From assembly GCA_907163375.1 (NCBI GenBank), contig CAJQUW010008996.1:563001-627000 (forward strand): a stretch of 64,000 nt of DNA, read 5' to 3'. Position numbers and translations under genes: made by a program. The notes beneath the pieces were generated by a model. The model had not been told where the DNA came from. It saw only the letters and a program-made list of their open reading frames with translations, and searched no databases. Within the stretch, counting starts at the first letter, position 1. Every line of letters starts with the position of its first letter. Source of the DNA: Prostheceraeus crozeri (taxonomy: Eukaryota > Platyhelminthes > Polycladida > Euryleptidae). Shown piece after piece: positions 1 through 64,000 of the stretch.

Positions 1-7
1 TAAGATC

Positions 8-145
8 ATGTTACTCCTGCCCTATTATCGAAAAAGACGACATCGCCCTATTCGGAAAAGACGCCCTCGAAAAAGACGACAACGTGGAAGATGGACATCA
101 CGCCCACAGAAAGTTCGACATCTCCTTCGCACCAAGCGCGGATGA
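8..145 (+). CDS. Arg-rich 45-residue core-like peptide
   Basis: A short open frame starts at an ATG at 8 and ends at TGA 143-145. After a short hydrophobic start (MLLLPYY) it is almost wholly Arg and Lys, in runs such as RKRRHRPIRKRRPRKRRQR. That composition is typical of DNA-condensing proteins, for example adenovirus mu-like cores or protamines, so a genome-packaging role is inferred. The frame is open back to position 2, so the protein may begin outside the window. Its stop overlaps the ATG of the next gene (ATGA at 142-145), as in the following gene pair, which supports it being real. It is too short for a family assignment. Confidence 0.5.
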   Translation: MLLLPYYRKRRHRPIRKRRPRKRRQRGRWTSRPQKVRHLLRTKRG

Positions 146-525
146 AGATCCTTATTGATTTTTGGTTCGATGAACGCATCCGAGGCAATGATATCCCCAA
201 ATTAGAAGAGTTTACCGACACGTCCACAGTCTATTTGAATCAATTGGTACTGAATGACCACTATTCCATCTTGGGACGTGTGTATTTACTCATGGCTATT
301 TTTGAGGATGATGTTTTGTATGAGGGAACACTATGGAGGTTTATGAATGATAAACATTTGAAATATTTACAAGAGCTGTATAATAAACGTGTGATTTCAG
401 AAACAAGTCTTATTTATATCAAAGAGACATTGAGTCGTATCTGTGCTCATTTCAGTGTTTTGTTTCAATGGCCAACGAATGTATTTAAGCATGCACAGGA
501 ACACATAACAAAAAATCAACCATGA
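142..525 (+). CDS. Unknown helical protein of the Maverick-like element
   Basis: The frame is open from position 4. The ATG at 142 is preferred as start because it overlaps the stop of the upstream Arg-rich peptide (ATGA), whereas the ATG at 91 lies deep inside that peptide. The product is 127 residues, predicted mostly helical, with aromatic and acidic stretches and no recognised motif, signal peptide or membrane segment. Its own stop overlaps the next gene start, again as ATGA. The family is not recognised. It is probably an accessory or virion gene of the element by position only. Confidence 0.5.
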   Translation: MKILIDFWFDERIRGNDIPKLEEFTDTSTVYLNQLVLNDHYSILGRVYLLMAIFEDDVLYEGTLWRFMNDKHLKYLQELYNKRVISETSLIYIKETLSRICAHFSVLFQWPTNVFKHAQEHITKNQP

Positions 526-887
526 AGGGAGGAACGCGTGAAAGTGAAGAGAAACAGACGTTGCGAAAATTGAGAATAACCCTATGTCCTGTCTGTAAAT
601 GGCCTTATCAAAAAGATCGTCAGAGAAGGCATATTTATAATTCACACCATCTAAAATATAAAACAAAAGAAGAGATAAAAGCAAGTCAAGAGTTCATCTA
701 TGCATGTCTATGCGGGGAAACACTCGATGGAACGGTTGATAAGAAGACAGCTCAACAATTTGCGCGTCAACATACCCATATTTTAAACGAGCGAATGGAG
801 GGAGAAAATGCTAGTAAACTCAAATATATTATTCAACAGCATGTTCCGAGATCCTCTTTGAATGTGACATCCACGTTGACAGGATAA
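522..887 (+). CDS. Small zinc-finger protein
   Basis: 121 residues, starting at an ATG that overlaps the previous stop. Residues 22-42 read C-x2-C-x11-H-x4-H (CPVC, then H37 and H42), which fits a C2H2-type zinc finger. A second Cys/His pair follows: C62-x-C64 and H84-x-H86. Basic residues around the finger suggest nucleic-acid binding. No known family is recognised. Similar small zinc-finger genes are common accessory genes in large DNA transposons and viruses. The role is inferred from the motif alone. Confidence 0.55.
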   Translation: MKGGTRESEEKQTLRKLRITLCPVCKWPYQKDRQRRHIYNSHHLKYKTKEEIKASQEFIYACLCGETLDGTVDKKTAQQFARQHTHILNERMEGENASKLKYIIQQHVPRSSLNVTSTLTG

Positions 888-944
888 GATCGACAATTAT
901 CACCCACCTCACGACGTACAACCCCCTTGCGACCCCCTCAACCT

Positions 945-1691
945 ATGAATACAGATTTGGATGCAGATGATAGTCTAGAAGCATTAATTCGACCCTCTCC
1001 AGTTGATCATCGCTCCTTAACAACACGTCAAGCAACACCTGATAATTCTCACACTATGCTGCAAGCTGTAGTGAAAAGTATGGTTGAAGATCGAGCAACA
1101 GTGGATGCTCCCCCTGATCCCACCCATACGGTCCATCAAATACAAGAAAAATTGAATCAATTGCCGCCAGATGTTTTGGCCATGGCTGCTAATGAGATTG
1201 ATATGAGTCCTATATTTTTAGAGAATATTCAACCTACACTAAGTCATGTGACATTTGATAACTACCCAGGTCCTGTCAATGATCACAACAGTTATGTCCA
1301 AACCATGTCGAACACAGTGGGAAATCCAGAGTATGATCAACAAGAATCAAGAGGAGTGGGAACCCCTCTCCAACAACACTCGATGGGGGTAGGAACCCCT
1401 CAACAACCCATGGACGCACACCCCGTGGAGGAAAGAATGTTTTACCCAGTCAATTCACCTGTCATTGACAACTCCCACGAGTACATTATTCAACTGAACA
1501 ATTTGAAAAACAGTGCCATTGTTCAACTGTTGAACGATTCTATTCGTCTTCATGAACGTCATTTAAATGCTCGCAAACGCATCTTGCACGTGTTGGAAGA
1601 TCATTTAATCAACGCATTCATGAACCCAATCGTACAGATGGCAATGGAGACTATTTGGATGAGACATTGGAAAGCATGCGTGACTTGTTGA
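945..1691 (+). CDS. Unknown acidic/proline-rich protein, C-terminus probably frameshifted
   Basis: The first ATG is at 945 (the frame opens at a TTG at 927). The N-terminal half is low-complexity and Pro/Asp/Gln-rich, including two GVGTP boxes near residues 140-155. The last 60 residues are helical and charged. After about 1650 a different frame reads more naturally as an amphipathic helix (starting MRDLLTQNEEFIAH) and runs to TAA 1775-1777. The present stop at 1691 is therefore probably a frameshift product and the ancestral end was about 1777. The family is not recognised. Confidence 0.45.
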   Translation: MNTDLDADDSLEALIRPSPVDHRSLTTRQATPDNSHTMLQAVVKSMVEDRATVDAPPDPTHTVHQIQEKLNQLPPDVLAMAANEIDMSPIFLENIQPTLSHVTFDNYPGPVNDHNSYVQTMSNTVGNPEYDQQESRGVGTPLQQHSMGVGTPQQPMDAHPVEERMFYPVNSPVIDNSHEYIIQLNNLKNSAIVQLLNDSIRLHERHLNARKRILHVLEDHLINAFMNPIVQMAMETIWMRHWKACVTC

Positions 1692-1812
1692 CTCAAAATG
1701 AAGAGTTTATTGCCCACTCAACCAACCAAAATGCAGACGTCCACGCACGCTGCATGAATTTGGTGAACGCCATGTAAACTAAGTTATGTGGGATAGAGGA
1801 TGATATACAAGA

Positions 1813-2211
1813 ATGACGTGTCAGTGTGAATCATGTTCAAGTCGACGTCAGGACTTTACCAATGTACTGAAATCCCCAAGTTCAGGGATAGGATGTTCGA
1901 AAAAGAAAATTAACCGCCATGTCGATCAATTGCCTGAGGAATATGTCAAGGATATGCAAGCACTCATGAGCAGAATGCGAGAGAATCCAGGGAAATTAAC
2001 ACCTTTACAGCACGAGTTTATTCAATCTTACAAAGGAATTCTCCGCAAATTTGTGAAACCACCCCTCAAACTCGCAAATACTTGGGCCAAAAACGGAAAT
2101 TTAACAAGAAACAAACTCCCTTCGCACAAGCCTATGCCATGGCATATCACGACAATCCAGCAGCTTTCAAACAAGCCTTACATGCATCGATCGGCTCCAA
2201 ACACTAAGTAA
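1813..2211 (+). CDS. Unknown small basic protein with N-terminal Cys cluster
   Basis: 132 residues from ATG 1813. The N-terminus has CQCESC and a further Cys at about residue 28, a possible metal site. The middle is a charged helical segment. From about 2070 another frame gives a more protein-like, Ala/Gln-rich helical tail ending at TAA 2205-2207, so a one-base frameshift in the C-rich stretch near 2070 is likely. The function is unknown. It lies in a co-oriented run of small genes of the Maverick-like element. Confidence 0.45.
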   Translation: MTCQCESCSSRRQDFTNVLKSPSSGIGCSKKKINRHVDQLPEEYVKDMQALMSRMRENPGKLTPLQHEFIQSYKGILRKFVKPPLKLANTWAKNGNLTRNKLPSHKPMPWHITTIQQLSNKPYMHRSAPNTK

Positions 2212-2240
2212 ACCATACCCACGTCATCAACAATATCATC

Positions 2241-2603
2241 ATGGACACTGTTCAATCCATAGTGAACACACTTTCAACAGCCAACGGAGGAGATTTAAAA
2301 TGTTCACTCATTGGTTCATTCAAAGAAGCCCTATCACAATTCTTTGCACTCGTCATATTCATTTTGGTTACCCTCTTATCTGGTCGAAAAATGATGAAAG
2401 ATATCAAAAAACGTAAAGATAGTAGAAAACCCTTACTAGATGTGGAAGTAGTCAACTATGATAAGTCCAAAACACCTATACTCAATCCCACCAAACCGCA
2501 CAATGAAATTCCCATGAAATCGAACGATTTACCGAAGATTGTGAATAAGTCACTTTCACACAGTAAAATTCCTATGAAATTAAACGATGTACCGAAGATT
2601 TAA
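2241..2603 (+). CDS. Small single-pass membrane protein with repeated tail
   Basis: 120 residues from ATG 2241. One clear hydrophobic segment (FFALVIFILVTLLS, about residues 34-47) is followed by a very basic stretch (KKRKDSRK), so a membrane protein with a cytoplasmic basic tail is inferred. The C-terminus contains two copies of an ~18-residue repeat built on IPMK-x-ND-x-PKI. The DNA of this repeat continues in decayed form into the non-coding region downstream, so the tail grew from, or gave rise to, the local repeat. The family is not recognised. Confidence 0.5.
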   Translation: MDTVQSIVNTLSTANGGDLKCSLIGSFKEALSQFFALVIFILVTLLSGRKMMKDIKKRKDSRKPLLDVEVVNYDKSKTPILNPTKPHNEIPMKSNDLPKIVNKSLSHSKIPMKLNDVPKI

Positions 2604-2890
2604 AGGATGATTTTCCCATGACATCGTTAAAAATACTACGGATTTGATGTGTTATTTTCCCATGATATCAATCGATTCACTGTGACTTTGAAGAACACAC
2701 TCTGTTACAAATCCTCGTAAAATCAGGTGTTTTATCGAGAATTCTGAGGTACTTTTCCACTTCAAATCGACCGATGTTATCGTAAAATGACTCAGCAAAT
2801 TCCCATGAAATCAAGCGTTATCTCGCGAATTTGACCTACAAAAAGGGACAAGTCCCGTACACCACCAAAAATGAATGATTCATCGTGAAT
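2490..2890 (+). repeat. Decayed array of imperfect repeats (TTCCCATGAAATC type)
   Basis: Variants of a TTCCCATGAAATC core followed by a CGNTNTACCGAAGATT-like stretch recur near 2508, 2568, 2612, 2654, 2757 and 2799. The spacing is irregular, about 40-100 bp. The first two lie inside the preceding coding region, the rest in the ~400-bp gap before the gene at 3004. No gene is seen in 2604-3003 apart from this array and the promoter. Confidence 0.5.
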
Positions 2891-2892
2891 TT

Positions 2893-2975
2893 GACGGAGC
2901 ACCAATCAGAGCACTTGTATGCGTGGGTGTCAACCAATGAGAAGAAATTTTCCCACGCTCAACTCTATATAAACT
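2893..2975 (+). promoter_or_regulatory. Pol II-type promoter: CCAAT boxes and TATA box upstream of 3004
   Basis: A TATA box (TATATAAA, about 2968-2975) lies about 30 bp before the ATG at 3004. Two CCAAT boxes are upstream: one in CACCAATCAGAGCACTTG near 2900 and one in CAACCAATGAG near 2930. The first motif recurs, with one base change, upstream of the DNA polymerase gene on the opposite strand near 26,720, so the two transcription blocks may share a control element. This rests on motif reading only. Confidence 0.55.
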
Positions 2976-3003
2976 GAGCCATTTCAATTATTTTCATTCA
3001 GTC

Positions 3004-4184
3004 ATGGGTAAACGTACGCACACGTTGGAAGCTCCTCTCGCGAAGAAGGTGAAAGTCACGTATTCGTCAGATACACCGACATCGAAGCCAGTCTTTGTTG
3101 AAGCGACGGAGCCCTATTTCCATACGAATGGGAAAGCTGAGAAAAACTACCTTACCAAGGCACATACACAGTTGGAGCCTCTGCCCATCACACGTCTGGT
3201 ATTGGGCAAGAAATGGGGTATCACTGGATATTATCCCATTCGCGGAGAGAATGCGACGATGGATGCGATGGATTGGCAATCACGACGAGACATCTCAAAA
3301 CTCGTGTTTGCCACGGGATTTTATGGATGGCGTGCACAAACGTACAATAACGCTGGGTACGGTTCCGATCAAATCGCCTCCCTCTTCACCATTTCTGAAG
3401 CAGTCTCACGCGATGTGGAGACGTTGGAAGATGCGATACAATCCCTCTACAAACAAGTCCAACCCGAATCTGCCTACAACCTCATCTCCTGTCTCGGTTA
3501 TGTACACAAGAAATCGGCCTACGACAGTGTCTTAATGAAGCTGAAGCAGGACACGCCCATCTTCCTGATGAAAGAGAATGGAAAGAACAAGAAGTATAGT
3601 TTGGCCAATATTGGATTGAGATTTCCAATCTCAAGGAGAATACCTTCCTTCAAGCAAATACCATCTTCCGCGTCACAGGCATGTACAATAATCCACAGAC
3701 AAAGACTCTGAAACTGTGTTTTACTGTGGATCAAGTCCAAGTCCGTATCAAACAGGCGGAGGAAGGTCAGAACACAGCGGTGGAGGAAAAGAAGAAGAAG
3801 AAGACAAAGGTGGCACACATTCACTCCAGTGGTTTATTTAATCTGATACACATGGTGCAACCTAAACATGACATTAATTGGGAGGAACTCAAACACTTTA
3901 TAGATGATCTTGATCATCTATCCCAATCAGAGGACAGCTATGTACTTATGAAACAAAAGGAGGATGAGATGACAAGCATGATTTCTCAGAGGTGGAGTGC
4001 TCAACCCACTGAGGAGGAGGATTGGAGGATGATGCGGACGGATTATCCCAAGGCGCAAGCACTCAGCGTGTACATTCGCATCCCGGAAGAGTCACACGCG
4101 CTGCATATCTTTGACGGTGATCAAACACAAGCCGAGAAATGGATGAATCGATTCCTCGAAATGTTCAAGGATATATGTCGTTGA
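3004..4184 (+). pseudogene. 5' part of a large unknown Maverick gene, frameshifted and split by a transposon
   Basis: An ATG at 3004, 30 bp after a TATA box, opens a 235-residue frame. Near 3620 the coherent reading moves to another frame (open to 4184), so a one-base frameshift is present. The N-terminus has a possible nuclear signal (PLAKKVKV). The second part has a Lys-rich stretch (EEKKKKKTKV) and helical acidic segments. The TGA at 4182-4184 comes from the terminal repeat of an inserted element whose duplication (4168-4176) lies in this gene; coding resumes at 9441. The undisturbed protein would be about 500 residues. No family is recognised. Confidence 0.6.
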
Positions 4185-4219
4185 AGTTAGCACCAACTTC
4201 AACACCAACTTTTTGAATA

Positions 4220-4734
4220 GAGTTTGTCCAGAATAGGAAACCACATGTTTAGGTAATAATGATGACGCAGAGTTTGTACAGCCAAAAAGTTTTCCAAAAT
4301 TCGAACTCCTTCACCTTCAAAATTCAAATTTAAATTCGAAAATTTGGTGCAAGTATTGGTGATACCTGGTTAGCGAGTTTGTACAGCATTCCGATGGAAA
4401 AATTTAGATACAAGATCAAAAACCTGAGTTTGTACAGCAACTTCCAGCACTTTCCTTACACGAACAACCGGAAAAAACTACCAAAAACCGATTTTTTCAA
4501 AAAATGATCAGATTTTCCAGAAAAGTTCTTGGTGCTACATGGAAAATGAGTTTGTACAGTGCTCTAACCGGTGGAAGAGTGTTCTACTAATCCAGTCTGA
4601 GTTTGAACACACACTTCTCCGACACTCCAGCACTCCTACGACCGGTAAATACCGGTTATTGTACAGTAACTACAAGAATACTGCCCATTTATGAACAAAT
4701 CAATTGGTGCTACATGGAAAATGAGTTTGTACAG
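4220..4734 (+). repeat. Recurring GAGTTTGTACAG motif in the left TIR
   Basis: GAGTTTGTACAG (or one-base variants) occurs at 4220, 4270, 4375, 4426, 4548 and 4723, and in mirror orientation throughout the right TIR. Regular recurrence of a short motif through both TIRs suggests binding sites for a transposase supplied in trans. That role is inference. Confidence 0.6.
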
Positions 4735-4869
4735 TGCTCTAACCGGTGGAATAGTGTTCTACTAATCCAGTCTGAGTTTGAACACACACTTCTCCGACAC
4801 TCCAGCACTCCTACGACCGGTAAATACCGGTTATTGTACAGTAACTACAAGAATACTGCCCATTTTTGA
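4531..4869 (+). repeat. 175-bp tandem repeats, left TIR (two copies)
   Basis: The unit starting GGTGCTACATGGAAAATGAG begins at 4531 and again at 4706, giving a 175-bp period. Each unit contains a small palindrome ACCGGTAAATACCGGT. An 88-residue open frame in each unit is a by-product of the repeat. Confidence 0.85.
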
Positions 4870-5211
4870 TCATGGAATGATAAGTTTCTCTAAGTTGGAT
4901 GTCAAAGTAAGTGACTTCAAAGTCTCTTTTACCTCATGATTGGGGTAAATACGACATGGTCTTGGTGTTTTTGCATCTGAGTACGTTTTCATATAGATTT
5001 GCGAATTAAACTCCGATGATGTGTTGGAAATGTAGTATGAAATGACGGTGATGTGTTTCGCTCCTATCTTGGTAATCTGAAAGAGCAACTGATCTTTACA
5101 AGAAAATCCTAAGTGCTACCTTATCGCTACTTAGAATAGACATTTTCACATATAGAAGTGGATCTTGGTTTATTTGTGATTGCAGAATTGATGTAGATCA
5201 TTATTTCGATA

Positions 5212-5665
5212 CACTAGGTGACATGCCACGCTCAATCACGTGTAATTACACATGACCCCAAACATTCGTGACTATGCGGGATATTGCTGCAATATAAGTT
5301 ATATAAGTAAGTATAGTTGGCAGTCCTATTATATATACTTTGCGTCTCATGTGTCTGCATGTATCAGAGGCTAAACAATGTGATAGGACCTCAATTTCAT
5401 GCTCAGGGAAGACAGAACATGCTTAGCGGTTCATCTTAGTGGTTCAAGTGGCAGCGCAGACAACCATAGACGACGCATAAACTGTAAAAGCTCGACCGCG
5501 CTTATTAATAAACATTTCCCATGTTTTAACAGCATCAGATCAAGTGATTTCTGACTCTTAGTGCAGCGCATATATACGCGGGTAGAAGAATAGAATGTCC
5601 TTAACCACGGATGTTTGGGGTGTTCCGTAATTGCGCCTGAATAACGCGTGGCATGTCACCTAGTG
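5212..5665 (-). mobile_element. MITE family M1, copy 1
   Basis: A 454-bp element with inverted ends starting CACTAGGTGACATGCCACG, flanked by TA on both sides (5210-5211 and 5666-5667). It has no coding capacity. Two more copies lie at 27218-27686 and 42505-42942; this copy is inverted relative to them. It is nested in the larger foldback element. Confidence 0.85.
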
Positions 5666-8416
5666 TAGATTTATGTTTATGTGAGATAAAAATGGGCAGT
5701 GTTTATAGTATGTAAGCGTATTTTGAAGCTGAATAGGCCTATTTTTAAATAGGATACATGCATGAAATGCTACAACTGATATACGTTCAAAAACAGAATT
5801 AGCCTATTTTAGAAATATGCGAGCGCATTAGAGAAAAGAATATCAGAATTAGGCCTAAATATCGTAAAGGTTTCTCGTTCTTTCTGGACGTAGATCCTTT
5901 CGTTTGATTGACTTGAAATGGCATCTAGCTGTTATTAATCGATCGAAATCCATGAACTCGAAACAAGCTTGGATCTTGAGCATTGCACCCTATTGTCGTT
6001 TGAGACATCTATGATTTCAAAATATGTTGGTGACGATTTTATTGACACATGCAGGAGTGTATCAAAAACTTAAGCGACAAAAATCAAAATTTTGCACGTT
6101 GTCGCACCTATCTCGATGGGCCTTGTCGCATTTACCCCGGACCTGGTTTTCACTACCAAAATCGATCGGGCTACGTAAATAATGAAGAGGTATTCGATCG
6201 AATCCGCTATTTCGTGTGGATGAACTTTACATCTTACTGTGATATAAAAGGTCGCCCATTTTTAATTCCAGCTTGCTTCTCTTGAAAGCAAACAAAATTT
6301 GTTGAAGAGTAAAGCAAATAAGGCCCAATTGGCAATAGTTTGCCAATCTAAGAGATTGGCTATATGCAGGCACATATGGATGCAAACTGAACGGTTTCTT
6401 GGCTATGAGCTATTGGTTTGGGCTACAACCTAATCGCATTTACCTAATGTTGCATTTCCCCAAGCCAGCCTATCGTAATTATAATCCTGCAATATATTTA
6501 TACACTGCATGTTCAATATTTTCATCTACAATCAACGATCAAGGTCACTTAACTATCACATGTTGATTTAAAAATTTGGCGGATGACTGAAGGTCGAAAT
6601 TCCATCTTTTGCAGCGAATTGCGTGTATTTGTATTTCTTAATCTATTCGCGGCTGTTTATGTTTAAATGGCACATAGAATTACAAACTTTCACATAGGAA
6701 AATGAAGTAATATGTAAGTTTGTTAGGTTTACGCTCATTTATACAGCATCATTTAATTAGTATTAGCACATGAAAAGATCTAATTGTTCAAATATTTGAC
6801 GATGAACAAATCAACAAAAATGAGATTAGCAATGAATATATCCCGTAAGTTTTATATGTCAACATTTTATGGCTACTGAACTGAGAGCCTAACTAGCCTG
6901 CCTGACTGTGATACAATTTTTGATACATCCGGTGATTAACATCATCAGTTAAGGTTCAGAAAATCAAGTTCCTATTTCTATCAGTTGGGTTGAACCTACA
7001 TACAAGGTTTATAACCTACATTGCGGTTATTGCAATGTAACGCATATTTCATTTGAAGGAGCTATACTTCGGGTTGTACGACATAACTTGAAAATCAGTA
7101 GGTTGCCTTCTACACCGCTCGTTAAGACATCTGGTGATCACATTCTTTCATTTGAAATTATTCAAATTATCAACTTAGTGAGCATGTAGTGTATCTGAAC
7201 ATGCGTGACTGATTACAGAGAGCTTCTGTTCAACAACTACGATTATGACTCCCCTGCTCTCATGTTTGAGCGATAAGTCTTCAACATTTTTTGAGTGTGA
7301 ACACGAAATTGAAATATTTTGACCACTACTTTATTCCGCTTGTCATGAGCATTCATGAAATTTGTTGTAATTGATCTTATCCCGAACATTTCCTTTTGTA
7401 TTTTAAAAACTTTATCGCTTGGTCACATTTTTGGTCATTTAAGGTTCATCGTATACACTATACGCAAGCCTGTACAATTCTTACTTTTATACCTGTTACG
7501 TGAGATTTCCATGACACTTGAGATTCACTGTGTTTCAGCTATGCACATGATCGCGAACTGCTGTTCAGACCTTTGTGTGGTGAGTGATGGTCTCGATTTT
7601 AGCGTAATGCTGTGTTAATGAAATATACGACATTATGTCTGCAATCGGTCTTCTTAACAATACCTTTGATTGTTTTTCGGATTTTACTTATACCTAACCG
7701 CGGTACCTTAAATTCACGCAGACAGACCTTTTCCCTTTGTATTCTACGGTTTCCATTGTTTCGTCCTATCAGCTAGACTATGGACAAGTATATCCAGTTG
7801 TTACATTTATTATACCTTCGATTGTTTTCCCGATATTAGTGATGAAATACAAGCAACACTAATCATCAAGATTGCTGTTTTTTGCGGTGATTTTTAAGTG
7901 CATTTGTAATTGTTTTGACTACAATTGGTTGACACAACTTAGTACAGGCATTTTCAGCGATGTTCCTCTTTTCTATGCCTTGTAGTTGTTTTTCTATATG
8001 CGCTTCGGACTGTCCGATCATTATCGTATCTAAGATATTCGGTCTTCATTGCATAAATGTCGCAAGTCATTTTTATCCTATCTGACCTTTCTATGCTGTG
8101 CTTCCTACTGTACAGTAATAGAGTATGTAAAAATTGAGAACTCCATATTCATCTGTCGTCCTTCTCCCATGTCAACATTTAAATTTGGTGCAGCTATTGA
8201 TTTTTGGAGTACCGCCTACATCAAGCTTTCCACCCGTGACCTTTATGACGCACTCGGGCTTTTTCCAGAGTTTTGTGCACCATTCTCAGCAGAGTTCATA
8301 TTTTGATGGACAATAACACTTCTTGAAACAAAATATTGTTTCAACTCGTTTTACTGGTGGAAGATAGCGATTCAACCGACAATTGAATTTTGAAACAAAA
8401 CCATCGCATCGATGAT
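5666..8416. other. Non-coding interior of the foldback element
   Basis: AT-rich sequence with no convincing gene. The open frames at 6049, 7355 and 8049 lack motifs and have random-looking composition. No transposase remnant was recognised. Confidence 0.5.
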
Positions 8417-9085
8417 GTAGTTACTGTACAATAACCGGTATTTACCGGTCGTAGGAGTGCTGGAGTGTCGGAGAAGAGTGTGTTCAAACTCAGACTGGAT
8501 TAGTAGAACACTATTCCACCGGTTAGAGCACTGTACAAACTCATTTTCCATGTAGCACTAATTGATATGTTCATAAATGGGCAGTATTCTTGTAGTTACT
8601 GTACAATAACCGGTACTTACCGGTCGTAGGAGTGCTGGAGTGTCGGAGAAGTGTGTGTTCAAACTCAGACTGGATTAGTAGAACACTATTCCACCGGTTA
8701 GAGCACTGTACAAACTCATTTTCCATGTAGCACCAATTGATTTGTTCATAAATGGGCAGTATTCTTGTAGTTACTGTACAATAACCGGTATCTACCGGTC
8801 GTAGGAGTGCTGGAGTGTCGGAGAAGTGTGTGTTCAAACTCAGACTGGATTAGTAGAACACTATTCCACCGGTTAGAGCAATGTACAAACTCATTTTCCA
8901 TGTAGCACCAATTGATTTGTTCAAAAATGGGCAGTATTCTTGTAGCTACTGTACAATAACCGGTATCTACCGGTCGTAGGAGTGCTGGAGTGTCGGAGAA
9001 GTGTGTGTTCAAACTCAGACTGGATTAGTAGAACACTATTCCACCGGTTAGAGCACTGTACAAACTCATTTTCCATGTAGCACCA
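8417..9085 (-). repeat. 175-bp tandem repeats, right TIR (four copies)
   Basis: Units starting GTAGTTACTGTACAATAACC begin near 8417, 8592, 8767 and 8942, a 175-bp period. They are the reverse complement of the left-arm units. The copies are nearly identical, which suggests recent amplification or homogenisation. Confidence 0.85.
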
Positions 9086-9440
9086 AGAACTTTTCTGGAA
9101 AATCTGATCATTTCTTGAAAAAATCGGGTTTTGGCAGTTTTTTCCGGTTGTTCGTGTAAGGAAAGTGCTGGAAGTTGCTGTACAAACTCAGGTTTTTGCT
9201 CTTGTATCTAAATTTTTCCATCGGAATGCTGTACAAACTCGCTAACCAGGTATCACCAATACTTGCACCAAATTTTCGAATTTAAATTTGAATTTTGAAG
9301 GTGAAGGAGTTCGAATTTTGGAAAACATTTTGGCTGTACAAACTCTGCGTTATCAGTAGTACCTAAACATGTGGTTTCCTATTCTGCACAAACTCTATTC
9401 AAAAAGTTGGTGTTGAAGTTGGTGCTAACTTCAACGACAT

Positions 9441-9786
9441 CAAGGATATGGTGGAACACAAACAGGAGAGTCAGTGGTATGTGTCCTCCTCATGGTACAA
9501 AGCAGGACAGTGTGTCAATGAGAAGTGGTCTGTGTTGAACTATATTGAACATTATTTCATTGTGCGTAGTGCCTACGAAATCCATCGTCGCGCCTTTCCC
9601 AATATGTTGAAGGAAGCATTTGCACGGTACAATATGAATCCTCTTACCAATGACATGGAAAGGACATTGATGAGTGAAATGGTGACTGCTCTTGAAAACT
9701 CACTCTTTAAGAAATGTACACATGGACGTTTTACACCACCTCTTCTTTATTCTGGAAATGATTCTTTGTTCTGGAAACAATTTTAA
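9441..9786 (+). pseudogene. 3' part of the gene split by the foldback element
   Basis: Coding resumes directly after the right-hand target duplication in the frame that continues the 5' part, and ends at TAA 9784-9786. The ATG at 9448 is simply the first Met after the insertion. The ~112 residues are helical with aromatic and charged residues and a Cys near the end. No motif is recognised. The next gene (ATPase) follows after 56 bp. Confidence 0.6.
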
Positions 9787-9842
9787 GTTATGTTTAATAC
9801 ATGATGACTGGAATATATGTCTGACTTTTATGATTCGACAAG

Positions 9843-10505
9843 ATGGATTTCCGTTTAGAGAATGACTCATCCATGATTGTCTCGGGTCCTAGTAAATCGG
9901 GAAAGTCCACGTTTGCGGCGAATATGATCAAGAATCGTCATACTTTATTTAAAAAGCCCATTCGTAAAGTCTGGTTGTATTATGGGATAGAAAGTCCATT
10001 TCATAAAGATTTACAAGATGTGATATTGAAAATGGGTGTCCCTACCCAAGATGATTTTGATCAATTGCAAGAAAATGATTTAATTATTCTCGATGATTTA
10101 CAACAGAAATCTCAAAACAATGAAACTGTTACGGGATTATTTTTAAGAGGATCTCATCATAAACGGTTTTTCGCAGTGCAAATCACACAGTATTTGCATA
10201 GTGATAAAGAACAACGTATGCGTAATGGCAATGTCCATTATTTGGTCGCGTTCAATAATCCGAGAAATCAACAACAATTGGCTCAATTCATGGGGAAAAT
10301 GCTCCCGAAAGGCAATATGAGCGTAGTGCATGATATTTTAACGACATTGGTTCAAAAATATGGGAATTATGCCTATCTCTCTATTGATTTCACTACAAAT
10401 TGTCCGTTTGAGTACCGATTTCGCACCAACTTATTTAATCCACCTATGATTGTGTTTAAGTTAAGCAAAAGTCCCAATAAACGAAAAGGGACTTTAGTGA
10501 ATTAG
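9843..10505 (+). CDS. FtsK/HerA-type genome-packaging ATPase
   Basis: 220 residues, intact from ATG 9843. Walker A is GPSKSGKST at residues 15-23 and Walker B is LIILDDL at about 80-86. Size and motifs fit the short packaging ATPase of Maverick/Polinton elements and related viruses, which pumps DNA into preformed capsids. It lies in the + strand block next to integrase and capsid genes, as usual in these elements. Its stop codon is followed closely by the next gene. It is one of the few long genes of this copy without a visible lesion. Confidence 0.85.
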   Translation: MDFRLENDSSMIVSGPSKSGKSTFAANMIKNRHTLFKKPIRKVWLYYGIESPFHKDLQDVILKMGVPTQDDFDQLQENDLIILDDLQQKSQNNETVTGLFLRGSHHKRFFAVQITQYLHSDKEQRMRNGNVHYLVAFNNPRNQQQLAQFMGKMLPKGNMSVVHDILTTLVQKYGNYAYLSIDFTTNCPFEYRFRTNLFNPPMIVFKLSKSPNKRKGTLVN

Positions 10506-10525
10506 TGGTGGTTCCCAAATCTGAA

Positions 10526-11017
10526 ATGAATGAGCACACCGGTGGCGGACAGCAAATGGGTGGTGGTGGTGACACTACCAAACTGATGTCGACCATGTTG
10601 CAACGTCAAGCGGAAGATCAGATGGTGAGAAACATGATGATGAATCCTCAACAAGCCCATCTTGACCGTATTGCACGAGATATTGTTCGTCACCGTCCTA
10701 CCGCCAATAATATCGCTGCATGGAACGCCCGTATGTATTTGTTCGATAAATATCGTCGCCAATTTTTCAATTTGGACGATGATAGTGGGAAGCGAATGGA
10801 AAAAACAACAAAACCTCTGCTCACTCACGTCGCAAAACCTCCGCTCACTCACGTCGCAGATCCACCCGTCCTCAAGAGATCTACAGGGAAAGTCGTCAAA
10901 CCTTCTGTTGTCACATCTCCCAAGACGAAGCGTTCTCCATTGAAATCATCTATCAATACTCGTTTAAGTAAAAAAAGGGTTCTTGAATTGGGATCCTATG
11001 GCTCACCATTCAAGTAA
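10526..11017 (+). CDS. Unknown basic protein, Gly-rich start and repeated Thr-His box
   Basis: The frame opens at a GTG at 10505; the first ATG is 10526. A Gly/Gln-rich N-terminus is followed by a Met-rich helical segment. Two adjacent copies of a KPxLTHVA box (near residues 100-115) and a Lys/Ser/Thr-rich basic tail come next. The stop overlaps the next ATG (TAATG at 11015-11019). Basic tail and position between ATPase and integrase suggest a DNA-binding virion protein, but no family is recognised. Confidence 0.5.
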   Translation: MNEHTGGGQQMGGGGDTTKLMSTMLQRQAEDQMVRNMMMNPQQAHLDRIARDIVRHRPTANNIAAWNARMYLFDKYRRQFFNLDDDSGKRMEKTTKPLLTHVAKPPLTHVADPPVLKRSTGKVVKPSVVTSPKTKRSPLKSSINTRLSKKRVLELGSYGSPFK

Positions 11018-12284
11018 TGGCAACGGCAGCCGCGCCAATTGCCTCCTCATTCTTATCGAGTATCTTTGGACGTTGTTGCGGCCAAGGCAACGCAGACGAC
11101 AGCGCAGAGACACAGTACACCATCACGGCGAGCTTTAATTGTTGTTCCAACGGCAATACCGCATATCTTCAACCCCCACGTCAATTCCAAGCAGATTGCG
11201 TCGATGGAGGAAGTTTTGCAGAAGATTTATTACAATCCCAAACATCCCGCTGGCTACGGAAGCGTCAATGCACTTGCTGCTGCTTCACATTATTCAAAAA
11301 CAAAAGTCAGACAATGGTTAATGCGTCAACCGACCTACACCCTTCACAAATCTCGATTGCATCGTATCAAGCCCTTGCACCCGCATCGTGTACGTGGTCC
11401 GCAAATTCAATTTCAAGCGGATATTGTCGATTATCAAACGTATGCACAGCATAATCGTGGCTACAAGTATATTCTCATGGTGATGGACATCTTTACACGC
11501 ACAGCCTGGGCATTCCCTCTCAAGACCAAGAGTGCCAAAGAAGTGTCGGGGGTTTTAGAAGCCATTTTCGCAACCATTCCCACCCCGCAACGACTACAAA
11601 CGGATCAAGGACGCGAATTTTATAACCGACCGGTGAAAGACGTCTTGGACAAGCACGCTATTGAATTGTTTTCCATCTACAGTCCCTATAAATGTGCCCA
11701 TGTCGAATGATTGAACCGTACTGTCAAGAATAAATTGGAACGTATCTTTACAGCCACCAATAACAAGAATTGGGTGGATTATATCGCAGATGTCATGTAT
11801 GCATACAATCACAGCACCCATTCATCGACAGGTTTCACCCCGATGGATGTGAATGCCTCCAATACCGAGGAAGTGAAACGAATCAATGCGAAACGTCTCC
11901 GACGAAACTATGGGAAGTTTGCAGTACCGGGGAAGTCTATCCCTGTGGGAGCACGTGTACGTATTTCACGTGATAAAGGAACGTTTGGACGGGGGTATGA
12001 AGCGAATTGGTCGACGGAAGAGTTCATTGTCTGCAACATTCTCAAGAACCCCCATGGTACCAAAATGTACAAGATCAAAGACTTCAGTGGAGAAGAGATC
12101 AATTTATGCTCAGGAATTACAAGTGATTCATCGGGAGGAAGAAATATATCAAGTGGACAAAGTGCTCAAGACCCGACGTCGGAATGGACGTACAGAATAG
12201 TTTGTGCACTGGCAAGGTTATCCGGCCTCGATGAACTCATGGGTGACAGACTTAGAACCTCTAGGTAATGTACGCCGCTATTGA
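11017..12284 (+). pseudogene. Polinton integrase with C-terminal chromodomain, inactivated
   Basis: A retroviral-type (rve) integrase. The main frame (from 11039) has the N-terminal segment seen in Polinton integrases, then Asp in FQADIV, Asp in LQTDQGREF and Glu in the HVE box, about 60 and 34 residues apart: the DDE triad. Right after the Glu is an in-frame TGA (11708-11710) where relatives have Arg, consistent with a CGA-to-TGA change. Past a frameshift near 12100 another frame carries a chromodomain-like tail (FVHWQGYP...SWVTDLEPL), broken by TAG 12198-12200 and ending at TGA 12282-12284. The ATG at 11017 overlaps the previous stop and may be the original start, which would need a further frameshift near 11080. 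Confidence 0.85.
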
Positions 12285-12294
12285 TTTTGTAATC

Positions 12295-13665
12295 ATGCAG
12301 GAACTGCATGAGGAACAACATGTGTACTTGTTGAGCAATACTCAACCCCATTTGTATGACAATAAAGCCAATCATTTCTTTACACGACTGGAAAATCCAC
12401 TTTTTATTCCTAAAGGAGAAACATGGGAAGTAGGCTTGAAAGACTTTGGGTATGTGAATAATGCGGATACGATTCCCGAAGATTGTTATATTACCGTGGG
12501 GAAAATGTATGATACGAAAGATTTGAAGACCTATTTGCCTTATTATACGATGGAAGAAACCAATGTGGTCCGTCGTCACACCATTTTTGAATCCGATGAG
12601 GAAGTGAAAAGAGTACCCATTATCACAGCGTTGGAATTATATACACGTCGTACCATTTCCAACATGATGACTGTCACGACACATCCATCCTACTTGTATT
12701 ATGGATGCAATGGTATAGAGGAAGCAGATGTCTATGTGATTGACATTGCCCCATTTTCCCTGTTTCAAATCAAGGAATTCTCCGCATTTCATTACGTCCT
12801 TGTGTTTTCCCCTCATTTGGCGGCCTCACTCTTATTGGACAAATGTGTTTATCATTTATCGTTGAAGGATGTCATTCGGATCCATACACGTCTCTCCATT
12901 CATCGAAAGGAATGTGACTTAAGGAAATATCCTGCCCATGACTATTGGTTCAGTGTGATTCCCTTACACCGCTGTCATTTTGCCAAATATGGGATTGAAA
13001 GAATGTTGGGAAATGAAATCTCAGTGCTCAATTTATTCAAACAATTAGAATGGTTTGGTGTGGGGAAATTATTGTTTAATTCGTCCAACAGTTTGTCCTT
13101 TCATGTGAAGCATGCTTCCAATTTTACATTGTCTGCTATGGATTATGGGATTATATCCGAATTGCAGAAAATAGCCAATGTTTACATTGCTCCCCCAGTT
13201 ACCTATAGGGATATACAACCCCTGAGTGATGATACGACACGTGCTGTGTGGATGTGGACGGATACCTTTGTGAGCTCTCTCAAACGCAATGCAAAGGCAC
13301 CTCCTATTCCCAGAGGGTATATAGGCCTGTTTCAAAATCTTCAGACCCGTCTTCCTAAACTGAGAGAGTTGATGAAAGCAGTGAGAATGTATCAACACAC
13401 CTTTTTCCGATTGCAACATTTGGCCTCTAAAAAATGGTTTGTTTTACCAACACGCACCATGAAAAATCAATTTATTTTCCCAGTGGAGTTCCTAAATCCA
13501 CTCTCCCCAAAAGATCGTGCAAAGGATTATCAACATCCCAAGAAAAAACATTTGCCATGGTTCAGAAACCGTATTGATCAATTGTATGACAAGATTGATA
13601 CACAGTTACACAAGATCGATCCTACCATCAATATAGCCGATGCTCCCCCACCCGTCTTGATTTAG
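12295..13665 (+). CDS. Fibre-like virion protein A
   Basis: An intact frame, 465 residues from ATG 12268 or 456 from ATG 12295. The start at 12295 is preferred because its MQELHEEQHVYLLSN resembles the start of the paralogue at 16173. The first ~55 residues form a module (LLSNTQP, ANHF, PKGETWEVGL, TIP) shared with the gene at 16173 and, from general knowledge, with a widespread protein family of Maverick-like elements. The rest is not recognised and lacks the HLRRR ending of the other two fibre-like genes. A role at the virion surface or vertex is inferred. Confidence 0.6.
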   Translation: MQELHEEQHVYLLSNTQPHLYDNKANHFFTRLENPLFIPKGETWEVGLKDFGYVNNADTIPEDCYITVGKMYDTKDLKTYLPYYTMEETNVVRRHTIFESDEEVKRVPIITALELYTRRTISNMMTVTTHPSYLYYGCNGIEEADVYVIDIAPFSLFQIKEFSAFHYVLVFSPHLAASLLLDKCVYHLSLKDVIRIHTRLSIHRKECDLRKYPAHDYWFSVIPLHRCHFAKYGIERMLGNEISVLNLFKQLEWFGVGKLLFNSSNSLSFHVKHASNFTLSAMDYGIISELQKIANVYIAPPVTYRDIQPLSDDTTRAVWMWTDTFVSSLKRNAKAPPIPRGYIGLFQNLQTRLPKLRELMKAVRMYQHTFFRLQHLASKKWFVLPTRTMKNQFIFPVEFLNPLSPKDRAKDYQHPKKKHLPWFRNRIDQLYDKIDTQLHKIDPTINIADAPPPVLI

Positions 13666-13748
13666 TCACCACCCGTTTCTTGCATACCTATATCAACACA
13701 ATGAATGCAAAGTTACGCAACATGATGCGAATCCTACGTTAACACAAG

Positions 13749-16148
13749 ATGGAAGGTGTTTTAGTCTCTAAACGATTCGGAGCCAAGAAGCGATTGTTTG
13801 ATACTGTCTTATTGAAAAATTTTCGAAAATCGATTCAAAAGGAACAAGCCACAAAATGGCCCATCATTCATCATTTAGTTCATTCCCATCCTAAAGATGG
13901 GAAAGAAAATGTATTGGCCAGTTGTGCGGATATGCAGCATGAAACGGGACAACATGCACTTCCCTTCACACCTGCGGAAAAGTATCATATCTACAACACT
14001 TATAATGTATTTGCCTATCATAGTTTGGTGGATTTGATGGAGATGTATGGGAATATTCTCCATGATTTTGAAGTGAAACAGGAACGTTTGACAAAGTTCA
14101 GAAACTTGGTGAAAGAATTCAAACCCACTGCAGGAACTGATAATCTTGACGAGATCGTTCGTGAACGAGATAGGGTGAATGAAGAAGTGACTGTGTTGAA
14201 AACGGATCTTTGTCAATTATCCAAGGAGAACAAACTGTTATTTTATGTGTCTAGACCTGAATCGTTTTATTATAAGAATTTAGAGAGTGATAAGACGTGG
14301 AGTTCTATCGTCCCCACAGGTTATTATTCGTTGGAAACCTATTTGAATACCATCTTCCCCGCCCCCATGACATGGACAATCACATCCATGTCCTATCATT
14401 ATGAACTGACCATCGATTGCACGGAGGATATGGAAATCAAGATGGACCGGCAATCTAAAGCCTATGAGATTTTCAAAGCAGAGCAAGTGACTACCTACGT
14501 GTGGGACGAATGGATCTTGGAATTTCCCCTCAGCACGATTCATGTTCCCTCCTTTATCCTTCAGAAACAAACCATGTAATTGGATGCTCTCATTGAAAAG
14601 AAGAGTGTCCCCTATGCATTGAATGGGACCCATGTCTTGCTTCGAAACGGAAAACCGACACAACAGTATAAGACCGAGGATAGGAAGCATCCCAATATTC
14701 TCAACATCAAGCATGGCGACTATTTTGAGATTTTTCATACCCTATCTCATCTCCCTAGTCCATTACGATTCAATTTACCCACGAAATACTATACCCTACA
14801 ATCATTTGTGCAAGCTTTCAATCAAGCCATCCCCCTGCCTGATATGGTGTGGGTGACGTATACAACAGTGGGTGTCTTTCACGTGCTTCACTTTAAAATC
14901 TTGGAAGGGTATTTGTTGAAAATCAATCCCCCATAACTCTGGCAACATGTGTTGAATCATAGTCATGAATATGGTATGTTCACCTATCATGAACAAACCT
15001 GTATACACTCGGAAACGCCGGAACATTGTTCTGCAAGTTACCGTCGGTATCAACAACGTCCAAAACATGTCACCCATGGGATGACATTACACATCTATGG
15101 TTTACCGGAATATACCTTTGATTATGCCAAAGGATGGAACCACACCCTCGACACCATCTTCCCATGGAAAGGGAAGGAATTGGATATCTTGTTTCAGAAA
15201 TCCTATTTCCCTTGTGCTTACGAATCGAAAGATCTGTTGGCCAATACGTGTTTACAATCCTACTTGTTTGGAGATAGACTCTCTGATAAGAAATTGTATT
15301 CACTCCCTGTAGCGTATCAAGAAGGAACCAACCTGAAAGTCTGCAAAGATAGATTGACTTCCTTTATTGGATGGTTCAGTGATGATATGCAAGGGCTCAT
15401 GACGACCATGGTGGAACGCTGGCAAGAAGACATGTTTTATCTAGTGGATGGTATGGTGTTGGAAGTGGATGTGGGAAAACAAGATATTCAATCGGTTATG
15501 GTGAATACACATCCCACACCTCGCCCTTTTCTTCATCTCTATAGCAAGACCATGAAACCGTTGCAAATCTATGATGCACGATTCAGCAAGGTTACATCAA
15601 CCCCACCCTGGACATTTCTACCTCGTTTCATCGTGTCCTCATTCCCAAAGGGAGTTATACCTTGGAAGGACTCTTTTCCAAACTCCAGGTGAATTTACAG
15701 GCGTGGACTGATTTATCCCTCTCTCTCTCTCGAAAGAACATTATTTGACGGTGAAAACCGCGGAAAATGCCTTTATTGATTTTGGAGAAGCGTTGAGTTA
15801 TCGTATAGGTCTACCCCAATCCTATTATGGACCCAATACACAGATGAAAACACTCTCTTCCCTCAGCATGACTCCCAATTTCTTCAACATTATCGTCTAT
15901 TGTGATATTGTGGCGGAAAGTATTGTGGGAGGACAGCGTGAACAAATCTTGAAAATTCATCCCATTGAAGAGAAACAACGTTTGGGGGAAATGGTGTCGT
16001 ATGAAGTGTCCAATATTATTACCCCATTTTTACATCAGCTATTGATAAGATTGAAATTCAGTTGCGTGGTGATGATGGTGAATTTATTCCGATTCATGAA
16101 GGACGATCCTATTTCAAACTCCATCTCCGCCGCAGGGAGACTAGGTAA
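13749..16148 (+). pseudogene. Fibre-like virion protein B, two stops and several frameshifts
   Basis: One long coding region in frame from 13749 to about 15600, interrupted by TAA at 14577-14579 and 14934-14936. It then shifts frame near 15600, in the CT-repeat near 15725, and again near 16025, and ends at TAA 16146-16148. A coiled-coil stretch lies near residues 135-180. At least three copies of a module of the form P-x-G/K-x-Y-[ST]-L...hhN are visible (near 14320, 14790 and 15655). The C-terminus (IEIQL..DDG..IP...GRSYFKLHLRRR) matches that of the gene ending at 18912. Presumed modular fibre or vertex protein. Two or three adjacent genes are an alternative. Confidence 0.6.
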
Positions 16149-16440
16149 TTGTATACAGAGTGACTATCAACCATGCATGAGGAAACGATTCACTTGTTGA
16201 GTAATGCTCAGCCCAATTTGTTTGCTGAAAATAGAGCCAATCATTTCAAAAATCGCTTGGTTCCTTCCATCCCCATAGTCCATGGGGATCAATGGGAAGC
16301 CGGTATCTCCGTCGTCAATTTCATCAATACCCTTCAGACAATACCCGTGGATGTAAGCTTTAGTGTGGGGGATTTGAATGATCATCCTGAGACTATTCTG
16401 ACAGTCTATACGTCCTCTATCATTCCTATCAAAACGGATT

Positions 16441-16590
16441 CACCAGGACCGCGAGGAGAACGCGGTAAACAGGGAGAGCAAGGTCCACAAGGCAAACAGG
16501 GAGAGCAAGGCAAACAAGGCAAACAAGGTGAACAAGGCAAACAAGGTGAACAAGGCAACGGGGTGAGCAAGGCAAACAGGGAGGGCAAGG
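16441..16590 (+). repeat. Collagen-like Gly-x-y coding repeat
   Basis: About 15 Gly-x-y triplets dominated by GKQ and GEQ, encoded by 9-bp repeats of the GGCAAACAA/GGTGAACAA type. A frameshift at about 16558-16562 lies inside the repeat and the Gly-x-y pattern continues in the other frame. Such repeats change length by slippage. Confidence 0.8.
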
Positions 16591-16749
16591 CATGTTTACG
16601 CGCTTCAAAATTCCACGAGGTATTTATTCGGAGAAGACGTTGATGCAGTGTTTGAATCAGAATCGACAACATGGACACAATTTCCACTTTTCTATCACTA
16701 CATTGGCGTCTAATGTCCATGTCGCATCGGTATATATTATGATGTTAAA

Positions 16750-18545
16750 TTTTTTTTTCTGCTGCAAAGTCCTTATTTATTGTATCACAAGTATAAGCAA
16801 AGCATAAGTAAAATAGAAATAAAAAATAAAATCAAAGGTAGTTAACTTCGTGGAGGTCTCTACTGTTCGGCATGCATGAAGTAATACTGGCCGCGTTCCC
16901 ACGCTGCACGGCAAGACTCAGTCGCTGTTTGAGGAATGTGGTCGACCGTGGTTCACCGCTTCTCTCACAGATCTTCTTTCCAATTACATCGACCAGATTC
17001 TTGGCGTCGTCACCCCAAGCTCCCAATGTTTCCATTGCGAATGGACATAAAATGTGGGCTCTTGTAAGGCTTTCGTATTTGCGCTTCTTTTTTTCTTCGG
17101 CGTAGGATGCTAGGCTCCCTCCTCCTTGCACACTCGTACGGATGTTACTCACTGCCAAGGTGTCAACGCAGGTGTAGTCCCATATGAGCGGTAGGTCTCT
17201 GGTCCAAGGAACGAGCGTGATGCCATCAGGTCTCTTGCCATCATCTCGGCTTAGACCGAGGGGTTCCAATACGGCGGGCACACCTGCTGAGACCAAAGCA
17301 CGGCGAATAATGTCATTAGCTTCATGGTGGCGAGCGGCTCTACCCGAGTTTAGCCGACAACTCAAGCCATGTGTACCACTTTTGTCCACCATAGCACCGC
17401 ATTTGCATTTGTGGGGAATGCAGACATCAGCGCCCAGACGCAAGGCAATGGCGATGCGTAGTTGCTCATCATTTAGTTTCAAGCCGAGGGACTGAATCGG
17501 AATTGAATTGAGCCACACACCAGCACCAGGTGCGGAAGCCGAAAGAAGGCGGCTCTTGGATTTGTCATCCGATACTGTATTGAGAAGCTGTTCGAACTGC
17601 CCTCTCACTAGAGGACGATCCCAAGCTCCCTGGCTTCCTGAGGATTCACCTATGGGTGGCTCTGACAACGGAATTTTAGCTTGCCAGATACTCTTTGCAT
17701 ACATCAGATGCGGATCCTCCAGATCATGGGCTGGCATCAGTACATTGATTGTGTCCGAAGCACTGCTGGCCGAAGCTATAAATGACGGAAGAGCCAGATC
17801 AGATGCTCGGCGAAAGCCCAGTCCTCCAAAAGATGTAGGTAGAAAAGCCTGTACATATGATTCTGGGGTGATCGCACAGTTCAAAATGGACTCCAATGAA
17901 GTTCTTTGAAGGTCGTCAAATTCCATTAAAAGATGAGGCAGGTCATAAAAAGGGTAGGTTCTCAACAAATAGAAAAGCTTCGGCATGGAAAGGCAATTCT
18001 TCAAAATGTAGAAGCTGTAGTGCGAGTCCAGGTCCTTGATGCGGTCAGTTAATTTCACCATGGCATCGACCTTCTTCTTGAAAATTGTTTCTGCAGACGG
18101 ATCAAAAAGTGGTGTTCCCAGGAGAGTAGCGCAACTCATCGTTAGCAATTTCATTCGTTCGAATAAATTGGGGCCAGTGTAATCTCCTATATGTACATGT
18201 AGATTCATGGGATCGAAAAATTCGCACTTGGATATGTTCAAACGCAACCCATATGTCTTGATGATGTATGATTGTAATGAGATCTTCATGCACTTGTTTT
18301 ATTTCTCCAATCAGACAACCATCATCTAAATACCAGAAATTCAATTCACTTTTCAACTTACAAACAAGCTTGTTAATAGCCAGGCTGAATCCCAGAGGGC
18401 CGATAGGATCTCCTTCTTGCATGCCTTCGGCTGAAAAGAGCTTGTGGTCTCCGTAGAAGAGATTTGAGTTATTGCCGTACAGTTGTCTGATGAAGGGGAA
18501 TAACTCGTTGATTTCGTCTCGATGTTCATGTTGTCTCAGTGGTAG
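16750..18545 (-). mobile_element. 5'-truncated non-LTR-type retroelement with RT and endonuclease-like domains
   Basis: Minus-strand insertion in fibre gene C. The 5' end begins inside the reverse transcriptase domain. A first frame (18554-18102) has GMQEGDPIGPLGFSLAI and the catalytic YLDDG (18318-18333). After a frameshift near 18260 a 485-residue frame (18289-16832) continues the thumb, then a CxC...H...C zinc motif and a RPDG...W-x-D/T segment resembling restriction-like endonuclease domains of R2/CRE-type elements. The 3' end has AATAAA (16781-16776 on the minus strand) and an A9 tail (16758-16750). No clear target duplication was found. Family assignment is tentative. Confidence 0.75.
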
Positions 18546-18941
18546 TACCCACACACTACAGTATGAAACTGCATCCTTTGCTCAAAGACATTCTTGGGTT
18601 TAAAACAGACTTACTCATTTCCTCACAGCAAGCGACTGCCCCTTTGAATTTGAATGCCTTCACCTACAATATTCTCCTGTATTGTAATATTGTAGGCTAT
18701 CATTATGTAGGAGGTATGAAAACAAACTGTATGTGTGTGATTATGGAGATAGTATTCATCATGAATTCCAGAATGTCACCTATCTCCCTGTGAAAAGTCA
18801 AAATGTGCAAGATATTGAAATCAAACTCATGTCGGATGACGGCCATCCCATCCCTATGACAGACGGACGGTCCTATGTAAAAATGCATCTTCGACGTCGC
18901 GCAATTAAGTAATTGTCTTTTCCCAAACACATCAAGACACG

Positions 18942-19552
18942 ATGACGAATCTCTTTTTAATCGGTAACCGAACAAATTCCTCTGGACGATTGTTTGGAAG
19001 AGGATCATTTATGCAACGAGGTGGTTGGAATAAAGTGATTGGACAGAAAACACGCATGATTAGACCACGTGTCACTGGTGTCAAGAAATCACCCATCCGT
19101 CTGCCTAAATTATTCAAAAAGAGAGTTCCCAGAAAACCCTCTCGAAAAACATCTCGAAAAGCATCGCGAAAAACATCGCAAAAGGACTTGCACATACGGT
19201 ACAGAAAAAGTTGGGAAAATCGTTACGTACGACGGAGTTTCTAAATTCTTCGAAACAAGCTGTCACGGATGCTGTCAGCTCTACCGCACAAGAAGGAGTT
19301 CACCGTCTCAAAAAGAGTGTGAAAACGCTCGCCAAACGCACCTTACAGACTGCTCCCGAACGTGTTGTAGAAGCTATTCAAAATAAAGTGAGTCGGAAAC
19401 GCATCTTCACGGATGAAGAAGGGGATAGGGTGGAAGCACCTGCTCCTAAACGTCGCCGTGGTCATGTGGACATTGCCCATCATACGAAATGGTGGAAAGG
19501 AAGTTTGATGGGGCGTTATCGCGGAGGTGCTAAACAACGCATGCTCTTTTAA
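18942..19552 (+). pseudogene. Basic pVI/core-like virion protein, one frameshift
   Basis: The first frame (18942-19244) has a Gly/Arg-rich start and a basic repeat of the (R/S)KTSRKA type. Near 19180 the sensible reading moves to a second frame (open to 19552) with an amphipathic helix, Lys/Arg-rich stretches, PKRRR and a WWKG tail. Composition, size (~200 residues) and position just before the capsid gene resemble the pVI/pX-like proteins of adenovirus-like elements, which link DNA to capsid or disrupt membranes. The identity is inferred and the frameshift is clear. Confidence 0.5.
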
Positions 19553-19588
19553 GAACTAAGCAATCTTAGGAAATCAGTACCATCGAGC

Positions 19589-20833
19589 ATGGCGGAAACA
19601 CCTGTATTATTGGATGCTCGTTACGATGTATTCCAGAGTGATAAAGTCGATGTCTCGAGTACTTCTCAGCATACGAGCGTTCTGACGCCAGTCAATGGAT
19701 TGGAAAATCCCGGTACCATTCAATTCACGGTCCCTCGACTAGCCATTCATTGGATGGATGTGTGCAATGCCTATTTTCGCGTGGAAGTACAACTCATGAA
19801 ACATGATGCGGCTAAAGGAGCAGACGTGCCATGTGAGACGTCAGATTAGGCGATTATTATCAACAATACGGCCCACTCCCTCTTTTCCGACATTACTATC
19901 CGCTTGAATGAACGGTATGACACGGAGTATGATGCAGCGACTAAGACGGTGAAGAATAACGCGGTAGAGTTTACAGATAAAGAGAATGCACTAAATAAAG
20001 CCATTCTCAAACAATGGGCAAACAACAAATTTAAACGTACCTTTGACTTTCCCCTGAAATGTAATTTGTTCCAACAAGTGATTGCTCTGCCCCCAGGCAT
20101 GCAACTGGATCTCATTTTCACCTTGAATAAACCGGAATATGCCATTTATGATATGGCACATGCTGCAGGGACGACCTCTACAAAGTACAGGTTCAAAATC
20201 ACCTCTTTCCAATTGTATATGCCCATGCTCACACCGAATGCAGAACTGCAATTGAAAACTGCGAATCGACGCAAGACAGAAGCCATTTATTATCGCTACA
20301 ATGGCATGACCGTCCAACGACAAACGATTGAACGTGGAATACAAAAGAAGACGTTTTCCAATGTGGCCGCTCTATTGAGTCCTAAACTCATCTTTTTCGC
20401 GGTTGTTCCCAGTAACTCTTGGTTTGATCCAGGAAGTCGTAAACTCTATTTTGAAAGGCATGGACTCTCTCAAGTCACCATGACCGCCAATGGTGCCATC
20501 ATGACAGGAGGAACCATCAATTGCAAAGATGACGTGATTGCTTACAGTCAATTCAATCGTGCGATTCAAGTCTATAACACTAATGAATGGTGTGGTATTG
20601 ATTTAGAGAGTTTTACCAAATACTGTTACTTTATCGCCTTTGACTGTACCTTGGATAAACAAATCGATAGTGTTCAACCCACCAATACACGTCAATATGG
20701 ACTGGAATTGCAATTTGAGAATACGACCAAGCAAAATATGGATTTATTAATGTTTGTCATTCATGACGAACAATTCTCCGTCACACCGGAGAATGCTGTC
20801 ATCTTCAGTGCGTATATCCCACCCGCTATTTAA
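19589..20833 (+). pseudogene. Major-capsid-like protein (F54H12.2-type Maverick family), one in-frame stop
   Basis: ATG 19589, about 414 residues, ending at TAA 20831-20833. An in-frame TAG at 19847-19849 interrupts residue 87 while the reading continues smoothly (IIINNTAHSLFSDITIRLN). The order of segments (a beta-rich N-terminus, the NNTAHSLFS box, the PPGMQLDLIF segment, a SWFDPGS box and a compact C-terminus) recalls the F54H12.2-like proteins found in Mavericks of many invertebrates, regarded as double jelly-roll capsid proteins. That match is from general knowledge and was not searched. It lies between the pVI-like gene and the protease, as expected for a capsid gene. Confidence 0.65.
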
Positions 20834-20952
20834 GTGTTGGCGCGCATTGACAACAACATAAGACATGTTGAAGGAGCCCGAGTATCACGTTACTCCTATC
20901 GCTTGGACACCTCTTTATCAGCATCGTCTCATTAAAGCTCAGCGTTGGCTGA

Positions 20953-21585
20953 ATGGGAGAATGGTTAAGCAACACGGAAATCGAAGGAATCATGCAGGGT
21001 ATGAATCAATTACAAGAGAAACATTTACTCAATGCCTGCATGTGCGAAGATGATTTTCTCTGTGCTATTCAGTGTAGTTGTCAAACGTTTGCTCATCGCC
21101 TCCTCCAATCTTCTTACGTTCCCTTCCAAGGTGTATTTCCTGCTGATCTACTTCCTGCTCATTCCCCGGAATCAAAGACGCTTATTGTCAATAGTGATCG
21201 CTCTCATCAACCTGGCAAGCATTGGCTGGCCAATTATCAAAATGCGGATCAACGCGTGTGCGAATTCTTTGACTCTTATGGACTCACTCCATCTCACTAT
21301 CCACACGTTACCGAGTGGTTATCGACAACACCTTATCCTCTAGACTATCGTCGCCCTCTGCGTATACAAGGTCCTAAAGCCTATTGTGGTGCTTACTGTA
21401 TTTACTTTTTAAACCATCGCCCTTTTAACACGTCTATGGATAAAACACTAACCTTCTTTCGAACGTTGGATGCTCACGGGAAAGATCAAGAACTCATTGA
21501 AATCTACTTGTCCTTCAATGATAAAATTGTCTATTCCTATTTGTATTCTACATTATCCCATGTTTTGAAGTCAATAAAGAAATGA
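20953..21585 (+). CDS. Adenain-like (C5/Ulp1-type) cysteine protease
   Basis: 210 residues, intact. Catalytic positions in adenain order: His90 (GKHW), Asp107 (FFDSYG), Gln139 (IQGPKAY) and Cys145 (YCGAYC). In adenovirus-like elements this protease matures capsid proteins. The ATG at 20953 is used; an upstream ATG at 20865 opens a different frame (62 residues) that could be an older start now out of frame. AATAAA at 21573-21578 overlaps the end of the gene and probably serves as its polyadenylation signal. The gene converges with the minus-strand polymerase block. Confidence 0.85.
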   Translation: MGEWLSNTEIEGIMQGMNQLQEKHLLNACMCEDDFLCAIQCSCQTFAHRLLQSSYVPFQGVFPADLLPAHSPESKTLIVNSDRSHQPGKHWLANYQNADQRVCEFFDSYGLTPSHYPHVTEWLSTTPYPLDYRRPLRIQGPKAYCGAYCIYFLNHRPFNTSMDKTLTFFRTLDAHGKDQELIEIYLSFNDKIVYSYLYSTLSHVLKSIKK

Positions 21586-21611
21586 ATCATGTCAATGATT
21601 GTATTTTTATT
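21573..21611. terminator. Convergent polyadenylation signals
   Basis: AATAAA on the + strand at 21573-21578 and on the - strand at 21611-21606 lie back to back between the two convergent gene blocks. Both + and - transcripts could end here. Motif only. Confidence 0.5.
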
Positions 21612-21738
21612 TCAATGGAACCCTTGAACTTCCTTCAGACAGAGGTCAATACCACAAGGTTTTGTACATGAAACAGAGTTCAGTGCGTAACTATTTATAG
21701 CCCACTATGCACAGAGCTTTTCCGTGCATGATGACTCA

Positions 21739-22119
21739 TCATGCACGATATACAGTGACTGATGAAATTATTTCTTGATCACAGATGGGACACAACATAG
21801 TGTCCAAAGGTACATAGCATGTAGAACACATAACTGACAAATCAGTTGCAAATGTCACTTTTTTCTTTTTCACTCCAGATTGCGCCAATTTCATCATATT
21901 TTCACTATCATTGCATTGCAGCATGGAGAAATCCTCTATCCACCTACGATCCAAATTGTGATTCATAGCATGCTCATCTAGATCCATGAGTCGATCAACT
22001 AAATCACCAGCGTTGATATTTTCACTGAGATTTGTTACAGCTTCTATGGCTTTGAACAAATATCCGAGGTCTCTTGCGACAACCCACGACGTTGGGATAC
22101 TAGTCGCTGTCCGATTCAT
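21739..22119 (-). CDS. Small zinc-ribbon protein downstream of the TBP-like gene
   Basis: About 126 residues from an ATG at 22119, which overlaps the end of the TBP-like frame. The frame is open further upstream to 22194. The body is helical and acidic and a basic KKKK stretch follows. The C-terminus has C-x2-C-x8-C-x2-C (CSTC...CPIC), a typical zinc ribbon. Zinc ribbons are common in transcription factors such as TFIIB and in viral late factors. Together with its neighbour this suggests a transcription role, but the fold around the ribbon is not recognised. A near-perfect palindrome around ATGACTCAT lies at its 3' end (21724-21746). Confidence 0.55.
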   Translation of the reverse strand: MNRTATSIPTSWVVARDLGYLFKAIEAVTNLSENINAGDLVDRLMDLDEHAMNHNLDRRWIEDFSMLQCNDSENMMKLAQSGVKKKKVTFATDLSVMCSTCYVPLDTMLCPICDQEIISSVTVYRA

Positions 22120-22674
22120 TGAGGGAAACTCCTTCGAATAGGGATTTGAGAATTTCTTCCACCAACGATTCCGCTTCTGCACTCGATAAGACACCCGTCA
22201 CAATCACACTTCCGTTGGAAAAGAAGGAACAGTGCAAATTACCTTTGCGCATTAACGTTCCGGGAAACAGCTCGCGCTCGTTGGAAATCACCGATGTCGA
22301 TGGCAGCTGTTGAATGGTTTGCATGCGTTCCTTTGTATAGTTCCATTGACATTGAACTGTGCAGGATTTCGTGATTGGGTCGCTCACGTCCAATCCGTAG
22401 GGGCGAGTAGTTGACGCATCTCTTCACAAATACGATCGTATGTTTCCAGAGAGTGGTTGCCCAAAATTTGGATACACCCCCGTGGAAAAATCTTTACAGA
22501 AACCGAAGAGTTCCATTTCCAATAGACTCGACAAGGGCGTGATGCTCCGTAGGTGGCCAGAGGTAGTTGCGGTAACAATGTCTGCAGTGGTATTGCGGAG
22601 GATGCTCTGAGCTCCACCATGCGGTTGCAGATCCTTGACATCTTTGACAGCGGGGTGTAGATACCCTTCTTCAT
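22100..22674 (-). pseudogene. TATA-binding-protein-like protein, one frameshift
   Basis: Two successive minus-strand frames (22674-22384 and 22393-22100) join at a one-base shift near 22390. Each contains a segment like half of the TBP saddle. The first has VKIFPRGCIQILG followed by a helix (ETYDRICEEM). The second has ELFPG, then FFSNGSVIVTG and a helix (AESLVEEIL). ELFPG followed by F-x-S/N-G-x-V-x-x-TG is characteristic of the second repeat of TBP. The likely start is ATG 22674, overlapping the polymerase 3' end. TBP binds TATA boxes; a TBP of the element's own, if confirmed, could direct transcription from its TATA promoters. The family call is by eye. Confidence 0.6.
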
Positions 22675-25600
22675 ATAGGCGATGGTTGCCGTATGGAAGA
22701 CTCTGATTGGCTAAATACCAACACCGCTTGTCCTCCCAGATACTAAAGGCCTTCTTCGCTTGCGTCACCGTTCTCATCTCGTGGTGTTGGGATTGGAGGA
22801 GGGTTTGTGACACTGTGGTAATCGAATGTTTTTCGAATGCGTCCACATAATTCTGATATTTCACTTGACGTTTCTTCGCTTGACACACTCCCTTCATGCG
22901 ACAGTCGTGGATTTCTTCCTCATTACCTTTGAGGACAATGTAAGAGTACATCTTGGCACTCAAACACACAAACTCCTTCACCCTATCCCCCACACACTCA
23001 TCCTTGAAACATCCCAAACGATTCGCATTCTCGGTACGTCTCTCTGGATGACTCACGGGATAATTTGAGGTATCGAGAACACCTTTCGCTTCCGTATCAA
23101 TAAAATTGGGGATGTTGTCAAACGAACGCAGCACTTCTTCGCGTGTATACCGGCTGCGGACTTTGAGGAAGAAGAAGTCTGTGTCCCCACCAATGAGCTC
23201 CACTGAGGTGCACGTCTTGTTGGCCTTCCACATGTCAAACAGCTTGTACATGATAATCTTGCTGTTGTCCAGGATGCATTGTCCGATATAAATGGGCTTG
23301 TTCAAGTCCACCTTGGTCTTGCGCACATTCACCACCACGGCTTTGTCGCTGATGTTGAAGAAGGATTGACAATAGGGATGACGTGTCCATTTGCTAAACA
23401 CATTCGGTGAACGTACAAATTCGTGCTTCCCATATTTCCGCACATTCTCCATCGTCTTGCCATACAGTGCGTTCACCATCAACTTGTGGAGATTAGGCGC
23501 ATTTTCGTGGTTGCCTTGGCACGTTCTTGCGTATGGTATTGTACATAGGGGCGAATATACGGTTCTTGATTGAAGGAGATCACGTAATGAACCTTGGTGA
23601 TATGTAAGCCCTTCTCCACATAAAACTTGAGAGCAGCGATATGTACCACATACTGTTTGCGATTCTCGTGCGTCATCATTAACTTGTCGGCTGAGTGAAA
23701 GGATCGGTTCCCGTTCAACTCCTGCCATAGGTCTTGCATATAGGGAGACATGTCCTCCCATTTCGCCGTCCCGCGGTAAGGAGCCAATGGTAAATCTTCC
23801 GTGCCATCTTGGACGTGTGGGGGATATTCCAAATCGACGCACAGTACATGTCCCGTGGTGCCATTGACATTGTATTGTCTCACCCGAATGGGTGATGAAT
23901 GGGACATCGTCGTTGATGTCCACCAAGTCCTCCGGTCGTACCCAGGCAAAACAGTCCTTCGGCAAAGGCCCCATCATGGCCGCTCCGTATAAATTGTTAG
24001 CATCTTCATAAAACAGGTGACTACCTTCTTCTGCTTGAGCGTGGTGCTGATTCACAAATGTCATCCCTCCACGAATACCTGCTTCAAACACGCGGTACAT
24101 ATCCACTTCACGCAATTTCTCCAACTTGACCTGTGTCTTCTTAAAGAAAAATGAATAGGTCAAGCCAGGTGTGCCGAAATAGTGGATGGGGTCCAATGCA
24201 GACACGTCGCGCATTTCACTTCGATAGTGTTCGAAGATGTCTGCGAGCAAGGCTACATCCAGTGTCAAATAATAGGGGATATAATCTTCAAACGTGCTGC
24301 ACCCCGTCTCTGTCCACGCTTTTTGTGCCACAGCATACTCATCCTCTTCCAACTCCTTCTCACTCAAATCATTGTAAAATGCTTCCTTCGGACGCAATTG
24401 AGTCTCGTGGATACGATCCCAGCAGTCAAAGTATGTATAGGTAAAAAATCCTTTCCGAATAGATGTGTGATCACAATTCGGATAGACGTCGCTCAATATG
24501 TGATTCGAGTGAGGAAAGTCACTGATGGTCGTCGACAAATTGTTCAGAGAGTCTTTCAAAAACTGACACGAATCGATGAACCGGAGTTTATACATGGTAT
24601 TGGGTGCAATGGGAAGAAAGATGGTTACTCCCAACGTCTTGTCTCCTGACACATAAATGGGCTCGATCCTACACTTGTGATCCAGCTTGGTAAAGCCTTG
24701 TACAATCACCTGGTGACTGTCATATCCCTTCCAATTCTGAAACAAGATGTTTAATGGGGTCCGGGATTGACGTCGTCGCAGGTTACATGCATTGCACAGG
24801 GTTTGGAGATACTTGCCCATGATATGGTCGTGGTCTCGCACCTTTGTCGTAGGTTCATTCTTTTCACCTTGCTTCGGAGGTTTCACATCACATCCGCACA
24901 TGTTACATTGTGCTGTCCGTTCATAGTCCCGCATATCATCCTCCGTCGTTGTCATGTTACTGTACGTCGCTTCAATGTGACGAAAAATAGACAAGCTCAC
25001 CTGTCTGATGTGTGCAATAAAGGCAGGAATACACTCGTCCCCCTTATGGATCACCACAGATTCTTTCATGTCCAGCGCCGGATGCCACACCACATAGGAT
25101 CCCACATACGCTGCCGTATGCTTCTTGGACATGGTATCAATCATGCTCTCAATGTCCGCGTACATCACAGCGAGGGGTTGAGTGTTTTTTTCCGTGGTCG
25201 ATAAATTCGTTCGGTTTTGTATCCTCCGTGGTCGTTTCCCTCCGGAAAAATCCACCATTGCATTTCGCTTGATGCTCCAGACGTTCTTTGTGTGCCATGT
25301 CCTTTGTCTTTCCATACTTTACGGCCTTCTCGTAGAAATTGAATCGTAAACTACACAACTCACATGTTTCAAAACATTTCATTTGCGTTTGACTCATGTT
25401 CTGATACCACATGCGAGCACATTTCTGAAAATCCGTCACGGGAAGAAAATGTCCATACTGATCCTCCATATCGTACCGCGTCACCATCACCAGATGAACG
25501 ATGCGTGTGTTCTCCTTCACAGCTTGACGGATCGGGTATAATTGGCCCACAAATCCTTTACCGTCATGTACGTGGATACGAACAATTACATTGTTCTTCT

Positions 25601-26622
25601 TCTCGAAATCCTGAATATCCCGTGTATTCATCAACCCCTCTGACGTCATCATGGAAAAGTCTAGATGATAATACTGGTTTAAATTCAACTTGCGCACTGC
25701 AGGAAGTCGATTCTGATGAATGTCATAGGATGTCTTGGTGCGGGAATCAACACGTCGAGGAATGCGATTGTCTTGGTAGGCAAGTGCATAGAGGACACTG
25801 TCTTGAAAACATTGCGATGTATACTTGTTGCGATCAAACACACATATGCCTTTGCAGAGCTTGATATCTCGGTGGATAGGAATCGGTGCACCCATGCGAA
25901 AATTAGGGAAGGAACTTGTTTGAACCAGTAACTCTATCACTTCCTTCACCACAAATCCTGATCCGTCCTTTTGATAGTCTTCAATAAATCCTTCAATCTT
26001 TGACACAATGTCACGGAACCATGCATCAAAGTTACGTGCTTGGACGCCTTCATGAATATATGAGGGTGTGGAGATGTCTCGCACTTCCTCTTCGCCCGTC
26101 GACATATCCATCTTGGCAGACTTGAGTCTCATTCTCACAAACACTTTCACGTCCTTGTGGGGGTGTTGTTGCACAATGACACGAAACAAGTCCGCATAAA
26201 TTGAATTCAAATACGTCTTCCATTCATTCGTTGCTTGAGGAGGGGTAAATCGATAATTATACCCGCGACCGTCCATGAAACGTTCTTCTTCCACAGCTGC
26301 GCCGCCCTCTTGCATGAACTCAAACAGGTAGGGGCACAAATGCTCATCCCATCCTTCCGCTTCAGCATTTACCACTGTATCGCAGTAGCGACACCGTCCC
26401 ACACACGCATGCTTATGGTACGCCTCTACGTCGAAACTTCCGTCGCAATCCAGACACAGCAAGTCATTGTCCTCGCCATAATTAAAAGCGCGGCAATCGT
26501 GTTCGTCTCCATACCATTTACAGCATGTCCAACAATAGTTGCGACCTGTCTCCGCTGCTCCATGGGCAATAGTCTTGAAACCGAGAGAAGGACTGGCGGC
26601 AGAATTCACACGTGTACTGCAT
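22424..26622 (-). pseudogene. Protein-primed family-B DNA polymerase (pPolB) with frameshifts
   Basis: The likely start is ATG 26622 (MQYTCEFC, a zinc-finger start), followed within 30-40 bp by a frameshift into the long frame from 26609. Frames change again in an A7 run near 25195, near 23890 and near 23500. Exonuclease motifs: ADIE (about 25150) and NWKGYDSH, then a Y-x-x-x-D box. An HNH-like VRDHDH box lies near 24825. Polymerase motifs: DANNLYG (A, ~23990), KLMVNALYG (B, ~23475) and GGDTD (C, ~23180). The last frame reads on to 22424, probably past the original end. This is the replicative polymerase of Maverick/Polinton elements. Confidence 0.9.
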
Positions 26623-26654
26623 GTTTAGAATGAAAATGATTTTCTCTGTCAGCG

Positions 26655-26800
26655 CCTTTACTTATATACCCTACCGTGACTCATCAAATGCTCCGATAGG
26701 TGCCCCGGCGCCAAGTGCTCCGATTGGTGGTCCGCTTTCTGTCCTCTTAGCAACCACGTGCGCCGATGCGTGGGCGTGTGCTCCGATGAATGGGGCAAGG
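26655..26800 (-). promoter_or_regulatory. Polymerase promoter: TATA box and repeated CCAAT/GGAGCA motifs
   Basis: On the minus strand TATATAA lies at 26668-26662, about 40 bp before the ATG at 26622. Upstream are CACCAATCGGAGCACTTG (near 26,720) and further variants of the TCGGAGCA(C/T) motif (near 26,690 and 26,780). The CCAAT-containing version matches the one upstream of the gene at 3004, with one difference. Confidence 0.55.
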
Positions 26801-27217
26801 TCATGTACTTTAGTGAAAATGGTGTGAAAAGGGTAAAACCTTTGCTACTTATGTTACTGGTCATGAAAATGGGTGAACTTATTTACCAAAACTTAGTACT
26901 GGTTGCGTTAATATCTGTAAACTTAGTGACATCGTGAAGATATCACAAAATCATCACTCTTTTGACTGAAAATGTTACATTCTGACTTTTCATTAAAAAT
27001 GTTCATTTTTGGCATCTTCAGCGTCCCTGCGATGTAACGATCGCAAATATGTATTCAAACTTTATCAATATTTTTCTCATAACCGCTTAAGTGCACAAAC
27101 ATGCAAAGTACGAGTAAACAATCTGCAGTTGCTATGAGAGCATGAAGACATGCCTTCGTTAATTGTTTTGTTTTGAACCAACAAACAGTTAAAAGAACTA
27201 TCACTATTTTCATGCAT
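26801..27217. other. Gap between the Maverick-like element and a MITE
   Basis: No gene seen. The right end of the Maverick-like element should lie near or within this stretch, but its terminal repeat cannot be recognised because the left end is outside the window. Confidence 0.4.
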
Positions 27218-27686
27218 CACTAGGTGACATGCCACACGTGATTCACGCGTAATTACGGAACACCCCAAACATCCGTGGTTAAGGACATTCTATTTTTCTC
27301 CCCGCGTGCACTAAGAGTGTGCACTTCTACGCGCTGCACTAAGAGTCAGAAATCACTTCATCTGATGCTGTCAAAACATACGGAATGTTTATGAATACAC
27401 GCGGGCGAGCGTATAGTTTGCGCGTCGTCTACGGTTGTCTGCGCTGCCGCTTGAACCACTAAGATGAGACGCTAAGCATGTTCTGTCTTCCCTGAGCATG
27501 AAATTGAGGTCCTATCACATTGTTTAGCCTCTGATACATGCAGACACATGAGACGCAAAGTATATATAATAGGACTGCCAACTATACTAATTTATATAAC
27601 TTATATTGCAGCAATGTCCCGCATAGCCACGGATGTTTGGGCTCATGTGTAATTACGCGTGATTAAGCGTGGCATGTCACCTAGTG
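27218..27686 (+). mobile_element. MITE family M1, copy 2
   Basis: 469 bp with CACTAGGTGACATGCCAC ends in inverted orientation, flanked by AT (27216-27217 and 27687-27688). Its interior is collinear with copy 3 and inverted relative to copy 1. Non-coding. Confidence 0.85.
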
Positions 27687-27934
27687 ATGGACTGCTTAGT
27701 CCAAGGTAGCTTAAGGTAGTCTATGTATGTAACATTCATGTATGTATTTCATGGAACTGTTTGTAGCTTGAAATTGTATGGGTTTGATGTCCTCTCATTT
27801 CTTCTTTTGGTATTTCTCCTTTGATATTCCTCTTTTGAGATTGAAGATAGGACAATCTCTGTCATTGACATTTGAAACCGGTAGAGATCAAACAATCAAA
27901 ATTAATACATTTGTTGATAGAAAATATTCTTCCA

Positions 27935-29010
27935 GATGGGTTTGATTCAAAGCAATATTTTTTGGACGTTCTCCATCTGTATTCAAAATAAAAATGTTAA
28001 AATGAACGCACAAGCTTTCGGAGGCGTCTGCACCACTCCTCAGTCATGTGAGAACAAACTCTAATGGACAAAATTGCCAGTACATGTACTAAGTGCTACT
28101 TACACGAGACAATGTGAGTAAATAGAAAGTTACAAATTTCATGAAAAATGAATTTTATGAGCAATTGTCAATGACCAATCGCAGATCAATAAATGTAGAA
28201 GACTTTCAATGTGTCTTAGTCCGGCAGCCACAACGAGGCCGAAAGTGAGACTTTCACAAAATGATGTACATCTTCGAATCGGCACGTCTGCCGAGTTTCA
28301 GTGCGTTCCTCTTCTTGTCAGATAGGATCAAAGAAAAACACATGTAAATCCAATTGCAATTTTTGGCTAAAATAAATTCTCTGATTAAACGAAAGGTACT
28401 GAGGTCAGAGTCATAATTTTTGGAATGCAATATCTTCAAGTCATTTCCTTTCATGTTCATGCACCCCTGTCTATAAAGCTAAACACATTTATATTTGGCG
28501 AGCCTCTTAATGTCGGCAAACATAAACATTTTGAGCAACTTTATCCACATTTAACCACATTCTCACACACATTGCCGATCAGAAGCATCATTATAGTACA
28601 TGCACATCATAGGAAATGGCTTGAAGACATTCCATGGCAATAATTATGACTCTGGGCTTAGTACCTTTCGTTTAATCAAAGAAAACATAGACAAAATTCA
28701 TTTAGCCGAAAATTGCAATCTGCGTCCCATTGGATTTGCATGTGCTTTTCTTTGATCTTGTCTGACAAGAAGAGGAACTCATTAGAACTCGGCAGACGTG
28801 CAGATTCGTAGTAGGCATAGGGTGTACATCATTCTGTGAAAGTCTCATTTTCGGTCTCGTTCCCTGCAGAAACTCGTTCTGGCTGCCGGACTATCACTTT
28901 TCACATGACTAAGATTGGTGCAGGCGCCTCCGAAAGCTTGTGCGCTCATTTTAACATTTTTATTTTGAATACAGATGGAGAACATCCGAAACATATATTG
29001 CTTTGTGTAC
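27935..29010. mobile_element. TIR element containing a nested foldback MITE
   Basis: About 115 bp at 27935-28050 is repeated in inverse at about 28896-29010 (including CTTTCGGAGGCG(T/C)CTGCACC and a TTCTCCATCTGTATTC block). The interior is occupied mainly by MITE M2 copy A. The outer element is older. Confidence 0.65.
28219..28891. mobile_element. Foldback MITE family M2, copy A
   Basis: 673 bp, inverted ends GTCCGGCAGCC, TA on both sides (28217-28218 and 28892-28893). The arms, about 250 bp each, are complementary over most of their length. Non-coding. Other copies are at 38862-40696 and 44526-45215. A TA duplication suggests a Tc1/mariner-type transposase. Confidence 0.8.
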
Positions 29011-29866
29011 ATTTGTTGATCTTGCGACGTCTTCATGTTTAAAAAAACTTTGAATGGATATTTACTTTTTGAATACAACTCAAACAAATCATTAGGAAAA
29101 TCATTAAATTTTGTCTAATTTCTCAAAATCCAATGTCTTAGTTCAGAGCCATTTCCCATTTCTGTAGACAAATAAAAGTGATTTCATCAATGAACTTAAG
29201 TGGTGATATTGGTATCTGGAATAACAACAATAATAACAACAAAAACTCCCAAGTTTCACAAAATCATTGTTTGCTACTGATTTGAAGAATTATGATCGAC
29301 AAATTTTACTTTAAAGCAAAATCTTTGTATTGCCTAAAACTTCTCACAGGGTGTATCATGCATTGCACCTTCCACTGACGTATGATGTCCATCTTGATCT
29401 CTGCAGATGCAAGCTGTTCCTGTCATCAAACAAGTGGAACAGAGTCATTACACTTGGACTATTCAAGTTGATGATTTCAATAATAGCTCCGGTTTATTGC
29501 AGATTGAAGCACGACTACATCTAAACGACCGATAATTCATTGGCAGGCAAGAATGAAAGACCTCTTCAGTCTACCTACTGAAATCTGACCCGATTCAGTT
29601 TCCTACTAACATAGTAAGTTACATCTTGTTGTAAATTGTTTTGCTCGCACGAGTGAATTGCGCTCGCATGAGATAAGGAGTCAGGTCTAATGAATATCAA
29701 TACCAAAATAGAACTTGCTTAATTTTTTGTGCCCAAATTACAGCACAACTTGCATTAAGTGAATTAAAAGCACACAAGAGTTGATAGTAGGATTTCTATG
29801 ATATTCTACCTTCAATTACAAGCAATGTTTACATAAAAGTTTGTAATTTCTCCTAAACAGTACAAT

Positions 29867-31245
29867 GGTTTCAATTTTAAAATAGCCGATGCTGTCTTAT
29901 CTTGAAATTTTATTGCCAAATTTTCGTCTGTACAAAGTCGTCTGTACGTCAGGGGGAAAAGGGAGTTAGTTGTGCCTATAAATTTCAAATTATAAATAAC
30001 AATCTTTGTTAAACATTATGTAAATGCAGAAATAGAAATAGATGAGGTAAATGCTGATAGAAATAACACATCAAAGGAATATCAATCATATAGACGAGAA
30101 TTGTCTGTATTGTTCTCTCTCTTCTCTGGGAGTTAATTTTTTTGTTGGAATTTTCTCATCATCAAGACTTCTCTTAGTCTAATGTTGTTTTCGATCTCGT
30201 TCACATTGTATTTGCTTACATATACTGAGGCAACAGATTGTGTCATGTGCTCTTTTACCCTTACATTCAAGGGCTGTATTGTATTTCCCGTGTAGTAGTC
30301 CTGGCAGATTAGCAAGTTCATTTGTAGATTACATTCTTTTTGAGACAGATTTGTTGTTTGATTGGACAATCACGTAATTCACATTGTTGATTCGAGTTTC
30401 GTTTTATTTTCAAAGCATTTCTTAGAGCTTTTAATTTTTAGCTATTTATCATTTATTATCATTTGATTGTTTTGTGCACATTAGGCACATCAGGGAGGGA
30501 CATGAAGGCGAAAACACAAGCAGGTTGGCAGAACTGGAGAGCTATGTCTGGTGTCCTGTGCGACAAAAAGATGCCTCTACGACTGAAGGGCAAGGTTTTC
30601 CACACAGTGGTCCGACCCGCAATGCTGTACCATGCTGAGCTCTGGGCCCCGAAGAAAGCTGACCTTATTGCGATGGAAGTGTCAGAGATGAGGATGCTGA
30701 GGTGGTCAATGGGGAAGACAAAGAAGGATAGAATAAGAAACGATAAGATCCGTCGTATTCTTAAAGTACCCCCAATAAGCAAAGAAATTGAGACTCGCCG
30801 ATGGAGATGGTTCCGACATCTGCTCAGAAGACCAGAGGATAACATCTGCAAAATAGCATGGAAACAAGAACCTGTCGACAGAAGAAAGGGAAGACCGATA
30901 GCAAGTTGGAGAACTGTGATAAAGAGTGGAATGAAGGTCAGATCGATAAACGAAGACATGGCCTCCGACCGATCCATGTGGAAGCAACAGACTGAGGGGC
31001 CACCCCGTGCTACCCGATCATCCGGGAGGCTGAAACTGGATCGAGCCCGGCCAAGGTGAGCAAGGTGAGCATTATTTGATTGTTTTATTTGATTGTTTAT
31101 TTGATTATTTGATTTCTTATTTGAAAATTATAGGCACTACTAACTCCCTTCTTCACCCAAAGCGGTCTGTGTACAGACGGAAATTTGGGAATATAATTTC
31201 AAGATAAAACAGCATCGGCTATTTTGAAATTGAAACTAGCAATGC
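29867..31245. mobile_element. TIR element with ~110-bp ends
   Basis: The ends at about 29867-29990 and 31127-31245 are inverted repeats (containing AATAGCCGATGCTGT and CGTCTGTACA blocks). No transposase is present. The interior holds a retroposon insertion (30474-31073). No clear target duplication was found. Confidence 0.65.
30474..31073 (+). mobile_element. 5'-truncated non-LTR retroposon fragment with 13-bp target duplication
   Basis: A 600-bp insertion flanked by ATTTGATTGTTTT at 30461-30473 and 31074-31086. It encodes the C-terminal part of a non-LTR reverse transcriptase protein (frame to 31059) with segments typical of this region: SGVLCDKKMPLRLKGK, VVRPAMLY and EMRMLRW. It ends in short GGTGAGCAA-type repeats instead of poly(A), as in RTE-like elements. 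The catalytic domain is absent, so it is a dead copy. Confidence 0.8.
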
Positions 31246-34003
31246 TATTTTACACCATAATTTCTAGCACAAAAATGAACCAAATGCTGTCATTTCCTTA
31301 CCTGATTATTCAAATCACTCCACAAAGTAGGTATAAGAGGAAAACTTCACGAGAGCTGACCTGTATTTTATCACTCATCCACTCCGAGAGAAGACCAGAC
31401 AAAACAAAAATGGCACAGATGAGTACGTTAACTGAGTAAACGTTAATCTTCTAATTGGTAGTCGAGTGATCATCAAAATACGAGTAAACATGGCATCTTC
31501 ATATCTGTATAGAGCATCACATTTGCTAATAACGTTGACAGTCTCAACGTCGTTGAGCGGCGATTGAAATGTATGGCTGCTACAATAAGCTGAAACAATT
31601 GTTCGCTTTCATATGAAGGATCGCACTTTGCCCTTTGCAGAGGCGCAGTCAAAGAAGAATGACTCAACTTGAATTAGTGGTTCAGTTCGGAATAATGTAC
31701 TCTGCGCTGAAGACCAGACTTGCAGAGTATCAGAGGCTCTCAGACATCAAATACTGAATCATGTGACTCACTTCAACTTTTATATCGAAGTTGATGTTCT
31801 GAACTCAATCATGTTTCAAATTTCATGGCATTCTGATAGATAGTTTCCTTTCTGCCAAAGAAAATGTACGAAAATTTCCAAGTGTTTCACAATCCATAGA
31901 TATTTCTTGAATTTTGCCATTGGATTCCAATGGGAATCCTTTAACCTTACCTACAGCCGAAAGCGACTGGCTGTGACACTCAGGAATTTGATTTTTGTAT
32001 TCAGCGCTTCAAGATCTACAAATCCATACTATTAAGCTCTTTGTGCGCGACTTTGGGAAGAAAGAGTCAATAGCTCCCGTCCTAAGACTTTCAGAGAACT
32101 CAATGCAGGGAGCGGGTCGCACTTGAAACATTCCCATAGCATTGCTCGCTCGGGACGCCGGTCTGTCATATTTAGGTTGAAAATTTCCAGCGGAAAAGCT
32201 GTGACAACGGTTTTGTGAGAGATAAAAGTCGGAGAGGTATTCGTTCAACATGATTGGCAGGAAAAGATTCTACTATGGTCATGCTCTTTCACATGAGTGG
32301 CAGGGATCGTCAAAAATTAATAGAATTTCAATCAATTTATTGCTCAATAAATCCAATTTCAATCATTTGATTGCTCAATAATTCCAATTTTAACTGATTG
32401 ACTAACTCAAATTCCTATCACAATCATTTTTAATGAAATTTCTGCTCGATGTGACTGCTTTGAATCATGCTAAAATCAAGTCAACATCATTCAGATACTC
32501 AGTGGATGATTTTATGCCTCTTTAATATCGAATGAAGGATTTATCCGACACGAAGCACATGATCATGATGAAGCTCGTACAGAGAATTCTAGCATCTGAA
32601 CAATGTTTTTTTCTCAACAGTCTACTGATCGCACGGAAGCTTGTCGTAGACAACAGGACGCGACACGCGCGCGTACATCTAATACCTAGGAGTTCTTTCA
32701 TTATTCAACAACTATTACAAGAAATATCGAGGCCATCTGCAAGGTGTCCAATCTCTGCTTATAGGATTCTTCAACCATTAGAATGATTGATGTCAATTAA
32801 TCGGTTGCATAGAATTTCAATTTCAGTTGATTGATTGCTCAAGAATGGCAATTCCAATAAATTGATTGAAAATGCGATTTCATGTCCTGTACTGTAGCTG
32901 CTGCCATTTTACATATTCTATACAGTAGGGTGTTGGTGTAGTTCTTTCTTACCTCTATTATCCATTTTATCCATCGATATGTTGTTTTTCATTATCCATG
33001 TATTTTGAAATTGACCTGCTGGTGACCATTGTATTTTTCTACCTACAACACTGCTGCAGCTATGTTCGTTCAATTATCAATTCAAATGGTAGGTTCACAG
33101 CTTTGTGGTCTATTCGGCAACTCCCTTGCTAGCTTTCAACATTAAGACAATTCGAAACAGCGATTCAGCTATCAGCTGTAAACATCAGTAGTTTGATAAA
33201 AATCAACATTACTGGTATCTATAAGTCTCTGACGGTTAATAAAATGTGCATGTCTTGACACAGAGCAAGTATATAGTAGGTAGGGTGTCAACTCAAAAAG
33301 ATGTCAGCATACAACAACAATTTTCATATCGAAAGATTCATTTTTTAGAATTGATTGACTTCTTGCAGTCGAAAAAATACATGATGAATTTTTGCAAATA
33401 AGCAGTATGAAACTTCTAGCAATTATGTCCCCGGCTTTCACGAAGTCGAAATCACTGAATTACAGTCCGTTTCCTAAATCGTTGCACAACCCGAAAAGCT
33501 CCTTTATCTCTTGCTTATTCTCATCAAATTTAACCGTAAACTGAATAAGCTCATGTAATTTATTACTGAGCTTATTCACTCGGTCAGCCAAGACACTTGC
33601 TTGGTTTAGGATACAGTGTGTTGTGCCTAATTAAATGAAGTAATTAGTGATTAGAAAAATTATTCATGATCATATCATAGCTCATCATGTCATAACTGCT
33701 CCCGTTTCCTGTTATCATTGAATGAGTTGCTAAAAGTCCTGTCCATTCACTTATCGGGCGCAGCAACTAAGATGTGAAGGGATTGCTATTGTTTGTGAAC
33801 AGGTGGCGAGTCTCAGTCTGACGCCAAGCCTTTCTGTGCGCGCAGATCAGAGATTCGAAAAATTCTGACCTCAAGCGAGGGAAATGATGACTCATCGATT
33901 GACTGAGTGTGGGAGTAATACAAATTTGAAGTTTGCCAGTGAACGGATGGGCTGGTCGTGATAAAACCTACATATTCTTGGAGCTGATAACACCAGCATT
34001 CTT
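31246..34003. other. Gene-free AT-rich stretch
   Basis: No gene supported. Short direct repeats built on TTGATTGCTCAA recur near 32330-32420 and 32800-32870. A decayed end of MITE family M3 starts near 33263 (GAGCAAGTATATAGTAGGTAG). Confidence 0.5.
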
Positions 34004-34007
34004 TTAA

Positions 34008-36223
34008 CCCTAGGACGTACAAAATGTTTTTATGCCGACTTTGTACAATGAGGTCATTTTGACTCATTATTTTTTTCCAGCATTAAAATTCGATTATTCT
34101 AATTTAATTAGACCAGGAATTTTTCTGAATCATGCTGTATTCAAGAAATTCTCAATTACTTTATGTTCATGTAGTTTGAAGATTCATCAAAAGGGGCCTA
34201 CATGTACATTGTACATGTACATTTGGTATAGAATATCAGTACATCTAAAATAATGATGGAATAAATTTCCCTTTTGCAAAATAAAAAATCAATTGTTCCA
34301 AGAATGTTATTATAATTATAAGAATATTTCATTATACTCTGGTTTCAGAATACGGGATCATACATATTTTCTTCATGTAGTATTTACGAAAACTTGTCAA
34401 TCAGAAACACAATTTGAGCAGAGATGAATCGTGCGAGAGACGTGCTTTCCACAAACCCATTTTTGGCAAATGTCACACTTGTTCGATGTCCCGTTTCGAT
34501 TTGAGCAGTCACACATTTGGCAGTCTTCTCTTTTGCACGAATCTCGCCGTTGAAAGTTGTCACGATCTACCGCACACAACGCACGGCGAACTGTAAGAGA
34601 AAGTAAAGAGGTGTAAAGAGGAAGCTTCAGCGCGTTCTTGTTGGTGCCTTGAGATCAACTTTTTGCTCAATTCGTAAATGAATTGGAATCGCGTTTTTGG
34701 TTCAGAGCTGATCTCACGCCATAAAATGAAAGCATTTAAAGCGGCAATGTCCAAGATATTGCAAAACACTCCAAGCGGCCACCGTCTCGACGCCATTTTG
34801 GTCGTGAATAGACGTAACATTCGATCTACCGTGTCCACGCCTCCTTTGAATTTATTATAGTCCAAGATGATGTGAGGCTTTCTTTTCGGTGATTGGTCGA
34901 CTGTATCACGAAAAGTGTTCGAAGACAAGAGAACAACCACTTTCTTCCTTTTAGCAACGTAACTCACCAACACGGCATCTTTGTTTTCATGAAAAGCAAA
35001 CAAGGACGAATAGAGATGACGATCACCTTGAGTTAGTTCTCTTTGGTATTTCCGTTCGATGCGATCTGATAGTCCCCAAAAGCGTCATACCACTAGCACG
35101 CAAAGTGCAAGCCAGTTTGAGAGATGTAAAAAAGTTGTCTGTAACCACCGTACATCCGCTCTTTCTGTAATCTTCGGTTAGTTTGAGAACCACCGACTCA
35201 CCAAGAGAGCCTTCCCTCACCTCATTCTCTTTTCCGAGATATGGATTCACAGAAAGTACGAAATGTGTGGAGGAATCGGCAGCAATCCAGAATTTTATTC
35301 CAAATTTTGAAGGTTTCTGCGGCATATATTGCAAGAATGGGCATCTGTTTCTTGATGGGAAGAGTTGTTCGTCAACCGTTATGCATTCATGAGGCCAATA
35401 AAGGCGAGCTATGGCATCTTGAAAGAGAGCAAACACTTCCCTCACAGAGGCGAACTTGTCATTTCTGTAGCGTGCGTTCCGGGTAGATTTATCATCGAAT
35501 CGTAAAACTCGCAAAATTGTCTTGAAACGTTGAAACGACACAAACGTCTGTGATACGTAGACAATGACCGTGCCACTAACCTGTAAATACATGCTTCTTC
35601 CTTGCTGACAAAATACACCTCTGAGTGTCAGTCTGTTTATATCCATCACACAAGACAATATAGCTAGACCAGTATACAAATCTAGAAATTTACTAGTAAC
35701 TTGTAATAGAAAGTTTGTTCATGTGTCATTCTTACCTATAAGAATGTAAAAAGTTCGTGCTTTTCTTGTTAGAAGCTGACGATGAAGTTCGTGTTAGGGC
35801 TCGTGTCGTGTTGAGGCTAAATTTCCGAAGAATGCACACATCTAATCTACAGATATTCGAAAACTGGCAGGTGGATCGTGCCTCCAAGGTTGACTGTCAT
35901 CCAATCAGTGCTTAGGGACATAGAATAATGCATAGATATCTTTTTTTTCAGTCTAGGCTGGGCATCAGCTGATTTTCGATGAAATTTTGAACATAAAATT
36001 AGAAAATGTCAGTTTGAGTCAAAATGACCTCATTGTCCAAAGTAAGTAAACTTTCTGGAACTCCTTTCACAGATGATATTGGTAGCCTAAAATTTTATCA
36101 TTTATAGTTGAGAGCATATCATGAAATGTCAGTGAGTTTCATCTGAAAAAAATAAGGATTTGATGTTCTGTAGACATTTGAATTCTCAAATGAGTCAAAA
36201 TGACCTCATTGTACGTTCTAGGG
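34008..36223 (-). mobile_element. piggyBac transposon with TTAA duplications
   Basis: 2,216 bp between TTAA at 34004-34007 and 36224-36227. Terminal repeats CCCTAGGACGTACAA (left) and its inverse with one mismatch (right). Subterminal copies of the palindrome-like TGAGGTCATTTTGACTCA lie inside each end. The transposase frames are on the minus strand but broken. Confidence 0.9.
34397..35679 (-). pseudogene. piggyBac transposase, frameshifted
   Basis: Three minus-strand frames (35679-35023, 35003-34560, 34579-34397) make one transposase. The RNase-H-like DDD triad is visible: IAADSS, VVTDNFFTS and FKGGVDTVDRM. The C-terminal Cys-rich zinc domain (CKREDCQMCDC...CDIC...C) is present. Frameshifts lie near 35015 and 34570, and the N-terminal acidic region is missing or unrecognised. 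Inactive as it stands, although the element ends are complete. Confidence 0.85.
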
Positions 36224-36227
36224 TTAA

Positions 36228-37310
36228 ACCCAAACTCAAAAGCGCCAGCGTTGATACAGCAAAAGTTATTAAGTTGTGTGCAGTTGACCGTTAAAAACAT
36301 TTTTTAACGCGTAAGTTAGCGAAAAATCAAGTAAGCGTGTTAATTGAGTAAAACTGCACCAAATGTTGTCGAAATTTGAAAAAAATTATATCATCTGAAA
36401 GCTTAACACGAACCTGATTGAATAGTGATAATCTTAATTTTCTGTTTTGCGCAGTTTAGTCTGCAGGCATCGGTGAATGAATTGACCAAAAATTCATACT
36501 TTTATGTCTGCTGACCACAACTGACCAGACACAACCTAATCGCTCTGCCAAATCAAAGTGCTAAATAAATCTTTTCACATGACATAAAGTTTATTGAAAC
36601 TTAGCACCTTCATCAATGAAAAAATCATGTCAGACTTTTTTAGCAGCATTTTTTCGGAAAAGCTTATTTGTATTATATCTTCTTGGACATTCAATGAATC
36701 TTTAAATCTTTACATCATGATGAAGTTGAGTGATAGTTCACACTGTCTGTCAATTTTCATCAAAACATTCTGTCGTCTTCATGTTAAAATACTGCATCAA
36801 AGAAAACGCTCAATTTTCTATCGTAGAGCCTACTGACCACAACTGACCACTTAAGAAAGTAAAAGGTATGCTAATATAATCTATGGAACATAAGGTTTCA
36901 TATCATATATCGTTTCTTAAAATTGAACCAGGACTTCAACACGAAAATTACATTTGAAAATAGACTAACTTTTTTGTGCAATTATTTATGAAACGTTCTT
37001 ACTTTACTGAGTAACTTTGGCGTGTTATACGAGTAGACCCAGCCGTAGACGAGGTATATATCTGCCACATCTAGTCAATCAAAGCAGCATATACTTCAAA
37101 AGATCGACATTATCAAGTACTTCCATATTATCAACTACACATCAAAGCAGCTGATATTGTAGATTGATTTTGATGCCACTGGAGCGGTTGACATTTTACA
37201 AATGAAACATAGTGATGAAATAATATAGCAAAGAAGCCACAGTCAAGTCATTTGCGAGTTGCGACCATTTCTAATAGCCCTTATTTCATCTTATGTATTT
37301 TATTTATGTA
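36228..37310. other. Gene-free stretch
   Basis: No gene seen. CTGACCACAACTGACCA occurs twice, near 36510 and 36830. Confidence 0.45.
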
Positions 37311-38307
37311 CACTGTAAATCGCTCAATATCAATCACATACGAAGGATGCATACAAAAATTTTTTTTGGTATATTTCTGTATGCTCTTGGTATATATCTG
37401 TATGCTTTTCGTATGTTATTTCAAATGTGGTATGCTTTACATGCTAAAGCCACACCAGCACAATGTTAAAAAAAGCATAAATCATGTCCAAAGTATGTTG
37501 ATTTAAGGCCTTTTGTCAATAACGATCACACTAATGTTGCTACTGTTCTGTAAGATTCTGTGAGATAATGACATTCAAGCGTCATACTTTCAATACTGAA
37601 TTCGATTTTAATACACGTAATTCTAAGGCATTTCATCAATAATCAATAAGTATTCAACCATCAAAAATTATGCATTATGTAATTTTGAAATTAAGCATAT
37701 TATCAATCCGAAATAAAAACACATTTTAATTCATGAACGCAAAAATAGTTATGTTTGAGATATATAAGTCAACATGATTTCACGAAAGATATCGTTAATA
37801 TGAACTGATGTTTATCAACTTGGTTCATAAGCTAGAACTAACGAAACGTCCTGTTAATGTTGCTAGACAAGTAGCAACGACGACATACTCGTGGAGCATA
37901 AAATTCACAATAAATCTAATGTACTTAAATATCATTCTGTCAAACAAAAAATATACACGACTGGTATTACTGAAAAAAGTTATTTGACAGTAGTATGTAA
38001 TACACACATATTTTTGCTAGGTGATTTAAAGCTGCTGATACTAAACATATACGAATGAAGACCAATTTGCATCAGGTCTCGTATATAAAACATACCAACA
38101 ACTCGTATTTTAGTGTAAAACAGCCAATCACAGATAGAATAGTTCGTATCGCTACATACCAATCACATACGAAAGTAAGTGAGATGTGGTATAAAAACCA
38201 TACCAGATCTCTGTAAACATACCAAGATCTCGTATCAGATGTTAGTTTCAAATTTTATGTGAATTTGGTATATGTTTGTATGTAATTTTCGTATACGGCT
38301 TACAGTG
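37311..38307. mobile_element. Non-autonomous TIR element with CACTGTAA ends
   Basis: 997 bp. It starts CACTGTAAATCG and ends in the inverse of CACTGTAAGCCG, with TA on both sides. CATACGAA and GGTATA motifs recur inside both arms. Non-coding. The superfamily is not determined. Confidence 0.6.
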
Positions 38308-38937
38308 TATGTGTTTCTTTCATCTTATGGCAGCATTGAAACTGAACCACATGCAAGTAGAATCAATATCAGACTGGATTCATGAAGTTAGAAAAACCGT
38401 CAAGTGAAACATCATACATATATGCATGGGTATAGAAAGATTACAAAAGCTCGAGATTGAATATTTTGCTAAACTTACCAAATCAGAGGATTTCTTCGCT
38501 TCATTTTGAAAAACAATTTGAATTTCCGCTAAATAGATGAAGATGTAAAAGTAGCATCACATATTAACACCGCTCTAAGTTATGATTTTTCAAGAAACGA
38601 ATTTTCACTAAAAAATTGAAGCACAAATGGAAGAAGATGGCTAAATACGCTATGTTGACGGACGAATAACCTATGCAACCTATGTTTTCATCTCTCATGT
38701 TCTGAATAAACATAGCAGGGCTGGAACTGGTCAATCTTTTTGTAGGTGGCTAACCGATTATATTCTTCTGTCAAATGAGGATTCCCGGTATTAATTTAAA
38801 TACGGACCCTGTCGATTATGGGTTTCGACATTGGGCTCATTGCTCGATTGCTATAGCATTAGTCCGGCAGCCAGAACGAGTTTCTGCAGGGAACGAGGCC
38901 GCAAGTCAGACTTTCACAGAATGATGTACACCCCATA

Positions 38938-39573
38938 GAGTAGGGATACATCGGTAGAGTGTCGACTAAAAAAAGTATAGTGAAAAATTTTATATGAAAA
39001 GATTCAGTTTTTGCGGAGATCACGTTCCCGTGGTCCAAAAAATTATTTGAGCAGTTTTAAAGAAGTCAAAATTTTGCCAATTTATTTACTACCGAGATGA
39101 CTCCTCTGTGTAAGTAGTATGCAACAAGTTGGATATCAAAAGGAATGAATGTTTACTAACAATCATCCTAACTGAGAGGAAATTAAGCTTATTATCAAGG
39201 GATATTCAATTGCATTATAATGAAGGTCTTCATGAAAAAGTCGACATCTTATTGTGCTTTTCTTGGCTGAAGTTTCATATTTCTATTTTATGAAAGTAAT
39301 AGCAAGTCATCGAGTTGCCAATTTAACAAATATTACCTCTCCAAGGCTGTCATGACACGGACAATCTGTAAAATAATATCATTTCCTTCTGCTTTGCTAT
39401 CATGATCACTCAATTCCGTGGTACTTTCTTCAATACTGCATAAATGTGCATGTCTCACATTTTAAAACAATTCCGACTGTATCTCCATTGAGTTCATTTA
39501 ATAAAATCGAAAGTGTATACACATTTGGGATTTAATAAATGCGGAGTTACCACTCTACCTAACATACTTACTC
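38938..39573 (-). mobile_element. MITE family M3, nested copy
   Basis: Ends of the GAGTAAGTATATTAGGTAGAGT type in inverted orientation, flanked by TA-like sites. It is inserted in the middle of the conserved ACACCCTATGCC stretch of M2. Related copies: fragments near 33263 and 41030-41637, a full one at 47282-48112 and a truncated one at 58164-58957. Confidence 0.65.
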
Positions 39574-40235
39574 TCTGGATACAGCCTATGCCTACTTCGA
39601 ATCTGCGCGTCTGCCGAGTTCTAGTGAGTTCCTCTTCTTGTCAGGGAAGATTAAAGAAAAACACATGTGAATCCAATGGGATGCAGATTGCAGTTTTTGT
39701 TTAAAATGAAATTTTGTATGTTTTCTCTGATTAAACAAAATGTACTGAGCCCAGAATCTTAATTTTTGGCATGGAATGTCTTCAGGTCATTTCCTTTCAT
39801 TTTCATGCACCCCTGTCTATAAAACTAAACACATCCAGATTTGGCGAGCCTCTTAATGTCGGCAAACACAAACATTTTGAGCAACTTTATCCACATTCAA
39901 CCACATTCTCACATACATTGCCGATTAGATGCATGATAAAAGCACATGCACATCATAGGAAATGACCTGAAGACATTCCATGCCAAACATTATGACTGTG
40001 GGCTCAGTACTTTTCGTTTAATCAGAGAAAACATAGAAAACTTCGCTTTAGCCAAAAACTGCAATCTGCGTCCCATTGGATTTACATGTGTTTTTCTTTG
40101 ATCTTGTTTGACAAGAAGAGGAACTCACTAGAACTCGGCAGACGTGCCGATTCGAAGTAGGCAGAGGATGTACATCATTCTGTGAAAGTCTCACTTTCGG
40201 CCTCGTTCCCTGCAGAAACTCGTTCTGGTTGCCGG

Positions 40236-40690
40236 TGTTATGCTTTTCTTTTACCCCCTCAACTGTTTTGCTGATCGGAAAAAGAGAATCAGAAATCTGC
40301 GTTACTAAATGTACACTAAATGTAAATGCGTTGCTACAGTGTACACCATTGATGCTGTTAAAGGTAGAAACACGTATTATGTAAGCAACAACGGTGTAAG
40401 ACTTAAGAAATTAGTAAACGGTTGTCACCTTAAGAAATATAATGTATAATGGAAATTTCGTTTTATATTCTGATATGGGATTCAATTGATAGCTGAAGGG
40501 GGTTAAAGAATATTGAAAGGGGTAAAATACACACATGAGATAGTCATATTTACTCTCGGGGAGTAAAAGAAAAACGCAGTTTTTAAGTAATGGTCATTTA
40601 AACCCACTTTCTATTTCCGGGGGGCAATTGTAAACACCTTTACAATTGCCGACCGGTAAAAGAAAGTGACGGAAAACGCATAGTGTAACA
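40236..40690. mobile_element. Short TIR element inserted in the M2 right end
   Basis: 455 bp. The imperfect inverted ends TGTTA..TGC.TTTTC..TTTTACC lie between two CCGG sites (40232-40235 and 40691-40694), which would be a 4-bp target duplication. Non-coding. Confidence 0.6.
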
Positions 40691-41520
40691 CCGGACTATA
40701 TTATGTCAGCAGACTGTGCCATTTCAGTAGCGTTGCATGTTCCAATGCTTTCTTTCTAGTCAAATAGAAGAAGAGACGACCTGTCTAATTCTGTGGGTGG
40801 AAGTGATATTTCAATGCGCCTTGCTCCTGACACCACCATGAAAAATGGCTTGCGGTTGGAAATCGAACCCAGTCCTCGAACTACTAACACGGAATGAAGA
40901 ACACCAAGACCAGCGAAGCATACCTTCCACGATCAAGAGCAAGTAAAACTTTCGCGCACATCATGACGCTATCTTTCTGGTTTGCTTTTATAACAATAGC
41001 AACTGCTTCCGGAGTGTAACACTTATTAGCTATCAAAAGGAATGAAAATTCACTTACAGACATCGTAATTAAGCGGAAATCAAGTTGATTATCATGGAAA
41101 TACGGTATAATAGGAAAATAGCCGCATCACAATGCAATTCGACATGCAGAAGTTGAGGTCTTATTGTGCTCTTCGGCTTAAATTTCAAATATTTCAACCG
41201 CATGTTATATGATTCACTAAATTTATGTTTCATTTCTTGAATATCTGAATAATATCGCGGACCTGCATATATCTTGTAAAGTGAATTATGATCTCTGTCT
41301 TTGATTATGACAATTTTCTCTTTCGCGCTTAATAAGAAAATACTCTTATTGATGAGGCTGAGCATCAAAGCAAGTCACCCATCGAGTTGCTAATTTAACA
41401 AACTATATTACCTCTCCAAGGTTGTCATGACAGGGAGGATTTGCAGAAAACCATCATTCCTTCTGTATTACTATCATGATTAGTCAATTCCGCGGCCACT
41501 TCTCCAAGAGTGTAAAAAGT

Positions 41521-41982
41521 TGCATATCTCAGAATTGGTGCTGGGTCTCAACTCGAGTTCATTTAATAAAAACGAAACTGCATACACATTGGGGATTTAA
41601 TTTATGCTTAGTTGCTACTCTACCTAATATACTTACTCTATGTAAAGAGTGTTTATCTCTAAGTACAGTTACGCAATAATCTCCTCACTGTCCTCTGATA
41701 AAATAAGACTGTAAATTATTGATTACTTCCACGCTTAATGGGAGAAATTTGACCTTGGTTCTCGCCGGTATCGCACAAAACATCACACAAGTCGGCAATA
41801 ACAGTCTGCGTTCCTTCCTCATCATTCCAGACATCTTTTGTTGAAGTGGTTCCTGAGTGACTGAACTTTTAACTTCAGAAATTTGCTGCCATCAAAGATC
41901 AGATGAATATTTTTGACAATGCACCATGCTTGCGCTTCTTTTTATCATACAGGCAATTTGCAAGTGACATGAAGCATTGATT
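41521..41982 (+). repeat. 462-bp segment duplicated at 47995-48456
   Basis: Read by eye, this segment is identical to 47995-48456, a 6,474-bp offset. It includes the right end of an M3 MITE and about 340 bp beyond it. Sequences on both sides diverge. Non-coding. Confidence 0.8.
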
Positions 41983-42504
41983 CCTTTATTTTGACGAATT
42001 GCATGATGTCTCTAACCTTATCTACGCATATACAAAGACATATTTGTCAATGTGCAATCGCCTCAAGTTCTATTAATTTTTATGAAATCATATGCTAGGA
42101 TTTTTTGGATCAGATCATGGCTAGGATTCAGATATTGATCAAGAAGTCACAAAATCTTCAAGAGAGGTAAGACTATGCTTTAATTGCTACAGTTCCTCAT
42201 AATTTTCATCTCATACGTGTGCATGGATTGTTTTGAAAGTTTGGCGGTAGATGATAAGCGGCAGCCGAAAGATTTAAAATTGATCATTGAGATCAAATGG
42301 TACAAAGATAAAAGATTTCTGTCATATTCGCTGCGCTAACAAAGCTATGCTGAGAAACTTGTCAGTGCCAGGAAGGAACACAACGCTGACCCTGTTTTCA
42401 TTGGAAACATCCCAATTCAGTAAGTGAAATCGAGGAGACTGCTTGGAGTCATAACCGACAATCAGAAGCAGAAGATAAAGTATCAAAAGCAAAATACTTC
42501 ACTT

Positions 42505-42942
42505 CTCTAGGTGACATGCCACGCGTGATTTACGCGTAATTACGGAACACCCCAAACATCCTCCGTGGTTAAGGACATTCTATTCTTCTACCCGCGTACA
42601 TACTCAGTGCACTAAGAGTCAGAAATCACTTGATCTGATGCTGTTAAAACATGGGAAATGTTTATGAATAAGCGCGGTCGAGCTTTTACAGTTTATGCGT
42701 CGTCTACGGTTGTCTGGGTTGCGTGTTCTGTCTTCCCTGAGCATGATATTGAGGTCCTATCACATTGTTTAGCCTCTGATACATGCAGACACATGAGACG
42801 CAAAGTCCATATAACAGGACTGCCAACTATACTAACTTATATAACAGATATTGCAGCAATATCCCGCATAGACACGGATGTTTGGGGTCATGTGTAATTA
42901 CGCGTGAATTACGCGTGATTGAGCGTGGCATGTCACCTAGTG
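42505..42942 (+). mobile_element. MITE family M1, copy 3
   Basis: 438 bp with the M1 ends (first two bases variant: CTCTAGGTGACATGCC), flanked by TT (42503-42504 and 42943-42944). Internal deletions relative to copy 2. Confidence 0.8.
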
Positions 42943-43258
42943 TTATTTCATTTTCAAAGGATATAGTCATCGAAAAAGAGATCAAACAAGCACATCTAGT
43001 TTTCCAACACAGTAGACGATTAAATTGGTGGTATGACTGTTTATATTGCGAGACCAAAATTCAGAATAGCAACATTTGCTTGACAGGCTTCTATGATGGA
43101 ATGTTCTAAAACTTTTCTATGATCACAGCGATAAATTATATGTGGGCGTCATTGAAATCAAAAGAATGGTTATTGTCTAAGGAATGGATGACATAAGGTC
43201 TTCTATTATTAAAATTGTGATTCCTAGCGTCAATTCTATGCTCCTATGCGAGTATTAG

Positions 43259-44132
43259 CCCTCGCCCGCGGGGAGTTTTTCCGAACGCGCCTCACTGGAG
43301 GGGCGAATTTCGCCCCCCCTGCTGATCTCCCACATCATTGCATCAATTTTGCCAAACTGCACATCAATCGAGCAGTCATTGATAGAGGATTTAGAAAAAC
43401 AGCATCAGTTTTTATTTCTTTTAATTCATTTATCAAATTGCCATTAAATCACTATTTTAAATGGAAAATGACAACAAAAACTGAAAAACCATACACCAAT
43501 CAAAGATCTGTTTAAGGTGGTTCTTAAAACGATGATCAATAATCGCTCTGAGATTACTTCATTGAATTATATGAGGTCAAAGGTCAAATAATTCAAACTT
43601 TTGGTTCAGCTCAAATATCACTAAGATCGCACATTTTAGCATTTAGTTTCTGCAGGTGAAGAGACAACCTAATCATGTGACTTTTATCGAAACACGAAGG
43701 CTAAAAGCAACATGATTCTAAAACATTTCAATGATTGCTGAACAGATGCAGAACTAAAAAGTACAAAAGCAATAAAAAATCATATTTGAAATTTGAATTC
43801 CAAATCTCAAGCAAACAAACAAATAAGCAGATAATTTTAAATTCAAGGCCTTTATATTAATAGGAAAAATCCTTTATGAAATCTCAACTTATTTCATCAA
43901 GAATGGATGCCACAATATACATTAGAAGTGAATATACCGAAATCAGCCAAAATATTCCGAACATTCAAATTTTAAAATAGCTCTCACGCCAAAAGCATTG
44001 TGCTGAATTTATTATCCTTCTGTCAAAAGCTGTATAATACCTAGAAGGCAAGCTACTAGAAATCTGGTGGCCATAGCTCTCTTGGTTTAAAAGATATTCA
44101 AAAAATTCACCAACCCCACAGTGGGATGAGGG
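43259..44132. mobile_element. Possible piggyBac-type MITE
   Basis: Begins CCCTCGCCC and ends GGGATGAGGG, with TTAG on the left (43255-43258) and TTAA on the right (44133-44136). Short inverted ends and near-TTAA sites suggest a non-autonomous piggyBac relative. No coding. Weak. Confidence 0.35.
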
Positions 44133-44525
44133 TTAATGCGAGTATTAAGTTAACCGCATCTGCTCACACCGGTGCACCGCGCAGAGCCTTAGAGAAAACC
44201 CAGTTTCTGCTAGGGACTCGTAGAACCTATTGCAATCATTGCAATTGATCCTATAAGCACCAGCAGAGGAAATGAAGTCAATGGAGAATTGAAACCAGGA
44301 CAGACTTGATTTTGTTAAGATAGGTGAAGTTGAAATTGCATTTGAAATGCAATGAACGAAGAAGGTTTATGTTGGGAATTCAGAAACGAATGGAGCTTAA
44401 GCGGGAAACCTTTGGAAACCACTCTTTTTAGAGCAAGAAAAGACAAGTAATAGTTCTTCCAAAGCTGCGATTTTCATTCAATTAACTTCGAGTATAATCA
44501 CCTCGTTCTGCAATGCATGGAAGTA

Positions 44526-45215
44526 GTCCGGCAGCCAGAACCAGTTCCAGCAATGAACAAGCCCGAGAATGAGACTTTCCCAGAATGATGTACACCCTAC
44601 GAATCTGCACGTCTGCCGAGTTGTAGTGAGTTCCTCTCCTTGTCAGACAGGATCAAAGAAAAACACATGTAAATCCTATGAGACACAGATTGGAATTTTC
44701 TGGAAAATGAAATTTTCTAAATTTTTGCTATTTTCTTTGTTTTTGAGAACTTTTCTATGCTTTCTCTGATTAAGTGAACTATGCTAAGGCTAGAGCGACA
44801 ACTTTTTGCATGGAATGTCTTTAGGTCATTCCCGATCATGTTCATGCGTTATTACCATGCTTCTGATCGAATGCGATAATGTGACCAAGCTGCTTTAGTT
44901 GCCACTATCAAAATGCTCACAAAATCTGACTGTGTTTAGCTTCATTGACAAATGTGTAAGAACATGTTCAGAAATTGCTTGAAGACCTTTCATGTCAAAA
45001 TTCATGGCTGTGGGTTTTGTGAAGATAAAAAATTTCATTTTTACAAAAAACTTCAATATGCTTCCTATTGGATATGCATGTGCATTTCTTTTATCATGTC
45101 TCACAGGAAGGGGAACCTGATAGAACTCGGTAGACGTACAAATTCTCAGTAGGCATACGCTGCTGTGCATCATTCTGTGAAAGTCTCATTTTCAGCTTCG
45201 ATCTGGCTGCAAGGC
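44526..45215. mobile_element. Foldback MITE family M2, copy C
   Basis: 690 bp, left end GTCCGGCAGCCAGAAC, right end diverged, TA on both sides (44524-44525 and 45216-45217). Same internal layout as copy A. Confidence 0.7.
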
Positions 45216-45340
45216 TAATGCTTAACTCCATGGCAATTGGATAATCTTCAAAGTACGCTTTGGTATTTCTAGAAAAAAATTCTTGAATTGCTGACAACAA
45301 AGGTCTGTCGCAGTACACTGAATAGGGACTGAATAGTAAA

Positions 45341-45835
45341 CTGACCCAGGAATCGAACCAAAGTCCGCGGTGGAGACGATTTTCCACCTTCTTCACTAGG
45401 CCACACTGACGGCTCAAAAAGGAGCGCGAGTGAAAGCAGATGTCATCTCCAAGTGATATCGATAGCTTATTGTCCTATTATTATTGACAGTGGGATCTCA
45501 TCTCCACCACGGACTTCGGTTCGATTCCTGGGTCGGGCGAGTGCGGTCGGGGAATCAAAGTTGTTAGTATTTGGAAAATGCCCTGAACAGTCATTGCGTA
45601 ATAGTTGAGTCGGAAAGAGTCAGGTTTTTAAAGATGTTAATTAATATTTTTCTTACGCACAAAATTTTTCGATCGCCTTCCAGCAATCATCTTCAGGTAC
45701 TGTACCTGAAGATGATTGCTGGATGGCGATCGAAAAATTTTGTGCGTAAGAAAAATATTAATTAACATCTTTAAAAACCTGACTCTTTCCGACTCAAAAG
45801 TTGTTAGTGTCTTTTATTGACTTAATCGCTGTCAA
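45341..45835. repeat. Palindromic tRNA-like SINE-type repeat, interrupted
   Basis: Both arms contain a tRNA-like stretch with an A-box-like TGGCCTAGTGAAGAAGG (left arm) and a B box GGTTCGATTCC (right arm; left arm inverted with one change). The left arm is 45341-45420 and the right arm resumes at about 45487. A 228-bp insertion lies at 45569-45796. It is too diverged and mispaired to be a working tRNA. Confidence 0.6.
45569..45796. mobile_element. Palindromic insertion with 12-bp target duplication
   Basis: AAAGTTGTTAGT occurs at 45557-45568 and 45797-45808. Between them lies a 38-bp lead and a near-perfect 189-bp palindrome (45607-45795; arms start GAGTCGGAAAGAGTC). It can fold into one long hairpin. 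Non-coding. Confidence 0.75.
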
Positions 45836-46222
45836 ATATTGAATTTTTATTTCATCATAACGACTAACTGACTGAAATGGCATTTTCATTATTCTAACTT
45901 CGCTAGCGACGCTATCAATCCATGAAATCCTTCTTCTCCGTCTCATTTCTCTCCTAAATCGTCTACGAATGGCTCATTATTTAAACAACGTTTGCCTATC
46001 AGATCACCAAGAGTTGTCGTGATCGCATTTTCGTATCTTTTACCCACGATAACTCATAATGTCCAAGAATAGATGCAAATAAATGGCATCATCGTGAACA
46101 GCGCTTGAGTTATTTACAACTCGGTGAAAAGCACTTCAAACAGGTGAGCAAAAAGCATTAAATAAAAAGATTAAAAATTTATCACACTTTTTCGCGGTCG
46201 ATCAAGTTACAGGGAATGTAGT

Positions 46223-46832
46223 TTACACAAAATGTTCTCTTACAAGTCGAATTATTGCAGTAAAGGGCAACATGAGCGAGAGATCCAACAACATTGAGTG
46301 TAGCAGCGAAGAATGAATGAATGAAATAAGAATTTTATTCAAGTGGCATATCGTCAAAAGACTTCTAGGACACTTTACATGTGATAACAAACACAAAAGA
46401 CAGACAGGCAGATGCAATAAGCAGACAAGACAAAAATTCACGAAAGATAATTTATTCAACAGGCAATGCGCTTTTGAAAGACGCTAAAAAGTGTAATGGT
46501 TACTTTTGATTCTTCAAAGGCTCCGGTAGCGCATTCCACGCGCGAGTAGCAGCAGCAAAGAAAGAGCGAACACCAAGCGTAGGATTCCGCACGAAAGAGA
46601 TGACGAGGTCCGATGAACTGGCCGGGCGTGGAGGGGAACGATGAGGTTGGCTTGAGACAGAGATTAATTGTTCGTGTAGATAAGCAGGTGCCAGATACAA
46701 AATACACTTACTTACAATAGTCACTAGGCATTGGTTGATTCTCGCATGAATCGGGAGACATTTAGGTTCCCTGAAGTAGTTAAGATACTGACGAGCATCG
46801 ACTAGACTGAAAAATAAGGCGAGCCGATGCAT
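46223..46832 (-). mobile_element. LINE reverse-transcriptase C-terminal fragment
   Basis: The minus-strand frame 46832-46500 has the PAYLHEQLI...FFAAATRAWNALPE pattern common at the C-terminus of many non-LTR RT proteins. A second frame continues to about 46456. No catalytic core remains. Confidence 0.6.
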
Positions 46833-47281
46833 ATAGAACAGCTTGGAGTCGGCTTAAGTGAGTTCATGGCATTCCGGAGAGCACTGATATACAGTAATCC
46901 AAACGTGGAATGTCCAATGACGTTACTTATGTAGTAAAAAGAGCGGGAGAAATACTGCGACTCGCAGTTCGAATTTGTCTGAGTACAGCAAAGCATGTTG
47001 CTACACGGTCTTAGAAATGAATAAGGTGAAGATATAAGGTGAATATCACTGTTGATTATTACACCGCGACACCCGATGGATGATTGTGCACACAGTGAGT
47101 AGTTACCAATATGAAAAGGATCGAACGTCAATTTCTTCCTTCTTTGAGTTGAAGCACACCACAAAGCTTCACAGATATATTACAACAGCATGAGAGGAAG
47201 TCAATATCGCCTAACAAGCGGCAATGATGGATGCATGGCTAAAATGGTGGCATTTTATTTGTGAAATTAAGTCTAGAACAT

Positions 47282-48112
47282 AGAGTAAGTATATATAGTA
47301 GGTAGAATATGAAAAAAAATCAGTGTACAGTAAATTTTTGTATCAAAATTTTCAACTTTTCGCGGAGATCACCTTCCTGTTGCCCAAAGAAATATCTGAT
47401 CACTTTTTAGGTAGCTAAATTTTCGCAAGTTATTCCTTTGTTAATATACTATTGACGTGACAACACTATATAAGTAGTATAAGGCTTATCAAACATCAAA
47501 AGGAATGAACATTTACTAACAAGTATCTTAATTAAGCGGAAATTGAACTGATTACAAGGGAATATCATGAAACATATTATAATGCAAGTCTTTATGGAGA
47601 ACGCAAGATTGTAATGCGCTTCTTGCTTAACATTTTAAGTTTTTAATAAATTTCCATCGGCATGATTTTATGATTCATTAAATTTATATTTCATTTCTTG
47701 AATTTCAATAATATTGCGGACCCATTTACATCTTTTGAAGTCAATTTTGATCTTTGTCTTTGATCATGACATTTTGCTATTTCAGTGCCAGGTTCTGTGA
47801 CATGATCACGCTTAAGAATATGCACTTGTTAATAAGGCTGAGCATCAAAGTAACAGTAATCCATCGCTATGCATCGAATTGCCATTCCAAGTTTGACATG
47901 ACAGGGAGGATTTGTAAAATACTATCCTTTCGTCTGCATTATCACTATCAGTGAAATCCGTGCATACATTTATTTCTCTAAAAGTGTAAAAATTTGCATA
48001 TCTCAGAATTGGTGCTGGGTCTCAACTCGAGTTCATTTAATAAAAACGAAACTGCATACACATTGGGGATTTAATTTATGCTTAGTTGCTACTCTACCTA
48101 ATATACTTACTC
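47282..48112 (-). mobile_element. MITE family M3, full-length copy
   Basis: About 830 bp between GAGTAAGTATATATAGTAGG and its inverse CCTAATATACTTACTC, flanked by TA. No transposase. Its right part belongs to the 462-bp duplicated segment. Confidence 0.7.
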
Positions 48113-48456
48113 TATGTAAAGAGTGTTTATCTCTAAGTACAGTTACGCAATAATCTCCTCACTGTCCTCTGATAAAATAAGACTGTAAATTATTGATTAC
48201 TTCCACGCTTAATGGGAGAAATTTGACCTTGGTTCTCGCCGGTATCGCACAAAACATCACACAAGTCGGCAATAACAGTCTGCGTTCCTTCCTCATCATT
48301 CCAGACATCTTTTGTTGAAGTGGTTCCTGAGTGACTGAACTTTTAACTTCAGAAATTTGCTGCCATCAAAGATCAGATGAATATTTTTGACAATGCACCA
48401 TGCTTGCGCTTCTTTTTATCATACAGGCAATTTGCAAGTGACATGAAGCATTGATT

Positions 48457-49716
48457 GCAATATCAAGTCTCTGTGGTCCAGAATTTGAAAAGTCTTTCAA
48501 ACTAAATTGCATGCCTCTCTATTATTTTGCATATGATATTGGTGTGAAGATGCAGTGAGATTAAACTACGATCAGTCTCACTAACCCATCAATATCACAT
48601 TGACGAATTGCGAACATAGACAAATGCTTTAGTGCAATGTACTAGTCCTTCCACGTAAAAGATTAGTAAAGCTTTCCGGTCATGCTAGCCGGTCACGGTA
48701 TGTCGGAATTAAGTTTTTGTGCTTAATAAACACATGCAGCATAACTTGTCAGGTTAGCCAGAAATTGTATACATGCTGCAGACGCTGATGAACAAGGAGC
48801 GGTGATCGCTTGACGTGCAATTTCACATACTTTACATGTGCAGCCATGGGGGAACTATTCCAAGAATGTCTATTTCTTTCACAATTTTTCCTCGCTCCTT
48901 TCGAATAGCATGTGATTGGTAAGTGCCACAAATACATCCAGGCAATTCTTCGTCGTGGGCATCATGGCCATTTAGGATAAATTTGTTAATCAAGATTAAC
49001 AAATTTTCAGTTATGGGACTCAATTCCCTAACCTTTTGAGGTAAATCAGACACACACGTAGACGATTCTCGGCGTGCGTTCTCATTATCTGCGGCAACGA
49101 TTCTCTGGTTGGTGTGCTGAATGAGACAGAATTCACATGAACAATAAACATCAATCGCTATGGAAATTCAAATCTCTGAAGTCCAACAAACTTTGTGTGT
49201 CATCGATGACACAAAAATCTTTCAATAACGGTCATAATCTACAGGATCATCAACGTCGTCCGTTGATATGGACGAGGAACTCATTCCAACCCCCTCCAAA
49301 ACTGAAGATGTCTTATTTATTTCTAAACATAACGTGAACCACCGAAGTGCAGATGATCCACAAAATGTTCTTCAAAAAACAGAATCAAAGCTGACGCAAA
49401 ACCACAACTGTATTGAAGAAAAGAAGTCATATTTTAATTATTTGAAGGAGAAAATATGTTTGCTTGAGTAGCCATGTTTAAAATTGTACATTTCACTTTT
49501 GTTCTTCGACGTTAATGTATCATATATTCGCAATTGTTCATGAATGTAGGTGTTTCACATTTTTTAGGCCTATTTGCGTGCTGTATATTCATGGTAGCAC
49601 TAGGCAGGTCTCCATTCCATTATAGCCTACTTTTTTATTAGGCCTGCTTGTGTAAAGGATTGTAACCCCGTAGATCTCTATTCCATTATAATCGATTATT
49701 AGGAAACAAATGCATA
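48457..49716. other. Gene-free stretch
   Basis: No coding region or recognisable repeat beyond short AT-rich sequence. Confidence 0.4.
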
Positions 49717-52700
49717 ATAATAGTAATTTATTTGTCTTCGTGCATGTATTGTAGATGTCCCATCGCATTATTTGACCTGGAAAGCAGATTATTGACCGCG
49801 CGAGAAATAATATTTACTCCAATGCACTGGAAGGAGCGCTATCTATGCCAATTATGATCGCTCTTGGCCTTGCTTTAGTATAGACTGAATCTGTGAATAG
49901 ATATTTTCACTATTGATCAGATTAAATTTCTATTCAAGTATCCTTGATAATCATAGACAAGTAAATCACAATCTGTCCTTGATCATCATAGCACGTCGTC
50001 AAATATAATTTTCTACGCAACTAGTACATGATCGCTTCTCTTTTTGTTTGTTTCACCCTCTTTGTGATTGTTGATTGTAAGGTATCGTAAAAGCCCGAGT
50101 CTGTAGGGTGAGACCATTTAAATAGAACTAGTTCGAATGCTATGATGAAGGAGGAATGTCTGTGAGGCATAGAGAGTGTTAGGGAATTCCAACTTTCAAT
50201 CCGTAGGATTTAGCGCAGGCCGGTTTGAAAATACAGATTGCAGAATTTTCATCAAAGATGTTGAGAAAGTGCATTGTCGTAAATTGTAATTACCAATCAG
50301 AAATGAAAAAACAGAGACAAATGGATTAACGCCCTTCCTAACATCATTGATTATAAAAGAAGACAACAAAACTATGAGTATTTGTGCATAACGCAGGTCT
50401 TACAACACGCCAAAGAATTGATTAAGAAATGAACATCTGATAGCCATGTAATCTATCATTGTTCGATTCCTTAATTAGTAGTAGTATAGGTATTCTACGT
50501 GGAATATGTATTCAGTCACGAAAAATTTCAACTGAGTATCAATTGAACATCGAAATCAAATTCCCGATGAATTATTTGAATCTAAAGAAATTTACAATTG
50601 AGTGTAAATTACTTCTTGTGCTTTCTTATTATTCAAGCAAGAACTACGCCTGCAGCTGAAAGAGTATCCTTTCGATTTCATTTACAGAGAATGTCGCGTT
50701 TAATATCGCCGTCACAAATTCTTGATCATGGATGCTTACTAATGAGGGCTCTAAATAGTCTTGCTTCCAGCTTATTCATATCTGACAGCTGAAAGGATAC
50801 CCGGGTACCTGGAAACTTTACTTGGACAGGTTTACCGCAGCAAACAATAAATATTACCAGATAATTCTTTTCCTTCCATTTCCACATCAAGCTACTCGTA
50901 TATTGACGGAAAGCATTGAAAGCCTCCAAAATATTGGATCGGAATAAGAGACAATGGAACTTTGCAAAACTATACATATTCAGGTTCTCCTCGACAAATT
51001 GTTGTGTGTGATGAGATGAAGATTTTGTCATCTCCTAGATGTTGCGGAAACACATTATTGGAGATGCTGGTGACTCACGTAAAAAACAGTGGGTAGTATC
51101 ACAACTATGATGGTAGAGCCTTTCTTTTCGAAAACCCATCCGTGCATTTGTCATGCGTCTCTTACGAGTATTTCCAGTGACTCTAAATTGATCAAGCAAA
51201 TTTTAATGAATGCTATTGAGATCATGAAGTCTTCTAGTGGATATTTATAATTTATCTAAAGACGTATAATCATGTCACAAATCGAACTGTTCACTAGTTC
51301 AGAAGGATCACAAAAGTTCAAAAAATTTCTCATTGAAACACATTGCCGAACCTCAGCTGCGCCCAACTATCTATTATCCTATCCCGTCCGATGATTGAAG
51401 TTGATTAGAAGTAATTGGCTTACATCAACTGATCATAAATTCAGCTGCGCAGTACCAAAAAATCTGGCAAAGATTTGATTCATGACTGCTTCTTGGTCGT
51501 CAATTGCTGATCTGTATCAGAGAGAAGTGAGAGAGATCATCGTCAATTCGTCCAACAGAATTATCCATTAATACTTTCCATCTATCTTCGTCCAAAAAGA
51601 AAGAAAATTTGTGTTCATCGGATGTTTAACAATGTAACTGATAATTGTAATGATACATCTGCATTTATATAATTTTCTTGGAATTCGGAAGCAATTGAGC
51701 AACCGCAGTGTGACTGCTCATAATCATATATCCAGTTGATTGATGAGATGAAGTCTCCTATAACTAAGGAAAGCCCTGCGCCCAGAAACCTAATTCGCCA
51801 GAAAACCGTCCTACGCTAAATCCTACGGATTGAGAGTTGAAAATCCCTAACACTTTCTATGCTTCATAGACATCCCTGACCATAGAAAGTCCTAGAATGG
51901 AAATTGCATGAGAATTATGGCACACAGCGGGGGAACTTAGTTAGGGCAAAACGTAAATTGTGCGAGCTGGTTTTTATGCTTTCTGATTGGCATTTATATT
52001 TATTCAGCCAATATGTAATCTGGATTGTTGCCCCTTGTCGAAAGATCATCTACATAAAGGGAATAATAAATCTACAAAATACTGCAGCGACAGTATGACA
52101 AAGAATGAAATCCTTCAAAACGTTCTGTACGTTTGTCACTTTGAAATATCGCTCCTATAATCTATCAAGAGTATAATCAGACACATGTGCAACCTGTAAT
52201 GTCGCTTTGCAGAACATAAATTACTCCAGCTTGAAATTAGAGGCCAAGAAATCTTAGAGCATTCCTTCTGCTTTAAGGGGTCCCCTGTTCACTATATTTG
52301 AACAATTTTCAAAATCTCTGCATGCATTCGAATATCAGCTGCCAAAATATCATCACACTACATGTATATCACATAAGTCATTCAATGATTAATTGATGAT
52401 TTCCAGCGACATTCTATCTATCTCAGAAATGATTGGAGGTAAAGAAGCTTTCAATGTGTTTATTCCAGAAAAGTGCAAGGTTTCTTAGCCACTTGAAGGA
52501 GAAATTATCCATTGATTAGAATTTTTGGGATGTTCTCACAGCCAATGCACCGACCACTTTCATTTATGATTCTGTGAAACAATTCTTAATTCTCATTCCA
52601 GTGTTGAAAAATTGGAAAATAGTTGTCAATGACTGCTACAAATAAACACAGCATCAATTCATGGAATAGTAGGCTATTTCAAATGAAACAATGCCACCAT

Positions 52701-52878
52701 CTCTCTTAAAATTTTGTTCATGAAAATCCTGCTTTGTGCTTTCAACAATTTCCGCATCCAACTCGGCAAATACTATAATACTAAATATTATCTCCCGCGC
52801 GGGCAATAATCTGCTTTATAGGTCAAATAAAGAGATAGGATGTCTACATCATATGCACAGAGACAAATAAAGACTGTG
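49717..52878. repeat. Long diverged inverted repeat (~3.2 kb)
   Basis: Left arm (about 49717-50240) and right arm (about 51780-52878) match in inverted orientation at several blocks, for example TATTTGACCT..AAAGCAGATTATTG and AATCCGTAGGATTTAGCG. The right arm is longer through insertions. The interior and arms are non-coding. Probably an old foldback-type element; boundaries are approximate. Confidence 0.6.
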
Positions 52879-53352
52879 TATTGCACTCTTTGAAGTTTAT
52901 GCACTCCTTGGAGAGCATAAACTTATTTTGGAAGCAATATTGCACTGTAAAATGTAGATGCACCGAAATTACTGTTGCTTCAAGCATAAGATTTCCGTAG
53001 CATTTTTCTTAACTTTCTTAACATAGAAATATAGCACTGTTATGATTCCATTGTCTTACAGCAGAACACGCAAACTTCGCTTGCATTCGCAATGACTCAG
53101 AATTTCAAAGTGATTGCCATTAACTGCTTCATTGCTAATCAACTAAGATAAGTAGGCAATGAGTTGGAATCCATGGTAACCTTATTCTTCATATTGTCAT
53201 GTTTCATCCGACTAAAAGCATTGAAATCCTCAAATAGCACAAAATCATCTTCCTTATTTTAAGTGATGAAAGACAATCTTTTCAAGGATAGACGCTTACA
53301 AGTAGACAAAGAGAAAATCTACTTTCTTCATCAAAAGGAAAGTTTGATTGTT

Positions 53353-53354
<2 letters not shown>

Positions 53355-53385
<31 letters not shown>
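53355..53385 (+). repeat. (GA)n microsatellite
   Basis: About 15 GA units. Confidence 0.9.
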
Positions 53386-53386
<1 letters not shown>

Positions 53387-54195
53387 ATGCCATAGAACGT
53401 CTATTAAGTTGTAATCGAATGACATTACAATGTCCATGATTACTCGTTCGATTAGCAGCTATGGATGCTTTTACAGACTTATATTGGGTCCTCTATTTGT
53501 GTCTTATTGGGTCCGTGCATGTACTGCAGTTATACACGAGGTCCTAGCGCACGATCTCCTTATCACTTTTAATTTGTCGATTGTCAACCAGCATCAGTAA
53601 AACGACAATTCTTAGGCTCTACTTCCACTCGTCTTGCAAGCTATGGAGCGTCAAACATAGCAAAATTCCATTTGTTTATACAGATCCATGTACTTCCGAG
53701 CTTGGTGCACCAAATAACGTTATGATCTAACATTTATTTAATCACCCAAAATTGTCAATTCCCCAGACTTGTCAATTTCATGATTTGTATTGCACCTTTT
53801 AAGCAGATATCTTCCAGAGTAGGCGTTTTTCAACCCTGTGACTTCAAGGACTCGTGGCAACAGCATGAAGATCTTGAAAAAACCACTTAACATTTTAGTG
53901 GTTAAGCGCTGATAGATCTTTTGTGGTTGAGATTCGGCCTTATATGGTAGAAATGATATTCTCCCATTACTGTGAAGGAACTGCAGGCCACATGAAGATT
54001 AAGTCAATCGGGTGATTCAAAAGTTAGAGGAATTAAGTACAAAAAGTCTTAAAGGAGGTGAGGATCACTGTCAAGAGATCGGGTGACATAATGTATAAAG
54101 TAACATTTTCTTTTTTATTTGAGATATAGGCTAAGCCGACTGTTTGAGTTTTGGTTCCTTACGTCATGGCCTACACTTTCGATAAGAGTTAATAT

Positions 54196-54535
54196 ATCTA
54201 AAGAGAATGACAACTATTAAGTCAATACAAGATACCAACACCCTTGATTCCCCGTCCGCACTCGCCCTTACCCAGGAATCTAACCGAAGTCCGCGGTGGA
54301 GATGAGCTTGCACCTTCTTCACTAGGCCACGCTGACGGTACAAAAGGAATGAGAGTGAAGGCAGAAGTCATCTCCAAGTGATATCCTTTTGTACCGTCAG
54401 CGTGGCCTAGTGAAGAATATGCGAGCTCGTCTCCACCGCGGACTTCGGTTCGATTCCTAGGTCTGGCGAGTGCGGTCGGAGAATCAAGGGTGTTGGTGTC
54501 TTGTATTGGCTTAACAGCTGTTATTCTCTTTAGAT
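54196..54535. repeat. 340-bp palindrome with tRNA-like arms
   Basis: The two arms (each ~140 bp or more) carry the same tRNA-like sequence seen at 45341-45835: TGGCCTAGTGAAG (A box) and GGTTCGATTCC (B box), here joined by a short hairpin (GGTACAAAAGGA). Outer ends ATCTAAAGAGAAT are inverted too. SINE-derived or palindromic MITE. Confidence 0.65.
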
Positions 54536-54614
54536 GTTCAATGAACTACGACAGACCTATGTTGTCAGAGGTAGCATAATGTGGCCTGATTCACTGTTTT
54601 GGTAAATCATGTGT

Positions 54615-54720
54615 GAGCCTAAGATTTCTGACGAAAGACGGTCTGAATAGTGTGTCTTATTGCCCTGTATGGCAGTAAGACAGACTATTCCGACTGTCTT
54701 CCGTCAGAAATCTTGGGTCC
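54615..54720. repeat. Hairpin MITE-like palindrome
   Basis: Arms of about 50 bp (AAGATTTCTGACG...TTATTGCC) around a CTGTAT loop. Non-coding. Confidence 0.6.
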
Positions 54721-55186
54721 ACTGCATACGCACGATCTATTCCGATTCCATGACCGAATATTTTTACAAAGTGTGATGTGCGCACCTTTCTTAGCAATAA
54801 TTGTGGCATATAAACAAATACTTAGACATTTTAAATGACCAGATTAATGCAAATGCAGTTTTTGATGCAGGTAGGCATACTAACTTCATTACTGTTCATA
54901 CTTTTGAAAGCGCAGACAATCGAACTTATATTATTTGTCAAAAATTACGATATTTTCTGATCACTCTGAACACTGAATTAAGATAGTCATTACAAATACT
55001 TTGATCGAAATCAGAAAACATCACAATGTGGATTACTGTGTTGAAGAAACTTGGACAGTAACTCAAGTTTTCCCAGTTTTGTTTATTTATTCTGAAAAGT
55101 TACTGAAAGCTTGGAGTAGGTTTGATATACAACCCGCAAATCCAACAAAGTAGTGTGAACTTTTGCTTTTATAACTTTGTATTTAT

Positions 55187-57805
55187 CACTAGAACCGCCA
55201 TTGCAGTCAAATTGACTGCAATCAATTTTTGAATACAGCCAGAGCCTTAACTGAATTAGTTGTGATAATCAGAAGCTATGACATTTATTGCACATATCCA
55301 AGGAATGAAATTAAGTTAGAATTCATGAGTAAATATATCTATGGTTGAAAATACACGACAATATATCTTTAAGCGCCAATTGCAGTCATTTTGACTGCAA
55401 ATCAGTAAAGTATTAGTCTTCAACTTTCAAGCTTAGATATCTCATTTTTAACGCTAACAAAACAGTGAGTCATCATTCATCAACATGAACAGGATCAAGT
55501 CATGGATATACCATATCGATCAAGTGTTTAGTTTCTCATCATACGCTCACTTTAGAAGAAAGTTGACTATCAGAAAAGGACAGTAGAAGTCTTACGATGG
55601 CAGCACGACGTCGACGAATATCTGCGCAAACTGCTTTACAGATGATAACGCAATTGAATGGAGAAGTATCGGATGACGAAGAGGTGACCATGGACGAATT
55701 TATAATCGAGAGTGAAAATTCATCCATTAGTGACAATGAAGATGTTGAGATTGACGACGAATCAATAATCAGACCGACTGGGCACAATAACGGAGACCGA
55801 CAAGAAACCGAATTACCACCATATCTGGGTAAAGATAAAAGTACTTTGTGGCAAGAAACAAATCGTGAGCGACGAGGACCGATCTCTTCGAAGAATATCT
55901 TCACAGCTAAACCCGGACTTTCTTATCGCTGCAAACGATCTATCTCCTCAGACGATGTATTTTCCGCCTTTCATCTTCTATTCGATAACTATATTGTGAA
56001 TCACATTCATGCATGTACAATAACTGAAGCCAATCGACAAAAACCTGATTCGGAATGGTCCTTCTCCAAAGAAGAGCTGCTCGCTGTAATTGGAATTATG
56101 TATATTCGTGGTGCGACGTCAGCCTCAAAGTTTGATCTTGAAGCATTATGGAGTGATAAATGGGGTATTCCAATAGTACAGAATACTATGTCTCGCAACC
56201 GCTTTCGTGAGATTATAGGATTTCTCAGATTTGATGAGAAAACTTCTCGGCGAAGTAGAGTTTTATCCGACAAGTTCTGCTTGATACGTGATATTTGGAA
56301 ACGTATGATTGACAATAGCAGGACTGTACAGGACTTGTACACCCCTAAAGAATTCCTCACGATTGATGAACAGCTCTTGCCATCGAAATGCAGATGCCCC
56401 TTTACCCAATATATGCGAACAAAACCGGATAAATTCGGCATAATAAAGTCTGGGTTCTGTGTACCGAAACAAAAAAATGTCCTGAACAGCTTTACCGTAT
56501 TTGGGAAAGGAGGAAAGTCGTCCAAGCAATGTTACTTTGTCTGAATACGTCGTTTGTGAATTGGTGAAACCGTACAAGAAATTGGGATATAACATCACAT
56601 GTGACATACTTTACTTTACGTCCTTGAGTCTTGGCCAGGAAGAACAAAAAAAGATTACCATGGTTGGTTCCATCAGGGAATCGCCGCCGCGAATTACGAA
56701 AAAAGTTACAAAAAATGGAAAAAATTGACTGCGTTACGAATCAAGATTTACGAATCACTCTCTCAAGAAAATCTTTTGCTCGGTGTAAAAAAAAATCAAA
56801 AAAAAAATCTCTGCGTTTATTCTCGATTCTATCGTCGATGCTTTTTTCGCGCGGACTTTTGAAATTTTTCGAAAAAAACGGCGAAAAAAAAAAACCAAAC
56901 ATCAACCGAAACAGACATGAGAAACATGTGACATATAACAAACGAAAATTCCACGATGAGAAGCTGTTATCAGATGGCCACCCATGCACGTATTTTACAA
57001 TTTGTTGGACATCGTTGCCCTAAATTCATGGATATATATAAAAATTTGCTGCAAAATCAAAATCAGGCGAGATTATCTCTTTTTCTTTGGGAGAGAATGT
57101 GTCAAAATGTGTCACCTTTTGAGGTCAATTTGCCTGCATCCGTTCAGGAATCTCGCTAGAAGCAGCAATAAGCGAAAGAGTGCCAATAAGCCAACATAAG
57201 AACAAAGGTGGAAATGTTGCAGGAACATTGCAGCAAAAAAAAAAAATGCTGTGGTCCATGTTCTGCAAACAAAATCATCATTGTTACATGTATAAACTGT
57301 GCCAAATGATTTTTGGAAACCATGACAAGTTTTTTTATTTAATAAAAAAAAATTACAGTACAAATTAGAACTTTGTTTTTTTGCTGCCTTTTATTATAAT
57401 TTTCAATTCTTTAGGAAATATAAATAATAATAAATGAATTTATCATTCCAAAAGTAAAATAAATGCTATTAGACAAAATTAAATAACTTACTTGCAAAAA
57501 GTCAACTATCCAATAAACAGTGATATTTTTTTCGCAGCAAATTCTAAATAATTAGTTTTAATGCATAAATGAAAATATAGTGCATAACACAGTATATATG
57601 TTTACTCATATAAACCACTTTGTTTATGAAAGTAAGTATAGCAATAATATGTCCAATTACCATGATAAATGATGAGCCAATAATAACCGGTAGAAATTTT
57701 AGGATGTCAGGTAATTACAGGGTTCTATTCATTATCTTTTATGTTGCAGTCATTTTGACTGCATTTGGCGGTTAAAGGTATGTAAAATTCTTGGCGGTTC
57801 TAGTG
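55187..57805 (+). mobile_element. Older piggyBac transposon
   Basis: 2,619 bp with ends CACTAGAACCGCC and its inverse, flanked by TTAT (55183-55186 and 57806-57809), a variant of TTAA. Palindromic TTGCAGTCA(A/T)TTTGACTGCAA sites lie near both ends. Confidence 0.8.
55597..57199 (+). pseudogene. piggyBac transposase, degenerate
   Basis: The 315-residue frame from 55597 has an acidic N-terminus (DDEEVTMDEF) and the LLAVIGIMYIRGA and FLTIDEQLLPSKCRCPF segments of piggyBac transposases. The catalytic region is frameshifted near 56450 and 56520. An ITCD box remains near 56600, followed by heavy decay and A-rich runs. C-terminal pieces (FYNLLDIVALNSWIY) appear in another frame near 56990. The original protein was about 550-600 residues. 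Inactive. Confidence 0.8.
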
Positions 57806-57809
57806 TTAT

Positions 57810-58163
57810 AGCCTACAATGTGAATAGGGCTATTTTTTCCGGCTTGCCAACGAAGAATGACATATTGATGTCAAAATATCCTTATTTTTGTTCATTACGT
57901 TTATAACAAAAACCGAAAAACATCTTCATCCGGTATTGATCATGGAATTACATATACTCAAGGTAAATTCCAAGTATCTGCTTTTCCCTGAATTTGAAAG
58001 TTCCTTCACAGAGTAGGTCCTAAGGAATTTCTTCTTTCCCAGCTACGGTTCATTCTACAACTAAGTTGTATTGGATGCATTTTGTTGACTGAGGATTTCA
58101 CGCAACAGTCATGTTTTATGTACATCATCATGTCCATGGTGTGATGATAGCCTACCACTTAGA
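57810..58163. other. Gene-free stretch
   Basis: Nothing recognised. Confidence 0.4.
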
Positions 58164-58957
58164 GTAAGTATATTAGATAGAGTGGTAACTCCGCATTTAT
58201 TAAATCCCCAATGTGTATACACTTTCGATTTTATTAAATGAACTCAAGGGAGATACAAGTGGTATTGTTGCCAAATTAGAGATATGCAAATTTTTGCAGT
58301 TTTGCAGAAATTGCAACGGAATTGAGTGATCATGATAGAAATGCAGAAGGAATGATGGCATTTTAAAGTGTCATGACAGCCTTGGAGATTTAATGTTTGT
58401 CAAATTAGCAATTCGATAGGTTCCCGTTACTTTCATGCTCAACCTCAAAAGTATTTTCTTAAGCGTGATCACATCACAGGCAACCTGCCACTTGCAGATC
58501 AAAATCACATAATCAAAGACAATGATTTCAGTTAACTTTGAAAGATGTACATTACTATTCAGATTCTAGAAATGGAGCATGAATTGAGTGATTGAATCAA
58601 AAAATCATGCCGGTGAAAATTGAATCAAAAACTTGAAATTTCAGCCAAGAAAGTACGGATAATATCCCGACTTTTTCATGAAGACTTCCATTATAGTACG
58701 GATCATGAAATTCCCTTGATGATCGGCTTAATTTCCGCATTAGTTAGGATTCTTATTAGCAAATATTCATTACTTTTGATATTCAACTTGTTTGATACTA
58801 CTTATATAGGGGCATCATCTCGGCATAGTATGTAAATTTGCAAAATTTTGACTTTTTTAAAACTGCTCAAATAATTTTTTGGAGCACAGAAACGCAATCT
58901 CCGCAAAAAACTGAATGTTTTCATATAAAAAATTTCACTGTATACAGATACTTTTTT
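58164..58957 (+). mobile_element. MITE family M3, right-truncated copy
   Basis: Begins GAGTAAGTATATTAGATAGAGTGG and is collinear (in inverse) with 38938-39573, but the matching right terminus is missing after about 58957. Confidence 0.6.
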
Positions 58958-59929
58958 GAGAGAAGCTGGAAGCCGAAATATCTTTCTATAATAATAATAA
59001 TAATAACGTTTATTTTCAAGTACCTCAAAATGAGAATCGAGAGGCATATTATCAGATACAGTTCAGAAAAATCACTTACAATACAAATCAAGAACTAAGG
59101 AAAAAGAAATGACAAAAGTTAAACACGAACAACATGATAAAAAAAATAACGCATCATCAGGCGCAAGAAATGATATACATTGTCATTCTGCATGGTTATT
59201 GTCCAAGTCAAAGAAAAATCACTATGAATTCTATGAACATGCGCAAACCACGGAGCCTGCATATGCACAACAATTACTAATTTTTGTTGTTACGCATTTG
59301 AAACACTTTATAAATAAGATGATCTTGCGCTTTAGACACATCAGTGAATTTACTTACAAACATTTTCGAATATAGAAGATAGAACATTTTCATCACGTCT
59401 TTGAAAAAGCAGAAGTGACAGCAACCACTTATCATTAATGGTGAGCAATAAATTACATATTGTAAATGTAGTAAAATGTCATGTATATGGAAAAATCATG
59501 GTTATTATCATTACTCTTTATACACGTGGATAAAGGAATTTTGATGAAGTATCTTACAATAAGTAGTTTAGGGCAAGAATCTACAGCTGTGTAAACCTGT
59601 TGCATGGAATGTACAGTTACCAGCGGCGATTATTGTCTCTCATTGCCAGGTAAGCACCTAAACCTATTAAACTTAGAATCAATAGGCAAATGGCACGTCC
59701 AACTATTATATAATTGTTCGCCTATTATCATATCGTTTTAAAATGCATGCGAGTATATACAGCATCCGTACACACTTGTACCTTCTAATTGAAGTAAAAC
59801 CAAATCATTCCAATTCAACATTCATTTTTCTTCAATTCTAATTCTTCTTTCTGACATTGAAAAAATGTCGATAGTATCTGAATGCCATTTTTCAGGGTCA
59901 CTTTTATCATACGGGGTATGAGATTTTTA

Positions 59930-60237
59930 ATAGAAGAAAAAGACAAACGACACAATCTCTCATCGGACAAACTCATCCTAGAAAATCTTTTAATTCTTTA
60001 GAGAGTAGAGAAGGATCCTTCACAGCCACAACTAGACACGCTAAGCGTGGTGAGTGCTTTTAGCAACGTTTTAGTCGTGGGAAAGACAGCAGTAAAATCA
60101 CGTATCGACAGGTTCAAAGACCCTGCTGCACTTACTGTCTGACCAACAAGCTCATTAGTTTTATACAAAACCTGCAATTCAGCACGCAATTTGCCTGACA
60201 AAACATGCATCTTATCTTTATCGATAGAGCGAAACAA
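59930..60237 (-). pseudogene. hAT transposase C-terminal remnant
   Basis: A minus-strand frame from 60237 shows the hAT dimerisation signature (VFPTTKTLLKALTTLSVSS, CEGSFSTL). The stop at 59998-60000 falls inside the family's STL-x-RIK box and similarity continues beyond it (MSLSDERL). No other part of the transposase is nearby. Confidence 0.75.
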
Positions 60238-60334
60238 ATCATTAGGAGATCATACAGATGTAGTATTCCCGTAACACTTGGTAATGTTTGGGAGGAGCAA
60301 ATCTCGAGATATTACTGGATGACAGTAGTTTATA

Positions 60335-60398
60335 GTGTGACATCCGGCGCGACGCTTCGCTTCGCTTTGCTTCGCTTCGCTTGCGCCGGATGTCACAC
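60335..60398. repeat. GC-rich hairpin with GCTTC-repeat loop, possible left end of second Maverick
   Basis: GTGTGACATCCGGCGC (60335-60350) and its perfect inverse (60383-60398) flank a loop of GCTTC/GCTTT units. It is much more GC-rich than its surroundings. It lies just outside the second Maverick-like gene set, and the AG at 60334-60335 fits the 5'-AG start of many Polinton ends. Terminus status is inference. Confidence 0.5.
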
Positions 60399-60429
60399 TT
60401 TTGCGGGGGTTTTCAAAATTTTCAAAAAA

Positions 60430-60640
60430 ATCAAAATTTCAAAAATTTAGGTAGATTTCAAATTTCACGTGGCCGAAGGGTGAAAATTTAAGTTGTCTCA
60501 AAATATCACGTGGTCTAAGAATTTTGAAAATTTAGGCAGACGAAAATTTAAGTTGTCTCAAAATATCACGTAGTCTCAATATACCAGAAGATTGTATTCA
60601 AAATATTTATTCAAAATATTTATTCAAAATATTCATTTAA
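60430..60640 (+). repeat. Short direct repeats upstream of the small membrane protein
   Basis: GAAAATTTAAGTTGTCTCAA followed by AATATCACGT occurs near 60481 and 60542. A 14-bp TTCAAAATATTTAT unit occurs in tandem near 60596-60636, directly before the ATG at 60643. Confidence 0.65.
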
Positions 60641-60642
60641 AA

Positions 60643-60963
60643 ATGGAAGAAACAAAAGTGGATGAAACAAAAGTGGAAGGAACCTCAAGAATATATCCTT
60701 CGTTATCATATGAACGTAGTTCTACTTTAATGGACATTGAAAAGATTAACATTGAAAAAATGAATAAAGAAAAACACAAAGATAGAGTTAGGTATATGAA
60801 AGATAAGGAATCTCAATTATTATTAAGATTAGAGCATTATAAAAAGTTAAGAAAGAGATGGTCTAATGCTTTAACAATTGTCATTTCATCTGGCGTTCTT
60901 ACAATTCCAGTAGTTGCTACTGCTTTAACTCGATACAAAATGAAAACACATTTCCATCTTTGA
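60643..60963 (+). CDS. Small coiled-coil membrane protein of second Maverick
   Basis: ATG 60643, 106 residues. Acidic start (EETKVDETKVEG), charged helical middle (about residues 30-70, likely coiled coil), then one hydrophobic segment (ALTIVISSGVLTIPVVATAL) near the C-terminus. Small proteins of this layout occur in Maverick-like elements of cnidarians and other invertebrates, from general knowledge; the function is unknown. It is the first gene after the putative left end. Confidence 0.55.
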   Translation: MEETKVDETKVEGTSRIYPSLSYERSSTLMDIEKINIEKMNKEKHKDRVRYMKDKESQLLLRLEHYKKLRKRWSNALTIVISSGVLTIPVVATALTRYKMKTHFHL

Positions 60964-60999
60964 AATATTTTATTCACATCACAGACAAGTACTATGTAC

Positions 61000-61604
61000 A
61001 AGTAGCATGGTTTACAACGAATAAAATATGTTGACTAGAAAATGTATTATGCCATGATACAATTGTTTCTGTATGAGTAAAATAAGGTAAGGCTCATAGA
61101 ACTATAAAACCAATGAGGACAAGTAGCATAGTTTACAACGAATAAAATATGTTGACTAGAAAATGTATTATGCCATGATACAATTGTTTCTGTATGAGTA
61201 AAATAAGGTAAGGCTCATAGAACTATAAAACCAATGAGGACAAGTAGCATGGTTTACAACGAATAAAATATGTTGACTAGAAAATGTATTATGCCATGAT
61301 ACAATTGTTTCTGTATGAGTAAAATAAGGTAAGGCTCATAGAACTATAAAACCAATGAGGACAAGTAGCATAGTTTACAACGAATAAAATATGTTGACTA
61401 GAAAATGTATTATGCCATGATACAATTGTTTCTGTATGAGTAAAATAAGGGAAGGGTCATAGTACTATAAAACCAATGAGGACAAGTAGCATGGTTTACA
61501 ACGAATAAAATATGTTGACTAGAAAATGTATTATGCCATGATACAATTGTTTCTCGTAAATTCAAATAAGGGAAGGGTCATAGTACTATTATCTATTGGG
61601 AGTA
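61000..61604 (+). repeat. 121-bp tandem repeat, five copies
   Basis: The unit AAGTAGCATGGTTTACAACG... begins at 61000, 61121, 61242, 61363 and 61484. The first four are nearly identical; the last is truncated with a different end. Located between the small membrane gene and the unknown minus-strand gene. Confidence 0.9.
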
Positions 61605-61614
61605 GCTTACCGTT

Positions 61615-62205
61615 TCAATTGATTGAGTTTAAAATTTGATCAAGGGTTGGGCGGTGTCTCCCATGGCGAAGATACGAGTCAATAATAGCGAAGTTCCTTT
61701 TGAAAAATGATATAGATTCCGTCGAGTTCTTAATAAACGGAAATCGTAAATATAGTTTATAAAATTTTCTTAAAAAGATGTTATAGCCTCTGGAATAACC
61801 TAATTGTTTACAAACATGGCCACTTCCCCGGATTACAGTCAAAGCTCTTCCTTTTAACAACGATAACTTCACAGTATTGTTCACCGAAATGTCTTCTTCT
61901 CTTCTTAAATGTGCTAAATAATTAGTTAGCTCTGATGGTAAGATGTCTCTTTGAATTTCTTCTTCAAAATTATAGTTTGAACTGATATTGATGGCGTTAT
62001 CTTGCAATGTGTCTTCAAATCGATTTATCACTAAAAATTCTCTGAATGTTTTTGATGCGTGGATGTCTTCTTCCTCCCTTGGTTTAAGATATTTCTCCTG
62101 AAATTCTGTTAGCATCTCAATACACTTCTTCCGTTGATCTTCGTTCACAATAGTGTCTGAAATTTTTCTTTTCAAATCGGCAAAGGCGATGCTTGAACGT
62201 GCCAT
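61615..62205 (-). CDS. Unknown 196-residue protein of second Maverick
   Basis: Intact minus-strand frame from ATG 62205. Helical, charged, with a basic C-terminal half (YNIFLRKFYKLYLRF, RHGRHRPTLDQILN). No motif, signal or membrane segment seen. Its position within the element and lack of lesions suggest a real gene. The family is not recognised. Confidence 0.55.
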   Translation of the reverse strand: MARSSIAFADLKRKISDTIVNEDQRKKCIEMLTEFQEKYLKPREEEDIHASKTFREFLVINRFEDTLQDNAINISSNYNFEEEIQRDILPSELTNYLAHLRREEDISVNNTVKLSLLKGRALTVIRGSGHVCKQLGYSRGYNIFLRKFYKLYLRFPFIKNSTESISFFKRNFAIIDSYLRHGRHRPTLDQILNSIN

Positions 62206-62599
62206 TTTCGTTAAAACGTAGTGAATTAATTATGATAAAAAATAAAATTGTTGAAAGTCGCTGATGAAATTGACCAAAATAGATAAAGGTCACAGATGAT
62301 TCGTAAGCAGTCACAGTCTCGTAGAACGCTCGCAGAATGAATGCACGCAGTAATACGTGGAATAATGGCAGCAGCTGTTCAAGTGAAAAGTTGAGTTATG
62401 CGGGTCACAAAGAATTCTCTCATACTGAATAGCTTAAACTGCTAGCAGCTGTTCATGTTGAGAAATTTGGTAACAGATGTTGCTAATGTCTTAATACAGA
62501 TAAAACAATCAATATTCTCTTAACAAGAGTTCATAAGAATAAAATGGAACAATGTAACGTTTTAATTTAGATTAAATTAAATCATTTCAAAATCGAATA

Positions 62600-62897
62600 A
62601 GTAGTAAAGAAAGACATCATTAGAGAACAGTTTTAAATCAATACCCCCTCCCTTCTGACTAAGTAGCAAGGAAAGTCATCATTGTGGAACAGTTTTAAAT
62701 CAATACCCCCTCCCTTCTGACTAAGTAGTAAAGAAAGACATCATTAGAGACCAGTTTTAAATCAATACCCCCCCCCCAGTAGTAAGGAAAGTCATCATTA
62801 TAAAAATGTTTTAAATCAATACCCCCTTCTGACTAAGTAGTAAGGAAAGACATCATTAGAGAACAGTTTTAAATCAATACCCCCCCTCCTTCTGACT
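62600..62897 (+). repeat. ~61-bp tandem repeat, five copies
   Basis: Units starting AAGTAGTAA(A/G)GAAAG(A/T)CATC begin near 62600, 62661, 62722, 62779 and 62835, each with a C-run (TACCCCCTCC). They end about 35 bp before the protease ATG, so they could act as its upstream region. That is inference. Confidence 0.85.
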
Positions 62898-62932
62898 TCT
62901 AGGGGTCCCTTAAGAAATTTTTTTATTATAAA

Positions 62933-63421
62933 ATGAGCAACATAAATGAGTTTTTGAAATTATATGGAACACAGACAACAACGAATTTCGATTTAAATAA
63001 GATTGCTAATCGATTAGGAATAAAGAATTTTCACATATTGATGAGGGATGAATTACAATTCCTAAAAAATAGGCCAACAGGAACCTTCAGTTCACGGAAC
63101 AAAGTTCCATCAATAACTGTAAATTTCATAACAAATCTTCATACGTCAAATGAAAAAGGTGTACATTGGTCAGCAGGCGTTAAAAATTATCAGCAGAACT
63201 ATTATTTTGACCGCCCGGAGGCTGAGAACTATTGGTTCGACTCATACGGTTTGCCCCCTACAAATGAAGTAAAAGAATTACTTGGCAATGGAATTTATAA
63301 TACATTTCAAATTCAAAAACCGGGAACAACTTATTGTGGGCAATTATGTTTATACGTTTTGTACAAATTACAAAAAGGAGTATCATTTCTAGATATTATG
63401 TTAGAGTTAAACAATCTATAA
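62933..63421 (+). CDS. Adenain-like cysteine protease of second Maverick
   Basis: 162 residues, intact. Catalytic residues: His78 (GVHWSAG), Asp103 (WFDSYG), Gln126 or Gln128 (FQIQKPG) and Cys135 (YCGQLC). Shorter than the protease at 20953 and clearly diverged, so it belongs to a different Maverick lineage. Expected role: maturation of capsid proteins. It converges with the integrase on the minus strand. Confidence 0.85.
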   Translation: MSNINEFLKLYGTQTTTNFDLNKIANRLGIKNFHILMRDELQFLKNRPTGTFSSRNKVPSITVNFITNLHTSNEKGVHWSAGVKNYQQNYYFDRPEAENYWFDSYGLPPTNEVKELLGNGIYNTFQIQKPGTTYCGQLCLYVLYKLQKGVSFLDIMLELNNL

Positions 63422-63455
63422 CTCAAGCGAAGCTAGCTAAAGCGCCACCTAGAGG

Positions 63456-64000
63456 TTAAAGCTCTGTTTTCTGTAATTCATTTTGATAAAATCGGCCTCT
63501 GATATCTTCATCATCTAAATCTTTAATTTCATAAGTAATCGGATAACTTTGATTTATTTTGCAAACTTCAAATATTTCTTTAGTCCAATAGCCAACAAAG
63601 CCTTTTTCAAATTTATTCTTATATTTAAATATCCTAACTCTATCTCCAATTTTAAATTTTGGCTTAAGTTTCTGCAAATTCGGATTACTCTCATTCAAAT
63701 TATTATTCTCGAATATTTTCTTTCGTACTAGATCAGGGTCGTCAGAAGCATTCTTTGGAGTTTCTTCAATACCAGAATGAACTTTATTATTGTACTGCTC
63801 TACAATTCCTGGTAATATCTTCAACCATTTCTGATTTTTTTGCTCAGTAAATTTCTTGAATAATTTATTTTTTAACGTCCGATTGAATCTTTCTATCACT
63901 ACGGCCTTCCCTGCATTTTCAGTGGAATAAACAGTTTCAAATAGTGGCTGAACGTTTCGGTTATAAAATTCCGACCCTTTATCAACAAACAATTTTTTTG
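63456..64000 (-). CDS. Polinton integrase of second Maverick, N-terminus beyond window
   Basis: The minus-strand frame is open at the window edge. It contains the second catalytic Asp (FVDKGSEF), the catalytic Glu in VIERFNRTLKN, then the C-terminal SH3-like region (IGDRVRIF...KGFVGYWTKEIF). No stop is seen in this part. It ends at 63456 without a chromodomain, unlike the integrase at 11017. Confidence 0.85.
   Translation of the reverse strand, partial: KKLFVDKGSEFYNRNVQPLFETVYSTENAGKAVVIERFNRTLKNKLFKKFTEQKNQKWLKILPGIVEQYNNKVHSGIEETPKNASDDPDLVRKKIFENNNLNESNPNLQKLKPKFKIGDRVRIFKYKNKFEKGFVGYWTKEIFEVCKINQSYPITYEIKDLDDEDIRGRFYQNELQKTEL

Follow-up and report, generated by a model that had tools for sequence, protein, structure and literature searches.

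Mavericks are generally assumed to depend on the host for their transcription. Large DNA viruses have far larger genomes, and many of them bring their own RNA polymerase. The vertebrate Mavericks (Polintons) described in PMC8097293 resemble the element analysed here in carrying PolB, an ATPase, an integrase, a capsid protein and a protease in two opposite-strand modules; a TATA-box-binding protein (TBP) is absent from the gene list of the section concerned, and that paper's main text contains neither 'TATA' nor 'TBP'. For African swine fever virus, pB263R is predicted to be TBP-like in PMC5825884, and by the gene clusters used in PMC10132985 TBP is found in 59% of mirusvirus genomes versus 0% of Nucleocytoviricota. 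The part of PMC12529657 concerned with TBP describes four intercalating phenylalanines, and names two acidic residues, E184 and E188 in yeast, that are crucial for TFIIB and missing from KSHV ORF24.

Among the papers covered that pair TBP, TATA or TFIID with Maverick, Polinton or adintovirus, a set that does not include the founding adintovirus paper, no animal Maverick TBP was found. PMC10675990 and PMC10132985 contain both TATA-binding protein and Polinton terms, and in the passages concerned neither is about animal Mavericks. TATA is not mentioned in the sections covered of PMC11071308, PMC8097293, PMC10328495, PMC7805220 and PMC10675110, the last of which reports extensive adintovirus insertions in Ixodes ticks, and it appears in PMC12220804 only as an author's name. 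Here we analyse 64,000 nucleotides (the window) from the 2.05-Gb assembly of the flatworm Prostheceraeus crozeri, in which a Maverick carries a TBP-like gene.

A broken TBP-like gene downstream of a Maverick polymerase

Two overlapping open frames on the minus strand (22100-22674) sit immediately downstream of the PolB gene of a Maverick. A sequence-only reading of the window had taken them for two halves of one gene, each resembling a TBP repeat, with ELFPG and F-x-N-G-x-V-x-V-TG in the second half, and both the frames and the motifs are there. The second half (22100..22423, minus strand, in a different frame from the first) is assigned to TBP repeat 2 by PF00352 and by identity to P0067, a homologue described below, and reads ELFPG and F-S-N-G-S-V-I-V-T-G. 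Searched separately (22103-22393, minus strand), it matched PF00352 at E 3.9e-7 (30.3 bits, above the cut-off of 22.9), was placed by NCBIfam on repeat 2 of complete TBP (at best E 7.1e-4 and 19.1 bits, far short of the cut-off of 181), and matched TBPs in the PDB by phmmer, the best match (1.1e-5) being archaeal. The first half (22387..22641, minus strand) is assigned to TBP repeat 1 by identity to P0067 together with a sub-threshold match: 22387-22674 (minus strand) gave E 0.01 and 16.1 bits against PF00352, below the cut-off of 22.9, over profile positions 3-82 of 85, and phmmer found no match to it at E<=10. The halves were kept unjoined in these searches, and their status rests on the uninterrupted homologues. 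When a Maverick-TBP profile was run against the 445 stop-to-stop ORFs of at least 50 aa in the window, the two halves were the two matches, a partly circular result since the profile includes P0067.

The first-half frame is open from 22710. Since a second homologue, P0068, opens with MSQICNRMVEI and the window has MSRICNRMVEL, the gene probably starts at the Met at 22641 and not at 22674; a start within the PolB frame was rejected, 22427-22702 being without a Pfam match.

The element and its other genes

The sequence-only reading had placed the gene in a Maverick-like element, and PolB, an rve integrase, an ATPase and an adenovirus-type protease were all found. PolB, a family B DNA polymerase of Maverick type in several broken frames (22424..26621, minus strand, upstream of the TBP), matched PF03175 at 5.2e-15 and has 66 homologues at E<=1e-10, the best-scoring being 42% identical; comparison with P0001 and P0003 puts its probable ATG at 26621. 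The 3' end of the TBP is overlapped by a RING-finger gene remnant (21739..22122, minus strand), partial and below the cut-off in the window (RING E 0.007), of which a copy at L003:2000-2503 matches the Pfam RING at 4.6e-11. Convergent to the TBP is the cysteine protease (20953..21585, plus strand; PF00770 E 0.0098, below the cut-off); the L064 protease exceeds the cut-off as Ulp1 family (PF02902).

The integrase (11039..12268, plus strand, PF00665 1.5e-11) is broken, and it shares an element with PolB in the window and also in L064, L065 and L066. The packaging-type ATPase (9843..10505, plus strand) matched AAA_14 at 1.4e-4 and Pox_A32 at 0.002, so that it and the protease are both present in the window with scores below the Pfam cut-offs; ATPase homologues occur in L064, L066 and L067. 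The same three loci gave tblastn matches to a putative major capsid protein in two frames (19589..20833, plus strand), a name given by position because neither the window ORF nor two relatives matched Pfam, nor one relative the PDB.

The left end of the element probably lies before the start of the window. Inverted repeats of 450 bp at 5.2 and 27.2 kb were rejected as its ends, belonging to a three-copy dispersed repeat. Inside the element sits a transposon that we take to be MULE-like (4175..9440); its inverted ends measure 698 bp, and a target duplication of 9 bp, CAAGGATAT, was read by eye. Also inside it, at 16832-18554 (minus strand), are ORFs with a YLDDG motif that look reverse-transcriptase-like by eye, among them one of 485 aa without a Pfam match. 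ORFs resembling a piggyBac-type transposase by eye lie in the window at 34560-35679 and 55597-56544.

Uninterrupted homologues with a TBP fold

Homologous proteins were sought with half 2 padded with X to a set length; unpadded it matched nothing, full-length relatives lying outside the length window. The padded search returned two proteins, P0067 and P0068, which are 43% identical to each other. P0067 matches the window at 71 of 74 positions in half 1 and 94 of 100 in half 2, with both repeats in a single frame. Each protein matches PF00352 in two stretches (P0067, 1.6e-10, 41.1 bits; P0068, 1.8e-15, 56.9 bits), and one full-length protein from each of three further lineages of this genome, B, C and D, does so at 3.7e-22, 1.3e-23 and 1.8e-21 (78.4, 83.1 and 76.2 bits; cut-off 22.9). 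Since P0067 and P0068 come without genomic context, it is P0068 by itself that carries conservation outside this genome.

A match to the TBP fold had been set as the test of the idea, and when the P0068 model, in place of the broken copy in the window, served as query, all 44 Foldseek PDB matches at E<=0.001 were TBP or TBP-fusion chains. The protein consists of two direct repeats with the saddle fold, and in all five Maverick proteins compared (P0067, P0068 and one each from B, C and D; 173-190 aa) these repeats fill the chain. The gene product is thus a two-repeat protein of the TBP family. Half 1 alone stays below the Pfam cut-off and half 2 alone gives a poor model (pLDDT 45), as would be expected had two out-of-frame stretches come to resemble a TBP by chance with no TBP present; we give that account next to no credence, chance resemblance being untenable because there are uninterrupted homologues that carry the two repeats in a single frame, and the model and the genomic conservation argue against it as well.

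No confirmed relative came out of scans of viral contigs, for which half 2, PolB, a DNA pattern, one alignment of PolB and two of TBP served as queries. The sole genome-contig locus, L001, was rejected: it lies in a bacterial gene cluster of carotenoid type, and the match there is out of frame and due to chance.

Residues for DNA and TFIIB contact

The same five proteins were compared at the positions that we take to be the intercalating phenylalanines and the TFIIB-contact residues. Phenylalanine is kept at positions 2, 3 and 4 in 5/5 and replaced by proline at the first in 5/5; three of four lowers the case for a canonical TBP, not for the TBP family. The TG of repeat 2 is kept in 5/5 and the Thr of the repeat-1 TG is lost in 5/5. 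Since both the first phenylalanine and this Thr are gone, DNA bending may be weaker or different. All five have E-x-E-L-F-P, where the host exon has E-P-E-L-F-P, and hence the acidic TFIIB-contact residues of the second stirrup, yeast E188 presumably being, by its numbering, the Glu two before the Phe. Residues specific to the Maverick proteins are likewise found in 5/5. The Maverick TBP thus has the look of a TFIIB-competent protein whose first repeat is altered, which is the opposite of ORF24.

Acidic stirrup residues kept in 5/5 together with a first phenylalanine lost in 5/5 would also suit a decoy or shut-off factor, one that binds TATA poorly and, during replication of the element, sequesters host TFIIB or blocks host promoters. 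We hold this to be unlikely, since the other three phenylalanine positions and the repeat-2 TG, also kept in 5/5, go beyond what a pure protein decoy needs.

Identity of the Maverick TBPs to the host TBP exon was 15.6-20.0%, and that among lineages B-D 41-53%. The first piece of the host exon aligns along repeat 1 and into the beginning of repeat 2; the second, which contains E-P-E-L-F-P, was put on repeat 1 by the aligner, so it was compared by eye.

TBP genes in several Maverick lineages

A genome search with P0067 gave 9490 candidates, of which the best 150, a list chosen by score, have no internal stop and are 98-99% identical. Thirty loci of this kind (lineage A) were fetched: PolB lies upstream of the TBP on the same strand in 30/30, with 59-801 nt between the matches, bearing out the expectation of a conserved homologue next to PolB, the RING gene lies downstream on the same strand in 30/30, and the protease is convergent in 29/30. 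Because these loci were ranked by score, all have one identical protein, and the zero non-synonymous differences among them were therefore not used as evidence.

The best 150 of 10983 candidates from a PF00352 search contained the host TBP (123.7 bits) plus an exon (C9306) and many copies of other types. Another strong TBP-like locus, at C3829 (L033 and L040, 64.8 and 47.4 bits, one match with an internal stop), is a pseudogene or a TBP paralogue; at C9306 and C3829, neither PolB nor the protease lies within 1.5 kb of any of the four loci. We read 26 loci of other types, 25 of which match P0067 by tblastn. PolB (9) or the protease (13) lies within 1.5 kb in 22 of the 26, and neither is nearby in the remaining 4. 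In lineage B (L062, L063) the TBP converges with PolB, and lineages C and D have integrase-bearing elements in which it converges with the protease; in L064, L066 and L067 (C, D), where homologues of the ATPase and the putative capsid protein are present, it lies on the strand opposite the integrase and the protease. The TBP thus accompanies PolB or the protease in most of the loci examined, and uninterrupted copies occur in four lineages of this genome.

A distantly related second Maverick at the right end of the window (62933-64000, L088) has an integrase, a protease and a distant PolB, and gave no TBP match in the part of it that was read, about 13.5 kb; TBP may therefore not be general in Mavericks.

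That the TBP gene follows PolB on one and the same strand in 30/30 lineage-A loci would fit a DNA-bending factor that acts with PolB in replication or packaging at the element ends and has no part in transcription. That function is quite improbable in our view: the TBP is convergent with PolB in L062 and L063, it lies opposite the integrase and protease in L064, L066 and L067, and a pure bending protein would not need the conserved TFIIB-contact residues.

An ORF of about 200 aa is conserved in three lineages (L062:3547-4173, plus strand; L064:3406-4002, plus strand; L067:5762-6409, minus strand), starting upstream of the TBP and overlapping its first ~110 codons in another frame. It has no Pfam match over the cut-off; a PC4-like cofactor was considered and rejected, there being no PC4 Pfam match.

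Selection on the protein

To avoid choosing copies by the TBP itself, we drew 20 from ranks 2-26 of a protease list, the best 150 of 9064 candidates in the genome. Ranks 2, 11, 12, 19 and 22 were omitted (2, 11 and 12 have an uninterrupted TBP; 22 has a stop in the protease), and 5/20 of the sample are also in the P0067 list. A TBP match stood at the predicted place in 20/20; 14 were open across P0067 1-173, and of the 6 broken ones 5 were fragmented or incomplete and 1 contained a stop. For the 14 open copies pN/pS was 0.30, a value that excludes the 6 broken ones and comes from 91 non-independent pairs, and within lineages B, C and D it was only 0.55, 0.48 and 0.41 (5, 3 and 9 uninterrupted ORFs). 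Amino-acid change in the Maverick TBP is restrained.

A host TBP gene captured recently, carried along and now decaying would explain why the window copy and 6/20 of the protease-chosen copies are broken. The identities above, far lower to the host exon than among lineages B-D, speak against this, as do the Maverick-specific residues in all five proteins, the pN/pS of 0.30 and the absence of internal stops from the best 150, score-chosen, of the 9490 candidates, and we judge it very improbable. The window copy is a broken one of a gene that seems to be kept by selection on its protein.

Promoters of the element

The sequence-only reading had also argued, from TATA boxes in the element, that it brought its own promoter-recognition factor. 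A TBP-family protein is indeed carried, and we infer that it recognises promoters; the argument from TATA boxes is weak, general enrichment being rejected by a count of 14 TATA-like sites in the element against 12.8 +/- 4.6. Well-placed TATA sequences occur in the window only at the PolB start and at the ORF at 3004. The former, TATATAAG (26661..26668, minus strand), lies 47 nt before the PolB ATG, with TCATT, which we take to be initiator-like, ~31 nt downstream; the latter, TATATAA (2966..2972, plus strand), lies 38 nt before its ORF, with an initiator-like TTCATTC, both spacings being judged by eye. TATAAAAGG precedes the TBP genes of L062 and L067 within a shared stretch, TGGGAAAAGTATAAAAGG; it was rejected as firm promoter evidence, since it encodes W-E-K-Y-K-R in an overlapping conserved ORF, in-frame at both loci, and the shared stretch may therefore be coding conservation.

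TATA was found at 0/10 of the structural starts chosen in the window, 2/8 in L064 and 0/8 in L067. In a first scan TAAGT, the best of 736 five-letter words, occurred in 8/18 upstream stretches; it lies within 90 nt of 5/10 chosen structural starts in the window (9843-20865, plus strand; background 3%), a set from which six starts at 91-3681 are missing, among them the TATA-bearing 3004, and which near the protease uses 20865 and not 20953. It occurs near 0/8 starts in L064 and 0/8 in L067, and was thus rejected as a motif common to all lineages. TAAGT may be a late-promoter or an RNA-processing signal. The overall pattern fits early genes with TATA and late genes without, no common late motif having been found. 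Part of the TAAGT occurrences coincide with TAA stops.

Discussion

The explanation that we favour, with modest confidence, is that the gene encodes a virus-type TBP of several Maverick lineages that drives transcription of the element independently of the host TBP. In the window's lineage the protein would be made early with PolB from a single TATA promoter; it would bind and bend promoter DNA of the element, mainly through the conserved repeat 2, and recruit host TFIIB and RNA polymerase II. Genes of the element, probably the structural ones, most of which have no TATA box, could then be transcribed without host TBP. Against this stand the losses of the first phenylalanine and the repeat-1 Thr, the unenriched TATA, the weakness of TATAAAAGG, the want of a shared late motif, the pN/pS within lineages B-D, the 6/20 broken copies, the 4/26 loci with neither PolB nor protease nearby, and the right-end Maverick without a detectable TBP.

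It is also possible, though we think it rather doubtful, that several Maverick lineages assemble a dedicated late pre-initiation complex, in which their own early-made TBP acts on TATA-less structural promoters with host TFIIB and Pol II. The site recognised in the window's lineage would then perhaps be T-TAAGT, ~35-60 nt before the ATG, and such a complex would be an independent parallel to the late-gene complex of herpesviruses, built on a TFIIB-compatible TBP.

A selected TBP common to several lineages suggests that in some Mavericks the recognition of promoters has been rewired, as it has in large DNA viruses and in beta- and gamma-herpesviruses. Early and late gene timing of integrated elements becomes testable with one small protein of ~175 residues, a further natural variant of TBP in which three of the four intercalating phenylalanines remain.

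With cellular TBPs (the host gene at C9306 and solved archaeal and eukaryotic structures) the Maverick protein shares the two-repeat fold, an ELFPG-type stirrup with both acidic residues and the F-x-x-G-x-x-x-x-G strands; it differs in being only 15.6-20.0% identical to the host exon, in the proline for the first phenylalanine, in the lost repeat-1 Thr and in having little beyond the repeats. A viral TBP fold is common to it and to the TBPs of nucleocytoplasmic large DNA viruses (ASFV pB263R, EsV-1-53, iridovirus, ascovirus) and mirusviruses. Large-DNA-virus proteins are among its best BFVD structural matches, yet the ten best are only 9-20% identical to it, and three of them are unnamed. The viral TBPs of beta- and gamma-herpesviruses (KSHV ORF24, EBV BcRF1, CMV UL87) are likewise viral TBP-like proteins that work with host Pol II, and the structural matches of the Maverick TBP include a protein with a UL87 domain (rank 49, E 7.7e-3). 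ORF24, as described in part of PMC7498053, has a Pol II-binding N-terminal domain, for which proteins of 173-190 aa have no room; the extra N-terminal Pol II-binding and C-terminal domains of herpesvirus type are absent from all five Maverick proteins. According to the comparison in PMC12529657, ORF24 has all four phenylalanines and is without the acidic TFIIB-contact residues, a pattern that the Maverick TBP reverses.
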